DNA of 56,947 nucleotides from contig DXBY01000164.1 of NCBI GenBank assembly GCA_019116305.1, forward strand, positions 1 to 56,947, read 5' to 3'. Shown here in pieces: positions 1 through 56,947 of the stretch; positions within the stretch are counted from its first letter, which is position 1; the number at the start of each line of letters is the position of its first letter. The notes under the pieces were generated by a model. The model worked only from the letters and a program-made list of their open reading frames with translations. It searched no databases and was not told the DNA's origin. The position numbers were made by a program, and so were the translations under genes. The DNA comes from Candidatus Ruania gallistercoris. Lineage in GTDB: Bacteria > Actinomycetota > Actinomycetes > Actinomycetales > Beutenbergiaceae.

Positions 1-396
1 GTGCTGCACGGTCGCCTCGGCGTGGACACTGCCGCCCGCGACGTCTACGTCGCCACCGTGGGCGGTGCGCGGGTGACCGAACCGGCCTGTGATCTGGCGA
101 TCGCGCTGGCGGTGGTCGGTGCGCGGCGCGACCTGACCGTGCACCACGGGCTGATCGCGATCGGCGAGGTCGGTCTCACCGGTGAGGTGCGCGCGGCGAT
201 CGGCCTGCCCCGGCGGTTGGCCGAGGCCGCCCGGCTCGGGTTCACCCGGGCGATCGTGCCCGCGACCGGCGAGCTGGGCACCGTACCGGAGAGCCTGGAG
301 GTGATCCGGGTGGCGAACCTGCACGAAGCGGTGGCCACCGCGGAGCGGGTGGAGAAGGTGCGCAACTCGGACCCGGTGCCGCTGCGCCGGGTCTGA
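1..396 (+). CDS. radA: DNA repair protein RadA, C-terminal part (5' end outside window)
   Basis: Translation resembles the RadA Lon-like C-terminal domain (VTEPACDLAIALAV...LIAIGEVGLTGEVR...RLAEAARLGF); directly upstream of disA. Confidence 0.9.
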   Translation: MLHGRLGVDTAARDVYVATVGGARVTEPACDLAIALAVVGARRDLTVHHGLIAIGEVGLTGEVRAAIGLPRRLAEAARLGFTRAIVPATGELGTVPESLEVIRVANLHEAVATAERVEKVRNSDPVPLRRV

Positions 397-560
397 GCAC
401 GCCGTCCCGAACGCGCACGCTCGGGCAGGGCTGTGGTGGCCGCCGGGTGCAGACGCGGCAGATGACCCCAGAACCAGGACCGCGACTCCCGAGCCGCAGC
501 AGTACCAGGCTCGCGTAGAGTGTGCTGCGACCGGCCCCACCTGCACGGAAGGAACCGTTG

Positions 561-1640
561 GTGCCCGATTCCACCATCGCCCCGATGCTGCGCGAGACAA
601 TGCGTGCCGTGGCGCCGGGCACGGAGCTTCGCGACGGCCTGGACCGCATCCTGCGCGGCCGCACCGGTGCGCTGATCGTCCTCGGCTATGACGAGACCGT
701 GGCCTCGATCTGCTCCGGGGGCTTCGAGCTGGATGTGCAGTTCTCCTCCACGCGGCTGCGGGAGCTGGCGAAGATGGACGGCGCCATCGTGGTGGACGAA
801 GGGGCGAAGCGGATCCTGCGCGCCGCGGTGCAGATGATCCCGGACGCGAGCATCGAGACCACGGAGTCCGGCACCCGGCACCGGACCGCCGAACGCGCCG
901 CCAAGCAGACCGGGTTCCCGGTGATCTCGGTGAGCCAGTCGATGCGCATCGTCGCGCTCTACGTGGGCGGGCAGCGGTACGTGCTCGAGGACTCCGAGGC
1001 GATCCTGTCCCGCGCGAACCAGGCGCTGGCCACGCTCGAGCGGTACAAGTCCCGCCTGGACGAGGTCTCCGGCACACTGTCCGCACTGGAGATCGAGGAC
1101 CTGGTGACCGTACGGGACGTCACCTCGGTGGTGCAGCGCCTGGAGATGGTGCGCCGGATCTCTGCGGAGATCTCCGACTACGTCGTCGAGCTGGGCACGA
1201 ACGGCCGGCTGCTCGCGCTGCAGTTCGACGAGCTGATCGGCGGGATCGGTCCGGGGCTAGAGCTGGTGGTCCGGGACTACCTGGATGACCGCGGTCCGCG
1301 CACTCTGGACGAGGTGCTGGACGCCCTGGCACACCTGGACTCGGCCCAGCTGATCGACCTGCCGCACATTGCCCGCATCCTCAGCATCGGTGGCCGGCAG
1401 GGTGAGTCGTTGGACTCTGCGATCGCTCCCCGCGGGATCCGGATGCTTACCCGGATCCCTCGTCTACCGATGTCGGTGGTGAACGCGCTCGCCGGGCACT
1501 TCGGCACCCTGCAGAAGATGCTCGCCGCCACCATCGACGACCTGGAGGTGGTGGAGGGGGTCGGCGCCCAACGAGCCCGGGCCGTGCGCGAGGGACTGTC
1601 CCGACAGGCTGAGGCTTCTCTGTTGGAACGCTTCTCCTGA
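561..1640 (+). CDS. disA: DNA integrity scanning diadenylate cyclase DisA
   Basis: DisA_N motifs (ALIVLGYDE, ICSGGFELD, DGAIVVDEGAKRILRAAVQ, SGTRHRTAERAAKQTG) and C-terminal HhH region (VEGVGAQRARAVREGL). GTG start at 561 chosen over the longer ORF start at 522. Confidence 0.95.
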   Translation: MPDSTIAPMLRETMRAVAPGTELRDGLDRILRGRTGALIVLGYDETVASICSGGFELDVQFSSTRLRELAKMDGAIVVDEGAKRILRAAVQMIPDASIETTESGTRHRTAERAAKQTGFPVISVSQSMRIVALYVGGQRYVLEDSEAILSRANQALATLERYKSRLDEVSGTLSALEIEDLVTVRDVTSVVQRLEMVRRISAEISDYVVELGTNGRLLALQFDELIGGIGPGLELVVRDYLDDRGPRTLDEVLDALAHLDSAQLIDLPHIARILSIGGRQGESLDSAIAPRGIRMLTRIPRLPMSVVNALAGHFGTLQKMLAATIDDLEVVEGVGAQRARAVREGLSRQAEASLLERFS

Positions 1641-1699
1641 TCGCCTCCTCAGGCTCGGCGCGCAACGTCCGGAGCCAGCATCCACCGGCTCGGTAAGGT

Positions 1700-2644
1700 T
1701 CAGTTCAAGGTGAGCGCCTGACGTTCGGTGACCGCACCGTCGTCGACGGCGAGACTCACCTGCACCCGGTAGGCACCCGCCCGCGCTTCCCGAGTATCGC
1801 TCGGGCACTCGGCCGCGCTCCGGCGCCCGCTCCAGGTGATCGTGCGCTCCTCGACGGCCCCGGTGGCGAGCAGGATCCGCTGCTCCTCCCGGCCCGCCGG
1901 GCACTGCGCTGTGGTCCAGACGGTGTCATCGCCGGAGGTGACCGCCAGCTCCAGGCTCGCGTTGCCCACGTCCAGCAGGCACGGCACCTGCCCGGTGTTC
2001 GTGATCGTGACCGGCACCTCCACCTGGGAACCAGCGGCCACGGTACCTCCGGCCGACCCGAGCTCGAGCGAGACCGCTTCGGACTGGCAGCCGACCGGGT
2101 TGGCGAGAGCCTCTTCGTCCGGACCCGTGGAATCCTCTGTGGGCTCAGAGGTCGGTTCGGCGCTCGACGGGCCGAAGCGCTCCAGCAGCAGCGGCACGCC
2201 CTGCACAGCACCGAACGCCACCCCGGCCACCAGGAGCAGGGCGAGCACACCGACCACAGCGCGCCGCCGCCGGAACGTGGCGGCGCGCTCCTTCGCCGCC
2301 TGGCCGCGGGTGCTGCGGGCCGGCGCTCCCCGGGCCGGCGTGCCCCGGGACGCAGGATCACCGGTGGCGCGCTGCCGGGTGGTGCCGGACTTGCCGGCCG
2401 GGTTCCGCACCTGCGTGGCGGCGCCGCGCCGCTTCGACCCGGAGCCGGCCCGCGCCGCCGGTGCAGACGGCTTCCCGCTGTTCCCCCGCTTCGCCGGGGC
2501 CGGCTTCCCGGTGTTCCCCCGCTTCGCCGCAGGACGCTTCGCCGAGGCCGCCCGGTTGGCGGAACTGCTCCCGGTCGCGCCACGCCGCCCATCACGACCG
2601 GAGCCGCCGGTTCGGCGTTCGGGAGGACGGGGCTGTTTCGACAC
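1700..2644 (-). CDS. Hypothetical single-TM protein with long basic low-complexity N-terminus and extracellular domain
   Basis: Lys/Arg/Ala/Gly/Pro-rich N-term (KRGNTGKPAPAKRGNSGKP), TM (AVVGVLALLLVAGVAFGAVQGVPLLL), then an acidic linker and a beta-rich domain with Cys residues. Confidence 0.7.
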   Translation of the reverse strand: MSKQPRPPERRTGGSGRDGRRGATGSSSANRAASAKRPAAKRGNTGKPAPAKRGNSGKPSAPAARAGSGSKRRGAATQVRNPAGKSGTTRQRATGDPASRGTPARGAPARSTRGQAAKERAATFRRRRAVVGVLALLLVAGVAFGAVQGVPLLLERFGPSSAEPTSEPTEDSTGPDEEALANPVGCQSEAVSLELGSAGGTVAAGSQVEVPVTITNTGQVPCLLDVGNASLELAVTSGDDTVWTTAQCPAGREEQRILLATGAVEERTITWSGRRSAAECPSDTREARAGAYRVQVSLAVDDGAVTERQALTLN

Positions 2645-2727
2645 GACCTGAAGGTAACCCGCCGGCCGTGGCTCAGCCGCGCATACGCGCCGGGACCCGG
2701 CAAGGCCACCCGGTCAGGTGCACGCGC

Positions 2728-3123
2728 TCACCGCCGGGGCTTGCGCGCGGCCTTGGCCACCTTCTGCCGGCGCACCCGCTCCTCTTCGGCCTGCACCTCC
2801 CGATGCACCTGGCGTTCCTGCTCCAACCAGGCCGGGAGTTCTGCCCGGAGGGCATCGATCTCCGCAGTGGTGAGCGCTTCGTCGGCACCCGAGCGGATCA
2901 GCCCCGCGATCGAGACCGCGAGCCGACCTGCCACCACCGGTCGGGGGTGCGGACCCTCGCGCCGCAGTGTCTGTAGCCACTCCGGCGGGTGCCGCTCGAG
3001 CTCCGCCAGCTCCGCACGCGTCAACCACGCGGACTGGAACTCCTCCGGTGCCGCGGGCAGGTAGATGCCCAGCTTCTTCGCCGCCGTGATCGGCTTCATC
3101 CGCTGGTCGCCGCTGGCACTCAT
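2728..3123 (-). CDS. DUF5997 family protein
   Basis: KKLGIYLPAAPEEFQ...PPEWLQTLRREGPHPRPVVAGRLAVSIAGLIRSG...LTTAEIDAL is the DUF5997-type sequence; ATG at 3123 chosen. Confidence 0.75.
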   Translation of the reverse strand: MSASGDQRMKPITAAKKLGIYLPAAPEEFQSAWLTRAELAELERHPPEWLQTLRREGPHPRPVVAGRLAVSIAGLIRSGADEALTTAEIDALRAELPAWLEQERQVHREVQAEEERVRRQKVAKAARKPRR

Positions 3124-3257
3124 CGGTACTCCTTGGTCCCGTGACGCTGCCGTGCGGGAGCCGGGCGCCCCGCACCTCTCGACAGACCCTCTGGCCGCAC
3201 CGGCCACAGACTCCTCACGCTCATCTGTGCAGTATGCCCCGCCGATACCCTGTATGA

Positions 3258-4070
3258 ATGCCAGTTGCCCCGTTTCGGCTCGGATACGTGCCCGGCGTCA
3301 CTCCCGCCAAGTGGGTGCGGACCTGGTCCGAACGCCACCGGCTCCGGCTGGAGCTGGTGGCGCTGACCTCCCCGACCGCAGCAGCGGCACTGGCTGAACG
3401 CCGAGTCGATGCCGCACTGCTGCGCCCACCGGTGGACCCGGAGACCGTCAGCGCCATCCCCCTCTACACCGAAGTCACCGTGGTGGTCGCCGCCAGGGAC
3501 CACCCGCTGGCAGCCCTGGAGGCCGACGAGCAGGCCACGGCCGCCGATCTGGCCGGTGAGGTGCTGCTGCACCCGCTGGACGACGTCTACCCCGGCACCG
3601 GCCATCTCCCCGCCACGGTGCTGGACCACCGGCCGGACACCACCGCGGAGGCGATCGAGCTCGCCGCCGCTGGCACCGGGCTCCTGATCGTGCCGATGTC
3701 CCTGGCGCGGCTGCACCACCGCCGCGACCTGGTGCACCGCACGTTGGCCGGCGCCCCTGGGGCACCGGTGCTGCTCGCCTGGCTCACCGAGCACACCACC
3801 GAGGCTGTGGAGGACTTCATCGGCATCGTCCGCGGGCGCACGGTCAATTCCACCCGCGGGCGCCGGCTCGATGCGCAGCGCGACCCACCGGAGCAGAGCG
3901 ACCCGCCGGCACAGACCGGGACACGCTCACGGTCTGCCGCCCGGCGGGGCGGCCCCGCTGCCCGGAGCAGCCGTGGCCAGGGCGAGTCGACCACCGCAGG
4001 GGGGCGCCGCCGTCGGCCATCCTCAGCACGAGGGAAACGGCCCGGGCCACGCCGCAAGGGCCGCCGATGA
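3258..4070 (+). CDS. LysR-type substrate-binding-domain protein without N-terminal wHTH, with basic C-terminal tail
   Basis: Starts directly with FRLGYVPGVTPAKWVRTWSER..., typical of the LysR effector domain; C-term GGRRRRPSSARGKRPGPRRKGRR. Confidence 0.75.
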   Translation: MPVAPFRLGYVPGVTPAKWVRTWSERHRLRLELVALTSPTAAAALAERRVDAALLRPPVDPETVSAIPLYTEVTVVVAARDHPLAALEADEQATAADLAGEVLLHPLDDVYPGTGHLPATVLDHRPDTTAEAIELAAAGTGLLIVPMSLARLHHRRDLVHRTLAGAPGAPVLLAWLTEHTTEAVEDFIGIVRGRTVNSTRGRRLDAQRDPPEQSDPPAQTGTRSRSAARRGGPAARSSRGQGESTTAGGRRRRPSSARGKRPGPRRKGRR

Positions 4071-4987
4071 CCAGCCCGGCACCGGTGGACCAGGCGGCGC
4101 TGCGCCGCGAGGTCCTGCGCTGGTACCGCGACCACGCTCGCGACCTGCCCTGGCGCCGGGCGGGAGCGAGCCCATGGGGCGTGCTGGTCAGTGAGGTGAT
4201 GCTGCAGCAGACCCCAGTGGTGCGGGTGGAGCCCCGGTGGCGGGAGTGGATGACCCGCTGGCCCACCCCGGCGCACCTGGCGGCCGCGCCGACCGCCGAG
4301 GTACTGAAGGCCTGGGACCGGTTGGGGTACCCCCGCCGCGCCCTGCGGCTGCGCGAGGCCGCCCGGGCGATCACCACTGAGCACGGCGGCACGGTACCGG
4401 CCGACGAGCAGACGCTGCGCAGCCTGCCCGGGATCGGCGACTACACCGCCGCTGCCGTCGCTGCGTTCGCCTACCGGCGCCGCGCCGTGGTGCTGGACAC
4501 CAATGTGCGCCGCGTGCTCGCCCGGGCGGTCGGTGGCCAGGCCCTGCCGCCGCCCTCGCCCCGGCGGTCCGAACGTGAGCTGGCCGAGGCGCTGCTCCCC
4601 GCCGACGGCGCAGCCTCCGCGCGCTGGAACGTCGCCGTGATGGAGCTGGGCGCCCTGGTCTGTACCGCCCGCAGCCCCCGGTGCGAGCAGTGCCCGATCG
4701 CCCGCCGGTGCACCTGGGTGGCAGCCGGACGCCCCGCGGATGCGCACGCTGCTCGACGGCGCACCCAGGCCTGGCACGGGACCGATCGGCAGGCCCGGGG
4801 CCGGGTGATGGCCGCACTACGCCAGCAGGACCAGCTGTCCGCGGCCGAGGTGGTGGACCTGTGGCCCGACACCGAGCAACGCAGCCGGATCCTGGCCGGC
4901 CTGGTCACGGACGGGCTGGTCGAGGCGGAACGGGACGCCGACGGCGTACCCCTCGCCTACCGGCTACCCACCGCGGACTCGCACTAG
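4067..4987 (+). CDS. mutY: A/G-specific adenine glycosylase
   Basis: PWGVLVSEVMLQQTPV, LPGIGDYTAAAVAAFAY, VLDTNVRRVLAR, and the 4Fe-4S Cys pattern CTARSPRCEQCPIARRC. Confidence 0.93.
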   Translation: MTSPAPVDQAALRREVLRWYRDHARDLPWRRAGASPWGVLVSEVMLQQTPVVRVEPRWREWMTRWPTPAHLAAAPTAEVLKAWDRLGYPRRALRLREAARAITTEHGGTVPADEQTLRSLPGIGDYTAAAVAAFAYRRRAVVLDTNVRRVLARAVGGQALPPPSPRRSERELAEALLPADGAASARWNVAVMELGALVCTARSPRCEQCPIARRCTWVAAGRPADAHAARRRTQAWHGTDRQARGRVMAALRQQDQLSAAEVVDLWPDTEQRSRILAGLVTDGLVEAERDADGVPLAYRLPTADSH

Positions 4988-5162
4988 CCCGTCGGGCAGC
5001 ATCCGCGCCCATCGCGGCTCCGGTGCGGACCTCGTGCCCGGCCGGTCGGGTCCACGCATCCCCGCCGCCGGACCGGCCCTGTCCACGTGCCCCCCTCCGC
5101 CTCGTCCGCCGAGCTGCCATGTTTGCGGTCCGTCGCGCAGATCGATACGCTTCTGCATGTTC

Positions 5163-5192
5163 ATTCACGGGTGCGTGAATAATCTTCACGCA
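5163..5192. promoter_or_regulatory. Overlapping palindromes upstream of GH140-like gene (candidate operator)
   Basis: ATTCAC-gggtgc-GTGAAT (5163-5180) overlaps the perfect 8-bp inverted repeat TGCGTGAA-taatc-TTCACGCA (5172-5192), about 33 bp before the GTG start. Confidence 0.5.
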
Positions 5193-5224
5193 TCCGGAGC
5201 GCTCACACTCTCGGGGAGAACACC

Positions 5225-6778
5225 GTGTCGGATCACAGGCAAAGCAGACTGGACCACCACGCAGAGACCGGACTCTCACGCCGGCGGATGCTCGCGGCCA
5301 GCGTTGCAGCAGGGCTGGGCACCGCCGTCGCGGCAGCTCCGGCCGCAGCCGGAACTCGCGATGCGACCGCGTCCGCCGGCGCCGGCGTCCGCAGTGGCGG
5401 CGGAGACATCGCACGTCTGGACGGACCGTGGCAGAACGGACGGCTGCAGGTCTCCGAGAACGGGCGCTTCCTGCAGCACGAGAACGGCACCCCGTTCTTC
5501 TGGACTGCCGATACCGCCTGGTTGCTGCACAAGCTCTCCCGTGAGGAGGTCCGGCAGTACTTCGACGACCGGCGGGAGAAGCAGTTCAACGTCGTGCTCC
5601 TGCAGGTCATCCCGGCGAACCTGGCGTACGCGGACTACTACGGCAACACCCCGTTCGTGCGCGACAACATCCGCCGGCCCAATCCCGAGTACTGGGACCA
5701 TGTGACGCACATGGTGGAAGAAGCCGGACGTGCGGGTATCTACATGGCGATGAACGCCGTCTGGCGCAACATCGTCAAGGACGGACTGATGAACGCCCGA
5801 GACGCGGCCTGGTACGGCCGCTGGCTCGCCCGCCGGTACCGGGACTATCCGAACATCGTCTGGCTCATCGGCGGCGACTCGGTCGGCCACCAGCAGATGG
5901 ACGTGTGGCTACGTCTCGCCGAAACGATCCGGGCCGAAGACCCGGACCACCTGATGACCTACCACCCGAACGGCCGCTTCTCCTCCTCGACCTGGTTCCA
6001 CAACGAGCCCTGGCTGGACTTCAACATGTTCCAGTCCGGGCACCGCAACTACGCCCAGACCTACGAGGGCGTGTCCCCCACCTACGACAGCATCGACGTG
6101 CCGACGTACTGGAAGGCCGAGGACAACTGGATGTACGCCCACGAGGACTACTCCCGCTATCCGGCCAAACCGACCATGGACGGCGAACCGAGCTACGAGC
6201 GGGTGCACCAGGGCCTGCACGACTTCTCGACGCCGTTCTGGGACGACGCCGACACCCGCCGGTACGCCTACTGGTCGGTCTTCGGCGGGTCCTGCGGCCA
6301 CACCTACGGCAACGGAGGCGTGATGCCGATGCACGTGGAGTCGGACGGTCCGGTGAACGGGTACGACGTCGAGAAGTACTGGTACGAGGCGATCCACGAT
6401 CCCGGCGCCGGGCAGATGCGACACCTGCAGAACCTCATGCTGTCCCGTCCCTACTTCCAGCGGATCCCCGGTCCGACGTTGGTCGAGGGAGACCCGGGAT
6501 ACCGGCACGACCGGGTGGTGGCGACCTACGGGGAGCAGTACGCGTTCGCCTACATCCACACCGGTCGCTCGTTCTCGCTGCACCTGGGCGAGCTCTCCGG
6601 CGATCGGGTCCTCGGCTGGTGGTACGACCCGAGAACCGGCAGCAGCACCCGGATCGGCGAGTTCGACAACACCGGCGTGCAGACCTTCGACCCGCCCAGC
6701 GACGACGACTGGGTCCTGGTCCTGGACGACGCGTCCCAGGAGTTCGGCGCACCGGGTGAACCGATGCAGCACTCCTGA
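5225..6778 (+). CDS. Tat-exported DUF4038/apiosidase-like (GH140-type) glycoside hydrolase
   Basis: Tat signal (LSRRRMLAASVAAGLGTAVAAAPAAAG); RFLQHENGTPFFWTADTAWLLHKLSREEVRQYFDDRREKQFNVVLLQ, VWLIGGD and GEPSYE motifs of the DUF4038 apiosidase-like family; C-terminal collagen-binding-like DUF. Confidence 0.8.
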   Translation: MSDHRQSRLDHHAETGLSRRRMLAASVAAGLGTAVAAAPAAAGTRDATASAGAGVRSGGGDIARLDGPWQNGRLQVSENGRFLQHENGTPFFWTADTAWLLHKLSREEVRQYFDDRREKQFNVVLLQVIPANLAYADYYGNTPFVRDNIRRPNPEYWDHVTHMVEEAGRAGIYMAMNAVWRNIVKDGLMNARDAAWYGRWLARRYRDYPNIVWLIGGDSVGHQQMDVWLRLAETIRAEDPDHLMTYHPNGRFSSSTWFHNEPWLDFNMFQSGHRNYAQTYEGVSPTYDSIDVPTYWKAEDNWMYAHEDYSRYPAKPTMDGEPSYERVHQGLHDFSTPFWDDADTRRYAYWSVFGGSCGHTYGNGGVMPMHVESDGPVNGYDVEKYWYEAIHDPGAGQMRHLQNLMLSRPYFQRIPGPTLVEGDPGYRHDRVVATYGEQYAFAYIHTGRSFSLHLGELSGDRVLGWWYDPRTGSSTRIGEFDNTGVQTFDPPSDDDWVLVLDDASQEFGAPGEPMQHS

Positions 6779-6827
6779 GCAGCGAACCTGGCCGGGCCGG
6801 TCGCGGAGGTCGTCGCCACCCCACGGC

Positions 6828-6869
6828 CTCGACCGCGAGCGCGTGCTTGCGTGCGCGCTCGCGGTCGAG
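6828..6869. terminator. Strong hairpin downstream of GH140-like gene
   Basis: CTCGACCGCGAGCGCG (6828-6843) and CGCGCTCGCGGTCGAG (6854-6869): perfect 16-bp stem, 10-nt loop. Confidence 0.75.
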
Positions 6870-7002
6870 AACACTGAACGCCGTCGCACCCGCCCGCTCA
6901 GACCGTTCCACCCCCCCCCTACCGCTGACGTCCTGACCGGGCACCAGGAGCAGCCCGCCGACAACTGCGGGCGATCGGTGCGCCGGTGGAGCAGGAGGTT
7001 TC

Positions 7003-7521
7003 GTGAACAGGGACGAGGACGCAGCGCTGGAGGATGTCGCCATCGCCCGCGCATTGCGCGGGCACACCCGCACCCTGCTGCTGATGTGCGCTGCGTGCGC
7101 CGTGCTGGCCCTGCTCGGCGCCGGAGCCCTGAGCATGGCCGGGCAGTACCGCTCCGATGTGCGGATCGTGGCCGGGCTGTCCCTGCTCGCCGGCGCCCAG
7201 CTGCTCGCGATCACCGCCGCCGCGATCGCCGGCATGGGCTGGCTGACGATCGTGCGTGGGGTGGGCGAACCAGGCAGCCGGAGCAGCCAGGACGCCGCCC
7301 GCCGCGAGCTCCCGCAACGAGAGGTCGCCCGCACCGCCCGGCGGCTGGCCGTGCTGCTGCGCCTGGTCATCGCACTGGCGGTCGTGGGCGTGACCGTCTG
7401 GGCGATCGTGGACATCGCTGCCGTGATCGGGGCCGCGGTCGGCGCCGTGCTGCTGCTGCAGCTCGCAGTGGTGCTCGCGATCGTGCGGGTGAACGTCCTG
7501 CTCCGGCCCCGCCTGCCCTGA
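7003..7521 (+). CDS. Small multi-TM hypothetical membrane protein
   Basis: Hydrophobic segments LLLMCAACAVLALLGAGALSMAG, LSLLAGAQLLAITAAAIAGMGW, LLRLVIALAVVGVTVWAIVDIAAVIGAAVGAVLLLQLAVVLAIV; GTG start preceded by aggagg. Confidence 0.75.
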   Translation: MNRDEDAALEDVAIARALRGHTRTLLLMCAACAVLALLGAGALSMAGQYRSDVRIVAGLSLLAGAQLLAITAAAIAGMGWLTIVRGVGEPGSRSSQDAARRELPQREVARTARRLAVLLRLVIALAVVGVTVWAIVDIAAVIGAAVGAVLLLQLAVVLAIVRVNVLLRPRLP

Positions 7522-7542
7522 GGCCGGCAGGCCGGCCAGAGC

Positions 7543-8067
7543 TCAGTCCAGACGGCGCAGCATCCGCGTGTTGCCCAACGTGTTCGGTTTCACCCGAGCC
7601 AGGTCGAGGAACTCGGCGATCCCATCGTCCCGGGAGAGCAACAGCTCCAGGTAGACCTCGCGGTCCACCACGTCACCCTCGATCGGTGTGAATCCGTGAC
7701 CGGTGAAGAAGTCGACCTCGAAGGTCAGGCAGAACACCTGGGTCAGCCCGTAGGCACGGGCACGGTCGAGCAGCGCCTCGAGCAGCTCGTGCCCCACTCC
7801 GGTACCCCGCCGATCCGGCCGGACGGCGAGCGTGCGCACCTCCCCGAGGTCTTCCCACATCACGTGCAGGGCACCGCACCCGATCACCTCACCGGTCACC
7901 GGCTCCTCGGCCACCAGGAACTCCGGGACGGACTCGAAGTAGCCGACCAGGTCCTTGGCCAGCAGGATGCGGTCCTCGGCGTAGGGGTCGACGATCGTGC
8001 GGATCGTGCGCGCGTCTACGGGCAGTGCGGGCCGGATCACCGGCCGGGGCGGATCGGCAGCAGTCAC
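7543..8067 (-). CDS. Amino-acid N-acetyltransferase (GNAT, ArgA-like)
   Basis: GNAT motif VRTLAVRPDRRGTGVGHELLEALLDRARAYG; FCLTFEVDFFTGHGF; PNTLGNTRML at the C-term. Confidence 0.8.
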   Translation of the reverse strand: MTAADPPRPVIRPALPVDARTIRTIVDPYAEDRILLAKDLVGYFESVPEFLVAEEPVTGEVIGCGALHVMWEDLGEVRTLAVRPDRRGTGVGHELLEALLDRARAYGLTQVFCLTFEVDFFTGHGFTPIEGDVVDREVYLELLLSRDDGIAEFLDLARVKPNTLGNTRMLRRLD

Positions 8068-8071
8068 CTGC

Positions 8072-9037
8072 TCAGCCTGCCACGGTCTCCGGGTTCAGAC
8101 GTTCCAACAGCAGCCGCGCCGTGGTCTCGTCGGTGACCAGGTCCGTGGCCACCCGGGCCCGCAACGCGCCGAGCAGGGCAGGGACCTTCGCCGCTCCCAC
8201 GCCCACGCAGACGCGCCGACCCAGCGTGCGCAGCTCGTGCGGCGTGGGGCCGGTCGCCCGGGTGTTGATGGCGATGTCCCGGTAGGTGCCGTCCTCCCGC
8301 AGGAAGACCGTGCACACGTCCCCGACCACCCGGTCCGCGGCCAGCTCATTCATCTCCGCATCATCGAGATACCCCGCGTTGTACACGTGCGAGGGCACAT
8401 CGGCGGCGAGTGCGCCGACCCCGAACAGCGCGAGGTCCACCCGCCGCTGCACCGCCAGCACCCTGCGGATGCTGCGTTCGCGCCACATCGCCTCCTTGGT
8501 CGCGGCGAAGTCGAAGAACGCGGGAACCGGGAACAGGTACGGCGTGGAGTCGAACACGGTGGCGATGGTGGAGACCAGATCGCCGGCGTAGGTCACGCCA
8601 CCGGCATAGGTGTTCGCGGCGCCGTTCAGCTGCACCACGATGCTGCCCCGGGCAGGGCTTGGGCTCAGGTGCCGGGTGATCGCGGTCACCGTGGTCCCCC
8701 ACGCCACGCCGATCACCATGTCCGGGCGCACCCACTCGGTGACCAGACCCGCCGCCACCATCGCCACCTGCTCCAGCCGCTGCAGCTCGCTGGCACGTTC
8801 GCGCACCGGCACCACGTGCGCCTGGATACCGAAGGTCGCGGCCAGCCGGTGCCCGAGGTCTGCGCCGGTCCCGCTGGGGCGCCGCAGCGAGATGCGCACG
8901 AGGCCCTCGTCCCGGGCCGCCTTGATCAGGCGGGACACCGTGGACCGGGATACCCCGAGCGTCCCGGCGATGACCTCCATCGTCTGGTCCTGGAGGTAGT
9001 ACATCGTCGCAGCCCGGTACGCCTCGTCCTCACGCAC
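8072..9037 (-). CDS. SorC/DeoR-type sugar-binding transcriptional regulator
   Basis: HTH (MEVIAGTLGVSRSTVSRLIKAARDEGLVRI) and SorC effector-domain motifs (GVAWGTTVTAI, LNGAANTYAG, GVGA). Start at GTG (VREDEAYRAA). Confidence 0.85.
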   Translation of the reverse strand: MREDEAYRAATMYYLQDQTMEVIAGTLGVSRSTVSRLIKAARDEGLVRISLRRPSGTGADLGHRLAATFGIQAHVVPVRERASELQRLEQVAMVAAGLVTEWVRPDMVIGVAWGTTVTAITRHLSPSPARGSIVVQLNGAANTYAGGVTYAGDLVSTIATVFDSTPYLFPVPAFFDFAATKEAMWRERSIRRVLAVQRRVDLALFGVGALAADVPSHVYNAGYLDDAEMNELAADRVVGDVCTVFLREDGTYRDIAINTRATGPTPHELRTLGRRVCVGVGAAKVPALLGALRARVATDLVTDETTARLLLERLNPETVAG

Positions 9038-9062
9038 TCGTTCATCCTTTCCGCGCCCGCCA

Positions 9063-9098
9063 TGCACGTTCGTGCACGATGGTTGCGCACTCGTGCGC
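9063..9098. promoter_or_regulatory. Two tandem palindromic sites between SorC regulator and glpK (candidate operators)
   Basis: TGCACGttCGTGCA (9063-9076) and GCGCACtcGTGCGC (9085-9098), both perfect 6+2+6 palindromes, 22 bp start-to-start. Confidence 0.6.
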
Positions 9099-9245
9099 CG
9101 GGGGCAACTATGACCATCAGGCGACCGTGCAACCACACCGACGTGCCGGAGCGGGGTTCGCTACCGAGGGCGTCGGGAGGAAGCGACGGGTCGTGAGGAA
9201 GCGTCCAGCAACTCCGCCGCCGCGGAGCCCTAGGAAAGGAACGCC

Positions 9246-10763
9246 ATGCCTGACTACGTACTCGCCATCGACCAGGGCACCACGAGCTCCCGGGCGATCA
9301 TCTTCAACCACTCCGGCCAGATCGTGGAGAGCGGCCAGATCGAGCACGAGCAGATCTTCCCCAGGGCCGGCTGGGTGGAGCACGACCCGTTGGAGATCTG
9401 GCGGAACACCCGCGAGGTCGTGGGCCTGGCGCTCGCCCGCGCGAGCCTGAGCAAGTCCGACATCGCCGCCGTGGGCATCACCAATCAGCGGGAGACCACG
9501 GTGGTGTGGGACAAGGACACCGGCGAACCGGTCTACAACGCGATCGTCTGGCAGGACACCCGGACCCAGAAGATCGTCGACGAGCTGGGCGGAGAGCAGG
9601 GCGCGGACAAGTACAAGGCCACCGTCGGGCTGCCGCTGGCCACCTACTTCTCCGGTCCGAAGATCCGCTGGATCTTGGAGAACGTCGAAGGTGCGCGCGC
9701 CAAGGCCGAGGCCGGGGACCTGCTGTTCGGCAACACCGACGCCTGGGTGCTGTGGAACATGACCGGGGGAACCAACGGCGGTGTGCACGTGACCGACGTG
9801 ACGAACGCCTCCCGCACCATGCTGATGGACCTGAAGTCGCTGCAGTGGGACCCGGACATCGCCGCGGACATGGGCATCCCGATGTCGATGCTGCCGGAGA
9901 TCCGCTCCTCCTCCGAGGTCTACGGCAAGGGCCGCGAGGGCGGGATGGTCCCGGGTGTGCCGATCGCCGGGATCCTCGGCGACCAGCAGGCCGCCACCTT
10001 CGGTCAGGCCTGTTTCGAGGTCGGGATGGCCAAGAACACCTACGGCACCGGCAACTTCATGCTGATCAACACCGGTGAGGAGGCGATCCCGTCCGAGAAC
10101 GGGCTGCTCACCACCCTCGCCTACAAGCTCGGCGACCAGAAGCCGATCTACGCCCTGGAGGGCTCGATCGCGGTGACCGGGTCGCTGGTGCAGTGGCTGC
10201 GCGACAACCTGGGCCTGATCAGCGACGCTCCGCAGATCGAGGCGCTGGCCAAGACGGTGGAGGACAACGGGGGCGCCTACTTCGTGCCGGCGTTCTCCGG
10301 CCTGTTCGCCCCGTACTGGCGATCGGACGCCCGCGGCGCTCTGGTCGGCCTGACCCGGTTCGTCAACAAGGGGCACATCGCGCGCGCCACCCTGGAGGCG
10401 ACTGCCTTCCAGACTCGTGAAGTGGTGGATGCGATGAACGCCGACTCCGGGGTCGACCTCACCGAGCTGAAGGTGGATGGCGGGATGGTCGCCAACGAGC
10501 TGCTGATGCAGTTCCAGGCGGACATCCTCGGCGTGGATGTGATCCGCCCGCAGGTCGCCGAGACCACCGCGCTCGGTGCCGCCTACGCCGCGGGCATCGC
10601 CGTCGGCTTCTGGTCCGGGGAGCAGGATGTGATCGACAACTGGGCCGAGGACAAGCGCTGGACGCCGCAGCTGGACGCCGAGGAGCGCGAACGCCTGCAC
10701 CGGAACTGGAAGAAGGCCGTGACCAAGACCTTCGACTGGGTGGATGAGGACACGCCGGACTGA
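9246..10763 (+). CDS. glpK: Glycerol kinase
   Basis: Near-canonical GlpK sequence ([86 protein letters not shown]). Confidence 0.97.
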
Positions 10764-10841
10764 GCGGGACGCCCGACCCGCACCCGAGCTGAGCGCCGCG
10801 CGCACAACCATCCGCACCACCGCCGCCCGCACAACCGCCCG

Positions 10842-10917
10842 ACGGAGGCAACTTCCCGCCTCGGAGTGAGGTTCGACCCCGCGTCAACCCACCTCCAGGT
10901 CTGGAAGTTGCCTCCGT
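10842..10917. terminator. Inverted repeat downstream of glpK (possible terminator)
   Basis: ACGGAGGCAACTTCC (10842-10856) and GGAAGTTGCCTCCGT (10903-10917): perfect 15-bp arms, 46-nt intervening segment. Confidence 0.55.
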
Positions 10918-10977
10918 TGCGGCGGGAGCGCCGAGTGGCCGGTTGCCATTGCCGGCGCGGCGGGCCAGGCTGCGGGG

Positions 10978-11868
10978 ATGCACAACGACACCGGCGGAAT
11001 CGGCGTGATCGGCCTGGGCAGGATGGGCGCCGAGATGGCGCGACACATCGCCGCCGAGCAAGGGGCCGGGGGTGTGCTGGTGCACTCCCGGCGGCGGGAG
11101 AGCGCCGCGAGCGCGGAGGCCGCCGGTGCCCGATGGGCGGCGACCCCCGCCGAGGTCGGCGCGGGCTGTGCCGTGGTCCTCACCGTGCTGCCCGACCTGC
11201 CCGAGCTGGAACAGGTGCTCTTCGGTCCCGAGGGCCTGCTCGCGGGCCTGCACACGCCCACGGTGCTGGTGATCTGCTCTACCTCCTCCCCGGCGGGGGT
11301 GCGCCACCTGGCCAACGAGCTGCACACCCACACCGACGGGCTGCTGCACTGCGTGGATGCACCCCTGAGCGGCGGTCGGGAGGGAGCGGCCGCAGCCACA
11401 CTGTCGATCTTTGCCGGCGGGGACGGGGCGGACGTCGCCCGCGCCACGCCTGCACTCGCCGCGTGCGGGCGGGTGGTGCACCTGGGCCCGCTGGGCGCCG
11501 GTCAGGTGGCGAAGGCGTGCAACCAGCTGATCGTCGCTGCCACCACGGTGGCGCTCGCCGAGAGTGCGGTACTGGCGCAGCGGTCGGGACTGGACCTGGC
11601 CGCGATGTTCGACATCCTCGGCGGCGGCTATGCGGGCAGCCGGCTGCTGGAGGTCAAGGCGGACAAGCTCACCCGCTTCGACCACAGTCCGGACAGTCCC
11701 GCCCGGTTGATGATCAAGGATCTGCAGTTCGTCCTGGACGAGGCGGAGGCGACCGAGACCCCCGACGAGCACGTCCGCCTGCTACAGGAGCTCTACCGGC
11801 AGGTGGTCGACGCCGGGATGGGTGACCTGGACTCGACCGCTGTTCAGCGATACCTGACCGAACGCTGA
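10978..11868 (+). CDS. NAD(P)-dependent oxidoreductase, 3-hydroxyisobutyrate dehydrogenase / tartronate semialdehyde reductase family
   Basis: IGVIGLGRMGAEMARHIA, DAPLSGGREGAAAATLSIFAGGD, LGPLGAGQVAKACNQLIVAATTVALAES, KDLQFVLDEAE. Confidence 0.85.
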   Translation: MHNDTGGIGVIGLGRMGAEMARHIAAEQGAGGVLVHSRRRESAASAEAAGARWAATPAEVGAGCAVVLTVLPDLPELEQVLFGPEGLLAGLHTPTVLVICSTSSPAGVRHLANELHTHTDGLLHCVDAPLSGGREGAAAATLSIFAGGDGADVARATPALAACGRVVHLGPLGAGQVAKACNQLIVAATTVALAESAVLAQRSGLDLAAMFDILGGGYAGSRLLEVKADKLTRFDHSPDSPARLMIKDLQFVLDEAEATETPDEHVRLLQELYRQVVDAGMGDLDSTAVQRYLTER

Positions 11869-12072
11869 GCCGGGTCAGCCGCCGATGCTCGGGCGGGAGC
11901 CACCGGCACCTCCGACCGCCGAGCCCATGCCGCCCGATGCCCGATGCCCGCTGCCCGTGCCGCACTTCGCCCGCCAGGTACGTGCCACACTAAGCCCGCT
12001 GGGGCGATACCGCGGAGCACTCCTGACCGTGCTACGTATCGCTTGAATGGATTCAACGCAGGAGGAGGGGCG

Positions 12073-12163
12073 GGAAACGGTTTCTAGCTGGCCGACCGCT
12101 CGAGGGCACTGCTCAGTTGACATCGCTGTCAACGAGTCACTAGTTTATTAGAAATCGGTTTCT
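12073..12163. promoter_or_regulatory. Promoter/LacI-type operator region upstream of Gfo/Idh-GH43-LacI fusion operon
   Basis: GGAAACGGTTTCT (12073-12085), TTGACA (12117-12122) within palindrome GTTGACAtcgcTGTCAAC (12116-12133), -10-like TAGTTT (12141-12146), and AGAAATCGGTTTCT (12150-12163). Confidence 0.6.
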
Positions 12164-12181
12164 CGCCATTGCTCGCCGACT

Positions 12182-13612
12182 ATGAACAGGAAGCCCATGT
12201 CTGATCGTCCTGCCCGCCGCTACGCCTTGATCGGAACCGGCGGGCGGTCGCGGATGTACATCGACGCGCTCACCTCCAGCCATGCCGACCTCGGCGAGAT
12301 CGTCGCCTTCCTGGACCCGAACGAGGCGCGGATGGCCTACTACGACCGCTACCTCGCCGAGCGGGACCGCACCGCACCGCCGCACTTCGGGCCGGAGTCC
12401 TTCGAGCAGATGCTCAGCTCCACCCGCCCGGACGTGCTGATCGTCACCAGCAAGGACTCCACCCACGCCGATCACATCGTGGCCGGCCTGGACCACGGAC
12501 TCGACGTGATCACCGAGAAGCCGATGACCATCGACGTGCCCAGCCTGGAACGGATCGTCCGCGCCGCGCAGGCCTCCACCGGCACCCTGACCGTCACCTT
12601 CAACTACCGGTACTCCCCGCGGAACTCGGAGGTTCGCCGGCTGATCGCCGAGGGCGCGATCGGCACGGTCACCTCGGTCCATTTCGAGTGGTGCCTGGAC
12701 ACGGTGCACGGCGCCGACTACTTCCGCCGCTGGCACCGGGAGAAGGACAGCTCCGGCGGCCTCGCCGTGCACAAGTCCACCCACCACTTCGATCTGGTGA
12801 ACTGGTGGCTGGACGATGTCCCGGCCACGGTGTTCGCTCTCGGCGGGCTGCGCTTCTACGGGGCGGAGAACGCCACCGCCCGCGGCCTGCCGCCGCGCCC
12901 GGCGCTGGGCCGGGACCTCGTCGCCGCCGGGGACCCGTTCGCCCTGGACCTGGCCGCCGATCCGCAGCTGAAGGGACTGTTCCTGGACGCCGAGCACGTG
13001 GACGGCTACCACCGGGACCAGGACGTCTTCGGCTCGGGTATCACGATCGAGGACAACCTCTCGGTCACCGTGGGCTACCAGGGCGGGGCCGCGATGTCCT
13101 ACTCGCTGAACGCGCACTCCCCCTGGGAGGGCTACCGGGTGGCGTTCAACGGCACCGAGGGCCGGTTGGAGCTGGACGTGGTCGAACGCGGAGCGGTCAG
13201 TAGCGAACGCACCACCAGCGGCCTGGGCGCCGGCGGCAAGGACCGGCCCGTGCTCGACCCCAGCGCCACCGAGGCCGAGCGCACCGGGCAACAGCTGCGA
13301 CCGCACGGTTCCCGGCTGATCCTGCAGCGGTTGTGGTCCCAGCCGGAGGAGGTGGAGATCCCCGAGGGTGCCGGCTCGCACGGCGGTGGGGACGTGATGC
13401 TCCTCGATGACGTCTTCCGTGGCCCCGCTCCGGACCCGCTGGGCCGCCAGGCCGGCTACCGCGACGGCGTCCGGTCGGTGTTGATCGGCGCCGCCGTCAA
13501 CGATTCGCTCGCCTCCGCCCGCGCGGTACACCTGGCCGACTACGGCGATCTGCTGCACGCCGCGGTGCTCGAGGCTGAGCCCACCGATTCACCAGCCGGC
13601 ACCGGCAGGTGA
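12182..13612 (+). CDS. Gfo/Idh/MocA family oxidoreductase
   Basis: N-terminal Rossmann region (RYALIGTGGRSRMYIDAL), DVITEKPMTIDVPSLERIV, VTFNYRYSPRNSEVRRLI, GGLAVHKSTHHFDLVNWWL. Confidence 0.88.
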   Translation: MNRKPMSDRPARRYALIGTGGRSRMYIDALTSSHADLGEIVAFLDPNEARMAYYDRYLAERDRTAPPHFGPESFEQMLSSTRPDVLIVTSKDSTHADHIVAGLDHGLDVITEKPMTIDVPSLERIVRAAQASTGTLTVTFNYRYSPRNSEVRRLIAEGAIGTVTSVHFEWCLDTVHGADYFRRWHREKDSSGGLAVHKSTHHFDLVNWWLDDVPATVFALGGLRFYGAENATARGLPPRPALGRDLVAAGDPFALDLAADPQLKGLFLDAEHVDGYHRDQDVFGSGITIEDNLSVTVGYQGGAAMSYSLNAHSPWEGYRVAFNGTEGRLELDVVERGAVSSERTTSGLGAGGKDRPVLDPSATEAERTGQQLRPHGSRLILQRLWSQPEEVEIPEGAGSHGGGDVMLLDDVFRGPAPDPLGRQAGYRDGVRSVLIGAAVNDSLASARAVHLADYGDLLHAAVLEAEPTDSPAGTGR

Positions 13613-13639
13613 GCAGCAGCCCACCCGAAAGACCATGCG

Positions 13640-15205
13640 ATGGCGCACCTTCCTCCCCCAATCCGCACCCCCCGCCCAGGCCGGTACCGCAACCCGGTGC
13701 TGGACGAAGACTGGCCCGACCCGGATGTGATCGCCTTCGGCGACGAGTACCTGATGGTCGCCTCCAGCTTCAACCGGGCCCCGGGGCTGCCGGTGCTCCG
13801 CTCAGCGGACCTGGTGGCCTGGCAGATCGCCGGCCACGCGCTGGCGGCGGTGCCACCCGCTGATCACTTCGCCCTGCCCCGGCACGGTGGCGGCGTGTGG
13901 GCCCCCTCGATCCGCGCCCGCGACGGTGTGCTGTACATCGTCTGGCCCGACCCGGACCACGGCCTGTACGTCTCCACCGCCACGGACCCGGCCGGTCCGT
14001 GGACGCCGCCGCACCTGCTGCTGGCCGGGCAGGGGCTGATCGACCCGTGCCCGCTGTGGGACACCGACGGCCGCACCTACCTGGTGCACGGCTGGGCGGG
14101 GAGCCGGTCCGGGATGAAGAACCTGCTCACCGCCTACGAGGTCAGCCCGGACCTGCGGTCGGTCATCGCGCCAGGGCGCACGATCATCGACGGCGCAGCG
14201 TTACCGGGCTATCGCACGCTCGAGGGGCCCAAGTGGTACCGGCGGGACGGTTGGTACTGGATCTTCGCTCCGGCGGGAGGTGTGGCGACCGGATGGCAGG
14301 CCGCGTTCCGGTCCCGCTCGGTGTACGGGCCGTACGAAGGTCGCACCGTGCTCACCCAGGGTGACTCCCCGGTGAACGGCCCGCACCAGGGCGCCTGGGT
14401 CACCGACCCCGGCGGGGCCGACTGGTTCGTGCACTTCCAGGATCGCGGCGCCTACGGCCGGGTCACCCACCTGCAACCGATGCACTGGGACGGCGAGGGC
14501 TGGCCGGTCCTGGGCGAGGGCGGAGAACCGGTGCTGGAGCACGCCGCCCCGGTGACCAGCACCCGCCAGGAGATGCGCGCCGTCGACGGCAGTGACGACT
14601 TCACCGGGCCGCTGAACCCGAAGTGGCACTGGCAGGCCAACCCCGATCCGGACTGGTACGCCCGCACCGACCGGCAGCTGGTGCTGGCTGCGGTGGGGAA
14701 CGACCTGGGTGATCTGCGCCAGCTGCCGCAGGTGCTCAGCCAGCAGCTCCCCGGTCTGGCGTGCACCTACCGGACCAGCCTGACCCTCGATGCGGGCGCC
14801 GGCCCGGCCCGCGCCGGGCTGGTGCTGCTCGGCCAGGAGTACGTCTGGATCGGGGTGGAGGCCGGCGACGGCGGGACTCACCTGGTCTGCCGACGTTCCG
14901 GTCGGGACGACAGCGCCGATCAGCGCCGGGTGGAGGTGACGCTCATCACCCGGCCGGTGCCGGCCGGTGCCACCGTGCAGCTCCGGCTGGAGAGTGACGG
15001 CGCCGGTCGCGTGCGGCTGGCCTGGGCCACCGGCGCTGAGGACTGGCACGTGGTGCCGCAGGACTTCACCCCGGTCGCCGGTCACTGGATCGGCGCCGAG
15101 GTGGGTCTGTTCGCCGCGGCACCACCCGGCACCGGGAACGGCCCGCCCGCGCGGTACGGTGCCTTCGAGATGACCAGCACCGAGTCGGTCAGGGTGGAGG
15201 GATGA
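13640..15205 (+). CDS. Glycoside hydrolase family 43 protein with C-terminal beta-sandwich domain
   Basis: GRYRNPVLDEDWPDPDVIAFGDEYLMVASSF, GGVWAPSIRARDGVLYIVWPDPD, LIDPCPLWDTDGRTYLVHGWAGSRSG, TLEGPKWYRRDGWYWIFAPAGG, NGPHQGAWVTDPGG are GH43 five-blade propeller motifs; no signal peptide. Confidence 0.87.
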   Translation: MAHLPPPIRTPRPGRYRNPVLDEDWPDPDVIAFGDEYLMVASSFNRAPGLPVLRSADLVAWQIAGHALAAVPPADHFALPRHGGGVWAPSIRARDGVLYIVWPDPDHGLYVSTATDPAGPWTPPHLLLAGQGLIDPCPLWDTDGRTYLVHGWAGSRSGMKNLLTAYEVSPDLRSVIAPGRTIIDGAALPGYRTLEGPKWYRRDGWYWIFAPAGGVATGWQAAFRSRSVYGPYEGRTVLTQGDSPVNGPHQGAWVTDPGGADWFVHFQDRGAYGRVTHLQPMHWDGEGWPVLGEGGEPVLEHAAPVTSTRQEMRAVDGSDDFTGPLNPKWHWQANPDPDWYARTDRQLVLAAVGNDLGDLRQLPQVLSQQLPGLACTYRTSLTLDAGAGPARAGLVLLGQEYVWIGVEAGDGGTHLVCRRSGRDDSADQRRVEVTLITRPVPAGATVQLRLESDGAGRVRLAWATGAEDWHVVPQDFTPVAGHWIGAEVGLFAAAPPGTGNGPPARYGAFEMTSTESVRVEG

Positions 15206-17094
15206 TGAGCACCACCGGCGTGGCCACCATCGCCGAGGTGGCGCATGCGGCCGGGGTCTCCCGCGCCACCGTCTCCCGGGTGATGAACGGGCGCTCCACC
15301 GTGGACCCGGAGATGGCTGCCCGGGTACGCAAGGCCGCCCGGGAGCTGAACTACTCCCCCAGCACTGTCGCCCGCAGCCTGTCCCTGGGCCGCACCCAGA
15401 CCGTGGCGCTGCTCGTCCCGGACCTGGGCAACCCGATGTTCCAGCAGGTGCTGCGCGGGGCGAACCAGGCCGCCACCCGCGCCGGCTACCGCATCCTGGT
15501 GGCGGACAGCATCGAGGAACCCGAACGCGAGGCCGAGCTGGCCATCGAGGCCCGCCGGCGGTGCGATGCATTGATCCTGTGCTCCCCGCGGATGCCGGAA
15601 GCACAGCTGAGCGAGGTGCTGACCGCTACCTCCCCGGTGGTGCTGGTCAACCGGGAGCCGCACGGCAACGATGTGCCCGCACTGGCGGTGGACTATGCCG
15701 GCGGCATCCGCACTCTCGCCGAGCACCTGATCGGTCTGGGCCACCAGCGGTTCATCTACCTGGCCGGACCGGAGACGTCCGCCTCGAACACTGCCAGGCT
15801 GGAGGGGCTGGCCCTGCTGCAGGCGGCCCACCCGGAGATCAGCATCCAGCACAGTCCCTGTGGCTCGATGATCGAGGACGGGTACGCCGCCTTGGAGGCG
15901 GTGCTGAACTCCCAGGCGACGGCGGTCCTCGCCTTCAACGACCTGGTCGCCTTCGGGCTGCTCGGCAAGCTGAACGAGACCGGGGTGGGCGTCCCGCGCG
16001 GGATCTCGGTGGCCGGGTTCGACGACATCGCCTTCGCCAAGTACGCCACCCCGTCCCTGACCACGATGTCGGTACCGCAGATGGACCTGGGCCGCCATGC
16101 CTGGGAGCAACTGCACCAGCTGCTGGTCGGTGAGGCGGAGAGCACGTCGCTGTTCTTCCGGCCGCGACTGATCGAACGGGTCAGCACCGGCCCGGCCCCG
16201 GTGCTGCCGACCACGGCACCGGCCGCACCCGAGCGCGGCAGCCTGCCGCTGTGGTCCCGCGACGACGATGCCGGTGTGCTCCGCGCCGGCGGGTCCGCAC
16301 TCGCCCGCTACGAGCGCCACCCGGCGATGCCGGACGTGCACGCACCGCGGCCGTACCTGCACCCGGTGCACACCTGGAACGGCGCCCCGCTCACCGAGAT
16401 CTCACCGCTGGACCACCGGCACCAGTACGGGGTCTCGTTCGCCGTGGCGCAGGTGAACGGCTCCTCGTTCTGGGGTGGACGCACCTACGTGCGCGATGCC
16501 GGACCCACCCTGCTGCAGATCCACGGCACCCAGGTCAGCCACGACATGACCCTGGTGGGCCCCGCCCTGACCGAACAGCTCACCTGGTACGGGCACGACG
16601 GCGCCGAGCTGCTCACCGAACGGCGCCGTCTGGTCGCCCGGACACTGCCCGACCAGAACGGCTGGGAGCTGACCTGGCAGTCCTTGCTGCACGCCGGCAC
16701 CGGAGAGGTGACGATCGACTCCCCGGCCACCCAGGGCCGGACCGGCGCCGGTTACGGCGGGATCTTCTGGCGCTTCCCGGATGACGGTGAAGCAGCGATC
16801 ACCTGCGCTGACGGCACCGGCGAGGAGGTCGCCAACGGCTCCACCTCACCGTGGCTGCTGCTCTCCCGGGCCGGTGAGCGGCCGTGGACGGCGCTGCTGC
16901 TGCAGGAGGGTGAGGTGCGCCCGTGGTTCGTGCGCTCCACCGACTATCTCGGCGCCGGGCCGGCGCTGGCCTGGTCGCAGTCACTGCACATCCCGGCCGG
17001 GGACACTCTGGAGGTGGGGCTGCGGGCGGTGCTGCTCGACGGCGTCGTGGCAGCGGATCAGATCGCGGATCTGATCGAGTCGACCACCGAGTAG
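15202..17094 (+). CDS. LacI-family transcriptional regulator fused to C-terminal PmoA-like (DUF6807/PF14100-type) domain
   Basis: LacI HTH (TIAEVAHAAGVSRATVSRVMNGRSTVDPE...LNYSPSTVARSL) and periplasmic-binding-like core to about residue 340; then RPYLHPVHTWNGAPLTEISPLDHRHQYGVSFAVAQVNGSSFWGGRTYV...GYGGIFWRF...WTALLLQEG resembling PmoA/DUF6807 proteins. 630 aa in a single frame. Confidence 0.82.
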   Translation: MMSTTGVATIAEVAHAAGVSRATVSRVMNGRSTVDPEMAARVRKAARELNYSPSTVARSLSLGRTQTVALLVPDLGNPMFQQVLRGANQAATRAGYRILVADSIEEPEREAELAIEARRRCDALILCSPRMPEAQLSEVLTATSPVVLVNREPHGNDVPALAVDYAGGIRTLAEHLIGLGHQRFIYLAGPETSASNTARLEGLALLQAAHPEISIQHSPCGSMIEDGYAALEAVLNSQATAVLAFNDLVAFGLLGKLNETGVGVPRGISVAGFDDIAFAKYATPSLTTMSVPQMDLGRHAWEQLHQLLVGEAESTSLFFRPRLIERVSTGPAPVLPTTAPAAPERGSLPLWSRDDDAGVLRAGGSALARYERHPAMPDVHAPRPYLHPVHTWNGAPLTEISPLDHRHQYGVSFAVAQVNGSSFWGGRTYVRDAGPTLLQIHGTQVSHDMTLVGPALTEQLTWYGHDGAELLTERRRLVARTLPDQNGWELTWQSLLHAGTGEVTIDSPATQGRTGAGYGGIFWRFPDDGEAAITCADGTGEEVANGSTSPWLLLSRAGERPWTALLLQEGEVRPWFVRSTDYLGAGPALAWSQSLHIPAGDTLEVGLRAVLLDGVVAADQIADLIESTTE

Positions 17095-17106
17095 GCTGAG
17101 CGCCCG

Positions 17107-18036
17107 ATGACGGCTGTGCTGACCGCGCTGGGCACGATGACGCTCATCGCAGTGGCCGGCTGGCTGTTGGCGACCACGAGGGTGCTCGGCCCGGAGGCGC
17201 CCAAGGTGCTCGCCCGGGTGGTGTTCACCCTGTCCACGCCCAGCCTGCTGGTCACCACGATCGGCTCCGCCCACCTGGACCTGCTGCTCACCCCGGCGGC
17301 GGTGAGCACCTGGGTGAGCACGCTGGTGGTGGCGGGGATCGCGATCGCGGTGTTCGCACTGCTGCGCGCCGACCGGCCCACTGCCACCATCGGCACCCTC
17401 TCGGCCAGCTACCTGAACGCGGGCAACCTGGGCATCCCGGTGGCGGTGTACGTGCTCGGCGATGCGCTCGCGGTGGTGCCCACCATGCTGCTGCAGCTGC
17501 TGTTGCTCGCCCCGGTGGCCTTCGCCGTGGGGGACGCCCGCCCCGGGCGCCGGCGGGGTGACGCGGTGCTGCGCGCGCTGCGCAGCCCGCTGACCATCGC
17601 CGCACTGCTCGGCCTGCTGCTCGCCCTGACCGGATGGCAGCTGCCGGTGGTGCTCGACCAGCCGCTGCACGCCCTGGCCGCCACCGCCGCGCCGTTGGCC
17701 CTGCTCACCCTGGGGATGTCGCTGGTGCGCTCCGCCCCGGCCCCGGGGATGCCGCGACCGTCGGTGGACCGCCGACACTGGTACGGCGTACTGACCGCCA
17801 CTGTGCTGCGTACGCTGGTGCACCCGGCCCTGGCCTATCTGGTGGCAGAACTGCTGGGCGTGCCAGCAGAGGCGAGGTTCGCCGTCGTGCTGATGGCTGC
17901 GCTCCCGACTGCCCAGAACGTGCTGGTCTATGCGATGCAGTTCGACGCCGGCCAACGCCTGGCCCGGGACACCCAGGTGATCACCACGTTCGCCTCCCTG
18001 CCGCTGATGGTGGCCGTCGTGGCGCTGCTGCACTGA
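17107..18036 (+). CDS. AEC (auxin efflux carrier) family transporter
   Basis: About 10 hydrophobic segments; LARVVFTLSTPSLLVTTI, YLNAGNLGIPVAVYVLGD, PLHALAATAAPLALLTLGMSL, LPTAQNVLVYAMQF. Confidence 0.85.
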   Translation: MTAVLTALGTMTLIAVAGWLLATTRVLGPEAPKVLARVVFTLSTPSLLVTTIGSAHLDLLLTPAAVSTWVSTLVVAGIAIAVFALLRADRPTATIGTLSASYLNAGNLGIPVAVYVLGDALAVVPTMLLQLLLLAPVAFAVGDARPGRRRGDAVLRALRSPLTIAALLGLLLALTGWQLPVVLDQPLHALAATAAPLALLTLGMSLVRSAPAPGMPRPSVDRRHWYGVLTATVLRTLVHPALAYLVAELLGVPAEARFAVVLMAALPTAQNVLVYAMQFDAGQRLARDTQVITTFASLPLMVAVVALLH

Positions 18037-18037
18037 C

Positions 18038-18964
18038 TCAGCCCTTCACCGAGCCGATCAGCGCACCCTTGACGAAGTAGCGCTGGATGAACGGGTAGAC
18101 GATCAGCATCGGCAGGGTGGCCACCGCGATCACCGCCATCTTCACCGATTGCGCCGGCGGGACCACCTCCACCACGGAGGCGTCCGCGTTCAGTCCGCTG
18201 GCCACGATCACGATCTGGCGCAGCAGCACCTGGATCGGCCAGAGTGTGGAGTCGTTGATGAACAGGATCGCCCACATGTAGGTGTTCCAGTACGCGACCG
18301 CGTAGAACAGCCCGATCGTGGCGATCGAGGCGACCGAGAGCGGGAGCACGATCCGGAGGAAGACCCCCAGCTCGGAGCAGCCGTCGATCCGGGCGGACTC
18401 CTCCAGGCTGTCCGGGATGCCCTGGAAGAAGCTGCGCATGATCACGAAGTTGAACGCGTTCACCGTGAACGGCAGGATCAGCGACCAGATCGAGTCCAGC
18501 AGGCCGAGCCCGTTGACCACGATGAACAGCGGGATCATGCCGCCGCTGAACAACATGGTGAAGACCACCAGGAAGTTGATCACCCGGCGCCCGCGCAGGT
18601 AGCGCTTGCCCAGCGCATAGGCCATCAGAGAGGTAACCAGCAGGCTGAGGAACGTGCCGACCACGGTGACGAACATCGACACCCCCATCGCCCGGAAGAT
18701 GGTGGGGGTGGAGAGCACGTACCGGTAGGCGTCCAGGGTGAACTCCCGCGGGATGATCACGAACGCCCGGGTGGCCAGCTCGCCCGGGTTGGCCAGCGAG
18801 CTGCCGATCACATGCAGGAACGGCAGCAGGCAGATCAGCGCGAAGCCGGTCAGCACCACACCGTTGACCAGCTGGAACACGCGACGCCCGGCAGTGGGCT
18901 TGCGCAGCCGGTCCGGCCGGTAGGTCAACTTCTTCGCAGTGCTGGTTGCGGGGCTGGCAGTCAT
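18038..18964 (-). CDS. Carbohydrate ABC transporter permease (YtcP/LplC-like, MalG-type)
   Basis: VLTGFALICLLPFLHVIGSSLANP..., EESARIDGCSELGVFLRIVLPLSVASIATIGLFYAVAYWNTY (EAA loop), YPFIQRYFVKGALIGSVKG C-term. Confidence 0.9.
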   Translation of the reverse strand: MTASPATSTAKKLTYRPDRLRKPTAGRRVFQLVNGVVLTGFALICLLPFLHVIGSSLANPGELATRAFVIIPREFTLDAYRYVLSTPTIFRAMGVSMFVTVVGTFLSLLVTSLMAYALGKRYLRGRRVINFLVVFTMLFSGGMIPLFIVVNGLGLLDSIWSLILPFTVNAFNFVIMRSFFQGIPDSLEESARIDGCSELGVFLRIVLPLSVASIATIGLFYAVAYWNTYMWAILFINDSTLWPIQVLLRQIVIVASGLNADASVVEVVPPAQSVKMAVIAVATLPMLIVYPFIQRYFVKGALIGSVKG

Positions 18965-19428
18965 GAGGAACTCCCGTCCCGGACGGGGCGCGCGGCGAAC
19001 AGGCCGGCGCCGAGGAAGAAGAAGAACGCGATCGGGTAGGCGATCAGCTGGCTGCCGAGCAGGCACACCACACCGGCGGCGAACAACCACCAACCTGGAG
19101 CCTTCCGCCACGGCCGGCTCCGGGTGAGCATCACCGCCACCGCGGCCAGGGCGAGCACCAGCAACAGGGTGAGGGCGAACCAGGCGCTGAGCGTGCGGCC
19201 AGCCTCGAACGCCTCCGCCGGAGAGAGCTGGTCCGCCCCGCCGAGCAGCACCGGCCGGACCACCTCCTCGAAGGAGGCCTCGTCCAGCCGGTTCACCACC
19301 AGGGCGAAGCCGCCGAGGAACACCAGCGCCAGGCCCGCCCCGAGCCCGGTCAGCCACAGCTCGGCGGTGCGCCGGATCGCCGGAGGTGGGGCGGCCTCGT
19401 CCGGATCCGCTCCCCGGTGGTCAGTCAT
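18961..19428 (-). CDS. Small multi-TM hypothetical membrane protein
   Basis: LWLTGLGAGLALVFLGGFALVVNRLDE, LSAWFALTLLLVLALAAVAVMLTRS, WWLFAAGVVCLLGSQLIAYPIAFFFFLGAGLFAARP; ends overlap neighbouring genes in the operon. Confidence 0.75.
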   Translation of the reverse strand: MTDHRGADPDEAAPPPAIRRTAELWLTGLGAGLALVFLGGFALVVNRLDEASFEEVVRPVLLGGADQLSPAEAFEAGRTLSAWFALTLLLVLALAAVAVMLTRSRPWRKAPGWWLFAAGVVCLLGSQLIAYPIAFFFFLGAGLFAARPVRDGSSS

Positions 19429-20707
19429 CGCGCGCATCATCACCCCGGACCTCCACCCGGACCGCCTGGCAGTCCTGGCTGCTCACTACCGGCCCACGCG
19501 CACCCGCGACCCGCACGGCCGTCACCTCGCTCTGCCGCAGGTGCGCGAGCTGCAGACCGGCCTGGGTCACCGGCTCCAACCCGAGGGCCATATCCGGTGC
19601 CGCCGGCCGTGGCTCGGCGGCGAAGGAGACCGCGACGTCGACCACGGTCAGATCCCTCAGCGGTGCCTCGGGCAGACCGGAGAGGTAGCCGGCGCAGGCG
19701 TGGGTGTTCCGGGCGCTCAGGTGGGACAGGTGTAGCCGCCGGATCTGTGGGGTGCCGGCGTCGACCGGTCGGGCGGTCCGGTCGCCCACCTGCGGTGCTT
19801 TGCCGTCCGGGCCGCAGAAGTAGAACGGGTTCACCGCGATCGGGGTACCGACGCTGTCCATGATCACGTTCGTGACCCGGATGTCCTCCACCGTTCCCCC
19901 GCGGCCGCGCCGGGTCTTGATCCGGATACCGCGATCGGTGCCGGCGAAGAGGCAGTTGCTGATCACCACGTTGCGGATCCCGCCGCTCATCTCGCTGCCG
20001 AGCACCACAGCGCCGTGACCGTGGACCATCGTGCAGTTGGTGATCGCGATGTTCTCGCACGCCGCGGGCTCCCCGGCACGTTCGGTGCCGGCCTTGATCG
20101 CGATGCAGTCGTCCCCGACGTCGATGTGGCAGTCGCTGATCCGCACGTTCCGGCTGGACTCGGGGTTGATGCCGTCGGTGTTCGGCGAGTCGGCCGGGTT
20201 GACGATCTGGACGTTGGTGATCGTCACGTTCTCGCAGAGCAGCGGGTGGATCGTCCAGCTGGGGGAATTGCGCAGGGTGATGTCCCGGATGGTCACTCGC
20301 TCGCACTCGTGCAGTCCGATCAACGTGGGCCGCGGACGGCTCAGGCCAGCGCCCTGATCACGCGAGCGTTCCCACCACGCGTGACCACCGCCGTCGACCG
20401 TGCCGAATCCGGTGATCGACACGTTCCGGGCACCGCGGGCGTACAGGCCAGGGCGATGCACCTCCGCCGGCGCACCCTCCCATCGAGCGGCGATGGGCGG
20501 ATACAGCTCCGGCTGCGGCACCAGCTGCAGGGTGGCACCAGCCTCCAGGTGCAGCTCGATATCGGAGTACACCTGCAGCGAACCGGTGCGGTGCACCCCG
20601 GCGGGGACCACCACGCGGCCGCCGCCAGCCGCGGCTGTCTCGTCGATCGCTTGCTGCAGACCGGCAGTTGCTGGTGCGAGAGCGGAGACCTTTTCGAGAG
20701 TGGGCAC
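19421..20707 (-). CDS. Glycoside hydrolase family 28 protein (polygalacturonase-like)
   Basis: Pectin-lyase-fold motifs NPADSPNTDGINPESSRNVRISDCHIDVGDDCIAIKAGTE, GHGAVVLGSEMSGGIRNVVISNC, GIRIKTRRGRGGTVEDIRVTNVIMD; no signal peptide. Confidence 0.93.
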   Translation of the reverse strand: MPTLEKVSALAPATAGLQQAIDETAAAGGGRVVVPAGVHRTGSLQVYSDIELHLEAGATLQLVPQPELYPPIAARWEGAPAEVHRPGLYARGARNVSITGFGTVDGGGHAWWERSRDQGAGLSRPRPTLIGLHECERVTIRDITLRNSPSWTIHPLLCENVTITNVQIVNPADSPNTDGINPESSRNVRISDCHIDVGDDCIAIKAGTERAGEPAACENIAITNCTMVHGHGAVVLGSEMSGGIRNVVISNCLFAGTDRGIRIKTRRGRGGTVEDIRVTNVIMDSVGTPIAVNPFYFCGPDGKAPQVGDRTARPVDAGTPQIRRLHLSHLSARNTHACAGYLSGLPEAPLRDLTVVDVAVSFAAEPRPAAPDMALGLEPVTQAGLQLAHLRQSEVTAVRVAGARGPVVSSQDCQAVRVEVRGDDARDD

Positions 20708-20773
20708 GAACTGTGAACCTTCCTGGCCCAGCTACGGGCACCGGCCGGAGGATGGCCGGTGCCCGCGGCCGGA

Positions 20774-22288
20774 TCAACCGTTGACGCTGTTGTAGGACTC
20801 GGTGAACTCGGCGATCACGTCGTCCAGCCCCTGGCTGCGGGTGGACTCGATCGCCTCCTCGTACCCGGCCATGTCCAGGTCACCGACCATGTACCGGTTG
20901 AAGGCGTCCATCACGGTCTGGTCGATCGTGGACCACTGCTGGTCATAGGTCTCCGAGGACAGGGACTGCGCCGGGTTGGTGACCGCGAACTCGGCGTTCT
21001 CGGCCATCAGCTCGTCCGCCCGGTTCACATACTCGTTGTCCGAGGTGAAGATGATGACGTTGTCCGCGGGCCGGGAGCTGGCATAGGGCTGGACCTCCTG
21101 CTCCCACTCGGTCTGGTTGATCCGGGAGTAGACGCCCTCGCCGTCGACCTCGTAGTGCTCGCCCTCGATACCCTGGGTCATCAGGGTGAACGGCTCCTCG
21201 TCCAGCAGGCTGTCGATGAAGCCGAGCACCTCGAGCAGCTCCTCCTCGGTCTCCACGGTCTGGGTGTTGATCGCCAACCAGCCGCCCATCCCGCCGTTGG
21301 TGTCGGAGACGATCCGGCGCTCCACGTCGCCATAGGTCATGTCGTTGATCTGGGCCCACTCCATCGGGGTCTCCGGGTCGATGCTCTCCGCGAGCTCGAG
21401 ATAGCCGCGGGCCTCGAACAGCCCGGTGATCACGATGCCGCCCTCACCGCGGGCGATGGCATCGCGCTGGTTGTCCTTCTGCATGGTGATGAACTCCTGG
21501 TTCATCCAGCCGTTCTCGTACACCTCGCGGTACCAAGCCATCGCCTCCTTCCACTCCTCGGTGGTGAAGGCCGGCACCACGTTGCCCTGCTCGTCGAGCT
21601 GGAACCGGTCCCCGGCACCGAAGTACCCGGCGATGATCCGGAAGGAGAGGCTGTAGCTCTCCGCCCGCTCGATGAACCCGGTGGTGTCGTCCTGGCCGTT
21701 GCCGTCCGGGTCGTCCTCGGTGAAGGCGCGGGCCACCTCGGCAAGCTCGTCCAGGGTGTGCGGAGCCTCCAGGCCGAGGGCATCCAGCCAGTCCTGGCGC
21801 ACCAGGACGCCGTACCGGGCGATCGGCTTCTGGAACGGGATCCCGTAGAGGTGGCCGTCCAGCCGGGCAACGTCCAGCGTCGCCTGCGGGATCTGGGAGA
21901 GGTTGTCGAACTCGGACAGGTACGGTTCCACGTCCCAGAACATCCCCGACGTCAGCGCGTTGCGCACTGTGGTGGAGTCGATCTGGGTGAGCGAGGTGAT
22001 GTCCGCCAGCGTGCCGGAGGCGAGCGCGGCGTTCACCTTCTCCTCCTTGGATGCATCCGGGACCCACTGCATCTCGAAATCGGTACCGGTGTAGTCCACG
22101 AGGGCCTCGTGGATCGGTCCGTTCGGGTCCGGGGTGGTGGGCGTGTGCAGCATCGACATCCAGGTGATCGGGCCGTCGTCACCGCCGCCTCCTCCCTCGG
22201 TGCCGCCATCGCTCCCGCAGGCTGTCAGGGCCAGAGCTGCGGCGAGGACGGCTGCGGTGCCGCCGGCCAGTCTCTTGTGAGTGTTCAT
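20774..22288 (-). CDS. ABC transporter extracellular solute-binding protein (lipoprotein, LipO/YtcQ-type)
   Basis: Lipoprotein signal (MNTHKRLAGGTAAVLAAALALTACGSDGG); family-1-like SBP motifs; adjacent to permease genes. Confidence 0.9.
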   Translation of the reverse strand: MNTHKRLAGGTAAVLAAALALTACGSDGGTEGGGGGDDGPITWMSMLHTPTTPDPNGPIHEALVDYTGTDFEMQWVPDASKEEKVNAALASGTLADITSLTQIDSTTVRNALTSGMFWDVEPYLSEFDNLSQIPQATLDVARLDGHLYGIPFQKPIARYGVLVRQDWLDALGLEAPHTLDELAEVARAFTEDDPDGNGQDDTTGFIERAESYSLSFRIIAGYFGAGDRFQLDEQGNVVPAFTTEEWKEAMAWYREVYENGWMNQEFITMQKDNQRDAIARGEGGIVITGLFEARGYLELAESIDPETPMEWAQINDMTYGDVERRIVSDTNGGMGGWLAINTQTVETEEELLEVLGFIDSLLDEEPFTLMTQGIEGEHYEVDGEGVYSRINQTEWEQEVQPYASSRPADNVIIFTSDNEYVNRADELMAENAEFAVTNPAQSLSSETYDQQWSTIDQTVMDAFNRYMVGDLDMAGYEEAIESTRSQGLDDVIAEFTESYNSVNG

Positions 22289-23034
22289 CGCGGGTTTCCT
22301 TTCTCCAGGTGCCGCTCCCAGTGCCCGGCAGGTCCGGGTGTGCGAGATGCGACCAGTGCGTCGTTGCGCTCGGATCGGGTAGGGGTCTGCTGCTGGGGCA
22401 GGGTCTCGGTGTGCGCCTCCGCTTCCGCCGCATCGTCCTCGGCCAGGCGGCGGAACACGCTGCGCACGATCAGACCGACCACAGCCATCGGCAGGGCGAT
22501 ACCGACCAGCGGCAGCAACGGCAGGGCGAAGCGGTACATCAGCCAGTACAGGGCGGCCACTGCTGTGGTCCCGATGATCGTCCAGTGCAGCGAGCCCACC
22601 CCGAGCAGCAGCGCTGCGGTGAGCGTGGACCGGATCGTGTTCACCTCCAGCGCGGCGAGCACGAAGTACACGTAAGCGGTGATCACCGCCAGCAGCACCA
22701 GCGCCAGCAGGTTCGCGACCCGGAGGTACCAGCTCGGCGCACTCAGCACGTTCACCCCGATCACCGCTCCGAGGCCGAGCAGCACCCAGCTGACCAGCAC
22801 CGGACGCCAGCCCAGCTCGGTGGCATAGCGCCGGAAGGTGGCGGTCACCGGCGGCAGCTCACCGAGGCGGAACCAGCGGTCGACGTATTTGGCGAACGCA
22901 TAGGTGGCCGGACCGGCACCGACGATGCCGAGGCCTACGACCGTGGTGGCGATCCAGAGCAGGTTCAACCAGAGCAGCCGGTAGAACCCGGACAGCAGGT
23001 GGTTCAGCCGAACCAGGCCTTCATAGGACAGCAT
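22285..23034 (-). CDS. YesL-like DUF624 membrane protein
   Basis: NHLLSGFYRLLWLNLLWIATTVVGLGIVGAGPATYAFAKYVDRW is DUF624/YesL-like; next to LplB/YtcP-type permeases. Confidence 0.8.
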   Translation of the reverse strand: MLSYEGLVRLNHLLSGFYRLLWLNLLWIATTVVGLGIVGAGPATYAFAKYVDRWFRLGELPPVTATFRRYATELGWRPVLVSWVLLGLGAVIGVNVLSAPSWYLRVANLLALVLLAVITAYVYFVLAALEVNTIRSTLTAALLLGVGSLHWTIIGTTAVAALYWLMYRFALPLLPLVGIALPMAVVGLIVRSVFRRLAEDDAAEAEAHTETLPQQQTPTRSERNDALVASRTPGPAGHWERHLEKGNPR

Positions 23035-23062
23035 GCCGAACACCTCCTCCGCCGCAGGCGGG

Positions 23063-24037
23063 TCAGTAGACGCCTTCTTCGCCGAACTTCTTCGCCATCC
23101 GGTTCGCGATGACCACCAGGAGCAGGCCCACCAGCCCCTTGAACATGCCCACTGCGGTGGCATAGCTGAGCTGCCCGTTCTGGATACCCGCGGTGTAGAC
23201 GTAGGTGTCGAAGATCTCCGCCACCTCCCGGTTCAGCGAGTTCAGCAGCAGGAACATGTGCTCGAAGCCGAGCTCGAGGAAGTCGCCGATGGCGAGGATG
23301 AACATCACCACGATCGTGGGCCGGATCGCCGGCAGGGTGATGTGCCAGGTCTGCCGCCAGCGCCCGGCCCCGTCCAGCTCAGCAGCCTCGTACAGGCTCA
23401 CATCCACCGCGGTGAGCGCCGCCAGGTAGACGATCGTGCCCCAGCCCGCGGACTTCCACACGTTCTGGAAGACATACATCGGACGCAACCACTCGGTATC
23501 AGTGAGGAAGGCGATCTCCTCGCCGCCGGCCCCGGCGATCAGGTTGTTCACCGCCCCGCCGTCGGTGGTGAGCAGCACGTAGAACAGGGAGACCACGATC
23601 ACCCAGGACATGAAGTGCGGCAGGTACACGATCGACTGCAGGGAACGCTTGAACACCCGGGACCGGATCTCGTTCAGCATCAACGCCAGGATGATCGGCA
23701 CCGGGAAGGAGAACACCAACAGCAGCAGGGACACGATCAACGTGTTCCGCAGCAGCATGAAGAAGGTGTCCTCGGTGAACAGCCGGACGAAGTGGTCGAA
23801 CCCCACCCACGGGCTCTCTGCCACACCGAGGAAGGGCATGTAGTCCTGGAAGGCGATCACCAGGCCGCCCATCGGCAGGTACTTGAAGAGCAGGAAGTAC
23901 GCGATCCCGGGAAGTGCCATCAGGTACAGCGTCCTGTGCCGCCAGATGGAGGGCTTGCGGCGCCTGGTCGGCGGCACCGAGGCCTCGTTCGGGGGCGGCG
24001 CTGCTCCGCGACGGCGGATGAGCGAAGGTGCGCTCAT
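23063..24037 (-). CDS. ABC transporter permease (LplB-like)
   Basis: LYLMALPGIAYFLLFKYLPMGGLVIAFQDYMPFLG, EAAELDGAGRWRQTWHITLPAIRPTIVVMFILAIG, NGQLSYATAVGMFKGLVGLLLVVIANRMAKKFGEEGVY. ATG at 24037 preferred over 24136. Confidence 0.9.
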   Translation of the reverse strand: MSAPSLIRRRGAAPPPNEASVPPTRRRKPSIWRHRTLYLMALPGIAYFLLFKYLPMGGLVIAFQDYMPFLGVAESPWVGFDHFVRLFTEDTFFMLLRNTLIVSLLLLVFSFPVPIILALMLNEIRSRVFKRSLQSIVYLPHFMSWVIVVSLFYVLLTTDGGAVNNLIAGAGGEEIAFLTDTEWLRPMYVFQNVWKSAGWGTIVYLAALTAVDVSLYEAAELDGAGRWRQTWHITLPAIRPTIVVMFILAIGDFLELGFEHMFLLLNSLNREVAEIFDTYVYTAGIQNGQLSYATAVGMFKGLVGLLLVVIANRMAKKFGEEGVY

Positions 24038-24120
24038 CGCGCCGTCACTCTCGCCGTTGTCGTCGCCTGCATTGGCGTGTCCTCGCTCTTCGTCGAGCTG
24101 GTCTGAACCAGCTACCGGTG

Positions 24121-24134
24121 GGAACCGGTTTCTC
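24121..24134. promoter_or_regulatory. LacI-type operator upstream of the ABC/GH28 operon
   Basis: GGAACCGGTTTCTC, matching AGAAATCGGTTTCT upstream of 12182; a second weaker site GAGACCGGTTACTC lies near 24269-24282. Confidence 0.6.
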
Positions 24135-24406
24135 AATGAAAGGAGACTACAACAGAGTCGAGGCAGTTAGCAACGGTCGGAGTCTTTCGACTGAAATGTA
24201 GGGATTTTCTCTGGAAGTGGCCAGACCGGCGGCATGATCGGTCAGGGGTGAACCGACACGAGAAACGGGAGACCGGTTACTCGCTAGATCGGGAGCATCG
24301 CCATCCACGCGCATGCCAGGTCCTGCCTCAGCAGCACAGCTGACTGTCGCTGCCCTGATGGTGGCCGCGGTGGCCCTGCTGCTGCCCTAAGTCCACGGCC
24401 GTGACC

Positions 24407-24511
24407 ATCGGAGGTACCTGCGGCGGTCGGAGGTACCTGCCGCGATCAGAGGCACCAGCGGCGCTTGGAGGTACGCCGCGCCAACCTCAGACCGCCGCCG
24501 GTACCTCCGAT
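24407..24511. repeat. Four 19-bp-period direct repeats followed by an inverted copy (22-bp arms), downstream of xylB
   Basis: Units at 24410, 24429, 24448, 24467: GGAGGTACCTGCGGCGGTC / GGAGGTACCTGCCGCGATC / AGAGGCACCAGCGGCGCTT / GGAGGTACGCCGCGCCAAC; ATCGGAGGTACCTGCGGCGGTC (24407-24428) pairs with GACCGCCGCCGGTACCTCCGAT (24490-24511), 21/22. Confidence 0.85.
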
Positions 24512-24527
24512 GACGAGCGCTGCAGGA

Positions 24528-25985
24528 CTACGGCCGGGTCAGCGTCTTGGTCCGGGCGCTGGCGTACCGCTCGGCGAGACCGGTGCTGGGTGCATTCGGC
24601 GCGAAGGTCTTCTCCCCCGCCAGCTCCCACTCCGGGGCCTCGTCCTCGCCACTGAGCGCCCACGCGGCCTGGCGACCTGCGCCGTCGGCCACATACTCTC
24701 CGGGCGCCGGGACCAGCACCTCGGACCCGAGCACATCCGGGGCGATCTGCTGGACCGCGGCGGAGCGAGCGGCACCGCCGATGAGCAGCAGCCGGCGCGG
24801 CTGCACGCCTTGGTCCCGCAGCGCGGTGAGGGCGTCGGCGAGGCCGGAGAGCACCCCTTCGACGGCGGCGCGCGCCAGGTGCGCGGGCGTCAGGTTGGCC
24901 CGGCGCACGCCGTGGATCGCGCCCGTGGCATCGGGCAGGTTCGGGGTGCGCTCACCTTCGAAGTAGGGCACCACGGTCAGCCCGTCCGCACCGGCGGGTG
25001 CGGACAGCGCCAGCTCAGCAAACGCCTTGTGGTCGACCCCGAGCAGCGTGCCGACCGCGTCGAACACCTGACTGCCGTTCAGGGTGGCCAGCAGCGGCAG
25101 GAAGTGCCCGCTCGCATCGGCGAAGGACGCGACAGTGCCGCTGGCATCGGCCGTGGGGGTGTCCGAGACTGCGGAGACCACTCCGGAGGTGCCGATCGAG
25201 ATGGCCACATCGCCCACGCCCATCCCGAGGCCGAACGCCGCAGCGGCGTTGTCCCCGGCACCGGCACCGAGCACCAGGTCGGGGCTGCCCGGGCGGTGCA
25301 CTGTGCGTGCCACCGCACCCGGGGCAACCACCCGAGGCACCGCCACCTGCCGGCCGAAGCCGTGTTCGAGCAGGTCGGGCTGGTAACTACCGCTGACAGC
25401 GTCGTAGTAGCCGGTCCCGGAGGCGTCCGAGGCGTCGGTGGTGAGCCGGGCCAACCCGTCAGTTCCCGGACCGTCGCCGGCCAGGCGCCAGGTGAGCCAG
25501 TCGTGCGGCAGCGCCACCGCAGCCACCCGGGCCGCATTCTCCGGCTCGTGCTCGGCCAGCCAGCGCAGCTTGGTGATGGTGAATGAGGCGACCGGGACCA
25601 GACCGACGCGTTCTGCCCAGGCCTGCCGGCCGGCGTCGGCGTCCCCGTCACCGAGCTCGGCGATCAGGTCGGTCGCCGCCCCGGCGCTGCGGGTGTCGTT
25701 CCACAGCAGGGCCGGGCGGACCACCGCGCCGTTGGCGTCCAGAGCGACCATGCCGTGCTGCTGCCCGCCCACGCTGACAGCGGCCACATCCTCCAGCCCA
25801 CCGGCGGCGGCGATCGCCTGCTGCAGTGCCTGCCACCACGCCTCCGGATCCACTTCGGTACCCGGCGGGTGGGGCGCGGACCCGAACCGGCGCAGCGCCC
25901 CGGTGGCCGCATCCCGGATCACCACAGTGGCGGACTGGGTGGAGGAGTCGATCCCTGCGACCAGGGCACCGTCGGAGGAGGTCAT
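24528..25985 (-). CDS. xylB: Xylulokinase
   Basis: FGGY kinase: [93 protein letters not shown]; next to xylA. Confidence 0.93.
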
Positions 25986-25994
25986 AGGTCCTGC

Positions 25995-27173
25995 CTATCC
26001 GATCAGGTGCTGGATCGCCAACTGGTTCAGCCGGACGAAACCGTAGTTGCGCTCACCGGCGGCGTCGGCGTCGAAGTCCTCGAAGGCACTGGTGTCGGCG
26101 AGCAGATCGGCCACTGTCTCTCCCGGGCTGAGCGTGGGTTCGCCGAGCTCGAGCACCCCGGAATCGGCGAACGCCTGCTGCACGGCCGGGTCCTCGCGGT
26201 AGGCCTTGGCCTTGGCAGCGAGCAGCAGGTAGGTCTCCATGTTCGCCTTCGCCGAGTCCCACACCCCCTCGTAGCCTTCAGTGCGGGAGGGCTTGTAGTC
26301 GAAGTGCCGCGGGCCGTCGTAGCGGGGGCCGCCGCCGGGGAAGCCGTTCTCTAGCAGGTCCACGGTGAAGAAGGCGGAGAGCAGGTCTCCGTGGCCGAAC
26401 ACCAGGTCCTGGTCGTACTTGATCGAGCGCTGTCCGTTCAGGTCGATGTGGAACAGCTTGCCGGACCAGAGCGCCTGCGCGATCCCGTGGGTGTAGTTCA
26501 GACCGGCCATCTGCTCGTGCCCGGTCTCCGGGTTCAGGCCCACGATGTCGCCGTGCTCGAGCTCGGCGATGAAGCCCAGCGCGTGGCCCACAGTGGGCAG
26601 CAGGATGTCTCCGCGCGGCTCGTTCGGCTTCGGCTCGAGGGCGATCTTCAGGTCGTAGCCGCGGTCCTTGATGTAGGCGGCGACCGTGTCCACACCCTCG
26701 CGGTAGCGGTCGAGGGCAGCGTTGATGTCCTTGACACCGTCGTACTCGCTGCCCTCGCGCCCGCCCCACATCACGAAGGTCGTGGCACCCAGTGAAGCGG
26801 CCAGGTCCACGTTCCGGAGCACCTTGCGCAGCGCGAACCGGCGCACCGAGCGGTCGTTGGAGGTGAATCCGCCGTCCTTGAACACCGGATGGTCGAACAG
26901 GTTCGTGGTGACCATCTCGATCACCAGTCCGGCCGCATCGGTGGCCGTCTTGAAATCGGTGAGGATCTGCTCCCGAGTGGCGTCGTCGCTGCCGAACGGA
27001 ACGACGTCGTCGTCGTGGAAGGTCACCGCCCAGGCGCCGAGCTCGGCGAGCCTGGTGGCGTACTCTCCCGGGTCCAGCGCCGGTCGGGTCGCGGCGCCGA
27101 ACTGGTCGCGCGCGGTCCAGCCGACGGTCCACAGACCGAAGGAGAACTTGTCGGCGGGGGTGGGGGTCACCAT
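25995..27173 (-). CDS. xylA: Xylose isomerase
   Basis: [104 protein letters not shown]. Confidence 0.97.
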
Positions 27174-27194
27174 GGTGGGCTCCTCATCGCTGAA

Positions 27195-27280
27195 GTGGTG
27201 CGGACAGATCGTGCAGTGGTGCGAGCGGATCGCTGACGTGGGGCGGCAGCTCGCTCACGTGGTGCGGACAGATCGTGACG
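27195..27280. repeat. Repeats in xylA 5' leader/promoter region
   Basis: GTGGTGCGGACAGATCGTG at 27195-27213 and 27259-27277 (perfect 19-mer) with a degenerate copy GTGGTGCGAGCGGATCG at 27216-27232. Confidence 0.8.
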
Positions 27281-27407
27281 GCGCGCGAGCAGTTCGACAC
27301 ATCGGCCGCGGCCAGCACGGAGCGGACGATGCGCCCGTATCCCGTTCACGCACCCTTGTTTGTTGTTCGGTAAAACTTATCCCTGGACTGAACTAAGGTC
27401 AAGGGTC

Positions 27408-28589
27408 ATGGACCAGCCCAGCAGCCGCGCTGCGCGGCAGGAGAGCCTGCGCGAGCACAACCTCGCCCTGGTGGCCGGCGAAGTGCTCGGAGCCGAGCGG
27501 CCTCTCTCCCGCGCGGAAGTCGCTGCCCGTACCGGGTTGAACCGGGCCACCGTCTCCCGGCTGGTCGCCGAGCTGGTGGCCGGGCAGCTGGTGGTCGAGG
27601 ACACTCCGGTGATCGCCGGGGCCGGGCGGCCGGCAACCCCGCTGCGCCCTGCCGGTCGGACGGTGGGCGGACTGGGGCTGGAGGTGAGCATCGACTTCCT
27701 CGGTGCCCGGGTGCTCGATCTCGCCGGTCAGTTGGTGGCCGAGGACGTAGTGGCCGGAGACCACCGCGGCTCGGATGCGCCCGTGCTCCTGGGCCGGCTG
27801 CGGGAGCTGGGCGAGGAGGTGGCCGCCCGCGCGGCGGCGAGCGGGACCCGGATCGCCGGCACCACGCTGGCGCTGCCCGGGCTGGTGGCGCACTCGCGCC
27901 TGCTGGTGGCCCCCAATCTCGGCTGGCGCGAGGTGGACCCGGCCGACCACCTGAGCACGCTGCCCGGAGTTCGGCTGCAGCTGGACAACGAAGCCCGGCT
28001 CGCAGCGCTCGCCGAGCTCGCCCACGGCCAGAACCGCTCGTTCCTGTACGTCTCCGGCGGGGTGGGGATCGGGGCCGCCGTGGTGCAGGACGGCGCCTTC
28101 GCCACCGGAGTGCACGGATTCGCCGGAGAGCTGGGGCACGTCTGCGTGGACCCGGCCGGCCCGCGGTGCCGGTGCGGGGCCACCGGCTGCCTGGAGACCT
28201 TCGCAGGTACCGCGGCCATCCTGCGTGCTGCCGGACTCGGCGAGGCGAGTGACCTGACCGCGGTGAGCTCCGCCGTCGCGCACGGGAACGAGGCGGCCCG
28301 CGCAGCCGTTGAGCGCGCCGCTGTGGCACTCGGGACCGCCCTGGCCGCCTTGGTGAACCTGGTGGACGTGACCGAGGTCGTGCTCGGGAACACGTTGGCC
28401 GAGCTGACCGAACAGATGCGGCCGGTGCTCACCGATGTGCTGTCCGAGCGGGTGCTGGCCTCCCAGTGGGCGCCGGTCACCGTGCGGGTGGCCGAGGCGT
28501 CGGCCCAGCCGGCGTTGACCGGTGCCGCCCGGGCGGCGCTGGCACCGGTGATCGCCGACCCGGCCGGCTGGCTCGCCGCAGCCGGCTGA
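27408..28589 (+). CDS. ROK-family transcriptional regulator (XylR-like)
   Basis: HTH ([25 protein letters not shown]), ROK motifs ([32 protein letters not shown]); divergent from xylAB. Confidence 0.9.
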
Positions 28590-28608
28590 GCACTGCCAGA
28601 CTGCTGCT

Positions 28609-29697
28609 ATGACGAACGCACGGGGATCGGCAGCGGACCGGGCGTGGTGCGACGAGGCGATCCGGCGCGTGCAGGCCGATGCGCACCGGTCGGCGGACAC
28701 CCACCTGCACCAGCTCCCGCTACCCGCCGACTGGGGTATCGACGTCTACCTCAAGGACGAGTCGGTTCACCCCACCGGCAGCCTGAAGCACCGGCTGGCC
28801 CGCTCCCTGTTTCTCTACGCGCTGGCGAACGGCTGGTTGCGGGAAGGGTCCACGGTGGTGGAGGCGACCAGCGGGAACACCGCAGTGGCGGAGGCATACT
28901 TCGCCCGAATGCTCGACCTGCCGTACGTGGCGGTGATGCCGCGCAGCACCTCGCCGGAGAAGGTGGCCCGGATCGAGGCCTACGGCGGTCGCTGCCACTA
29001 CGTGGCCGCTCCCCCGGACATCTACGCCGAGGCGCAGCGGATCGCCGACGAGACCGGCGGGCACTACCTGGACCAGTTCACCTACGCCGAGCGGGCCACC
29101 GACTGGCGCGGGAACAACAACATCGCCGAGTCGATCTTCGCCCAGCTGGAGGCGGAGCGGCACCCGGTGCCACGCTGGATCGTGGCCGCAGCGGGAACCG
29201 GAGGCACCTCCTGCACCATCGGCCGCTACATCCGCTACCGCCGGCACCGGACCCGGTTGTTGGTGGTGGATCCGGAGAACTCGGCGTACTACCCGGGCTG
29301 GAGCCTGGGCGTGGGCGACTACACCACCGGGATGCCGTCGCGGATCGAGGGCATCGGCCGGCCGCGGATGGAGGCCAGCTTCGTGGCCGGCGTGATCGAC
29401 GACATGCTGCCCGTGCCGGATGCGGCCAGCATCGCTGCGATGCACCACCTGGCGGAAGTGTTCGGCCGGCGCGCCGGCGGCTCCACCGGGACCTGCCTGT
29501 GGGGGGTGTGGCACCTGGTGGCCGGGATGCGCGAACGTGGTGAGACCGGCTCGGTGGTGACGCTGCTGTGCGACCCCGGCGAGCTGTATGCCACCACCTA
29601 CTACGACGAGGACTGGCTGGCGAAGAAGGGGCTCGACCCGACGCCGTACCGGGCACAGCTCGACTCGCTGCTCGATGGCGGCCCGTTCACGACGTGA
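28609..29697 (+). CDS. PLP-dependent cysteine synthase family protein
   Basis: [22 protein letters not shown] (PLP-Lys), [41 protein letters not shown]. Confidence 0.87.
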
Positions 29698-29717
29698 AAA
29701 CGCTTACCATGGGCCCT

Positions 29718-30734
29718 ATGCCTTCGGTGACCCTCAGTGACGTGGCCCGGGAGGCCGGGGTATCCCTGGCCACTGCGTCCCGTGCGATCAACGGCAGCGC
29801 CAACCGCACCGTGCGCCCGGAGCTGCAGGAGCGGGTGCTCGCCGCTGCCGGACGGCTGGGCTACTCCCCGGATGCGAACGCCCAAGCGATGGCCCGCGGG
29901 CGGACCACCACACTCGGACTGATCGTGCACGACATCGCCGACCCGTACTTCTCCTCGATCGCCGCCGGCGTCTCGGCTGCAGCCGAGGAGGAGGGGATGA
30001 TGGTGACGTTGGCCAGCACCGCCCACCGCCCGGAGCGTGAGGTCGCGTTGTTGGAGATGCTGCAGAGTCAGCGGGCCCGGGCGATCGTGATCGTCGGTGG
30101 CCGGCAGGACGATCCGGAGGGCACCGAGGCACTCCGGGTGGCTCTGGATGCCTATGCCGACCGGGGTGGCACGGTGGCGATGATCGCCCAGCCGATCCTG
30201 GAGGTGAACACTGTCGCGATGGACAACGTCGGCGGCGCGGCGGCGCTCGCCGAAGCGCTGGTGGGCATCGGCTACCAGGAGTTCGCCATCCTCACCGGCC
30301 CGGGCACGCACCTGACCGGCGCGGAGCGGACCACCGGATTCTCCGACGCGCTCACCGACGCCGGCCTGGCCGCGCCGCGGCTGGTGGAGTGCGAGTTCAC
30401 CCGGGACGGCGGGTACGCCGGGATGGCCAAGCTGCTCGGCAGCGGGCCGCGTCCGCAAGCGGTGTTCGCGGTGAACGATGTGATGGCCATGGGCGCGATG
30501 GCCGCCGCCCGGGACGCGGGGCTGACCGTCGGCACGGACATCGGGGTGGCCGGGTTCGACGACATCCACACCCTGCGCGATGTGACTCCGGGGCTGTCGA
30601 CTGTGGCGGTGCCGCTGCCGGAGGTGGGCCGGATGGCCACCCATCTGGCCCTGCAGCCGGCGTCGGAGAAGCCGGTGGTCGAGCAGGTGCCGGGAGAGGT
30701 CGTGTTGCGCGACTCCACGCCGCCGCTGGCGTGA
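29718..30734 (+). CDS. LacI-family transcriptional regulator
   Basis: VTLSDVAREAGVSLATASRAINGSANRTVRPELQERVLAAAGRLGYSPDANAQAMARGRTTTLGLIVHDIADPYFSSIAAGV; ATG at 29718 chosen. Confidence 0.92.
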   Translation: MPSVTLSDVAREAGVSLATASRAINGSANRTVRPELQERVLAAAGRLGYSPDANAQAMARGRTTTLGLIVHDIADPYFSSIAAGVSAAAEEEGMMVTLASTAHRPEREVALLEMLQSQRARAIVIVGGRQDDPEGTEALRVALDAYADRGGTVAMIAQPILEVNTVAMDNVGGAAALAEALVGIGYQEFAILTGPGTHLTGAERTTGFSDALTDAGLAAPRLVECEFTRDGGYAGMAKLLGSGPRPQAVFAVNDVMAMGAMAAARDAGLTVGTDIGVAGFDDIHTLRDVTPGLSTVAVPLPEVGRMATHLALQPASEKPVVEQVPGEVVLRDSTPPLA

Positions 30735-30748
30735 CGCGGGCTTGCGCC

Positions 30749-30814
30749 TTGGAACACGGTTAGCGCATTCGAACACACTTGCAGAGTGGTTCCAATGCGC
30801 TAACCGCGTTCCAA
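30749..30814. terminator. Long hairpin downstream of LacI gene
   Basis: TTGGAACACGGTTAGCGCATTCGAAC (30749-30774) and GTTCCAATGCGCTAACCGCGTTCCAA (30789-30814): 24/26 complementary, extended by CAC/GTG towards the loop. Confidence 0.7.
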
Positions 30815-30878
30815 CGCAGCCGGATGCCTCAGTCCTGGGTGTGCGGTTGGCCCGGATTCCATCTGCCACGCTGGAGTC

Positions 30879-31240
30879 ATGGCAGACGACGTCGTGGACC
30901 TGAACGCCAAGTTCGAGAAGTCTCCGAACACTGGTCACCCAAGGTGGTGGCGCGTCTGAACGACTACGAGGTGAAGCTCGTCCGGATCGAGGGCGAGTTC
31001 GTCTGGCACAGCCACCAGGACACCGATGAGCTGTTCCTGGTGCTGGCGGGTGAACTGACCATCCAACTCCGGGATCGCAGCGTCACCCTCGGTCCGGGTC
31101 AGCTCTACGTCGTGCCACGAGGCGTCGAGCACTGCCCGCGCGCGGACGGGGAGGTCAAGGCGATGCTCCTCGAGCCCGCAGGGGTGATCAACACCGGTGA
31201 CGCCAGCGGCGACCTCACCGCTACAGTCACCGAGGTCTGA
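30879..31240 (+). pseudogene. Cupin-domain protein, frameshifted near its N-terminus (1-nt deletion or sequencing error)
   Basis: ATG at 30879 encodes MADDVVDLNAKFEK; the -1 frame continues VSEHWSPKVVARLNDYEVKLVRIEGEFVWHSHQDTDELFLVLAGELTIQL... Adding one G at about 30920 gives one intact cupin ORF. Confidence 0.8.
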
Positions 31241-31354
31241 CGCTGCAGCAGACCCCGTGGCCGCGCGAGATCAGGAGGCAGCCGCGGCGCCTTGGGCCGG
31301 ATCGGCGATCCTCGCGACCGGCCTCGCGTACCGACGCAGGCGGGTACCGTAGCC

Positions 31355-31795
31355 TCACTCGGCGGCGAGCTCGACGACGGCGAGCTGGTCGAACTTCCGG
31401 AAGTCGCGGTCGAACGAGGCGATGCGAATTCCGAACGCGATCGCGATCGCCGCAAGGTAGGCATCAGTCACGAGCGCGCCGGTAGCGCCGGACTCCTTGC
31501 ACGCGGATTCGAAGGTATGAAGATCCACCGCCGCCCGGGGCATCGCGGACCAGGCCGGGGCCGATTCCATGGCCCGGAGGAAGCCGAACGCCTCGTCGAT
31601 GCTCGAGGGAGTGCTGAAGATGCGACTGTTCGTCACTATTCGCACGAAACCCGTGGCCACGAGGTCCGGCAGCACCACGGCCTCGGTGCCGTTGATCGCC
31701 TCGTTCAGGAACACCGAAGCGGATTCATGGTGCGGGTGACTCGGGCGGTGTGCAGCAACGAGGACGTTGACATCGGGCAGCAGCACGAGCCTCAC
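31355..31795 (-). CDS. PIN-domain ribonuclease toxin (VapC-like)
   Basis: VLLPDVNVLVAAHRPSHPHHES, ...GALVTDAYLAAIAIAFGIRIASFDRDFRKF; overlaps the upstream antitoxin gene. Confidence 0.88.
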   Translation of the reverse strand: MRLVLLPDVNVLVAAHRPSHPHHESASVFLNEAINGTEAVVLPDLVATGFVRIVTNSRIFSTPSSIDEAFGFLRAMESAPAWSAMPRAAVDLHTFESACKESGATGALVTDAYLAAIAIAFGIRIASFDRDFRKFDQLAVVELAAE

Positions 31796-32070
31796 CTCAG
31801 TTTCGCGCTCGGGACGCCCTTCTCCGTGATCCGGACGCCCTCCTCGATGGCCTCCTCGATCGATTCCTTGGACGTCAGATCGACGCCTGCGACCGGACCG
31901 GTGTCACCAGAGAACACCGGGAGGGAGACCGGCGGCCGCCGCTGTTCGGTTTCGGCCAGGACCCGGCGCAGCGCTTCCTCCACCAGCGAGCCAAGAGTCT
32001 CACCCCGCTCGCCCGCGCGGCGCTTCGCCTGACGTAGCAGCGCCTCGTCGACGTTCACCGTGGTTCTCAT
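31792..32070 (-). CDS. VapB-like antitoxin
   Basis: MRTTVNVDEALLRQAKRRAGERGETLGSLVEEALRRVLAE, RHH-type antitoxin; overlaps vapC by 4 nt. Confidence 0.82.
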   Translation of the reverse strand: MRTTVNVDEALLRQAKRRAGERGETLGSLVEEALRRVLAETEQRRPPVSLPVFSGDTGPVAGVDLTSKESIEEAIEEGVRITEKGVPSAKLR

Positions 32071-32272
32071 CAGCACATCATACCAAGGCGGCGCATCACC
32101 ATCATCAGAGTCACGCATCACGCACATCACCGTCACCTCCCAGGCAATGTGGCGCGAGAAGGTGGTTTCGATGTCGAGATTCGGCAGATCCTCGACAGCG
32201 GAGCACCCTCGCGTGGAATCAGGAGATAGTCGCGCCCTGTCTTGACGCCACCCCCTCCGGCCACTTAGCCTT

Positions 32273-32288
32273 GGGAAAGCGCATTCCC
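32273..32288. promoter_or_regulatory. LacI-type operator-like palindrome upstream of Gfo/Idh gene
   Basis: GGGAAaGCGCaTTCCC; imperfect palindrome with central GCGC. Confidence 0.45.
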
Positions 32289-32349
32289 GCACGAGTGAGA
32301 GAGCCGCGCCACCGGCAGCCGCCCATCCCCACACCACTCAGGAGACTCC

Positions 32350-33513
32350 ATGACAACCCGCACGCTGCGTATCGCGATGAACGGCATCACCGGGCGGATG
32401 GGCTACCGCCAGCACCTGCTCCGGTCAATCCTGCCGATCCGGGCGCAGGGCGGGATCACGCTGCCCAACGGCGACAAGGTGCAGGTGGAGCCGATCCTGG
32501 TCGGCCGCCGGGAGAACGCCCTCGCCGAGATCGCCGCCGAGCACGATGTCGCCGAGTGGACCACCGATCTGGACGCCGTCATCACCGACGAGCGCACCGA
32601 CATCGTCTTCGACGCCTCGATGACCAGCCTGCGTGCCGACACGCTGATCAAGGCGATGAAGGCCGGCAAGCACATCTTCACCGAGAAGCCCACCGCCGAG
32701 ACCCTCGCCGAGGCGATCGAGCTGGCCCGGCTGCGCACCGAGACCGGCGTCACCGCCGGCGTGGTGCACGACAAGCTCTACCTGCCCGGCCTGGTCAAGC
32801 TGCGCCGACTGGTGGACGAGGGCTTCTTCGGCCGCATCCTGTCCCTGCGCGGGGAGTTCGGCTACTGGGTGTTCGAGGGTGAGGTCCAGGCGGCCCAGCG
32901 GCCCAGCTGGAACTACCGCACCGAGGACGGCGGCGGCATGACCACGGACATGTTCTGCCACTGGAACTACGTGCTCGAGGGCATCCTCGGCCGGGTCGAC
33001 TCGGTCACCGCGAAGACGATCACGCACATTCCCACCCGCTGGGACGAGAAGGGTCAGGAGTATCCCGCCACGGCCGACGACGCCGCGTACGGGATCTTCG
33101 AGGTCACCGGGCCGAGCGGGGAGGAGATCGTCGCGCAGATCAACTCCTCCTGGGCGGTGCGCGTCTACCGGGACGAGCTGGTGGAGTTCCAGGTGGACGG
33201 CACGCACGGATCCGCCGTGGCCGGGCTGCGCAACTGCGTGGCCCAGCAGCGGGCGCACACCCCGAAGCCGGTGTGGAACCCGGACCTGCCGGCCACCGAG
33301 CCGTTCCGGGACCAGTGGCTCGAGGTGCCCGACAACGCCGAGCTGGACAACGGTTTCAAGGCGCAGTGGGAGGAGTTCCTGCAGAACGTCCTCGCCGGCC
33401 GGGAGCACCGCTACGACCTGCTGTCGGCGGCGCGCGGTGTGCAGCTGGCCGAGGCCGGTCTGGCCTCCTCCGCCGAGGGCCGGCGCATCGCGCTCGAGCC
33501 GATCACGCTCTGA
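32350..33513 (+). CDS. Gfo/Idh/MocA family oxidoreductase
   Basis: LRIAMNGITGRMGYRQHLLRSI, AMKAGKHIFTEKPTAETLAEAIEL, GVVHDKLYLPGLVKLRRLVDEGFFGRILSLRGEFGYWVFEG. Confidence 0.87.
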   Translation: MTTRTLRIAMNGITGRMGYRQHLLRSILPIRAQGGITLPNGDKVQVEPILVGRRENALAEIAAEHDVAEWTTDLDAVITDERTDIVFDASMTSLRADTLIKAMKAGKHIFTEKPTAETLAEAIELARLRTETGVTAGVVHDKLYLPGLVKLRRLVDEGFFGRILSLRGEFGYWVFEGEVQAAQRPSWNYRTEDGGGMTTDMFCHWNYVLEGILGRVDSVTAKTITHIPTRWDEKGQEYPATADDAAYGIFEVTGPSGEEIVAQINSSWAVRVYRDELVEFQVDGTHGSAVAGLRNCVAQQRAHTPKPVWNPDLPATEPFRDQWLEVPDNAELDNGFKAQWEEFLQNVLAGREHRYDLLSAARGVQLAEAGLASSAEGRRIALEPITL

Positions 33514-33540
33514 GCCGACGCCACTCATCGAGGAACCGAC

Positions 33541-34428
33541 ATGACCGACTTCCCCACCGGCGACCTGAGCCGACTGTCCCTGAACACTGCCACCACGAAG
33601 GCACTCACCCTGGCCGAGGCGGTAGACGTGGCCAGCCGTGCCGGGCTGGGTGCGGTCGGCCTGTGGCGCGATCGGGTAGCCGAGGCCGGCCTGGCCGAGG
33701 CCGCCCGGATCGTCAAAGACTCCGGGTTGCGAGTGTCCTCGCTGTGCCGGGGCGGCTTCCTCACCGCCGCCGACCCCGAGGGGCAGCGCGCCGCACTCGA
33801 GGACAACAAGGCGGCGATCGTCGAGGCCGCGACGCTGGGCACCTCCGAGCTGGTGATGGTGGTCGGTGGTCTGCCCGCTGCGAGCGGACCGGAGCAGCCG
33901 CCGCTGCCCGGCGGCGACCGGGACCTGGTGGCCGCCCGGCAGCGGGTGGCCGACCGGGTGGCGGAGCTGGCGCCGTTCGCCGGTGAACACGGGGTGCGGT
34001 TGGTGCTCGAACCGCTGCACCCGATCTTCGCCGCCGACCGCGCGGTGCTGTCCACCCTGGAGCAGTGCCTGGATCTGGCCGCGGACTTCCCGGCCGAGCA
34101 GGTGGGCGTGGTGGTGGACACCTATCACGTGTGGTGGGACCCGAAGCTGCGCGAGCTCGTCCACCGCGCTACCGCCGAGGGCCGCCTGGCCGGTTATCAG
34201 GTGTGCGACTGGAACCTGCCGCTGGCCGAGAGTGCTCTGCTCTCCCGCGGGTTCATGGGCGACGGCTACGTGGACTTCGCCGCGATCACCTCCTGGGTGG
34301 CCGAGACCGGCTACACCGGGGACGTGGAGGTGGAGATCTTCAACCAGGAGATCTGGGACGCCCCCGGTGATCAGACCGTGCGCACCATGGCCGAGCGCTA
34401 CCTGGAGCTGGTGCAGCCGTATCTGTAG
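33541..34428 (+). CDS. Sugar phosphate isomerase/epimerase (xylose isomerase-like TIM barrel)
   Basis: LSLNTATTKALTLAEAVDVASRAGLGAVGLWRD, VRLVLEPLHPIFAADRAVLSTLEQCLDLA, VGVVVDTYHVWWDPKL, GDVEVEIFNQEIW. Confidence 0.88.
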   Translation: MTDFPTGDLSRLSLNTATTKALTLAEAVDVASRAGLGAVGLWRDRVAEAGLAEAARIVKDSGLRVSSLCRGGFLTAADPEGQRAALEDNKAAIVEAATLGTSELVMVVGGLPAASGPEQPPLPGGDRDLVAARQRVADRVAELAPFAGEHGVRLVLEPLHPIFAADRAVLSTLEQCLDLAADFPAEQVGVVVDTYHVWWDPKLRELVHRATAEGRLAGYQVCDWNLPLAESALLSRGFMGDGYVDFAAITSWVAETGYTGDVEVEIFNQEIWDAPGDQTVRTMAERYLELVQPYL

Positions 34429-34495
34429 CCGGCTTGAGCCACTTCGCTGGCTCGTTCCGCCGCATTGGCAGCCGCGGCACGCCACGATGGATTCA

Positions 34496-35673
34496 TGAGG
34501 GTTCGGCGCTGGCGGTGGTCGTCGTACTCGATCGTGGTGGCGACAGCCATCGCCGTCACGGGTTGCACAGTGGCGGACGCACCCACGGAACCCGCCTCCG
34601 CAGATGACTCGTCGGCCAGCGCCGACCCCGCTCCTGCGCCGGTGGTGGATCCGTGGCACCAGGTCCCCGACCTGCGCACCGAGCCCCGCCGCGGGTGGCA
34701 GGTGAGCATCGATGCCCCCACCGGTTCCTGGCTCTTCGAATCCGCGATCGCTGTCCAGGACACCACCGGCGTGACCGGCTATGACAGCGCCACCGGAGTC
34801 GAACGCTGGCACCTGCCGGCTGCTGGCCTGCTGTGCAACGCGACCATCGTGGCGCTCACCTGCGCGAGCGCAACCGGTGCGCTCACCACCATCGATCCTG
34901 CCACCGGTGACTCGACCACGGCCGAGGTCGAGGGCGCGTTCGCCGGTATCGCCATCGCAGACGATCTGGTGGTGTGGCGGCAGGGCGAGGAGGGCACTGT
35001 CGTCGAGCGCCGCCACGGCGGCGATGTGCTCTGGTCGCAGCCCTCGGCCGTGGTCGAGGACACCGCGATCACCGTGATCAACGGGACCGTCCTGGCCGCA
35101 GGCGGCGGGGACAACGGCACGGGCGATGCGCTGGATGCGGCCACCGGAAGCCCGGTCCACGCTGACCTGCGGCAGGCCAACCGGTGGAACCAGAGCCGCT
35201 GGCTACTCTTCACCGAGAGCGAGGTGTGGGAGGTCGCTGCCGGATCCCCGTCCCGCGCGGTGGACGATTCCCGGGAGATCTTCATCGCCGACTCCCACCC
35301 GACCCAGCCGGCGCCACCGGAACGCCCGAGCGAGCCCTTGGGTCCGTTCGCCCGAGCCGGGGAAGTGGTCTTCCACTCCTACCCGGAGCACGGCCCCACC
35401 GCGTTCACCGCCTGGGACGCCACCACGGGTACTGAGCACTGGAGCGGGCCCGCCATCCGATTCCGGGACAATCTGCTCTGGGTCGATGCGACCACCCTCG
35501 CCGTTGCCACCGCCGAACCCACGGGCGGAGACTTCGTCGCCCTCGATGCGAGTACCGGCGAGGTCGTCTGGGAGCTGGCGTCCGAGACCACGATTCGCCG
35601 CGTCCTCAGCGATGGCGACACCCTCGTCATCGTCTCCGACAATGCGGTCCAGTCCTGGCGCCTGGACAGCTGA
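34496..35673 (+). CDS. PQQ-binding-like beta-propeller lipoprotein
   Basis: Lipobox (VATAIAVTGCTVADAP); repeated propeller blades (VTGYDSATGVERWHLPA, FVALDASTGEVVWELA); C-term VQSWRLDS resembles the downstream paralogs. Confidence 0.75.
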
Positions 35674-35717
35674 CCTGAAAGCCGGCGCATGACCATCGCA
35701 CGGTCACGATGCATGAC

Positions 35718-36125
35718 TCAGGCGAACGGGTTGACCACCATGACCCCGCCGTAGTCCTGACCGTCGTTCAGGTCCTCGGAAAGCACCACCGGGCACTCCA
35801 GCAGCCGCGCTGCCTCGATGATGGCCGCATCCCAGAAGGAGAGCTGGAATCGATCTCGTGTGGACAAGGCGGCTCGGGTCAGCGCAAGAGTTCCTTCCTG
35901 TACCGGGAACCGCGCAAAAGCGACGATCAGATCGACGGCCTGCCGGTGCGAGAGGGGATCAGTTCGGGTCGCCCTGGTGGCCTGCACGTAGAACTCGTGC
36001 AAGACCTGAACGGACAGTGCCAGGTCGCGTCCGCCGAGCAGTTCCCTGGCTACCGCGGCCTTGGCCGCCTCCGCCGAATCCCGCGACACCGCGTAGAGGA
36101 GGACGTTCGTGTCAACGAACCGCAC
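35718..36125 (-). CDS. PIN-domain ribonuclease toxin (VapC-like)
   Basis: MRFVDTNVLLYAVSRDSAEAAKAAVARELLGGRDLALSVQVLHEFYVQATR...LSFWDAAIIEAARLLECPVVLSEDLNDGQDYGGVMVVNPF. Confidence 0.92.
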   Translation of the reverse strand: MRFVDTNVLLYAVSRDSAEAAKAAVARELLGGRDLALSVQVLHEFYVQATRATRTDPLSHRQAVDLIVAFARFPVQEGTLALTRAALSTRDRFQLSFWDAAIIEAARLLECPVVLSEDLNDGQDYGGVMVVNPFA

Positions 36126-36351
36126 GGTCGTGAACCTCGTCGCGGGACAAGCGGTCTACTGCGCGGAAGGCCGAAATCTCGCTGAGGACTCGTTCCTGTA
36201 GCTCGACCTTGGCCGCAAAATCCGCACCGCTGTGCGCAAGTTCCCGCAAGTATCTGGTGACCAAAGCGCTCACCGAGACGCCTTCCTCAGCGGCCCTGAT
36301 CCGGGCTTGCCTGTAGACGTCCTCCGGGACCGTCACGGTGAGATTCTTCAT
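36112..36351 (-). CDS. CopG/RHH-type antitoxin paired with PIN toxin
   Basis: MKNLTVTVPEDVYRQARIRAAEEGVSVSALVTRYLREL; overlaps the toxin gene. Confidence 0.85.
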   Translation of the reverse strand: MKNLTVTVPEDVYRQARIRAAEEGVSVSALVTRYLRELAHSGADFAAKVELQERVLSEISAFRAVDRLSRDEVHDRAVR

Positions 36352-36369
36352 CTGTCCAGTTTAGCTCAA

Positions 36370-36400
36370 CACACAGAAACACAGGCACACAGAAACACAG
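36370..36400. repeat. Tandem 15-nt direct repeat upstream of antitoxin gene (candidate operator)
   Basis: CACACAGAAACACAG at 36370-36384 and 36386-36400 (period 16), 19 bp upstream of the antitoxin start (minus strand). Confidence 0.75.
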
Positions 36401-36459
36401 TTCAGCAATCGGAAGAAGCGCCCGTGCCCGAGTTTGCCCCACCGAGGCATGATGGCTTC

Positions 36460-37818
36460 ATGTCGAAGGGGCCGGTCGAGGAGTTCACGCTCGACGGCGC
36501 AGGCACCCCAGGCGAGGAGAGTTCCGCTGGCCACAGCGTGAGAGGGCACGGCCCGCCCGAGCCGGATCGCCGACGGCGGAGCACGCGGGGCTGGTGGCGC
36601 TCACCCGGGCCTTGGGTCGCCGCAGCGGTGGTGCTGGTCGTGGTCGGTGCCGCGGTCTCCCCGCAGGGCGAGCCGCTGGAGCCACGTCCTCCGGACACGG
36701 CCTGGGCGGCGCCAGCAGAGCCCGGGCGTGCCCCCGGGGTCTGGGTCCTCGGCGACCAGCCCGTTGTCACCACTGCCGACGGCGTCACCGCCTTCGACCC
36801 CAGCACCGGCGACTCCGCCTGGACAGTCCCGTTGGCCGACCCGGCCTGCACCGCCACCGACCAGGCCCTCACTTGCGTCCACGGCGAGGGCGAGAACGCC
36901 GCCATCGCCACCATCAACCCCACCGGCGAAGCCACCGAACTCCCCTTCCCCGATGCCGACATCGCCACCCAGGTGGGCGAGGACCTGATCATCGGCGGCG
37001 GCCTCACCAGCAACCCCTGGCTCGGCCGATACACCACCGGAGAAGGCCCACCCACCGAAGTCTGGCGCTACCAACCCGAATACCCCGTCGACGGGCCCGA
37101 ACGGTGGACCGACGCAACGCTCAGCCAAGGCATCGCCACTATATCCGCCGACTCAGGCGAGACAGTGGTCGACGGTTCGGGCCAGTTCGATTCCCGCGCC
37201 GCCCTGGCCGCCGATCTCGAGACCGGTGAGCCCAGGCCCGCCGTTGTACGGACAACGAGGGCCAGTGGGGTCAGTTATACCGTGGGGGTCGAGGACGAGT
37301 GGAACCACGTTGTGCTGCCGCTTCCCGGCCCGGAGCCGACGGTCCCCGGCTACCCCGATGCCGTGTTCACCGGCCGTGGCGCATTCGACGAGTACCGCGG
37401 TGATCGCATCCTGGAGTACCTCGGCAGCCCGCTGCTGGCTGTCGACGGCACCATCATCATCGCCGAACTCGATACTGACCTCCTCGGAACTCTGGAACCG
37501 GGCGAAGAGGTCGAACTGGTGACGCAGACCGAACGCGTGGACGTGCGCACCGGCGAGGCCCAGTGGCAGCTGAACCGCGATCAACTCATGAGTTGCCCGT
37601 GCGCGGCCGGCCCCGACACGATGGTCCTGACCGGGTCGGAAATCACCGACGTCGACCGCTTCACCGTCGGTCCAGTGGCGCTCCTCGGCATCCACCCCGA
37701 CACCGGCCGGCACGAGTGGACCCTGCCGATCAGCACCGCCCCGGACGCGGTCGCCGCCGGAGCCGACCAGGTCTACGTCCTCACGGCCGGCACGCTGACC
37801 GCTTACGAGAACACCTGA
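36460..37818 (+). CDS. Single-TM PQQ-binding-like beta-propeller protein (paralog 1 of tandem array)
   Basis: MSKGPVEEFTLDG N-term, TM WVAAAVVLVVVGAAV, blades (GVTAFDPSTGDSAWTVPLADPACTATDQALTC), LMSCPCAAGPDTMVLTG, ILHPDTGRHEWTLPI-like end. Confidence 0.8.
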   Translation: MSKGPVEEFTLDGAGTPGEESSAGHSVRGHGPPEPDRRRRSTRGWWRSPGPWVAAAVVLVVVGAAVSPQGEPLEPRPPDTAWAAPAEPGRAPGVWVLGDQPVVTTADGVTAFDPSTGDSAWTVPLADPACTATDQALTCVHGEGENAAIATINPTGEATELPFPDADIATQVGEDLIIGGGLTSNPWLGRYTTGEGPPTEVWRYQPEYPVDGPERWTDATLSQGIATISADSGETVVDGSGQFDSRAALAADLETGEPRPAVVRTTRASGVSYTVGVEDEWNHVVLPLPGPEPTVPGYPDAVFTGRGAFDEYRGDRILEYLGSPLLAVDGTIIIAELDTDLLGTLEPGEEVELVTQTERVDVRTGEAQWQLNRDQLMSCPCAAGPDTMVLTGSEITDVDRFTVGPVALLGIHPDTGRHEWTLPISTAPDAVAAGADQVYVLTAGTLTAYENT

Positions 37819-37828
37819 GCATGACCCG

Positions 37829-39166
37829 ATGAAAGCTCGGCACACTGAGGAGTTCGCGCTCGACGGCGTCGGACCGGCTGACAGCGCGGGTTCCGTGGGT
37901 CACGGCTCGAGTGGGAGTGGCCCGTCCGGGCCAGAACGCCCACGGCGGAACTCACGGGGCTGTTGGCGCTCGCCCGGGCCCTGGGTCGCCGCAGCGGTGG
38001 TTCTGGTCGTGGTCGGTGCCGCGGTCTCCCCTCAGGGGGAGCCGCTGGAGCCACGTCCTCCGGACCCGGCCTGGTCCGCGCCAGCCGACCCCGGCCGCGC
38101 TCCCGGAGTCTGGGTCCTCGCCGACCAACCGGTGGTCACGACTGCCGAGGGCGTCACCGCCTACGACCCCAGCACCGGCGACCCCGCCTGGACCCTCGAC
38201 CTGGACGACCCTGCCTGCACCGCCACCGAGGCAGCCCTGACCTGCGTCCACGGCGAAGGCGAGAACGCCGCCATCGCCACCATCGACCCCACCGGCGAAG
38301 CCACCGAACTCCCTTTCCCCGACGCCGACATCGCCGTGACCGCCGACGAGGACCTGATCATCGGCGGAGGCCTCACCAGCAACCCCTGGCTCGGCCGGTA
38401 CACCACCACCGGAGAAGGCCCACCCACCGAGGTCTGGCGTTACCAACCCGAATACCCCATCGACCGTGCCGAACGGTGGACCGGAGCAACCGTCAGCCAA
38501 GGCATCGCCACCATATTCACTCAACACACCACGGCCTCCGGGGGCCCGGCGCTCGACCTGGCCGCCGAGGTGGCCAGCGGCGAGAGCCGCCCGGCCGTGG
38601 TGCAGCGGCTGGGCGGCTTCGCGGTGAGCAACGTGGGCCGGACCTCTGCCGAATGGCAGCAGCAGGCGCCGCCGTTGGCCGGAACCGAGCCGGAGATCCC
38701 CGGTCACCCGGACCTCGTCTTCACGATGACTGGTGCTCGGGACCCCTCCGGCGGTGAGCTCGTTCTCTCCTATACCGGGCTCCCGCTCCTCACTCTCGGT
38801 GACGACCTGGTCTACTCCGCTACCTCACCCGGCACCCGGGTAGAGCTGACCGGTCCGGACGAGATCTCCGTGCGGCTCGAACGCGTGGATGTGCTCACCG
38901 GCCAGTCGCAGTGGCAGTTCGATCGGGACAACTACCTGACCTGCCCGTGTGCGACGAACGTGGACACGCTCGCCCTGGTCGCCGCCAGCTTCGAGCCGGA
39001 CGACACCTTCACCGCCGTGCCGCAGTCAGTGCTCGGCATCGACCCCGACACCGGTCGGCACCACTGGACCCTTCCGATCAGCACCACGCCCGACGGTATC
39101 GCCGCCGGCCCCGACCAGATCTACGTCCTGACCGCCGGCACGCTCACCGCCTACACCGACCGCTGA
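37829..39166 (+). CDS. Single-TM PQQ-binding-like beta-propeller protein (paralog 2)
   Basis: Near-identical to paralog 1 over the first ~230 aa (WRSPGPWVAAAVVLVVVGAAVSPQGEPLEPRPPD...TEVWRYQPEYP); YLTCPCATNVDTLALVAA. Confidence 0.82.
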   Translation: MKARHTEEFALDGVGPADSAGSVGHGSSGSGPSGPERPRRNSRGCWRSPGPWVAAAVVLVVVGAAVSPQGEPLEPRPPDPAWSAPADPGRAPGVWVLADQPVVTTAEGVTAYDPSTGDPAWTLDLDDPACTATEAALTCVHGEGENAAIATIDPTGEATELPFPDADIAVTADEDLIIGGGLTSNPWLGRYTTTGEGPPTEVWRYQPEYPIDRAERWTGATVSQGIATIFTQHTTASGGPALDLAAEVASGESRPAVVQRLGGFAVSNVGRTSAEWQQQAPPLAGTEPEIPGHPDLVFTMTGARDPSGGELVLSYTGLPLLTLGDDLVYSATSPGTRVELTGPDEISVRLERVDVLTGQSQWQFDRDNYLTCPCATNVDTLALVAASFEPDDTFTAVPQSVLGIDPDTGRHHWTLPISTTPDGIAAGPDQIYVLTAGTLTAYTDR

Positions 39167-39210
39167 CCGGCAGACGGGCGGAGGACCGGACGACGCGGGA
39201 CGATAGCAGG

Positions 39211-40590
39211 GTGCGATCCGGGCCCATCGAGGAGTTCGCCGTCACTGGGGACGACGGCGAGACTCGCCGCGCGCTGCACGGGTCGCCGGCCGCTGCGGCC
39301 CCGGCAGGTGCGGGGCACACCCGCACCTCACGCGGCGCGCCCTGGCGCGGCGCCCTGCCCTGGATGGGCATCGCCGTCCTCCTGGTGCTTGCTGCCGTGG
39401 CCGTGGCACCGGCCCGACCCCCGGAGGTCTCCCCCTGGGGGCAGGTCGCCGATGTGACCAGCAGGCCGGAGCCGGCCTGGGTGGCCGAACCCGGCGAAGG
39501 CACGCTGCGCACGGCACTGCTCGCCGATGGGGTGCTGATCACCGTCTCCACCGGAGGAGTGCAGGGCATCAGTCTCCAGGACGGCGCGAGGGAGTGGAGC
39601 CAGGCACTGGATCGGCCGCGCTGCACCAGCAACGGGCAGAACTTGGTCTGCGTCGAACCCGGTACCCGCGTGCTGGACCTTGCTCCGCAGACCGGCCTGA
39701 TCGTGGCCGAGCGCGCCTTGCCGCAGGTGCAGCTGGCCACCCGGGAGGCGGGCGACCTGTACGCCATCACCGGCGGCCAGGAACCACAGCTGCAGCGCTT
39801 CACCGGGACCGAACCGGTGTGGTCGGTACCGGTCGACGACATCGAGCTCAACACCCCGGTGGGTAGAGACCTCACCGTGATCGCCGGTCATGTGCTGACC
39901 AACGCGGTGACCGCCGTGCTGCCGCGGCACAACGGCAGCGCGGCCGGAACAGTGGTCGATGCCGAGAGCGGCACACCGGTGGGCGCCGAACAGGGCCGCG
40001 GCGGTGCGACCGTCCGGCGGCTCACCGCCGACATGTGGACCTCGGCAGGCGCAGGTACCGCGGCGGTCTACGTGCGCGGGGAGAGCGAGCCACACCTGAC
40101 CGCGGCAGCCGGGGCGAGCATCGGCTACGACGCACAGTGGGACGCCGCGCAGCAGCTGCGCACCGGGCCCGACGGCAGCATCGGCGTGTTCGACACCGGT
40201 GCCGATACCTGGCTGTGGCAGGGCGGTGGCCCACAGTGGCCCCTCGCCCGGGTAGACGGGGTGCTGATCGGGATGCAGTCCTCCCCGGCCCTGCACGTGG
40301 TGGGCCGCGCCAGCGCCACCGGTGAGGTGCTCTGGACGATCGAGGACCGGATCGCGCAGTGCCCGTGCCTGGCCGACGGGCACACTCTGGTCGCCAGCCT
40401 CGCCGGCGGGTCCGCAGCCGAGGGCGGCTGGAGCCTCGGCAGAGCCGAGCTCGTCGGCATCGACGCCCGCAGCGGTGAGGTGGTGTGGCGGCTCCAGGCC
40501 CAGAGCCACTGGACCGAGCTGCTCACCGACGGCGCCCACCTGGTGGCAATCGACCCGCCCCGGGTGCGGGCCTGGGACCTGGGGCAGTAG
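39211..40590 (+). CDS. Single-TM PQQ-binding-like beta-propeller protein (paralog 3)
   Basis: GTG start (VRSGPIEEFAVTGDDG), TM LPWMGIAVLLVLAAVAVAPA, CTSNGQNLVCVEPG, IAQCPCLADGHTLVASL, VRAWDLGQ end. Confidence 0.8.
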   Translation: MRSGPIEEFAVTGDDGETRRALHGSPAAAAPAGAGHTRTSRGAPWRGALPWMGIAVLLVLAAVAVAPARPPEVSPWGQVADVTSRPEPAWVAEPGEGTLRTALLADGVLITVSTGGVQGISLQDGAREWSQALDRPRCTSNGQNLVCVEPGTRVLDLAPQTGLIVAERALPQVQLATREAGDLYAITGGQEPQLQRFTGTEPVWSVPVDDIELNTPVGRDLTVIAGHVLTNAVTAVLPRHNGSAAGTVVDAESGTPVGAEQGRGGATVRRLTADMWTSAGAGTAAVYVRGESEPHLTAAAGASIGYDAQWDAAQQLRTGPDGSIGVFDTGADTWLWQGGGPQWPLARVDGVLIGMQSSPALHVVGRASATGEVLWTIEDRIAQCPCLADGHTLVASLAGGSAAEGGWSLGRAELVGIDARSGEVVWRLQAQSHWTELLTDGAHLVAIDPPRVRAWDLGQ

Positions 40591-40641
40591 GCGGGCGGCG
40601 GGCGCCGCACCAGTGCGACCACGGCGGCGTTGTACGGCAGG

Positions 40642-41948
40642 ATGGCAGACGTGTCGAAGGGGCCGGTCGAAGAGTTCACCGTCAGCGGTGGCCAGGACAC
40701 CTCGGCGACCACGCCCGACCCGGCCGCACCCACCCGGCGACCAGGGCGAGGCCCGGCCGCCTGGGTGAGCTTCGCCGTCGTGCTGGTTCTGCTCGGAGCC
40801 GCCCTCGCCCAGCCGCTGCAGCTCGGCGCCGACCCATGGAGCGCGGTGCCGGACGTGACCTCCGTACCCCAGCAGGCGTGGACCGTGCAGCCGGAGGAGG
40901 ATGTGCACCTGGCGTTGCTCGCCGACGGCGTGCTGGTCACCGCGGGCGTCCAGACGGTGCGGGGCCGGATCCGGGCAGCGGTGCGGAGTTGTGGGCGCGG
41001 GAGCTGGTGGGGGCACGGTGCACCTCCGACGGTGAGAACCTGGTCTGCACCGACTCCGCCGCCCAGGTGCTGCAGATCGAACCACGCTCCGGCGCGGCCA
41101 CCGAGCTGGAGGTTCCGCAGGCGCTCGTGGTCACGGTGGCCGACGGGGACGTGTTCGCGCTCACCAGCGACGGTCAGCTGCAGCGGCGCTCCGGCGGAGA
41201 GGTGATCTGGTCCGCTCCGGTGAGCGTCGCCACCGACTTCCACCGGGGCGGTCAGGGGCTCACGGTGATCGCCGGGTACGTGCTCACCACCCAGGTGCTG
41301 GACCCGGCGAACTTCGGTGCCTCCGGGGCCGTGTTCGATGCCGCCACCGGGCAGCCGTGGGAGCGCACGAATGCCCTCGTGCTGCCACTCGATGCAGGGG
41401 TGTGGGTGGTCAGCCACGCCGATGGCGGCAGCGTGTTCGTGCACGGTGCGGACGAGCCCCGGACGGCCAACGGGGTGCTGCTGCAGTACGACGATCAATG
41501 GCGGAGCTCGCAGCAGGTCACCACCACCGACGATGAACAGCTCGGAGTCCTGGACCGGGAGTCCGGGGACCTGCTGTGGCGGACCGACTATCCCGCCTAC
41601 CCGTTGGCCCGTGCCGGTGGGGTGATCCTCGCCCTGGCCAGCGCCGAGCAGGGGAACGTGGTGCGTGGGGTGCAGGCCGGCAGCGGTGAGCTGCTCTGGG
41701 AGCGCTCCAACGCCTGGCTGACCTGTCCGTGCCTGAGCGACGGCTCGACCCTGACCGGCCACCTGGTCACGGTCGGGGCGGAAGGGTCGGCGAACCCGGA
41801 GCAGGCCGAGATCATCGGACTGGATCTCCGCTCCGGTGCCCAGCTCTGGAGCCTGCCCCGGCCGCCGACAACGCTCGCGACCCTCACCGACGGTGAGCAT
41901 CTGGTGCTGGCCGCCGCCGCGGAGCTGTCCGGGTGGCGACTGGGCTGA
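40642..41948 (+). pseudogene. Single-TM PQQ-binding-like beta-propeller protein (paralog 4), frameshifted near codon ~108
   Basis: Frame from 40642 encodes MADVSKGPVEEFTVSGG...LALLADGVLVTAGVQTVRG; the -1 frame continues DPGSGAELWARELVGARCTSDGENLVCTDSA...WLTCPCLSDGSTLTGHL...LSGWRLG. Both halves align with paralog 3. Confidence 0.82.
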
Positions 41949-41970
41949 CCGGCGCCACGCAGCCGGGCAC

Positions 41971-42016
41971 AAGGTCACGCAAAGTCGGTCACCGGTGCCC
42001 GATCTTGCGCGACCTT
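41971..42016. terminator. Bidirectional hairpin between convergent genes
   Basis: AAGGTCACGCAAAGTCGG (41971-41988) vs CCGATCTTGCGCGACCTT (41999-42016), 15/18 complementary; alternative pairing GGGCAC (41965-41970)/GTGCCC (41995-42000). Confidence 0.65.
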
Positions 42017-42024
42017 AACGAGGG

Positions 42025-44214
42025 TCAGTACACGTTGCCGTGCTCGCGATACTCCCGCCAGACGTTCTCGAAGAAGTCGTCATCGGCGGGGATCGGCCGC
42101 ACCGGCCGCCACCGGAACACCGGCAGACCAGCGGGATCTGCGCCGTCGCGCTCCGCCACCGGAGCGAACGCCGGCTCGGCCGCCGGCACCTCGCTCGGCG
42201 CCAACGCCCCCACCGCAGCACCCGGACGACCCGCGACCGCCGGGTCACCCGGCGCACCCGCCGGCGCCACCCAGGCGGTCTCCTGGACCTCGGCGGCGAG
42301 CTCCCCGCCGTCGAGGGTGAACCGGAACAGCTCCGGCAGGTCCAGCTCCTGCTCCGCCTGCGGTCCGTACCCCACCAGCGGCAGCTCCCCGGCCGGATCG
42401 GTATACAGCACCGACCCGCGCGAGCGCCCACCGTGGTCCACGAAGTCCTTCATCGCACTCAAGTAGAGGTAGGCGGTGGTGAGGATGTCCCGGACCAGGA
42501 AGGTGCGGTTCATCGACCGGCGGGAGGAGGCATCGGCGCTGATCAGCTCGGTGTAGCCGGTCAGCCAGGTGTGCACCTGCTGCAGCGCCTCGGCGATCGA
42601 GGCCGCTGAGCGCACCGGCCCGGCCTTGGCGCTCATCAGCTCCTGCACCTCGGTGAGCAGCTCGCCGGTGTTGTCCGCCACCCCGGAGGCTGCGCGGTCG
42701 GCGGCCACCTGCGCGAGCGAGTGCGCACCGGCCAGCACCGGCGCTGCCGCAGCCGCGAACTCCTCAGCGCCGACCGGGTCCTGGGTCCGGCGGGCGGAGA
42801 TGAACTGCGCGGCCCGGGTGGCGCCGACCTGTCCGGAGTTCAGCGCGGACCCGCCGGGCCGGTACACCCCGTGCGCGCCCCCGGCCTCGCCGACCGGGAA
42901 GAAGCCCGCCACGTTCGACTGCCACCAGGCGTCCACCAGCAGCCCGCCGTTGTTGTGCTGGGCGCACACGTCCACCTCGAGCATCTCGGTCTCGAGGTCC
43001 ACCTGCGGGTTCTTCTCCAGGTAGAACTGGTACGCGGGCTCGTTCATCGCCCGAAGCCGCTCGATCGGGGTGCCGAACAGCACGCCGGCCTTCTCCAGGT
43101 ACTCGTGTGCCTCCGGTGCCAACGCACTCGGGTCGAACTCGGCCTGCACCGGGTTGGACCGGAAGTCCAGGAACACCCGGCGCCCGCGCAGCACCGTCTC
43201 CCGGTACACCAGCAGATCGATCAGGCTGGAGCCGTCCCGAGCCTTGCGCACGTCGAACGGCCACTGGTAGCCCTTGAGGAACACCAGCGACATCAGCCGG
43301 CCGTAGTCCGGGATCGACTCGGTGAGGAACTCCCGCTCGTCGTTGCCGTCTTCGTCGGTGGAGATGAACCGCGGCACCACCTGCATGTAGGTGCCGGAGA
43401 CGTTCCAGCGCGGTTTGATCGAGGCCAGCCCGAACTGCCACTCGGTGACGTTCTTACCGTGCACTCCCGCCCGGTAGGCGGCCCCCGACGCACCCCACTG
43501 CCCGTTCGGGAACACCCGGGTGGCGTAGATCCCGGCCGGACCACCGGTGGCGTAGACGATGTTGGCGCAGCGCAGCAGCAGGTAGGGGGAGCGCTGCCCG
43601 TCGTGCGGGACGTCGGTGCGCAGCACCAGCAGGCCGGCGATCTCCGCCTCGGCGCCCTCACCGCGCACGATGAGGTCCACCACGCGGCAGTTGTCGTAGA
43701 TCGGGGTGCCGTTGCGGGCCACCTTCTTCTCCAGCTGCTGCACCATCGAGCGGGAGGTGTACGGGCCCACCGAGGTGGCCCGGCGGCGAGGGTCGTGGTC
43801 GGTCTTGTAGCCGATGAACTCCCCGTACCGGTTCTGCGGGAACGGCACGCCCAGGTCGCACAGCCGCAGGAACGCGCGGGCGGAGAGTGCGGCCTCGGCG
43901 AGCGCGTTGTCCCCGTCCATCGCCCCGCCGGAGAACAGTGTCTTGGCCATCTCGTGCACCGAGTCGCCGTCCGGGCCGGAGAGGGTGAGCTTGTAGTAGG
44001 TCTGTTTGTCCGAGCCGGCGTTCCGGCTGGCCCCGGCACCGACCTTATCGGTGACCATCACCACGTCCGGCTGGCCGAGCTCCCAGAGCCGGTCGGCGGC
44101 GCAGAAGCCGGCGGAGCCAGTGCCCACCACCACCGTATTCGCGGTCACCACCGGCACGTCGCGCCCGTCGATCGTCAGCGTCTCGGCTCCGGGAAGGTCC
44201 TGGGCGGTGGTCAT
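42025..44214 (-). CDS. FAD-dependent oxidoreductase / fumarate reductase-succinate dehydrogenase flavoprotein-like
   Basis: TANTVVVGTGSAGFCAADRLWELGQPDVVMVTDKVGAGASRNAGSDKQTYYKL, RCANIVYATGGPAGIYATRVFPNGQWGASGAAYRAG, FFPVGEAGGAHGVYRPGGSALNSGQVGATRAAQFI. Confidence 0.85.
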   Translation of the reverse strand: MTTAQDLPGAETLTIDGRDVPVVTANTVVVGTGSAGFCAADRLWELGQPDVVMVTDKVGAGASRNAGSDKQTYYKLTLSGPDGDSVHEMAKTLFSGGAMDGDNALAEAALSARAFLRLCDLGVPFPQNRYGEFIGYKTDHDPRRRATSVGPYTSRSMVQQLEKKVARNGTPIYDNCRVVDLIVRGEGAEAEIAGLLVLRTDVPHDGQRSPYLLLRCANIVYATGGPAGIYATRVFPNGQWGASGAAYRAGVHGKNVTEWQFGLASIKPRWNVSGTYMQVVPRFISTDEDGNDEREFLTESIPDYGRLMSLVFLKGYQWPFDVRKARDGSSLIDLLVYRETVLRGRRVFLDFRSNPVQAEFDPSALAPEAHEYLEKAGVLFGTPIERLRAMNEPAYQFYLEKNPQVDLETEMLEVDVCAQHNNGGLLVDAWWQSNVAGFFPVGEAGGAHGVYRPGGSALNSGQVGATRAAQFISARRTQDPVGAEEFAAAAAPVLAGAHSLAQVAADRAASGVADNTGELLTEVQELMSAKAGPVRSAASIAEALQQVHTWLTGYTELISADASSRRSMNRTFLVRDILTTAYLYLSAMKDFVDHGGRSRGSVLYTDPAGELPLVGYGPQAEQELDLPELFRFTLDGGELAAEVQETAWVAPAGAPGDPAVAGRPGAAVGALAPSEVPAAEPAFAPVAERDGADPAGLPVFRWRPVRPIPADDDFFENVWREYREHGNVY

Positions 44215-44304
44215 CGAAGATCTCCTCTGCTGGCATTCGCGGTCGTCAGGTGAGGAGTGCGCTAGAGCGCACCCTGGGCATGACGACTCGGGACGGGGGT
44301 GGGG

Positions 44305-45108
44305 TCAGAGCCGCGGGATGTGCATTCCGCCGTCGACGTTGATGATTTCGCCGGTGGAGTAGGGCATCCGGCCGGCGGAGAGCTGCACGACGGCGCCCGC
44401 CACGTCCGCCGGTGTCCCCCACCGTGGCATCGGGGCCAGGCCGCCGGCGAACTGTGCGTCGTACTTGTCCTTGACGCCGGCGGTCATATCGGTGGCGATC
44501 ACCCCCGGGCGCACCTCGTAGACGAGGATGCCCTCTGGGGCCAGGCGCGCTGCCCAGAGCTGGGTGGCCATGGCCACCCCGGCCTTGGAGATGCAGTACT
44601 CGCCGCGGTTGGTGGACACCGTCACCGCCGAGGTGGAGGACACGTTCACGATCGTGGGAATCGACGGCGCAGCCTCGCCCGCCGTAGCCGGCGCACCGGC
44701 CGTGCCGCCCTCCTGGGGCGCATCCTGCGCGATCATCACGTTCGCCACCCGCTGGGTGAGGAAGTAGGGGCCGCGCAGGTTGATCCCGAGAACTCGGTCG
44801 AAGCTCTCCGGCTCCGCCTCCAGGATGTCCGCGCGCACTGACGGGGCGACCCCGGCGTTGTTCACCAGCAGGTCGATCCGGCCCCAGCGCTCCAGTGCGG
44901 CGTCGACGTACCGGGAGTGGTCGTCGAGGTTGTCCACTGTGCCCTGCACGTAGATCACCTCGCCGGCCTGGTTGAGCTCGGCGAGCAGGTCGGCCGGCTC
45001 GGGCCGGGTGGCCAGGATCGCGACGGCGTATCCCTCGGCGAGCAGACCCTGGGTGATCCCCAGACCGATCCCGCGGTTTCCGCCGGTGACGAGTGCGACC
45101 TTGGGCAC
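44305..45108 (-). CDS. SDR-family oxidoreductase (3-ketoacyl-ACP reductase-like)
   Basis: VALVTGGNRGIGLGITQGL, DLLVNNAGVAPSVR, STSAVTVSTNRGEYCISKAGVAMATQLWA; GTG start at 45108. Confidence 0.9.
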   Translation of the reverse strand: MPKVALVTGGNRGIGLGITQGLLAEGYAVAILATRPEPADLLAELNQAGEVIYVQGTVDNLDDHSRYVDAALERWGRIDLLVNNAGVAPSVRADILEAEPESFDRVLGINLRGPYFLTQRVANVMIAQDAPQEGGTAGAPATAGEAAPSIPTIVNVSSTSAVTVSTNRGEYCISKAGVAMATQLWAARLAPEGILVYEVRPGVIATDMTAGVKDKYDAQFAGGLAPMPRWGTPADVAGAVVQLSAGRMPYSTGEIINVDGGMHIPRL

Positions 45109-45188
45109 GTGGGACTCCTTGCTGTCGGGTGAGGTGGGGCTGATCGGCGTCCGGCCTGGCCCCATCATGCCTGACTCCCCGCGCAAGG

Positions 45189-45202
45189 GGCAAGCGCTTT
45201 CC
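45189..45202. promoter_or_regulatory. LacI-type operator-like site upstream of SDR/flavoprotein operon
   Basis: GGCAAGCGCTTTCC; central AAGCGCTT palindrome about 81 bp upstream of the SDR start. Confidence 0.5.
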
Positions 45203-45266
45203 GTCGGCCGAGACCGCACCTGTTGCGGAGCCAGCGAGGCGACGACGCGGTCCGCGCCGCGTCGCG

Positions 45267-46013
45267 CTATCGTTCCTGGGCCCGAGCTCGGAGGACGTCG
45301 AACTCGCAGCCTGGCGCGTTCGGGTCGAAGCCGTGCTCGATCAGCCATCGCGAGATCTTCAGGCTGCGCAGGGACCACCAGGCACGAATCACGTCGGGGT
45401 CCGCACCGTCGCCGTAGCCGGTGAGCAGGTCCTCGAGTCGATCCTCGTGGCCGAGCGTCAAGGTGGCCAAGTCGAACATGGCATCGCCGCGACCTGCTCC
45501 TGCCCAGTCGATGATGCCGACGACCTCGTCCTGCTCGACGAACACGTGCGCGATCTGCAGGTCCCCGTGGATGAACGCCGGCGGGTAGGGCCGCAGGGCT
45601 GCGTCCGCGATCTCGCGATTCCGGTGGATGACGTCGGCAGGGAGAACGGCGTGGGCAAGTAGCCACGCGCAGGCACGATCGAGATCGGCGCGCACATTGC
45701 TGAGCTCGAGGGCCTGCCACGGCGGCCCCGGGGCATCGTGCAGCTGCCGGATGACGGCTCCGGCGGCAACCCATGCTGCGGGCGACGCCGTCGACGGTTC
45801 ACCGAGAGCTCCCAGCGCCCTTCCGGGCACGGCTGCGATCGCGAGGACCGGATCCTCCCGCCAGAGAACCGTGGGCGTCGGCACCGGCGCCAGGCCGATC
45901 GCCTGCACCTCGATGTCCGCGTGTGCCGGATCGCCGTCGACCTTCAGGAACACCTCACCCACGCGCACTGTCGCGCGCTGGCTGTGCGCGACGATCACTT
46001 CAACGTTCGTCAT
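45267..46013 (-). CDS. Aminoglycoside phosphotransferase (APH)-family protein
   Basis: ATVRVGEVFLKVDGD, FIHGDLQIAHVFVEQDEVVGIIDWAGAGRGDAMFDLATLTLGHED (HGDxxxxN-like and IDW kinase motifs). Confidence 0.85.
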   Translation of the reverse strand: MTNVEVIVAHSQRATVRVGEVFLKVDGDPAHADIEVQAIGLAPVPTPTVLWREDPVLAIAAVPGRALGALGEPSTASPAAWVAAGAVIRQLHDAPGPPWQALELSNVRADLDRACAWLLAHAVLPADVIHRNREIADAALRPYPPAFIHGDLQIAHVFVEQDEVVGIIDWAGAGRGDAMFDLATLTLGHEDRLEDLLTGYGDGADPDVIRAWWSLRSLKISRWLIEHGFDPNAPGCEFDVLRARAQER

Positions 46014-46069
46014 GCCGATCATCCTGGCCACGCGGACCGGAGCTGTCACCGGAAAATCCGGCGAGGGGA

Positions 46070-46672
46070 CTACTCCGGTGACGGCGCGGACAACGGGGGC
46101 TGACCGCCGTCGTAGACCACCATCGCCCGATCGTCGGCGGACTCCTCAGCAGTGACAACACGAGCCTCCGGAGTCACCGGATGCTCCTGCTGCCGGCCGT
46201 CGTGCATCAGGTGCCGCACCTCCACCTGCTCCACCAGCACCAGGTGGTCCGACAGCAGCCGGCGGTGACAGCGCCACCACAACGACTCCGAACACATCAC
46301 CGCACTCTGCCCTGCGGACGGCTCGGCCACAGTGGACAACCCTGCACGGAACTCCTCGGTCTCCATCCAGTCGGCATAGGCGCGGAAGGACGGGTGCCGC
46401 AGACCCAGATGCGCCGTGCGCTCCCCGACCCCGCGCCGCCGGCCACCGAGGCGCTGCTCCCACACGTAGTCGATCCCCGCTGCCTCGAGCCATTCGGCCA
46501 TCGCCTCCCGGCCGAACTGCGGGTTCCGCCGCGAGCCAGGGAACGAGCGCACATCCACGATCCGGGTGATCTCCGCCCCACGCAGCAGATCGAGGAAGTC
46601 CTCGGCGGCGAGTGTGCCGTGACCGAGGGTGAGTAACCGGTCGGAGGACATCCGTTCAGGGTAGGTCGCCAT
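46070..46672 (-). CDS. DUF488 domain-containing protein
   Basis: LLTLGHGTLAAEDFLDLLRGAEITRIVDVRSFPGSRRNPQFGREAMAEWL, RTAHLGLRHPSFRAYADWM, VMCSESLWWRCHRRLLSDHL. Confidence 0.9.
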   Translation of the reverse strand: MATYPERMSSDRLLTLGHGTLAAEDFLDLLRGAEITRIVDVRSFPGSRRNPQFGREAMAEWLEAAGIDYVWEQRLGGRRRGVGERTAHLGLRHPSFRAYADWMETEEFRAGLSTVAEPSAGQSAVMCSESLWWRCHRRLLSDHLVLVEQVEVRHLMHDGRQQEHPVTPEARVVTAEESADDRAMVVYDGGQPPLSAPSPE

Positions 46673-46747
46673 CGAGTCACCCGCCCGCGCTGGGCGCTGC
46701 CGCCGAGCCGGCCACCCGCGCTCGCCCCGCCGCCTACGCTGGAGCGC

Positions 46748-47104
46748 ATGAAGACGACCGGTGGGCAGGACCCGATACCTCCGCCAGCCCCGGCACCGCC
46801 CTCCCGCGCAGCCAAGACGGGCTGGAGCACCGGCCGGGTGATCGCAGCGGTGGCGGCAGGGCTCGTCGCGCTGCCACTTCTCGCCGGGCTGTGGCTGGTC
46901 CTCTCCTTCACTTTCGGCAGCGGAGACCCGCACGGCTACGCGCTGCTCGGTGGCGCATTCCTAGCAGTGGTCGCCGGCATCCTGCTGGTCTGCCTGATGC
47001 CGTGGATCTTCCCGGCGGCGCTGCGGCTCCGAGCGTTCGGGCTGGCGCTGCTGGGCTACCTGGTGCTGGTGGTTGTGGTCGGCGTCGTCCTCTCGAACGG
47101 CTGA
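46748..47104 (+). CDS. Small hypothetical membrane protein
   Basis: Three hydrophobic segments (VIAAVAAGLVALPLLAGLWLVLSFTFG, ALLGGAFLAVVAGILLVCLMPW, FGLALLGYLVLVVVVGVVLSNG). Confidence 0.75.
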   Translation: MKTTGGQDPIPPPAPAPPSRAAKTGWSTGRVIAAVAAGLVALPLLAGLWLVLSFTFGSGDPHGYALLGGAFLAVVAGILLVCLMPWIFPAALRLRAFGLALLGYLVLVVVVGVVLSNG

Positions 47105-47107
47105 GCT

Positions 47108-48166
47108 CTACCTGGACCCGGCCGCCGCCGCGGACGATTCGCCCGCGCCGGTCCGAAGGAGACCGGCGAGTACCGGTTCCAGCCGGTCGGCCATCCGGAC
47201 GAAGCCGAGGTCGGTGGGGTGCGAGCTGTCCACTGTGCCCTCGTCGTCGTCACCGAGCAGGTCCCGATGGCCCAGGTAGTGCAGGTTCGCATCCCCTTCG
47301 CCAGTGAGCTGCCCGAACGCTGCGGTGAGCTCGGCGCGGGCCGCGGCGTGCGCCGTCTGCCGATCCGGCCTGATCCAGGAGTTGGTGAGAGTGCGGTCCT
47401 CGATCAGCAGCACCGGAGCGTCCGGCCTGCGAGAGCGCAGCGCCTGCAGGAAGGGCAGAGCGCGTTCGCGCACCAGGGTGGCGTCCATGTTCGGGAGGCA
47501 GTCCACCACGTAGACCCCGGCGTCGATCTCGGCGATCAGCTCGGCCAGAGCGGTTTCCATCTTGCCGTTACCGGAGAAACCCAGCCCGATGATGTCCCGG
47601 CCGAGCCGGCGGCCGAGGATCGCCGGCAGGCTCATCCCGGCCCGGGAGGCGGAGGCGCCGTGGATGATCGACGTGCCGTAGTAGACGATCGGCCCAAGGG
47701 GCTCGGGCTGCACCTCGGTGAGCGTGGCACCGGCGGGCACACCGAGCTGCACGTCGGCGAGCTGCTTGAACAGTGGGAGGTAGAGCCGGTAGCGCCGCTT
47801 TCCCGGGGCCAGGTTCTCTGCGAGCACAGCCTCGGTGTCCAGGTCGGTCGGCACGCCCACCCCCACCCAGCGCAGCCGCTCGGTGTCGTCGGAGCCGTAC
47901 AGGTCCAGACCGGCGACCGCAGTGTCCGGCATGTGCGCCAAGCGAATCTCGTCCGGTCGCACCTGCCACCGCGCGTGCAGCTGCACAGCATCGGTCTCGA
48001 ACTCGTGGAACAGCGTCGAGGAGTGCCGGCTCAGCCCCCAGACCACCTCGGGCACCATGTCGCGGGCATGTGCCGGGAGCCGGTCGTAACGGCGGTCCAT
48101 CGCCGCTCTCGGCCAGCCGCGTCCGCGGGGTTCGCCGAGGGTGTGCCAGGTCAGTTCAGCGGTCAT
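47108..48166 (-). CDS. SGNH/GDSL-hydrolase family protein with N-terminal beta domain
   Basis: PIVYYGTSIIHGASASRAGMSLPAILGRRLGRDIIGLGFSGNGKME, YVVDCLPNMDATLV, LLIEDRTL, DSSHPTDLGFVRMADRL (catalytic D-S-S-H-P). Confidence 0.85.
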   Translation of the reverse strand: MTAELTWHTLGEPRGRGWPRAAMDRRYDRLPAHARDMVPEVVWGLSRHSSTLFHEFETDAVQLHARWQVRPDEIRLAHMPDTAVAGLDLYGSDDTERLRWVGVGVPTDLDTEAVLAENLAPGKRRYRLYLPLFKQLADVQLGVPAGATLTEVQPEPLGPIVYYGTSIIHGASASRAGMSLPAILGRRLGRDIIGLGFSGNGKMETALAELIAEIDAGVYVVDCLPNMDATLVRERALPFLQALRSRRPDAPVLLIEDRTLTNSWIRPDRQTAHAAARAELTAAFGQLTGEGDANLHYLGHRDLLGDDDEGTVDSSHPTDLGFVRMADRLEPVLAGLLRTGAGESSAAAAGSR

Positions 48167-48254
48167 TGCCCCTCCTTGGTCGACGGCGATCGTAGAGCAA
48201 GCGCGACAGGACACCGCGATGAGGATCGTCACCTGTGACCGCGATGCGCAGGAT

Positions 48255-48308
48255 CGTGCACATCCCACACAGAGTGCAGGAACGTGCACATCGCCAATTG
48301 AGTGCAGG
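48255..48308. repeat. Tandem 28-bp repeat upstream of hipB (candidate HipB operator)
   Basis: CGTGCACATC-n7-GAGTGCAGG at 48255-48280 and 48283-48308; exact period 28, ending 12 bp before the hipB start. Confidence 0.8.
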
Positions 48309-48320
48309 TACAGTTACTTC

Positions 48321-48602
48321 ATGAGGCGATCGATCCATAGTCCGATACAACTCGGCGCCGCCATCCGTGACGCTCGCCTCCGACGCGGAATGACGCAGGC
48401 CGCGCTGGCCGACGCGGCCGGAGTGTCGCGACGCTGGCTCGTCAACGTCGAAGCAGGGCGGGGCAACCGCAGTGAGTTAGCGATGATGCTCGCCACCTTG
48501 AACGCTCTGGACCTCAGTCTCAGCCTGGCATCGAACACACCAGCATCCCTCAGCCCCACCGAGCGGGAACTGCTCGGGCTGATGACGGAGGAGGACCGGT
48601 GA
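48321..48602 (+). CDS. hipB: XRE/HipB-like antitoxin
   Basis: IQLGAAIRDARLRRGMTQAALADAAGVSRRWLVNVEAGRGNRSELAMMLATLNALDLSLSL; overlaps the hipA start. Confidence 0.87.
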   Translation: MRRSIHSPIQLGAAIRDARLRRGMTQAALADAAGVSRRWLVNVEAGRGNRSELAMMLATLNALDLSLSLASNTPASLSPTERELLGLMTEEDR

Positions 48603-49870
48603 CGGCAGGGCGGGTGCTGGCAGTACTGCTCTACGGTCAGCATTTGGCCGACCTTGAGCAAACCGGAGGCGGTGCTCACCAGCTCACCTACCGTGACCTC
48701 GACGCTGGAAGCGGCCTGTCCCTTGCGATGCCCCCGCGGCCCGAGACCTATCGGCCCCGGCACGTCGATCCATTTCTCGAGGGGCTCCTCCCGGACAACG
48801 AGGACACACGCACAGCTCTCGGACTCGAGTTCGAGATCTCCGGACGCAACCCGTTCGCGCTGCTGGAGCACATCGGTCTGGACTGCGCCGGCGCGGTACA
48901 GTTCTGCCGCCCGGAGCAGGTCACGGAGGTCCTCGCCCAGAGCGGGGACCTGGTGCCGATCGACGATCAGAGCATCGGTACCCGGCTCCGGGAACTACGG
49001 GCCGACGCCGGCTCCTCCTGGCTGGCCATCAACGAGAGCTGGTCATTGGCCGGCGCCCAGGGAAAGTTCGCACTGCGGCGCGAGGACGGTGGGTGGTACC
49101 GCCCGACCGGTGCCGAGCCGACCACGCACATCATCAAGCCGGGAGGCACGGAATTTCGAGCTCAGGCGCTCAACGAGCATCTCTGCCTTCTCGCTGCTCG
49201 CTTGCTCGGCCTCTCGGCGGCATCGAGCGAGTACACCGAGTTCGACGGCGAGCCGGCGATCGTGGTGGAACGTTACGACCGACGCCGCACTGCGGACGGC
49301 CGGCTGCTGCGGGTCCACCAAGAGGATGTCTGCCAGGCGCTCAGCATCTACCCTCGGGACAAGTACGAGAGCAGTGGTGGCCCGCGCGCAGCTGACATCG
49401 TCGACCTTCTCGACCGCGTGACAACAAGTCGGGACTGGCGAACTGACACCAACGCATTCCTCGACGCCCTCATCCTGAACTATCTGCTCGGCGCTCCGGA
49501 CGCGCACGCGAAGAACTACTCGCTCCTCCTCATCGGCTCCTCGGTGCGACTGGCCCCGCTCTACGACGTCGCCTCCGGTTTCCCTTATGACGCCACCGAG
49601 CAGCACGGACTGCGCCGCGCCGCGATGAAGATCGGCGGGGAGAACCGGTTTGGCCGAGTGGAACGTCGGCACTGGGAACGATTCGCCGGCGAGATCCGCC
49701 ACCCCGCCGACGCGCTGCTGGCGCGGGTTGCCGACCTCGCCACACGGGCACCCGATGCGATGTCGTCCGCCCTGGCGACCCAGCGCGAGGCAGCGGCCGA
49801 GCTCGGCCCCCGGCTGCTCGATCCGCTGGCGGCACACTGCGAGGCCGTGGCCGGCGGGCTCAACCGCTGA
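48599..49870 (+). CDS. hipA: HipA-family serine/threonine kinase toxin
   Basis: ALLEHIGLDCAGAVQF, SLAGAQGKFALR, HIIKPGG, EYTEFDGEPAIVVERYDRR, LILNYLLGAPDAHAKNYSLLL, LAPLYDVASGFPY. Confidence 0.93.
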   Translation: MTAGRVLAVLLYGQHLADLEQTGGGAHQLTYRDLDAGSGLSLAMPPRPETYRPRHVDPFLEGLLPDNEDTRTALGLEFEISGRNPFALLEHIGLDCAGAVQFCRPEQVTEVLAQSGDLVPIDDQSIGTRLRELRADAGSSWLAINESWSLAGAQGKFALRREDGGWYRPTGAEPTTHIIKPGGTEFRAQALNEHLCLLAARLLGLSAASSEYTEFDGEPAIVVERYDRRRTADGRLLRVHQEDVCQALSIYPRDKYESSGGPRAADIVDLLDRVTTSRDWRTDTNAFLDALILNYLLGAPDAHAKNYSLLLIGSSVRLAPLYDVASGFPYDATEQHGLRRAAMKIGGENRFGRVERRHWERFAGEIRHPADALLARVADLATRAPDAMSSALATQREAAAELGPRLLDPLAAHCEAVAGGLNR

Positions 49871-49902
49871 TCCGCGCCACCTGCGAGCCCGGGCGCACCG
49901 AC

Positions 49903-50256
49903 TTACGCCGGTGTGGTGGGGAGACCGACCGCGGTGAGCTGGTCCTCCAGGCTGAAGATCTCCGGCAGCACCTCGAATCCCTCGTCCGGGTTGCCGGGGT
50001 CGACGAAGTACTGCTCCATGCACGCCTGCCAGCGCGCGTTCACCTGGGTGCGGGCCATCGCCGCCTGCGCGTCGTCGTAGTCGTCGGCCTCGAAGTGGCC
50101 GACCAGCAGACCGTCCGCGCTCAGGTAGAGCCGGTAGTGCCGCCAGCCGGAGTCCCGCAGCGCCTGGAGCATCTCCGGCCAAACGGCGGCGTGCGCCGCG
50201 GTGTACTCCTCCAGGGCCTCGGGTCGGACCCGGTTGATGAAACAGTAGCGGGGCAT
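49903..50256 (-). CDS. rhaM: L-rhamnose mutarotase
   Basis: RYCFINRVRPEALEEYTAAHAAVWPEMLQALRDSGWRHYRLYLSADGLLVGHFEADDY...MEQYFVDPGNPDEGFEVLPEIFSLE. Confidence 0.92.
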   Translation of the reverse strand: MPRYCFINRVRPEALEEYTAAHAAVWPEMLQALRDSGWRHYRLYLSADGLLVGHFEADDYDDAQAAMARTQVNARWQACMEQYFVDPGNPDEGFEVLPEIFSLEDQLTAVGLPTTPA

Positions 50257-50476
50257 CGCAGCGCTCCTTCGGGAGGGGGTCAGGGCGGGGTCCGTCAGTA
50301 CGGACGCCGGCGTTCGTCACGGTACTCGACGGCGCAGCGGAGCCTGCGCTCGACGGCGCCGCCGGAGCCAGTCCTCGTCGGTGCATCGCCCCGACCACCA
50401 TCCGGTCCGCCGCCTCGGCTCGCGCACCGGGTGTGGTGGGATGGCTGCATCAGCCGCGCCGAACAGGAGCTCAACG

Positions 50477-51676
50477 ATGCCCTCTCCCGACTCGCTGCCG
50501 ACCTGGGCACTGGAGGCGAGCCTTGGAATCTTTGTCCACTGGGGTGCGTATTCGGTACCGGCCTGGGCCGAGACCACGGGCGCCCTGGGCACGGTGCCCG
50601 ATGATGAGTGGTTCACCCACAACGCCTATGCCGAGTGGTACGCGAACACGATCCGGATCCCCGGGTCCCCGGCCGCTGAGCACCACACGAGCGTCCATGG
50701 CGGGCGCCCGTACCAGGACTTCCTGGAGCAGTGGCGGGCGGAACACTACGACCCGGTCGACTGGGCAGAACTGTTCCGATCCGCGGGCGCGGACTATGTC
50801 ATTCCGGTGACCAAGCACCACGACGGCATCTGTCTCTGGGACGCCCCGGGCGCTGGGGCACCCACCACCGTGGCCGCCGGCCCCGGGCGCGACCTGCTCG
50901 CCCCGCTCGCCCGCGCCACCCGGGCGGCCGGGATGCGCTTCGGCGTCTACTACTCCGGCGGGTTGGACTGGGCGTTTGCCGAGCACCCACCGATCACCCG
51001 GGACGCGGACCTGGACCGGCACCGGCCGATCGGTGCCGACTATGCCGCGTACGCCACAGCGCAGGTGACCGACCTGATCGACCGGTACCAGCCGTCGGTG
51101 CTGTGGAACGACATCAACTGGCCGGAGGCGGGCAAGGAGGATGGTTCGCTGCAGCGGCTGCTGGCGCACTACCGCGAGGTGGTGCCGGACGGGATCGTCA
51201 ACGACCGCTGGGGTGCTCCGGTGTGGGACTACCGCACCAGCGAGTACTCCCACGATGTGGCAAACGAGGCCGGCCACCACTGGGAGCACACCCGCGGTCT
51301 GGGCTTCTCCTTCGGGTTCAACCAGATCGAGGACGCCGCGCTCACCCTGTCCCCGCGCGAGCTCGCCCTGCTCTATGCCGATGTAGTCTCCCGCGGCGGT
51401 CGACTGCTGCTGAACGTGGGCCCGGAAGCCTCCGGGCGCATTCCCGAGGTACAGCGGCGCACGCTCGAGGGCGTCGGCGCGTTCATGGCCGCGGCCAAGC
51501 CGCTCACTACCGCCCGCAAGCCGTTGGAACCAGGTGCCGTGACCGTCCAGGGCACTGACTGGTGGCGGGCCTGGAGCCACGGCGAGGAGGTGGTGGTCGT
51601 CGCGGACCGCGAGGACGTGCAGGCCGAGGCGGCGGACGGTCGGGCGGTGACGGTGCTGGCCCTGCCGGAGGAGTAG
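50477..51676 (+). CDS. GH29 alpha-L-fucosidase-like protein (no signal peptide)
   Basis: LGIFVHWGAYSVPAWAE, NTIRIPGSPAAEHHTSVHGGRPYQDFLEQWRAEHYDPVDWAELFRSAGADYVIPVTKHHDGICLWDA, FGVYYSGGLDWAF, LWNDINWPEAGK, GGRLLLNVGPEASGRIPEVQ. Confidence 0.92.
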   Translation: MPSPDSLPTWALEASLGIFVHWGAYSVPAWAETTGALGTVPDDEWFTHNAYAEWYANTIRIPGSPAAEHHTSVHGGRPYQDFLEQWRAEHYDPVDWAELFRSAGADYVIPVTKHHDGICLWDAPGAGAPTTVAAGPGRDLLAPLARATRAAGMRFGVYYSGGLDWAFAEHPPITRDADLDRHRPIGADYAAYATAQVTDLIDRYQPSVLWNDINWPEAGKEDGSLQRLLAHYREVVPDGIVNDRWGAPVWDYRTSEYSHDVANEAGHHWEHTRGLGFSFGFNQIEDAALTLSPRELALLYADVVSRGGRLLLNVGPEASGRIPEVQRRTLEGVGAFMAAAKPLTTARKPLEPGAVTVQGTDWWRAWSHGEEVVVVADREDVQAEAADGRAVTVLALPEE

Positions 51677-51703
51677 CGCCCAGGCGCCTGCGGCACGGGC
51701 AGC

Positions 51704-54280
51704 TCAGACCAGCTGTGGCACCACGAACACCCCGGTGCAGGTCGGCTCGACGGCCTGATCGATCTCCTGCATCGTGAACCGCCGTCCATAGGCAGCGGTC
51801 GCGGCCTCGTACACCGCCCGCCACTCGGCCGACCGCATCCCGGCCACCGAGGTTCCGCTCACCGCCAGCTCGATCCGGTTCTCCCCCGGGTGCAGCAGGT
51901 GCCCCACTGCGAGCCGGTACGGATGGCACCACAGCACCCCGGCGTCGTGGCCGTTCACCCGGACCTGAGCGACGACCCCAACCGGTTCGGCGGCGCGGGC
52001 CTGGAACGACTGCGGTTGGCGTGCGGTGCGCGCCGGCACCGGGAGCCCGGTGGGGTCCAGCACCAGGTCGGCCGGCAGCGGCTCGCTGAGCACCACCGTG
52101 GATGTGTAGGTGGCGGTCCCGACCACCCCGTCCAGACCGTCCTCCTCCCACACATGGGGCATTGTCACCACCCGGCTGCCTCCCTGCGGATCGGTGAGTT
52201 GCCAGACCGGGAGCGGGATCGGCGGGACCCCGGAACGGTCAGCGCTCCGGTGGCTGCGGTGCACACCCCCGGCGGCATCGGCGACCTCGTCCCGGGTGCC
52301 TGGGGCCTCCGGTGAGGTCACCACCAGCAGGGCCTGGTAGGGAGCCAGTGCCAGCAGGATCGGTCCGGTGCCACGGCGGACGACCCGGCCGTGCCGGCCG
52401 TCCCAGATCTCCCAGGACCGGTACGGCTGCCGCGGCTGCACCGTGGTCTGCACCGGCTCCGGGCCGGTGTTCGCCACAGCGTAGAGCTCGCCGTGTTCGT
52501 GGCTGCGGTGCACGGCTGCCACGTCCGCGGCATCGACCACCAGATCCGGTGCGACGACCGTCCCCAACGTGGTGACCAGCTCGTCAGCGGGCACGTGAGT
52601 CGCCTCGGGCAGGACGTCGGCATCCACCACCAGCACCGGCACTCCAGCCGCGCGCAGCGCGGCCAACTGGCGTTCGTCGTCGGCCGAGAGCATCGTGCTG
52701 CCGGCGAGCACCACCGCCCGGTGCCGGCGCACGATCGACTCGGTCGAGGTCTGCGCATCGACCACATCGAAGTCGTAGCCCGCCGCGCGGAGCGCGGCGG
52801 GCACCTGGTCGCCGATCCGCGCCGTACTGTCCTTCCACAGGTTCGCCGCACGCTGGGGGCCGAAGCCGGCGTAGCTGTCCTGGTAGGGCAGCCAGAGCGC
52901 GACGTCGGCAACATGCTCGCCCGTGCGCAGCGCCGCGCACATCCGGCTGAGGTAGCCAAGGAGCGCGGGCGCCGCAGCCCACCACGCGTTCCGGTCGCAG
53001 AGGGCACCGGCGGCGTAGAACGCCCAGCCCGGGTCCACGGCGTCCCGGGGGGAGTACGGCCACCCGTGGCCGATGAACTGGTTCACCCCGGAGAGCAGGT
53101 GCTCGTGCGCCTCTCCTTGCAGGTCGATCGGGCGGGCCCGGAAGGACGGCGAGTTCACCCAGGTCCAGGTCTCCGAGGAGACCACCGCGGTGCCCAGGTG
53201 GTGTGCGGCGGAGGATGCCCACTTCGTCTCCGGGATCCCGCGCCACCCCCAGCCCTCGCCCTCGATCAGGTCCGCGTGCCGATAGCCGCTAACCCGTGCC
53301 GGGGGCTGGCCGTAGTTCTGCACCCGGAACGCCACACCGTGCTCGCGGGACCAGGTATGCACAGTGGCGAGAAAGTTCTCCTCCTGCAGTTCCGACAGCG
53401 TCCGGTAGTAGTCGGCCCGCAGGCCGGCCCCCTCAGGCTGCTCGCTCTGCAGGCGGAAGAGCACCGGCAGCGGGTCGTAGCCGCGGCGGGCCCGGAACTC
53501 CTCGAGCACCGTGGGCGTCCAGTCGGCCCGGTAGACCTCGAGGCTGTCACAGAACACAGCGGTGACCTGCTCCGGCCCCGCTGCCGCCAGCAGCGGCTCG
53601 GCCACCGACTGCAGGTGGTGCTCGGTCGCGGCTCGGGAGAAGTGGTCCAGGACCGGGCCCTCAGCACCGGCGGCGGAGCGCTTCACCTGCTGGCCGGTCG
53701 GCCCGGCGATCGCCAGCAGCACGACCCGTGGCCCCGTGCCGGCCGACACCAGCAGCTCCTCGCCGACGATCTCCAGCAACTCCCAGCCGAGGTCTCGCTC
53801 GCCCGGGGCGCCGTCCGCAACGTAGGCGGCCACCACCGACTCCCCCGGCCACCGCGCGCCCAGCGGCATCCGCAGCGCCTCCGGGCCGATACCGCGCACG
53901 TCCCAGTGCAGCCGCTGCGCGGCCAGCTCAGTGGGCACGTGCGCCCCACCGTAGGACCAGCCGCTGCCCAGGGTCAGGTCGAAGCGGAGCCCGAGCTCGC
54001 CGGCCCGCCGGGCGGCATGGCCCACCAGGTCCAGGTGCTCCGGTGAACAGAACTCCGGGCCCGGGTCCGGGCCGAGCGGGTAGACGAACGCCACCTCGAC
54101 CCCGCCGATCCCGGACCGGTGCATCGAGGCCAGCTGATCATCGATCCCGGCGGTGGTGACCGCCCCGGAGAACCACCACCAGCGCACCATCGGCCGGGTG
54201 TCGGCCGGTGGTGCGCTGAAAGCGGCAAAGACGTCAGGGAGCACGGCGCTCCCGGGCGCGGCGTCCTCACCGAGCGGCAT
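51704..54280 (-). CDS. GH106-like alpha-L-rhamnosidase (no signal peptide)
   Basis: TRPMVRWWWFSGAVTTAGIDDQLASMHRSGIGGVEVAFVYPLG, GLRFDLTLGSGWSYGGAHV, VFCDSLEVYRADWTPTVLEEFRARRGYD, FRVQNYGQPPA, SSETWTWVNSPSFRARPIDLQGEAHEHLLSGVNQFIGHGWPYSPRD. ATG at 54280 overlaps rhaB. Confidence 0.85.
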   Translation of the reverse strand: MPLGEDAAPGSAVLPDVFAAFSAPPADTRPMVRWWWFSGAVTTAGIDDQLASMHRSGIGGVEVAFVYPLGPDPGPEFCSPEHLDLVGHAARRAGELGLRFDLTLGSGWSYGGAHVPTELAAQRLHWDVRGIGPEALRMPLGARWPGESVVAAYVADGAPGERDLGWELLEIVGEELLVSAGTGPRVVLLAIAGPTGQQVKRSAAGAEGPVLDHFSRAATEHHLQSVAEPLLAAAGPEQVTAVFCDSLEVYRADWTPTVLEEFRARRGYDPLPVLFRLQSEQPEGAGLRADYYRTLSELQEENFLATVHTWSREHGVAFRVQNYGQPPARVSGYRHADLIEGEGWGWRGIPETKWASSAAHHLGTAVVSSETWTWVNSPSFRARPIDLQGEAHEHLLSGVNQFIGHGWPYSPRDAVDPGWAFYAAGALCDRNAWWAAAPALLGYLSRMCAALRTGEHVADVALWLPYQDSYAGFGPQRAANLWKDSTARIGDQVPAALRAAGYDFDVVDAQTSTESIVRRHRAVVLAGSTMLSADDERQLAALRAAGVPVLVVDADVLPEATHVPADELVTTLGTVVAPDLVVDAADVAAVHRSHEHGELYAVANTGPEPVQTTVQPRQPYRSWEIWDGRHGRVVRRGTGPILLALAPYQALLVVTSPEAPGTRDEVADAAGGVHRSHRSADRSGVPPIPLPVWQLTDPQGGSRVVTMPHVWEEDGLDGVVGTATYTSTVVLSEPLPADLVLDPTGLPVPARTARQPQSFQARAAEPVGVVAQVRVNGHDAGVLWCHPYRLAVGHLLHPGENRIELAVSGTSVAGMRSAEWRAVYEAATAAYGRRFTMQEIDQAVEPTCTGVFVVPQLV

Positions 54281-55727
54281 CGGGCTCCTGCCAGGCGCGG
54301 TGTTCGTCCGGATCGGGCTGGTAGCGGCGCACCTGCGCGCTGCGCGCGGCCACAGCGCGCAGCGCGGTCCGGTCGCCGGTGAGCACGCCGGCCGCCCGGG
54401 CCTGCACCAGGGCGTTACCCAGCGCGGTGCCCTCCGCCGGACCGGCCACCACCGGCAGGCCGGTGGCATCGGCGGTCGCCTGGCAGAGCAGCTCGTTCTG
54501 CGAGCCACCACCGACCACGTGCACCACGGACACCTGCTTGCCGGAGAGCCGGACGGCGTCCCCGATCGCCCGCCGGTAGGCCAGCGCCAGGGAGTCGATC
54601 ACGCACCGGGCGAACTCCGCCGGGGTATCCGGCTCCACCTGCCCGGTGGCGCGGGCGTGCGCGCGCAGCCGGGCGGGCATGTCCCCGGGCGGCATGAAGT
54701 CCGGATGGTCCACGTCCACCACGGTGCGCCGGGCCGGTAGTGCGGCGGCCTCGGCGAGCAGCTCGGCCAAGTCCACCTCGCTGCCCGCCTCGGCCCAGGT
54801 GCGCTGACACTCCGACAGCACCCACAGCCCCATCACGTTGCGCAGGTAGCGGACGCGGGCGTCCACACCGAGCTCGTTGGTGAAGTTCGCGGTCCGGGAT
54901 GCCTCGGTGAGCACCGGATCGGTCAGCTCCACTCCCACCAGGGACCAAGTGCCGGAGGAGATGTAGGCGAAGTCCTCCGCCTCGGCCGGTACGGCGAGCA
55001 CCGCGGAGGCGGTGTCGTGCGAACCGACGGCGTACACGGTCACCGGACCGAGCCCGGTCTCCGCCTGGGTCTCCTCGGTCAGCGTGCCGATCGGCGTGCC
55101 CGGGTCCACCACCGGGGCGAGCAGGTCCGCAGGAACGCCGACGGCGGCCCGCAGCTGATCCGACCAGGTGCGGGTGCGTTGGTCCAACAGTGCCGTGGTG
55201 GAGGCGTTGGTCAGCTCAGCCACCTGGTTCCCGGTGAGCCAGTAGCCGAGCAGGTCCGGCAGCAGCAACGCCCGCGCGGCGCGGTCCCAGAGCGGTCCGC
55301 GCCGCTCGGCGGCGAGCTGGTAGATGGTGTTGAACGGCAGGTGCTGCATCCCGCTGATCGCGTACAGCCGCTCGGGGCTGACCTGAGCGTGCACCGCCTC
55401 GATCACCGGGGCGGTCCGCTCGTCCCGGTAGGCGACCGGTTCGGCGAGCAGCTGGCCGTCGGAGTCGAGCAGACCGTAGTCCACCGCCCAGGAGTCGATC
55501 CCGATGCCGTCCAAGTCCCCCTCGTCCGCGGCCGCCCGCAGCCCGGTGAGCACCTCAGCGAACAGGGAGGACACATTCCACCGCAACGCTCCGCCGTCGT
55601 GAGCAGCCTCGTTGGCGAACCGGTGCACCTCACGCAACACCACGCCGTCGGGGCTCACCTCCGCCCGGATCACCCGCCCGGAGGTGGCGCCCAGATCGAC
55701 AGCGGCGAAGACGCCGGAGCCCGCCAT
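54267..55727 (-). CDS. rhaB: Rhamnulokinase
   Basis: FAAVDLGATSGRVIRAEV, IGIDSWAVDYGLLDSDGQLLAEPVAYRDERT, ISGMQHLPFNTIYQLAAER, LLLPDLLGYWLTGNQVAELTNASTTALLDQRTRTW, VVGGGSQNELLCQATADATGLPVVAGPAEGTALGNALVQARA. Confidence 0.95.
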   Translation of the reverse strand: MAGSGVFAAVDLGATSGRVIRAEVSPDGVVLREVHRFANEAAHDGGALRWNVSSLFAEVLTGLRAAADEGDLDGIGIDSWAVDYGLLDSDGQLLAEPVAYRDERTAPVIEAVHAQVSPERLYAISGMQHLPFNTIYQLAAERRGPLWDRAARALLLPDLLGYWLTGNQVAELTNASTTALLDQRTRTWSDQLRAAVGVPADLLAPVVDPGTPIGTLTEETQAETGLGPVTVYAVGSHDTASAVLAVPAEAEDFAYISSGTWSLVGVELTDPVLTEASRTANFTNELGVDARVRYLRNVMGLWVLSECQRTWAEAGSEVDLAELLAEAAALPARRTVVDVDHPDFMPPGDMPARLRAHARATGQVEPDTPAEFARCVIDSLALAYRRAIGDAVRLSGKQVSVVHVVGGGSQNELLCQATADATGLPVVAGPAEGTALGNALVQARAAGVLTGDRTALRAVAARSAQVRRYQPDPDEHRAWQEPDAAR

Positions 55728-56947
55728 CAGCGCAGGAACGCGGCTGCCACCCCGGAGTCGACCGGGACGTGCAAGCCGGTGGTCTGGGCCAGATCGCCGC
55801 CGGTCAGCACGAAGACTGCGGCCGCCACGTGCTCGGGCAGCACCTCGCGGCCGAGCAGGGTGCGACCGGCGTAGTAGGCGCCCAGCTCGGTCTCGGGCAC
55901 GCCGTACACCGCGGCGCGCTGGGCGCCCCAGCCGCCGGCGAAGATACCGGAACCGCGGACCACTCCGTCGGGGTTGATCCCGTTCACCCGGATCCCGTGC
56001 GGACCGAGCTCGGCGGCCAGCAGCCGGACCTGGTGCGCCTGGTCGGCCTTGGTGGCGGAGTAGGCGATGTTGTTCGGGCCGGCGAACACGGAGTTCTTCG
56101 AGGCAATGTAGACGATGTCCCCGCCCAGCTTCTGCGCGATCATCGCCCGTGCGGCCTCCCGGGAGACCAGGAAGGACCCGCGGGCCATCACGTTGTGCTG
56201 CAGGTCCCAGTCCTTGGTGGTGGTCTCCAGCAGCGACTTGGACAGGGACAGTCCGGCGTTGTTCACCACCAGGTCCACCCCGCCGAAGGCGAGGACGGTG
56301 GCGTCGATCATCGCCTTCACGTCCTCCTCGCTGGTGACGTCGGCGCGTACCGCGATCGCCTTGTCCGGGCCACCCAACTCAGTGGCCACTGCCTGCGCGT
56401 TCTCCTCGTTCAGATCGGCGACCACCACGCAGGCGCCCTCGGCAACGAGCCGCTCCGCGGTTGCCTTGCCGATCCCGGAGCCGGCGCCGGTGACCAGCGC
56501 CACCCGGGTGGCCAGCGGCTTGGGTTTCGGCATCCGCTGCAGCTTGGCCTCCTCCAGCGCCCAGTACTCGATCCGGAACTTCTCGCTGTCCGAGATCGGG
56601 GCGTACGTGCTCAGCCCCTCGGCACCGCGCATCACGTTGATGGCGTTGACGTAGAACTCTCCGGCCACTCGCGCAGTCTGGGCGTCCTTGCCGTAGGAGA
56701 ACATGCCGATCCCCGGCACCAGGATGATCAGCGGGTCCGCCCCGCGCATCGCCGGGCTGTCCTTCTTCGCGTACTTCTTGTAGTAGGCGGCGTAGTCGCC
56801 GCGGTAGGCCTCGTGCAGCGCTTCGACCCGCTTGACCACCTTCTCCCACGGCGCGTCCGGGGCAAGGTCGAGCACCATCGGCTTGACCTTGGTGCGCAGG
56901 AAATGGTCCGGGCAGCTGGTGCCCAGCGCCGCCAGCTGCGGGTGGTT
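55727..56947 (-). CDS. Bifunctional rhamnulose-1-phosphate aldolase / short-chain dehydrogenase, C-terminal part (5' end outside window)
   Basis: Open to the window edge (NHPQLAALGTSCPDHFLRTKVKPMVLD...); VPGIGMFSYGKDAQTARVAGEFYVNAINVMRGAE, then SDR domain VALVTGAGSGIGKATAERLVAEGACVVVADLN. Confidence 0.93.
   Translation of the reverse strand, partial: NHPQLAALGTSCPDHFLRTKVKPMVLDLAPDAPWEKVVKRVEALHEAYRGDYAAYYKKYAKKDSPAMRGADPLIILVPGIGMFSYGKDAQTARVAGEFYVNAINVMRGAEGLSTYAPISDSEKFRIEYWALEEAKLQRMPKPKPLATRVALVTGAGSGIGKATAERLVAEGACVVVADLNEENAQAVATELGGPDKAIAVRADVTSEEDVKAMIDATVLAFGGVDLVVNNAGLSLSKSLLETTTKDWDLQHNVMARGSFLVSREAARAMIAQKLGGDIVYIASKNSVFAGPNNIAYSATKADQAHQVRLLAAELGPHGIRVNGINPDGVVRGSGIFAGGWGAQRAAVYGVPETELGAYYAGRTLLGREVLPEHVAAAVFVLTGGDLAQTTGLHVPVDSGVAAAFLR

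What the first reader, a model, noticed from the sequence alone, without database searches (positions are those of the whole stretch)
15202..17094. LacI repressor fused to a PmoA-like (DUF6807/PF14100-type) domain
Seen: one uninterrupted 630-aa frame with an ordinary LacI HTH and effector domain (to about residue 340) followed by about 280 aa resembling stand-alone PmoA/DUF6807 proteins (RPYLHPVHTWNG..DHRHQYGVSFAVAQVNGSSFWGGRTYV). Established: LacI repressors normally end after the effector domain; DUF6807 proteins are uncharacterised and often sit in glycan loci near Gfo/Idh oxidoreductases, as here. Inference: the extra domain may be an enzyme or carbohydrate sensor acting on the inducer, giving a repressor that could consume or discriminate its own ligand.
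Basis: partly seen in the sequence, partly recalled or inferred. Interest (0 to 1): 0.68.

Follow-up and report, generated by a model that had tools for sequence, protein, structure and literature searches.

The report
LacI repressor with enzyme-derived sugar tail
A bacterial gene switch that controls plant-sugar breakdown carries, as a permanent extra piece, a domain of unknown function derived from a sugar-pathway protein, and in this lineage the piece has lost a residue that every non-fused relative keeps, which suggests it was turned from an enzyme into a sensor.

Summary
Window 15202-17094 (+) is one 630-aa frame: LacI HTH (9-54), LacI effector core (173-329 and flanks), DUF6807/PF14100 (360-625, E 9e-58). 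It is not a frameshift or chimera. I found 49 distinct LacI-DUF6807 proteins in at least 7 actinobacterial families; their DUF6807 domains form one clade (SH-aLRT 92). DUF6807 is also fused to Gfo/Idh dehydrogenases and once to GH43. The LacI half looks fully functional. A palindromic operator (about GAGAAACCGGTTTCTC) flanks the operon's promoter, precedes the convergent GH28/ABC operon, and recurs across fusion loci. The motif D404-H405-x-x-H408, invariant in 101 aligned non-LacI DUF6807 domains, is broken in 17 of 49 LacI-fused ones (4 independent losses), including this protein (H408Q). In five same-genus genomes the orthologue at the same locus has lost the whole tail, along with the Gfo/Idh, GH43, ABC and GH28 genes, but keeps the operator. 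Best reading: a local repressor of a pectin/xylan-type locus whose tail is an enzyme-derived ligand-binding module, probably catalytically impaired here. No ligand, activity or fold is established.

The parts
15202..17094 (+). lacI-DUF6807 fusion gene, 630 aa
15226..15363 (+). LacI-type helix-turn-helix (residues 9-54); core V19-S20-x-x-T/S23-V24-S25-R26 and hinge A57/L60 conserved in 49 fusions
15397..16191 (+). LacI effector-binding core (residues 66-330); N150, R199, N246, D247, D274 invariant in 49 of 49 fusions
16192..16278 (+). linker (residues 331-359), Pro/Ala rich; 13-89 aa between domain hits in other fusions
16279..17076 (+). DUF6807 (PF14100) domain, residues 360-625
   Evidence: E 9.1e-58
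16411..16425 (+). D404-H405-R406-H407-Q408: site of the D-H-x-x-H motif; H408 replaced by Q here
12072..12087 (.). operator-like palindrome 1 (GGGAAACGGTTTCTAG), upstream side of the promoter
12117..12122 (+). TTGACA, probable -35 element, between the two operators; TTGACAT conserved in R. albidiflava (L031) and G021 (L133)
   Evidence: the strict scanner did not call it
12149..12164 (.). operator-like palindrome 2 (TAGAAATCGGTTTCTC), about 77 bp from operator 1
12182..13612 (+). Gfo/Idh/MocA oxidoreductase, first gene of the operon
13640..15205 (+). GH43 glycosidase with GH43_C2 domain; stop overlaps the fusion's start
17107..18036 (+). Mem_trans (auxin-efflux-carrier-type) transporter, last gene of the operon
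18038..18940 (-). ABC sugar permease (BPD_transp_1) of the convergent operon
19421..20707 (-). GH28 (polygalacturonase family)
20774..22288 (-). probable ABC substrate-binding lipoprotein (no Pfam match; position and sequence)
22285..23040 (-). DUF624 (YesL-like) membrane protein
23063..24055 (-). ABC sugar permease, first gene of the convergent operon
24119..24134 (.). operator-like palindrome 3 (TGGGAACCGGTTTCTC) in the promoter region of the ABC/GH28 operon
24267..24282 (.). operator-like palindrome 4 (GGGAGACCGGTTACTC), 148 bp further upstream; nearly the same spacing (149 bp) occurs in L031

Best explanation
The gene encodes a LacI-family repressor that binds GAGAAACCGGTTTCTC-like operators and controls its own operon (Gfo/Idh dehydrogenase, GH43, itself, an AEC-type transporter) and the convergent ABC-transporter/GH28 operon of a pectin/xylan-type utilisation locus. 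A sugar released or imported by the locus is expected to bind the ordinary LacI pocket and lift repression. The C-terminal DUF6807 domain was acquired once from a stand-alone, Gfo/Idh-associated sugar-pathway protein and works as a second ligand-binding module that senses an intermediate of the same pathway. In this lineage it has lost part of its ancestral active site (H408Q), so it senses rather than consumes, while the stand-alone paralogue elsewhere in the genome keeps the enzymatic role. Shown here: architecture, single origin, conserved operator-like sites, intact LacI residues, motif loss confined to LacI fusions, and secondary loss of the tail together with the catabolic genes. Inferred: repression and its relief, the nature of the ligand, that the motif is catalytic, and signalling from tail to LacI core.
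For: LacI half: complete HTH and hinge; N150, R199, N246, D247 and D274 invariant in 49/49. Operators: at up to 2 mismatches 17 sites in 50 fusion loci against 0 in Markov shuffles, often paired immediately upstream of the fusion gene; the window-type pattern occurs exactly twice in 4.37 Mb, at these two promoters. Tail ancestry: one clade of 49, next to stand-alone DHxHHxG proteins. Motif: D404/H405/H408 broken in 17/49 LacI-fused, 0/101 others; 4 changes on the tree, all in a clade holding 26% of the branch length (chance about 0.005); intact in the 42 further non-LacI domains read; intact in the 11 second, non-LacI DUF6807 domains recovered from genomes with a broken fusion and in the own-genome stand-alone copy. 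Not a dead relic: E473, R524, R578 and W424 invariant in all 150, purifying selection. Pathway link: DUF6807 also fused to Gfo/Idh and GH43; the own-genome stand-alone copy lies with an altronate/galactarate dehydratase and a Gfo/Idh, as in 14 relatives. Tail loss: unfused orthologues nest inside the fusion clade (100/100 set) at the same glpK-xylBA locus, without Gfo/Idh, GH43, ABC and GH28 but with the operator.
Against: No ligand or activity is known for any DUF6807 protein that I could find. The D-H-x-x-H motif is only presumed catalytic. Gln can sometimes replace His, and H407, kept here, might compensate. 32 of 49 fusions keep the motif, so loss of catalysis is not general. The tail can be lost while the regulator persists, so it is not essential to repression. 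The operator consensus was derived from the same loci, and genome-wide sites at 3 mismatches are hardly above the control.
Confidence: 0.5

Rival explanations
1. The tail is still an active enzyme: a bifunctional repressor-enzyme that converts the inducer or a pathway intermediate, so that it tunes or ends its own induction.
For: DUF6807 is also fused to clear enzymes (Gfo/Idh, GH43). Most conserved polar residues (H387, E473, R475, R513, R524, R578, D613) are kept in the window protein, and 32 of 49 fusions keep the whole D-H-x-x-H motif. A low-confidence model places the fold near galactose mutarotases and other sugar-active enzymes.
Against: H408, invariant in 101 non-LacI domains, is Gln here; D404 or H405 is also lost in other fusions. 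The same genome has an intact stand-alone paralogue. A repressor is normally present at too few copies for bulk metabolism (general knowledge).
Confidence: 0.22
2. The tail is a passive or structural extra (oligomerisation, stability), kept by history and drifting toward loss.
For: The motif decays repeatedly and the whole tail was deleted once with the operator kept. dN/dS of the tail is higher than that of the LacI half (0.115-0.27 against 0.07-0.15). Linker length varies from 13 to 89 aa. Paired operators 34, 46, 77 or 148 bp apart would suit a tetramer.
Against: It has persisted across at least 7 families with many invariant residues (E473, R524, R578, W424, G442). It disappeared together with the catabolic genes, which ties it to the pathway rather than to DNA binding.
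Confidence: 0.2
3. Artefact: frameshift, assembly chimera or two separately translated proteins.
For: Many family members encode DUF6807 as a separate gene; start-like codons exist at residues 334, 359, 376 and 379.
Against: 49 distinct open fusions from independent assemblies, co-diverging halves, purifying selection through the linker against close relatives, no internal Shine-Dalgarno-like sequence.
Confidence: 0.02

Closest known systems
LacI/GalR family repressors (PF00356 + PF13377)
   Same: Complete HTH, hinge helix, effector core with the sugar-contacting residues, palindromic operators with a central CG, autoregulated catabolic operon
   Different: Carries about 280 extra residues (DUF6807) after the effector core
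Stand-alone DUF6807 / 'PmoA-like' proteins (PF14100), e.g. the own-genome copy at C313:36305-37105
   Same: Same domain over its full length, 44-46% identity, same E/R/W framework residues
   Different: Fused to a regulator; D-H-x-x-H motif broken (H408Q); the stand-alone gene lies with an altronate/galactarate dehydratase and a Gfo/Idh
Gfo/Idh-DUF6807 fusions (e.g. L003/L110)
   Same: DUF6807 as the C-terminal domain of a fusion in a sugar locus
   Different: Partner is a dehydrogenase; motif (DHxWH or DHxHH) intact
BzdR (HTH + shikimate-kinase-like effector domain; PMC3602430)
   Same: Regulator whose sensing domain derives from an enzyme; that paper reports that loss of the enzymatic activity was essential to its regulatory role
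   Different: BzdR has no LacI core; there the enzyme-derived domain is the only effector domain, here it is a second one
Galactose mutarotase-like supersandwich proteins
   Same: Foldseek's best PDB hits for the tail model
   Different: No sequence-profile support (hhalign probability 2%); the model is weak in its N-terminal half

Membership tests
LacI family transcriptional regulator | N-terminal LacI HTH (PF00356) and Peripla_BP_3 effector core over the cut-offs | tested here: met
LacI family transcriptional regulator | Hinge and effector-pocket residues (A57, L60; R199, N246, D274) conserved | tested here: met
   49 of 49 fusions (correspondence with E. coli LacI residues from general knowledge)
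LacI family transcriptional regulator | Palindromic operator in the target promoters | tested here: met
   binding itself not testable here
LacI family transcriptional regulator | Usual domain end: protein stops after the effector core | tested here: not met
   this is the variation seen here, not a requirement that defines the family
DUF6807 (PF14100) | Full-length profile match over the gathering score | tested here: met
   positions 4-269 of 270, 196 bits against a cut-off of 27
Active form of DUF6807 as in the stand-alone proteins | D-H-x-x-H motif of all sampled non-LacI members | tested here: not met
   H408 is Q. Lowers the claim 'active like the stand-alone protein', not membership of PF14100
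Galactose mutarotase-like superfamily | Fold | tested here: inconclusive
   E 3e-4, prob 0.98, TM about 0.3; model pLDDT 64; no profile match
Particulate methane monooxygenase PmoA (old database name of PF14100) | Membrane methane monooxygenase subunit | not tested
   The name appears a misnomer from general knowledge; contexts seen here are sugar loci

The most novel reading that the evidence does not exclude
A two-input LacI repressor: the classical pocket reads one sugar, while a pseudo-enzyme domain taken from the pathway reads a second intermediate (for example a product of the neighbouring Gfo/Idh dehydrogenase), with an intact enzyme paralogue kept in the same genome. In fusions with an intact motif the same domain would instead be a repressor that processes its own signal.
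Probability: 0.35. Interest if true: 0.75.

Novelty: new variant of a known kind. Interest (0 to 1): 0.55.

Why it matters
DUF6807 has no known function. The fusions tie it to sugar sensing, and unfused orthologues at the same locus give a natural tail deletion, so its role becomes testable with paired proteins (fusion against truncated or naturally unfused orthologue; tail against intact stand-alone paralogue). It would also be a further case of an enzyme domain turning into a sensor, with intact, broken and deleted stages in living relatives.

Tried and rejected
Two proteins or a frameshift: rejected. High-GC 'long open frames' taken as fusions: rejected where Pfam showed only DUF6807. Solved-structure homologues by sequence: none. 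Profile link to aldose epimerases: not supported. Regulation in trans of the galacturonate operon (operator at C313:39588, 1 mismatch): weakened, because the operator is also present in relatives whose regulator at this locus has no tail and another LacI gene lies about 5.5 kb away. Strict sigma-70 scan: nothing called, although TTGACAT is conserved between the operators.

Full report
OBSERVATION. Window 15202-17094 (+) is one open frame of 630 aa. Pfam finds the LacI HTH at 9-54, the LacI-type effector core (PF00532 66-309, PF13377 173-329) and DUF6807/PF14100 at 360-625, E 9.1e-58. The start (ATGATG, preceded by GGTGGAGG) overlaps the stop of the GH43 gene, so translation is probably coupled; start-like codons near the junction lack such a sequence. 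Against G021, dN/dS is 0.07 for the LacI half, 0.14 for the linker and 0.115 for DUF6807; against R. albidiflava 0.15, 0.25 and 0.27.

HOW COMMON. PF14100 was searched in the family (24 genomes), order (396), class (395) and phylum (397), and the loci were classified with local profiles. There are 49 distinct LacI-DUF6807 proteins, from at least 7 families: the window's family (Ruaniaceae), five others of the same order, and Jiangellaceae (Phytoactinopolyspora). DUF6807 is also fused to Gfo/Idh dehydrogenases (22 in the first set, 8 more in the class survey) and once to GH43 (L164). On a tree of 150 DUF6807 domains the 49 LacI-fused ones lie on one side of one branch (SH-aLRT 92), next to stand-alone DHxHHxG proteins. 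The two halves diverge together (r 0.90).

THE LacI HALF WORKS ON PAPER. HTH core, hinge (A57, L60) and N150, R199, N246, D247, D274 are invariant or nearly so in all 49. Palindromes close to GAGAAACCGGTTTCTC lie upstream of the gfo-GH43-fusion-transporter operon (12072, 12149, 77 bp apart, with a conserved TTGACAT between them) and upstream of the convergent ABC/DUF624/GH28 operon (24119, 24267). In 50 fusion loci 17 sites lie within 2 mismatches of the consensus, none in shuffled sequence, often as pairs 34 or 46 bp apart directly before the fusion gene. The window-type pattern GRRAAHCGGTTYCYM occurs only twice in the 4.37-Mb genome, at these two promoters. Caveat: the consensus came from these same loci, and genome-wide sites at 3 mismatches are hardly more frequent than the control.

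THE TAIL. Framework residues E473, R524, R578, W424 and G442 are invariant in all 150 domains. D404, H405 and H408 of the motif P-x-D-H-x-[HW]-H-x-G are invariant in the 101 non-LacI domains and intact in 42 further ones, but lost in 17 of 49 LacI-fused: H408Q in 15 (three changes), D404 to V/L in 6 (two changes), H405R in 2 (one change); together four independent events, all in a clade that holds 26% of the tree length (chance about 0.005). The window protein reads DHRHQ. Where a second, non-LacI DUF6807 was recovered in a genome with a broken fusion, its D-H-H motif was intact (11 proteins), as is the own-genome copy L002. A model of the tail (pLDDT 64, pTM 0.68, N-terminal half mostly below 50) has galactose mutarotases, GH36/GH65 and PL17 proteins as its best PDB matches (E 3e-4, TM about 0.3); profile comparison with aldose epimerases gives no support. 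I treat this fold as a lead only. The motif itself lies in the badly modelled half, so its place in the fold is unknown.

A NATURAL DELETION. Five same-genus genomes (G015, G017, G018, G019, G020) have, at the same place between glpK and xylB/xylA, a LacI 70-77% identical to the window's LacI half that ends near residue 331 and is followed directly by the AEC-type transporter; the Gfo/Idh, GH43, ABC and GH28 genes are missing and the operator is kept about 60 bp upstream. On a LacI tree these five nest inside the fusion clade (Ruaniaceae set 100/100; sister to the window's clade 80/83), so the tail was lost, not late-gained, together with the catabolic genes. The LacI core therefore does not seem to need the tail to keep its operator, and the tail goes with the pathway.

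PATHWAY. The neighbourhood holds GH43, GH28, two ABC permeases, a probable binding protein and DUF624, with xylulokinase- and xylose-isomerase-like genes next to it. GH43, the fusion, GH28, the binding protein and DUF624 recur together in Phytoactinopolyspora. The own-genome stand-alone DUF6807 lies in an operon with an altronate/galactarate dehydratase and a Gfo/Idh, conserved in 14 relatives. I infer a pectin-type substrate, possibly a xylose-bearing galacturonan; this is inference.

MECHANISM AND RIVALS. Best reading (0.5): repressor with an enzyme-derived second ligand-binding module, catalytically impaired in this lineage. Rivals: still an enzyme (0.22), structural or fading extra (0.2). 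A precedent for an enzyme domain becoming a sensor after losing its activity is BzdR (PMC3602430). Literature on DUF6807 is essentially nil in the library searched.

VERDICT. Real, conserved, and not described in the literature I could search; a new variant of the LacI kind.

Noticed in passing
L164 (G065) 5980-8679 -: GH43 glycosidase fused to DUF6807 in one frame (899 aa); only one example seen.
   Followed up: partly
L003/L110 and about 29 further loci (e.g. L090-L109, L229, L238, L244-L246): Gfo/Idh dehydrogenase fused to DUF6807, widespread in Actinomycetota; suggests that the two act on one substrate in sequence.
   Followed up: partly
L249 (own genome C313:29000-45000), 6158-10600: Conserved operon altronate/galactarate dehydratase - DUF6807 - Gfo/Idh with a GAGAAACCGGTCTCTC palindrome upstream; a hint that stand-alone DUF6807 serves uronate catabolism.
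   Followed up: partly
L257-L260 (G008-G011): In the sister genus the same operon lacks a good copy of that palindrome (best 4 mismatches).
   Followed up: no
G017 and G019 (L153, L157 against L292, L294): These genomes hold both an unfused orthologue and a second LacI-DUF6807 fusion with D404 and H408 both lost.
   Followed up: no
window 18961-19443 -: Small membrane protein with only a sub-threshold DUF4064 match between GH28 and the permease; function unclear.
   Followed up: no
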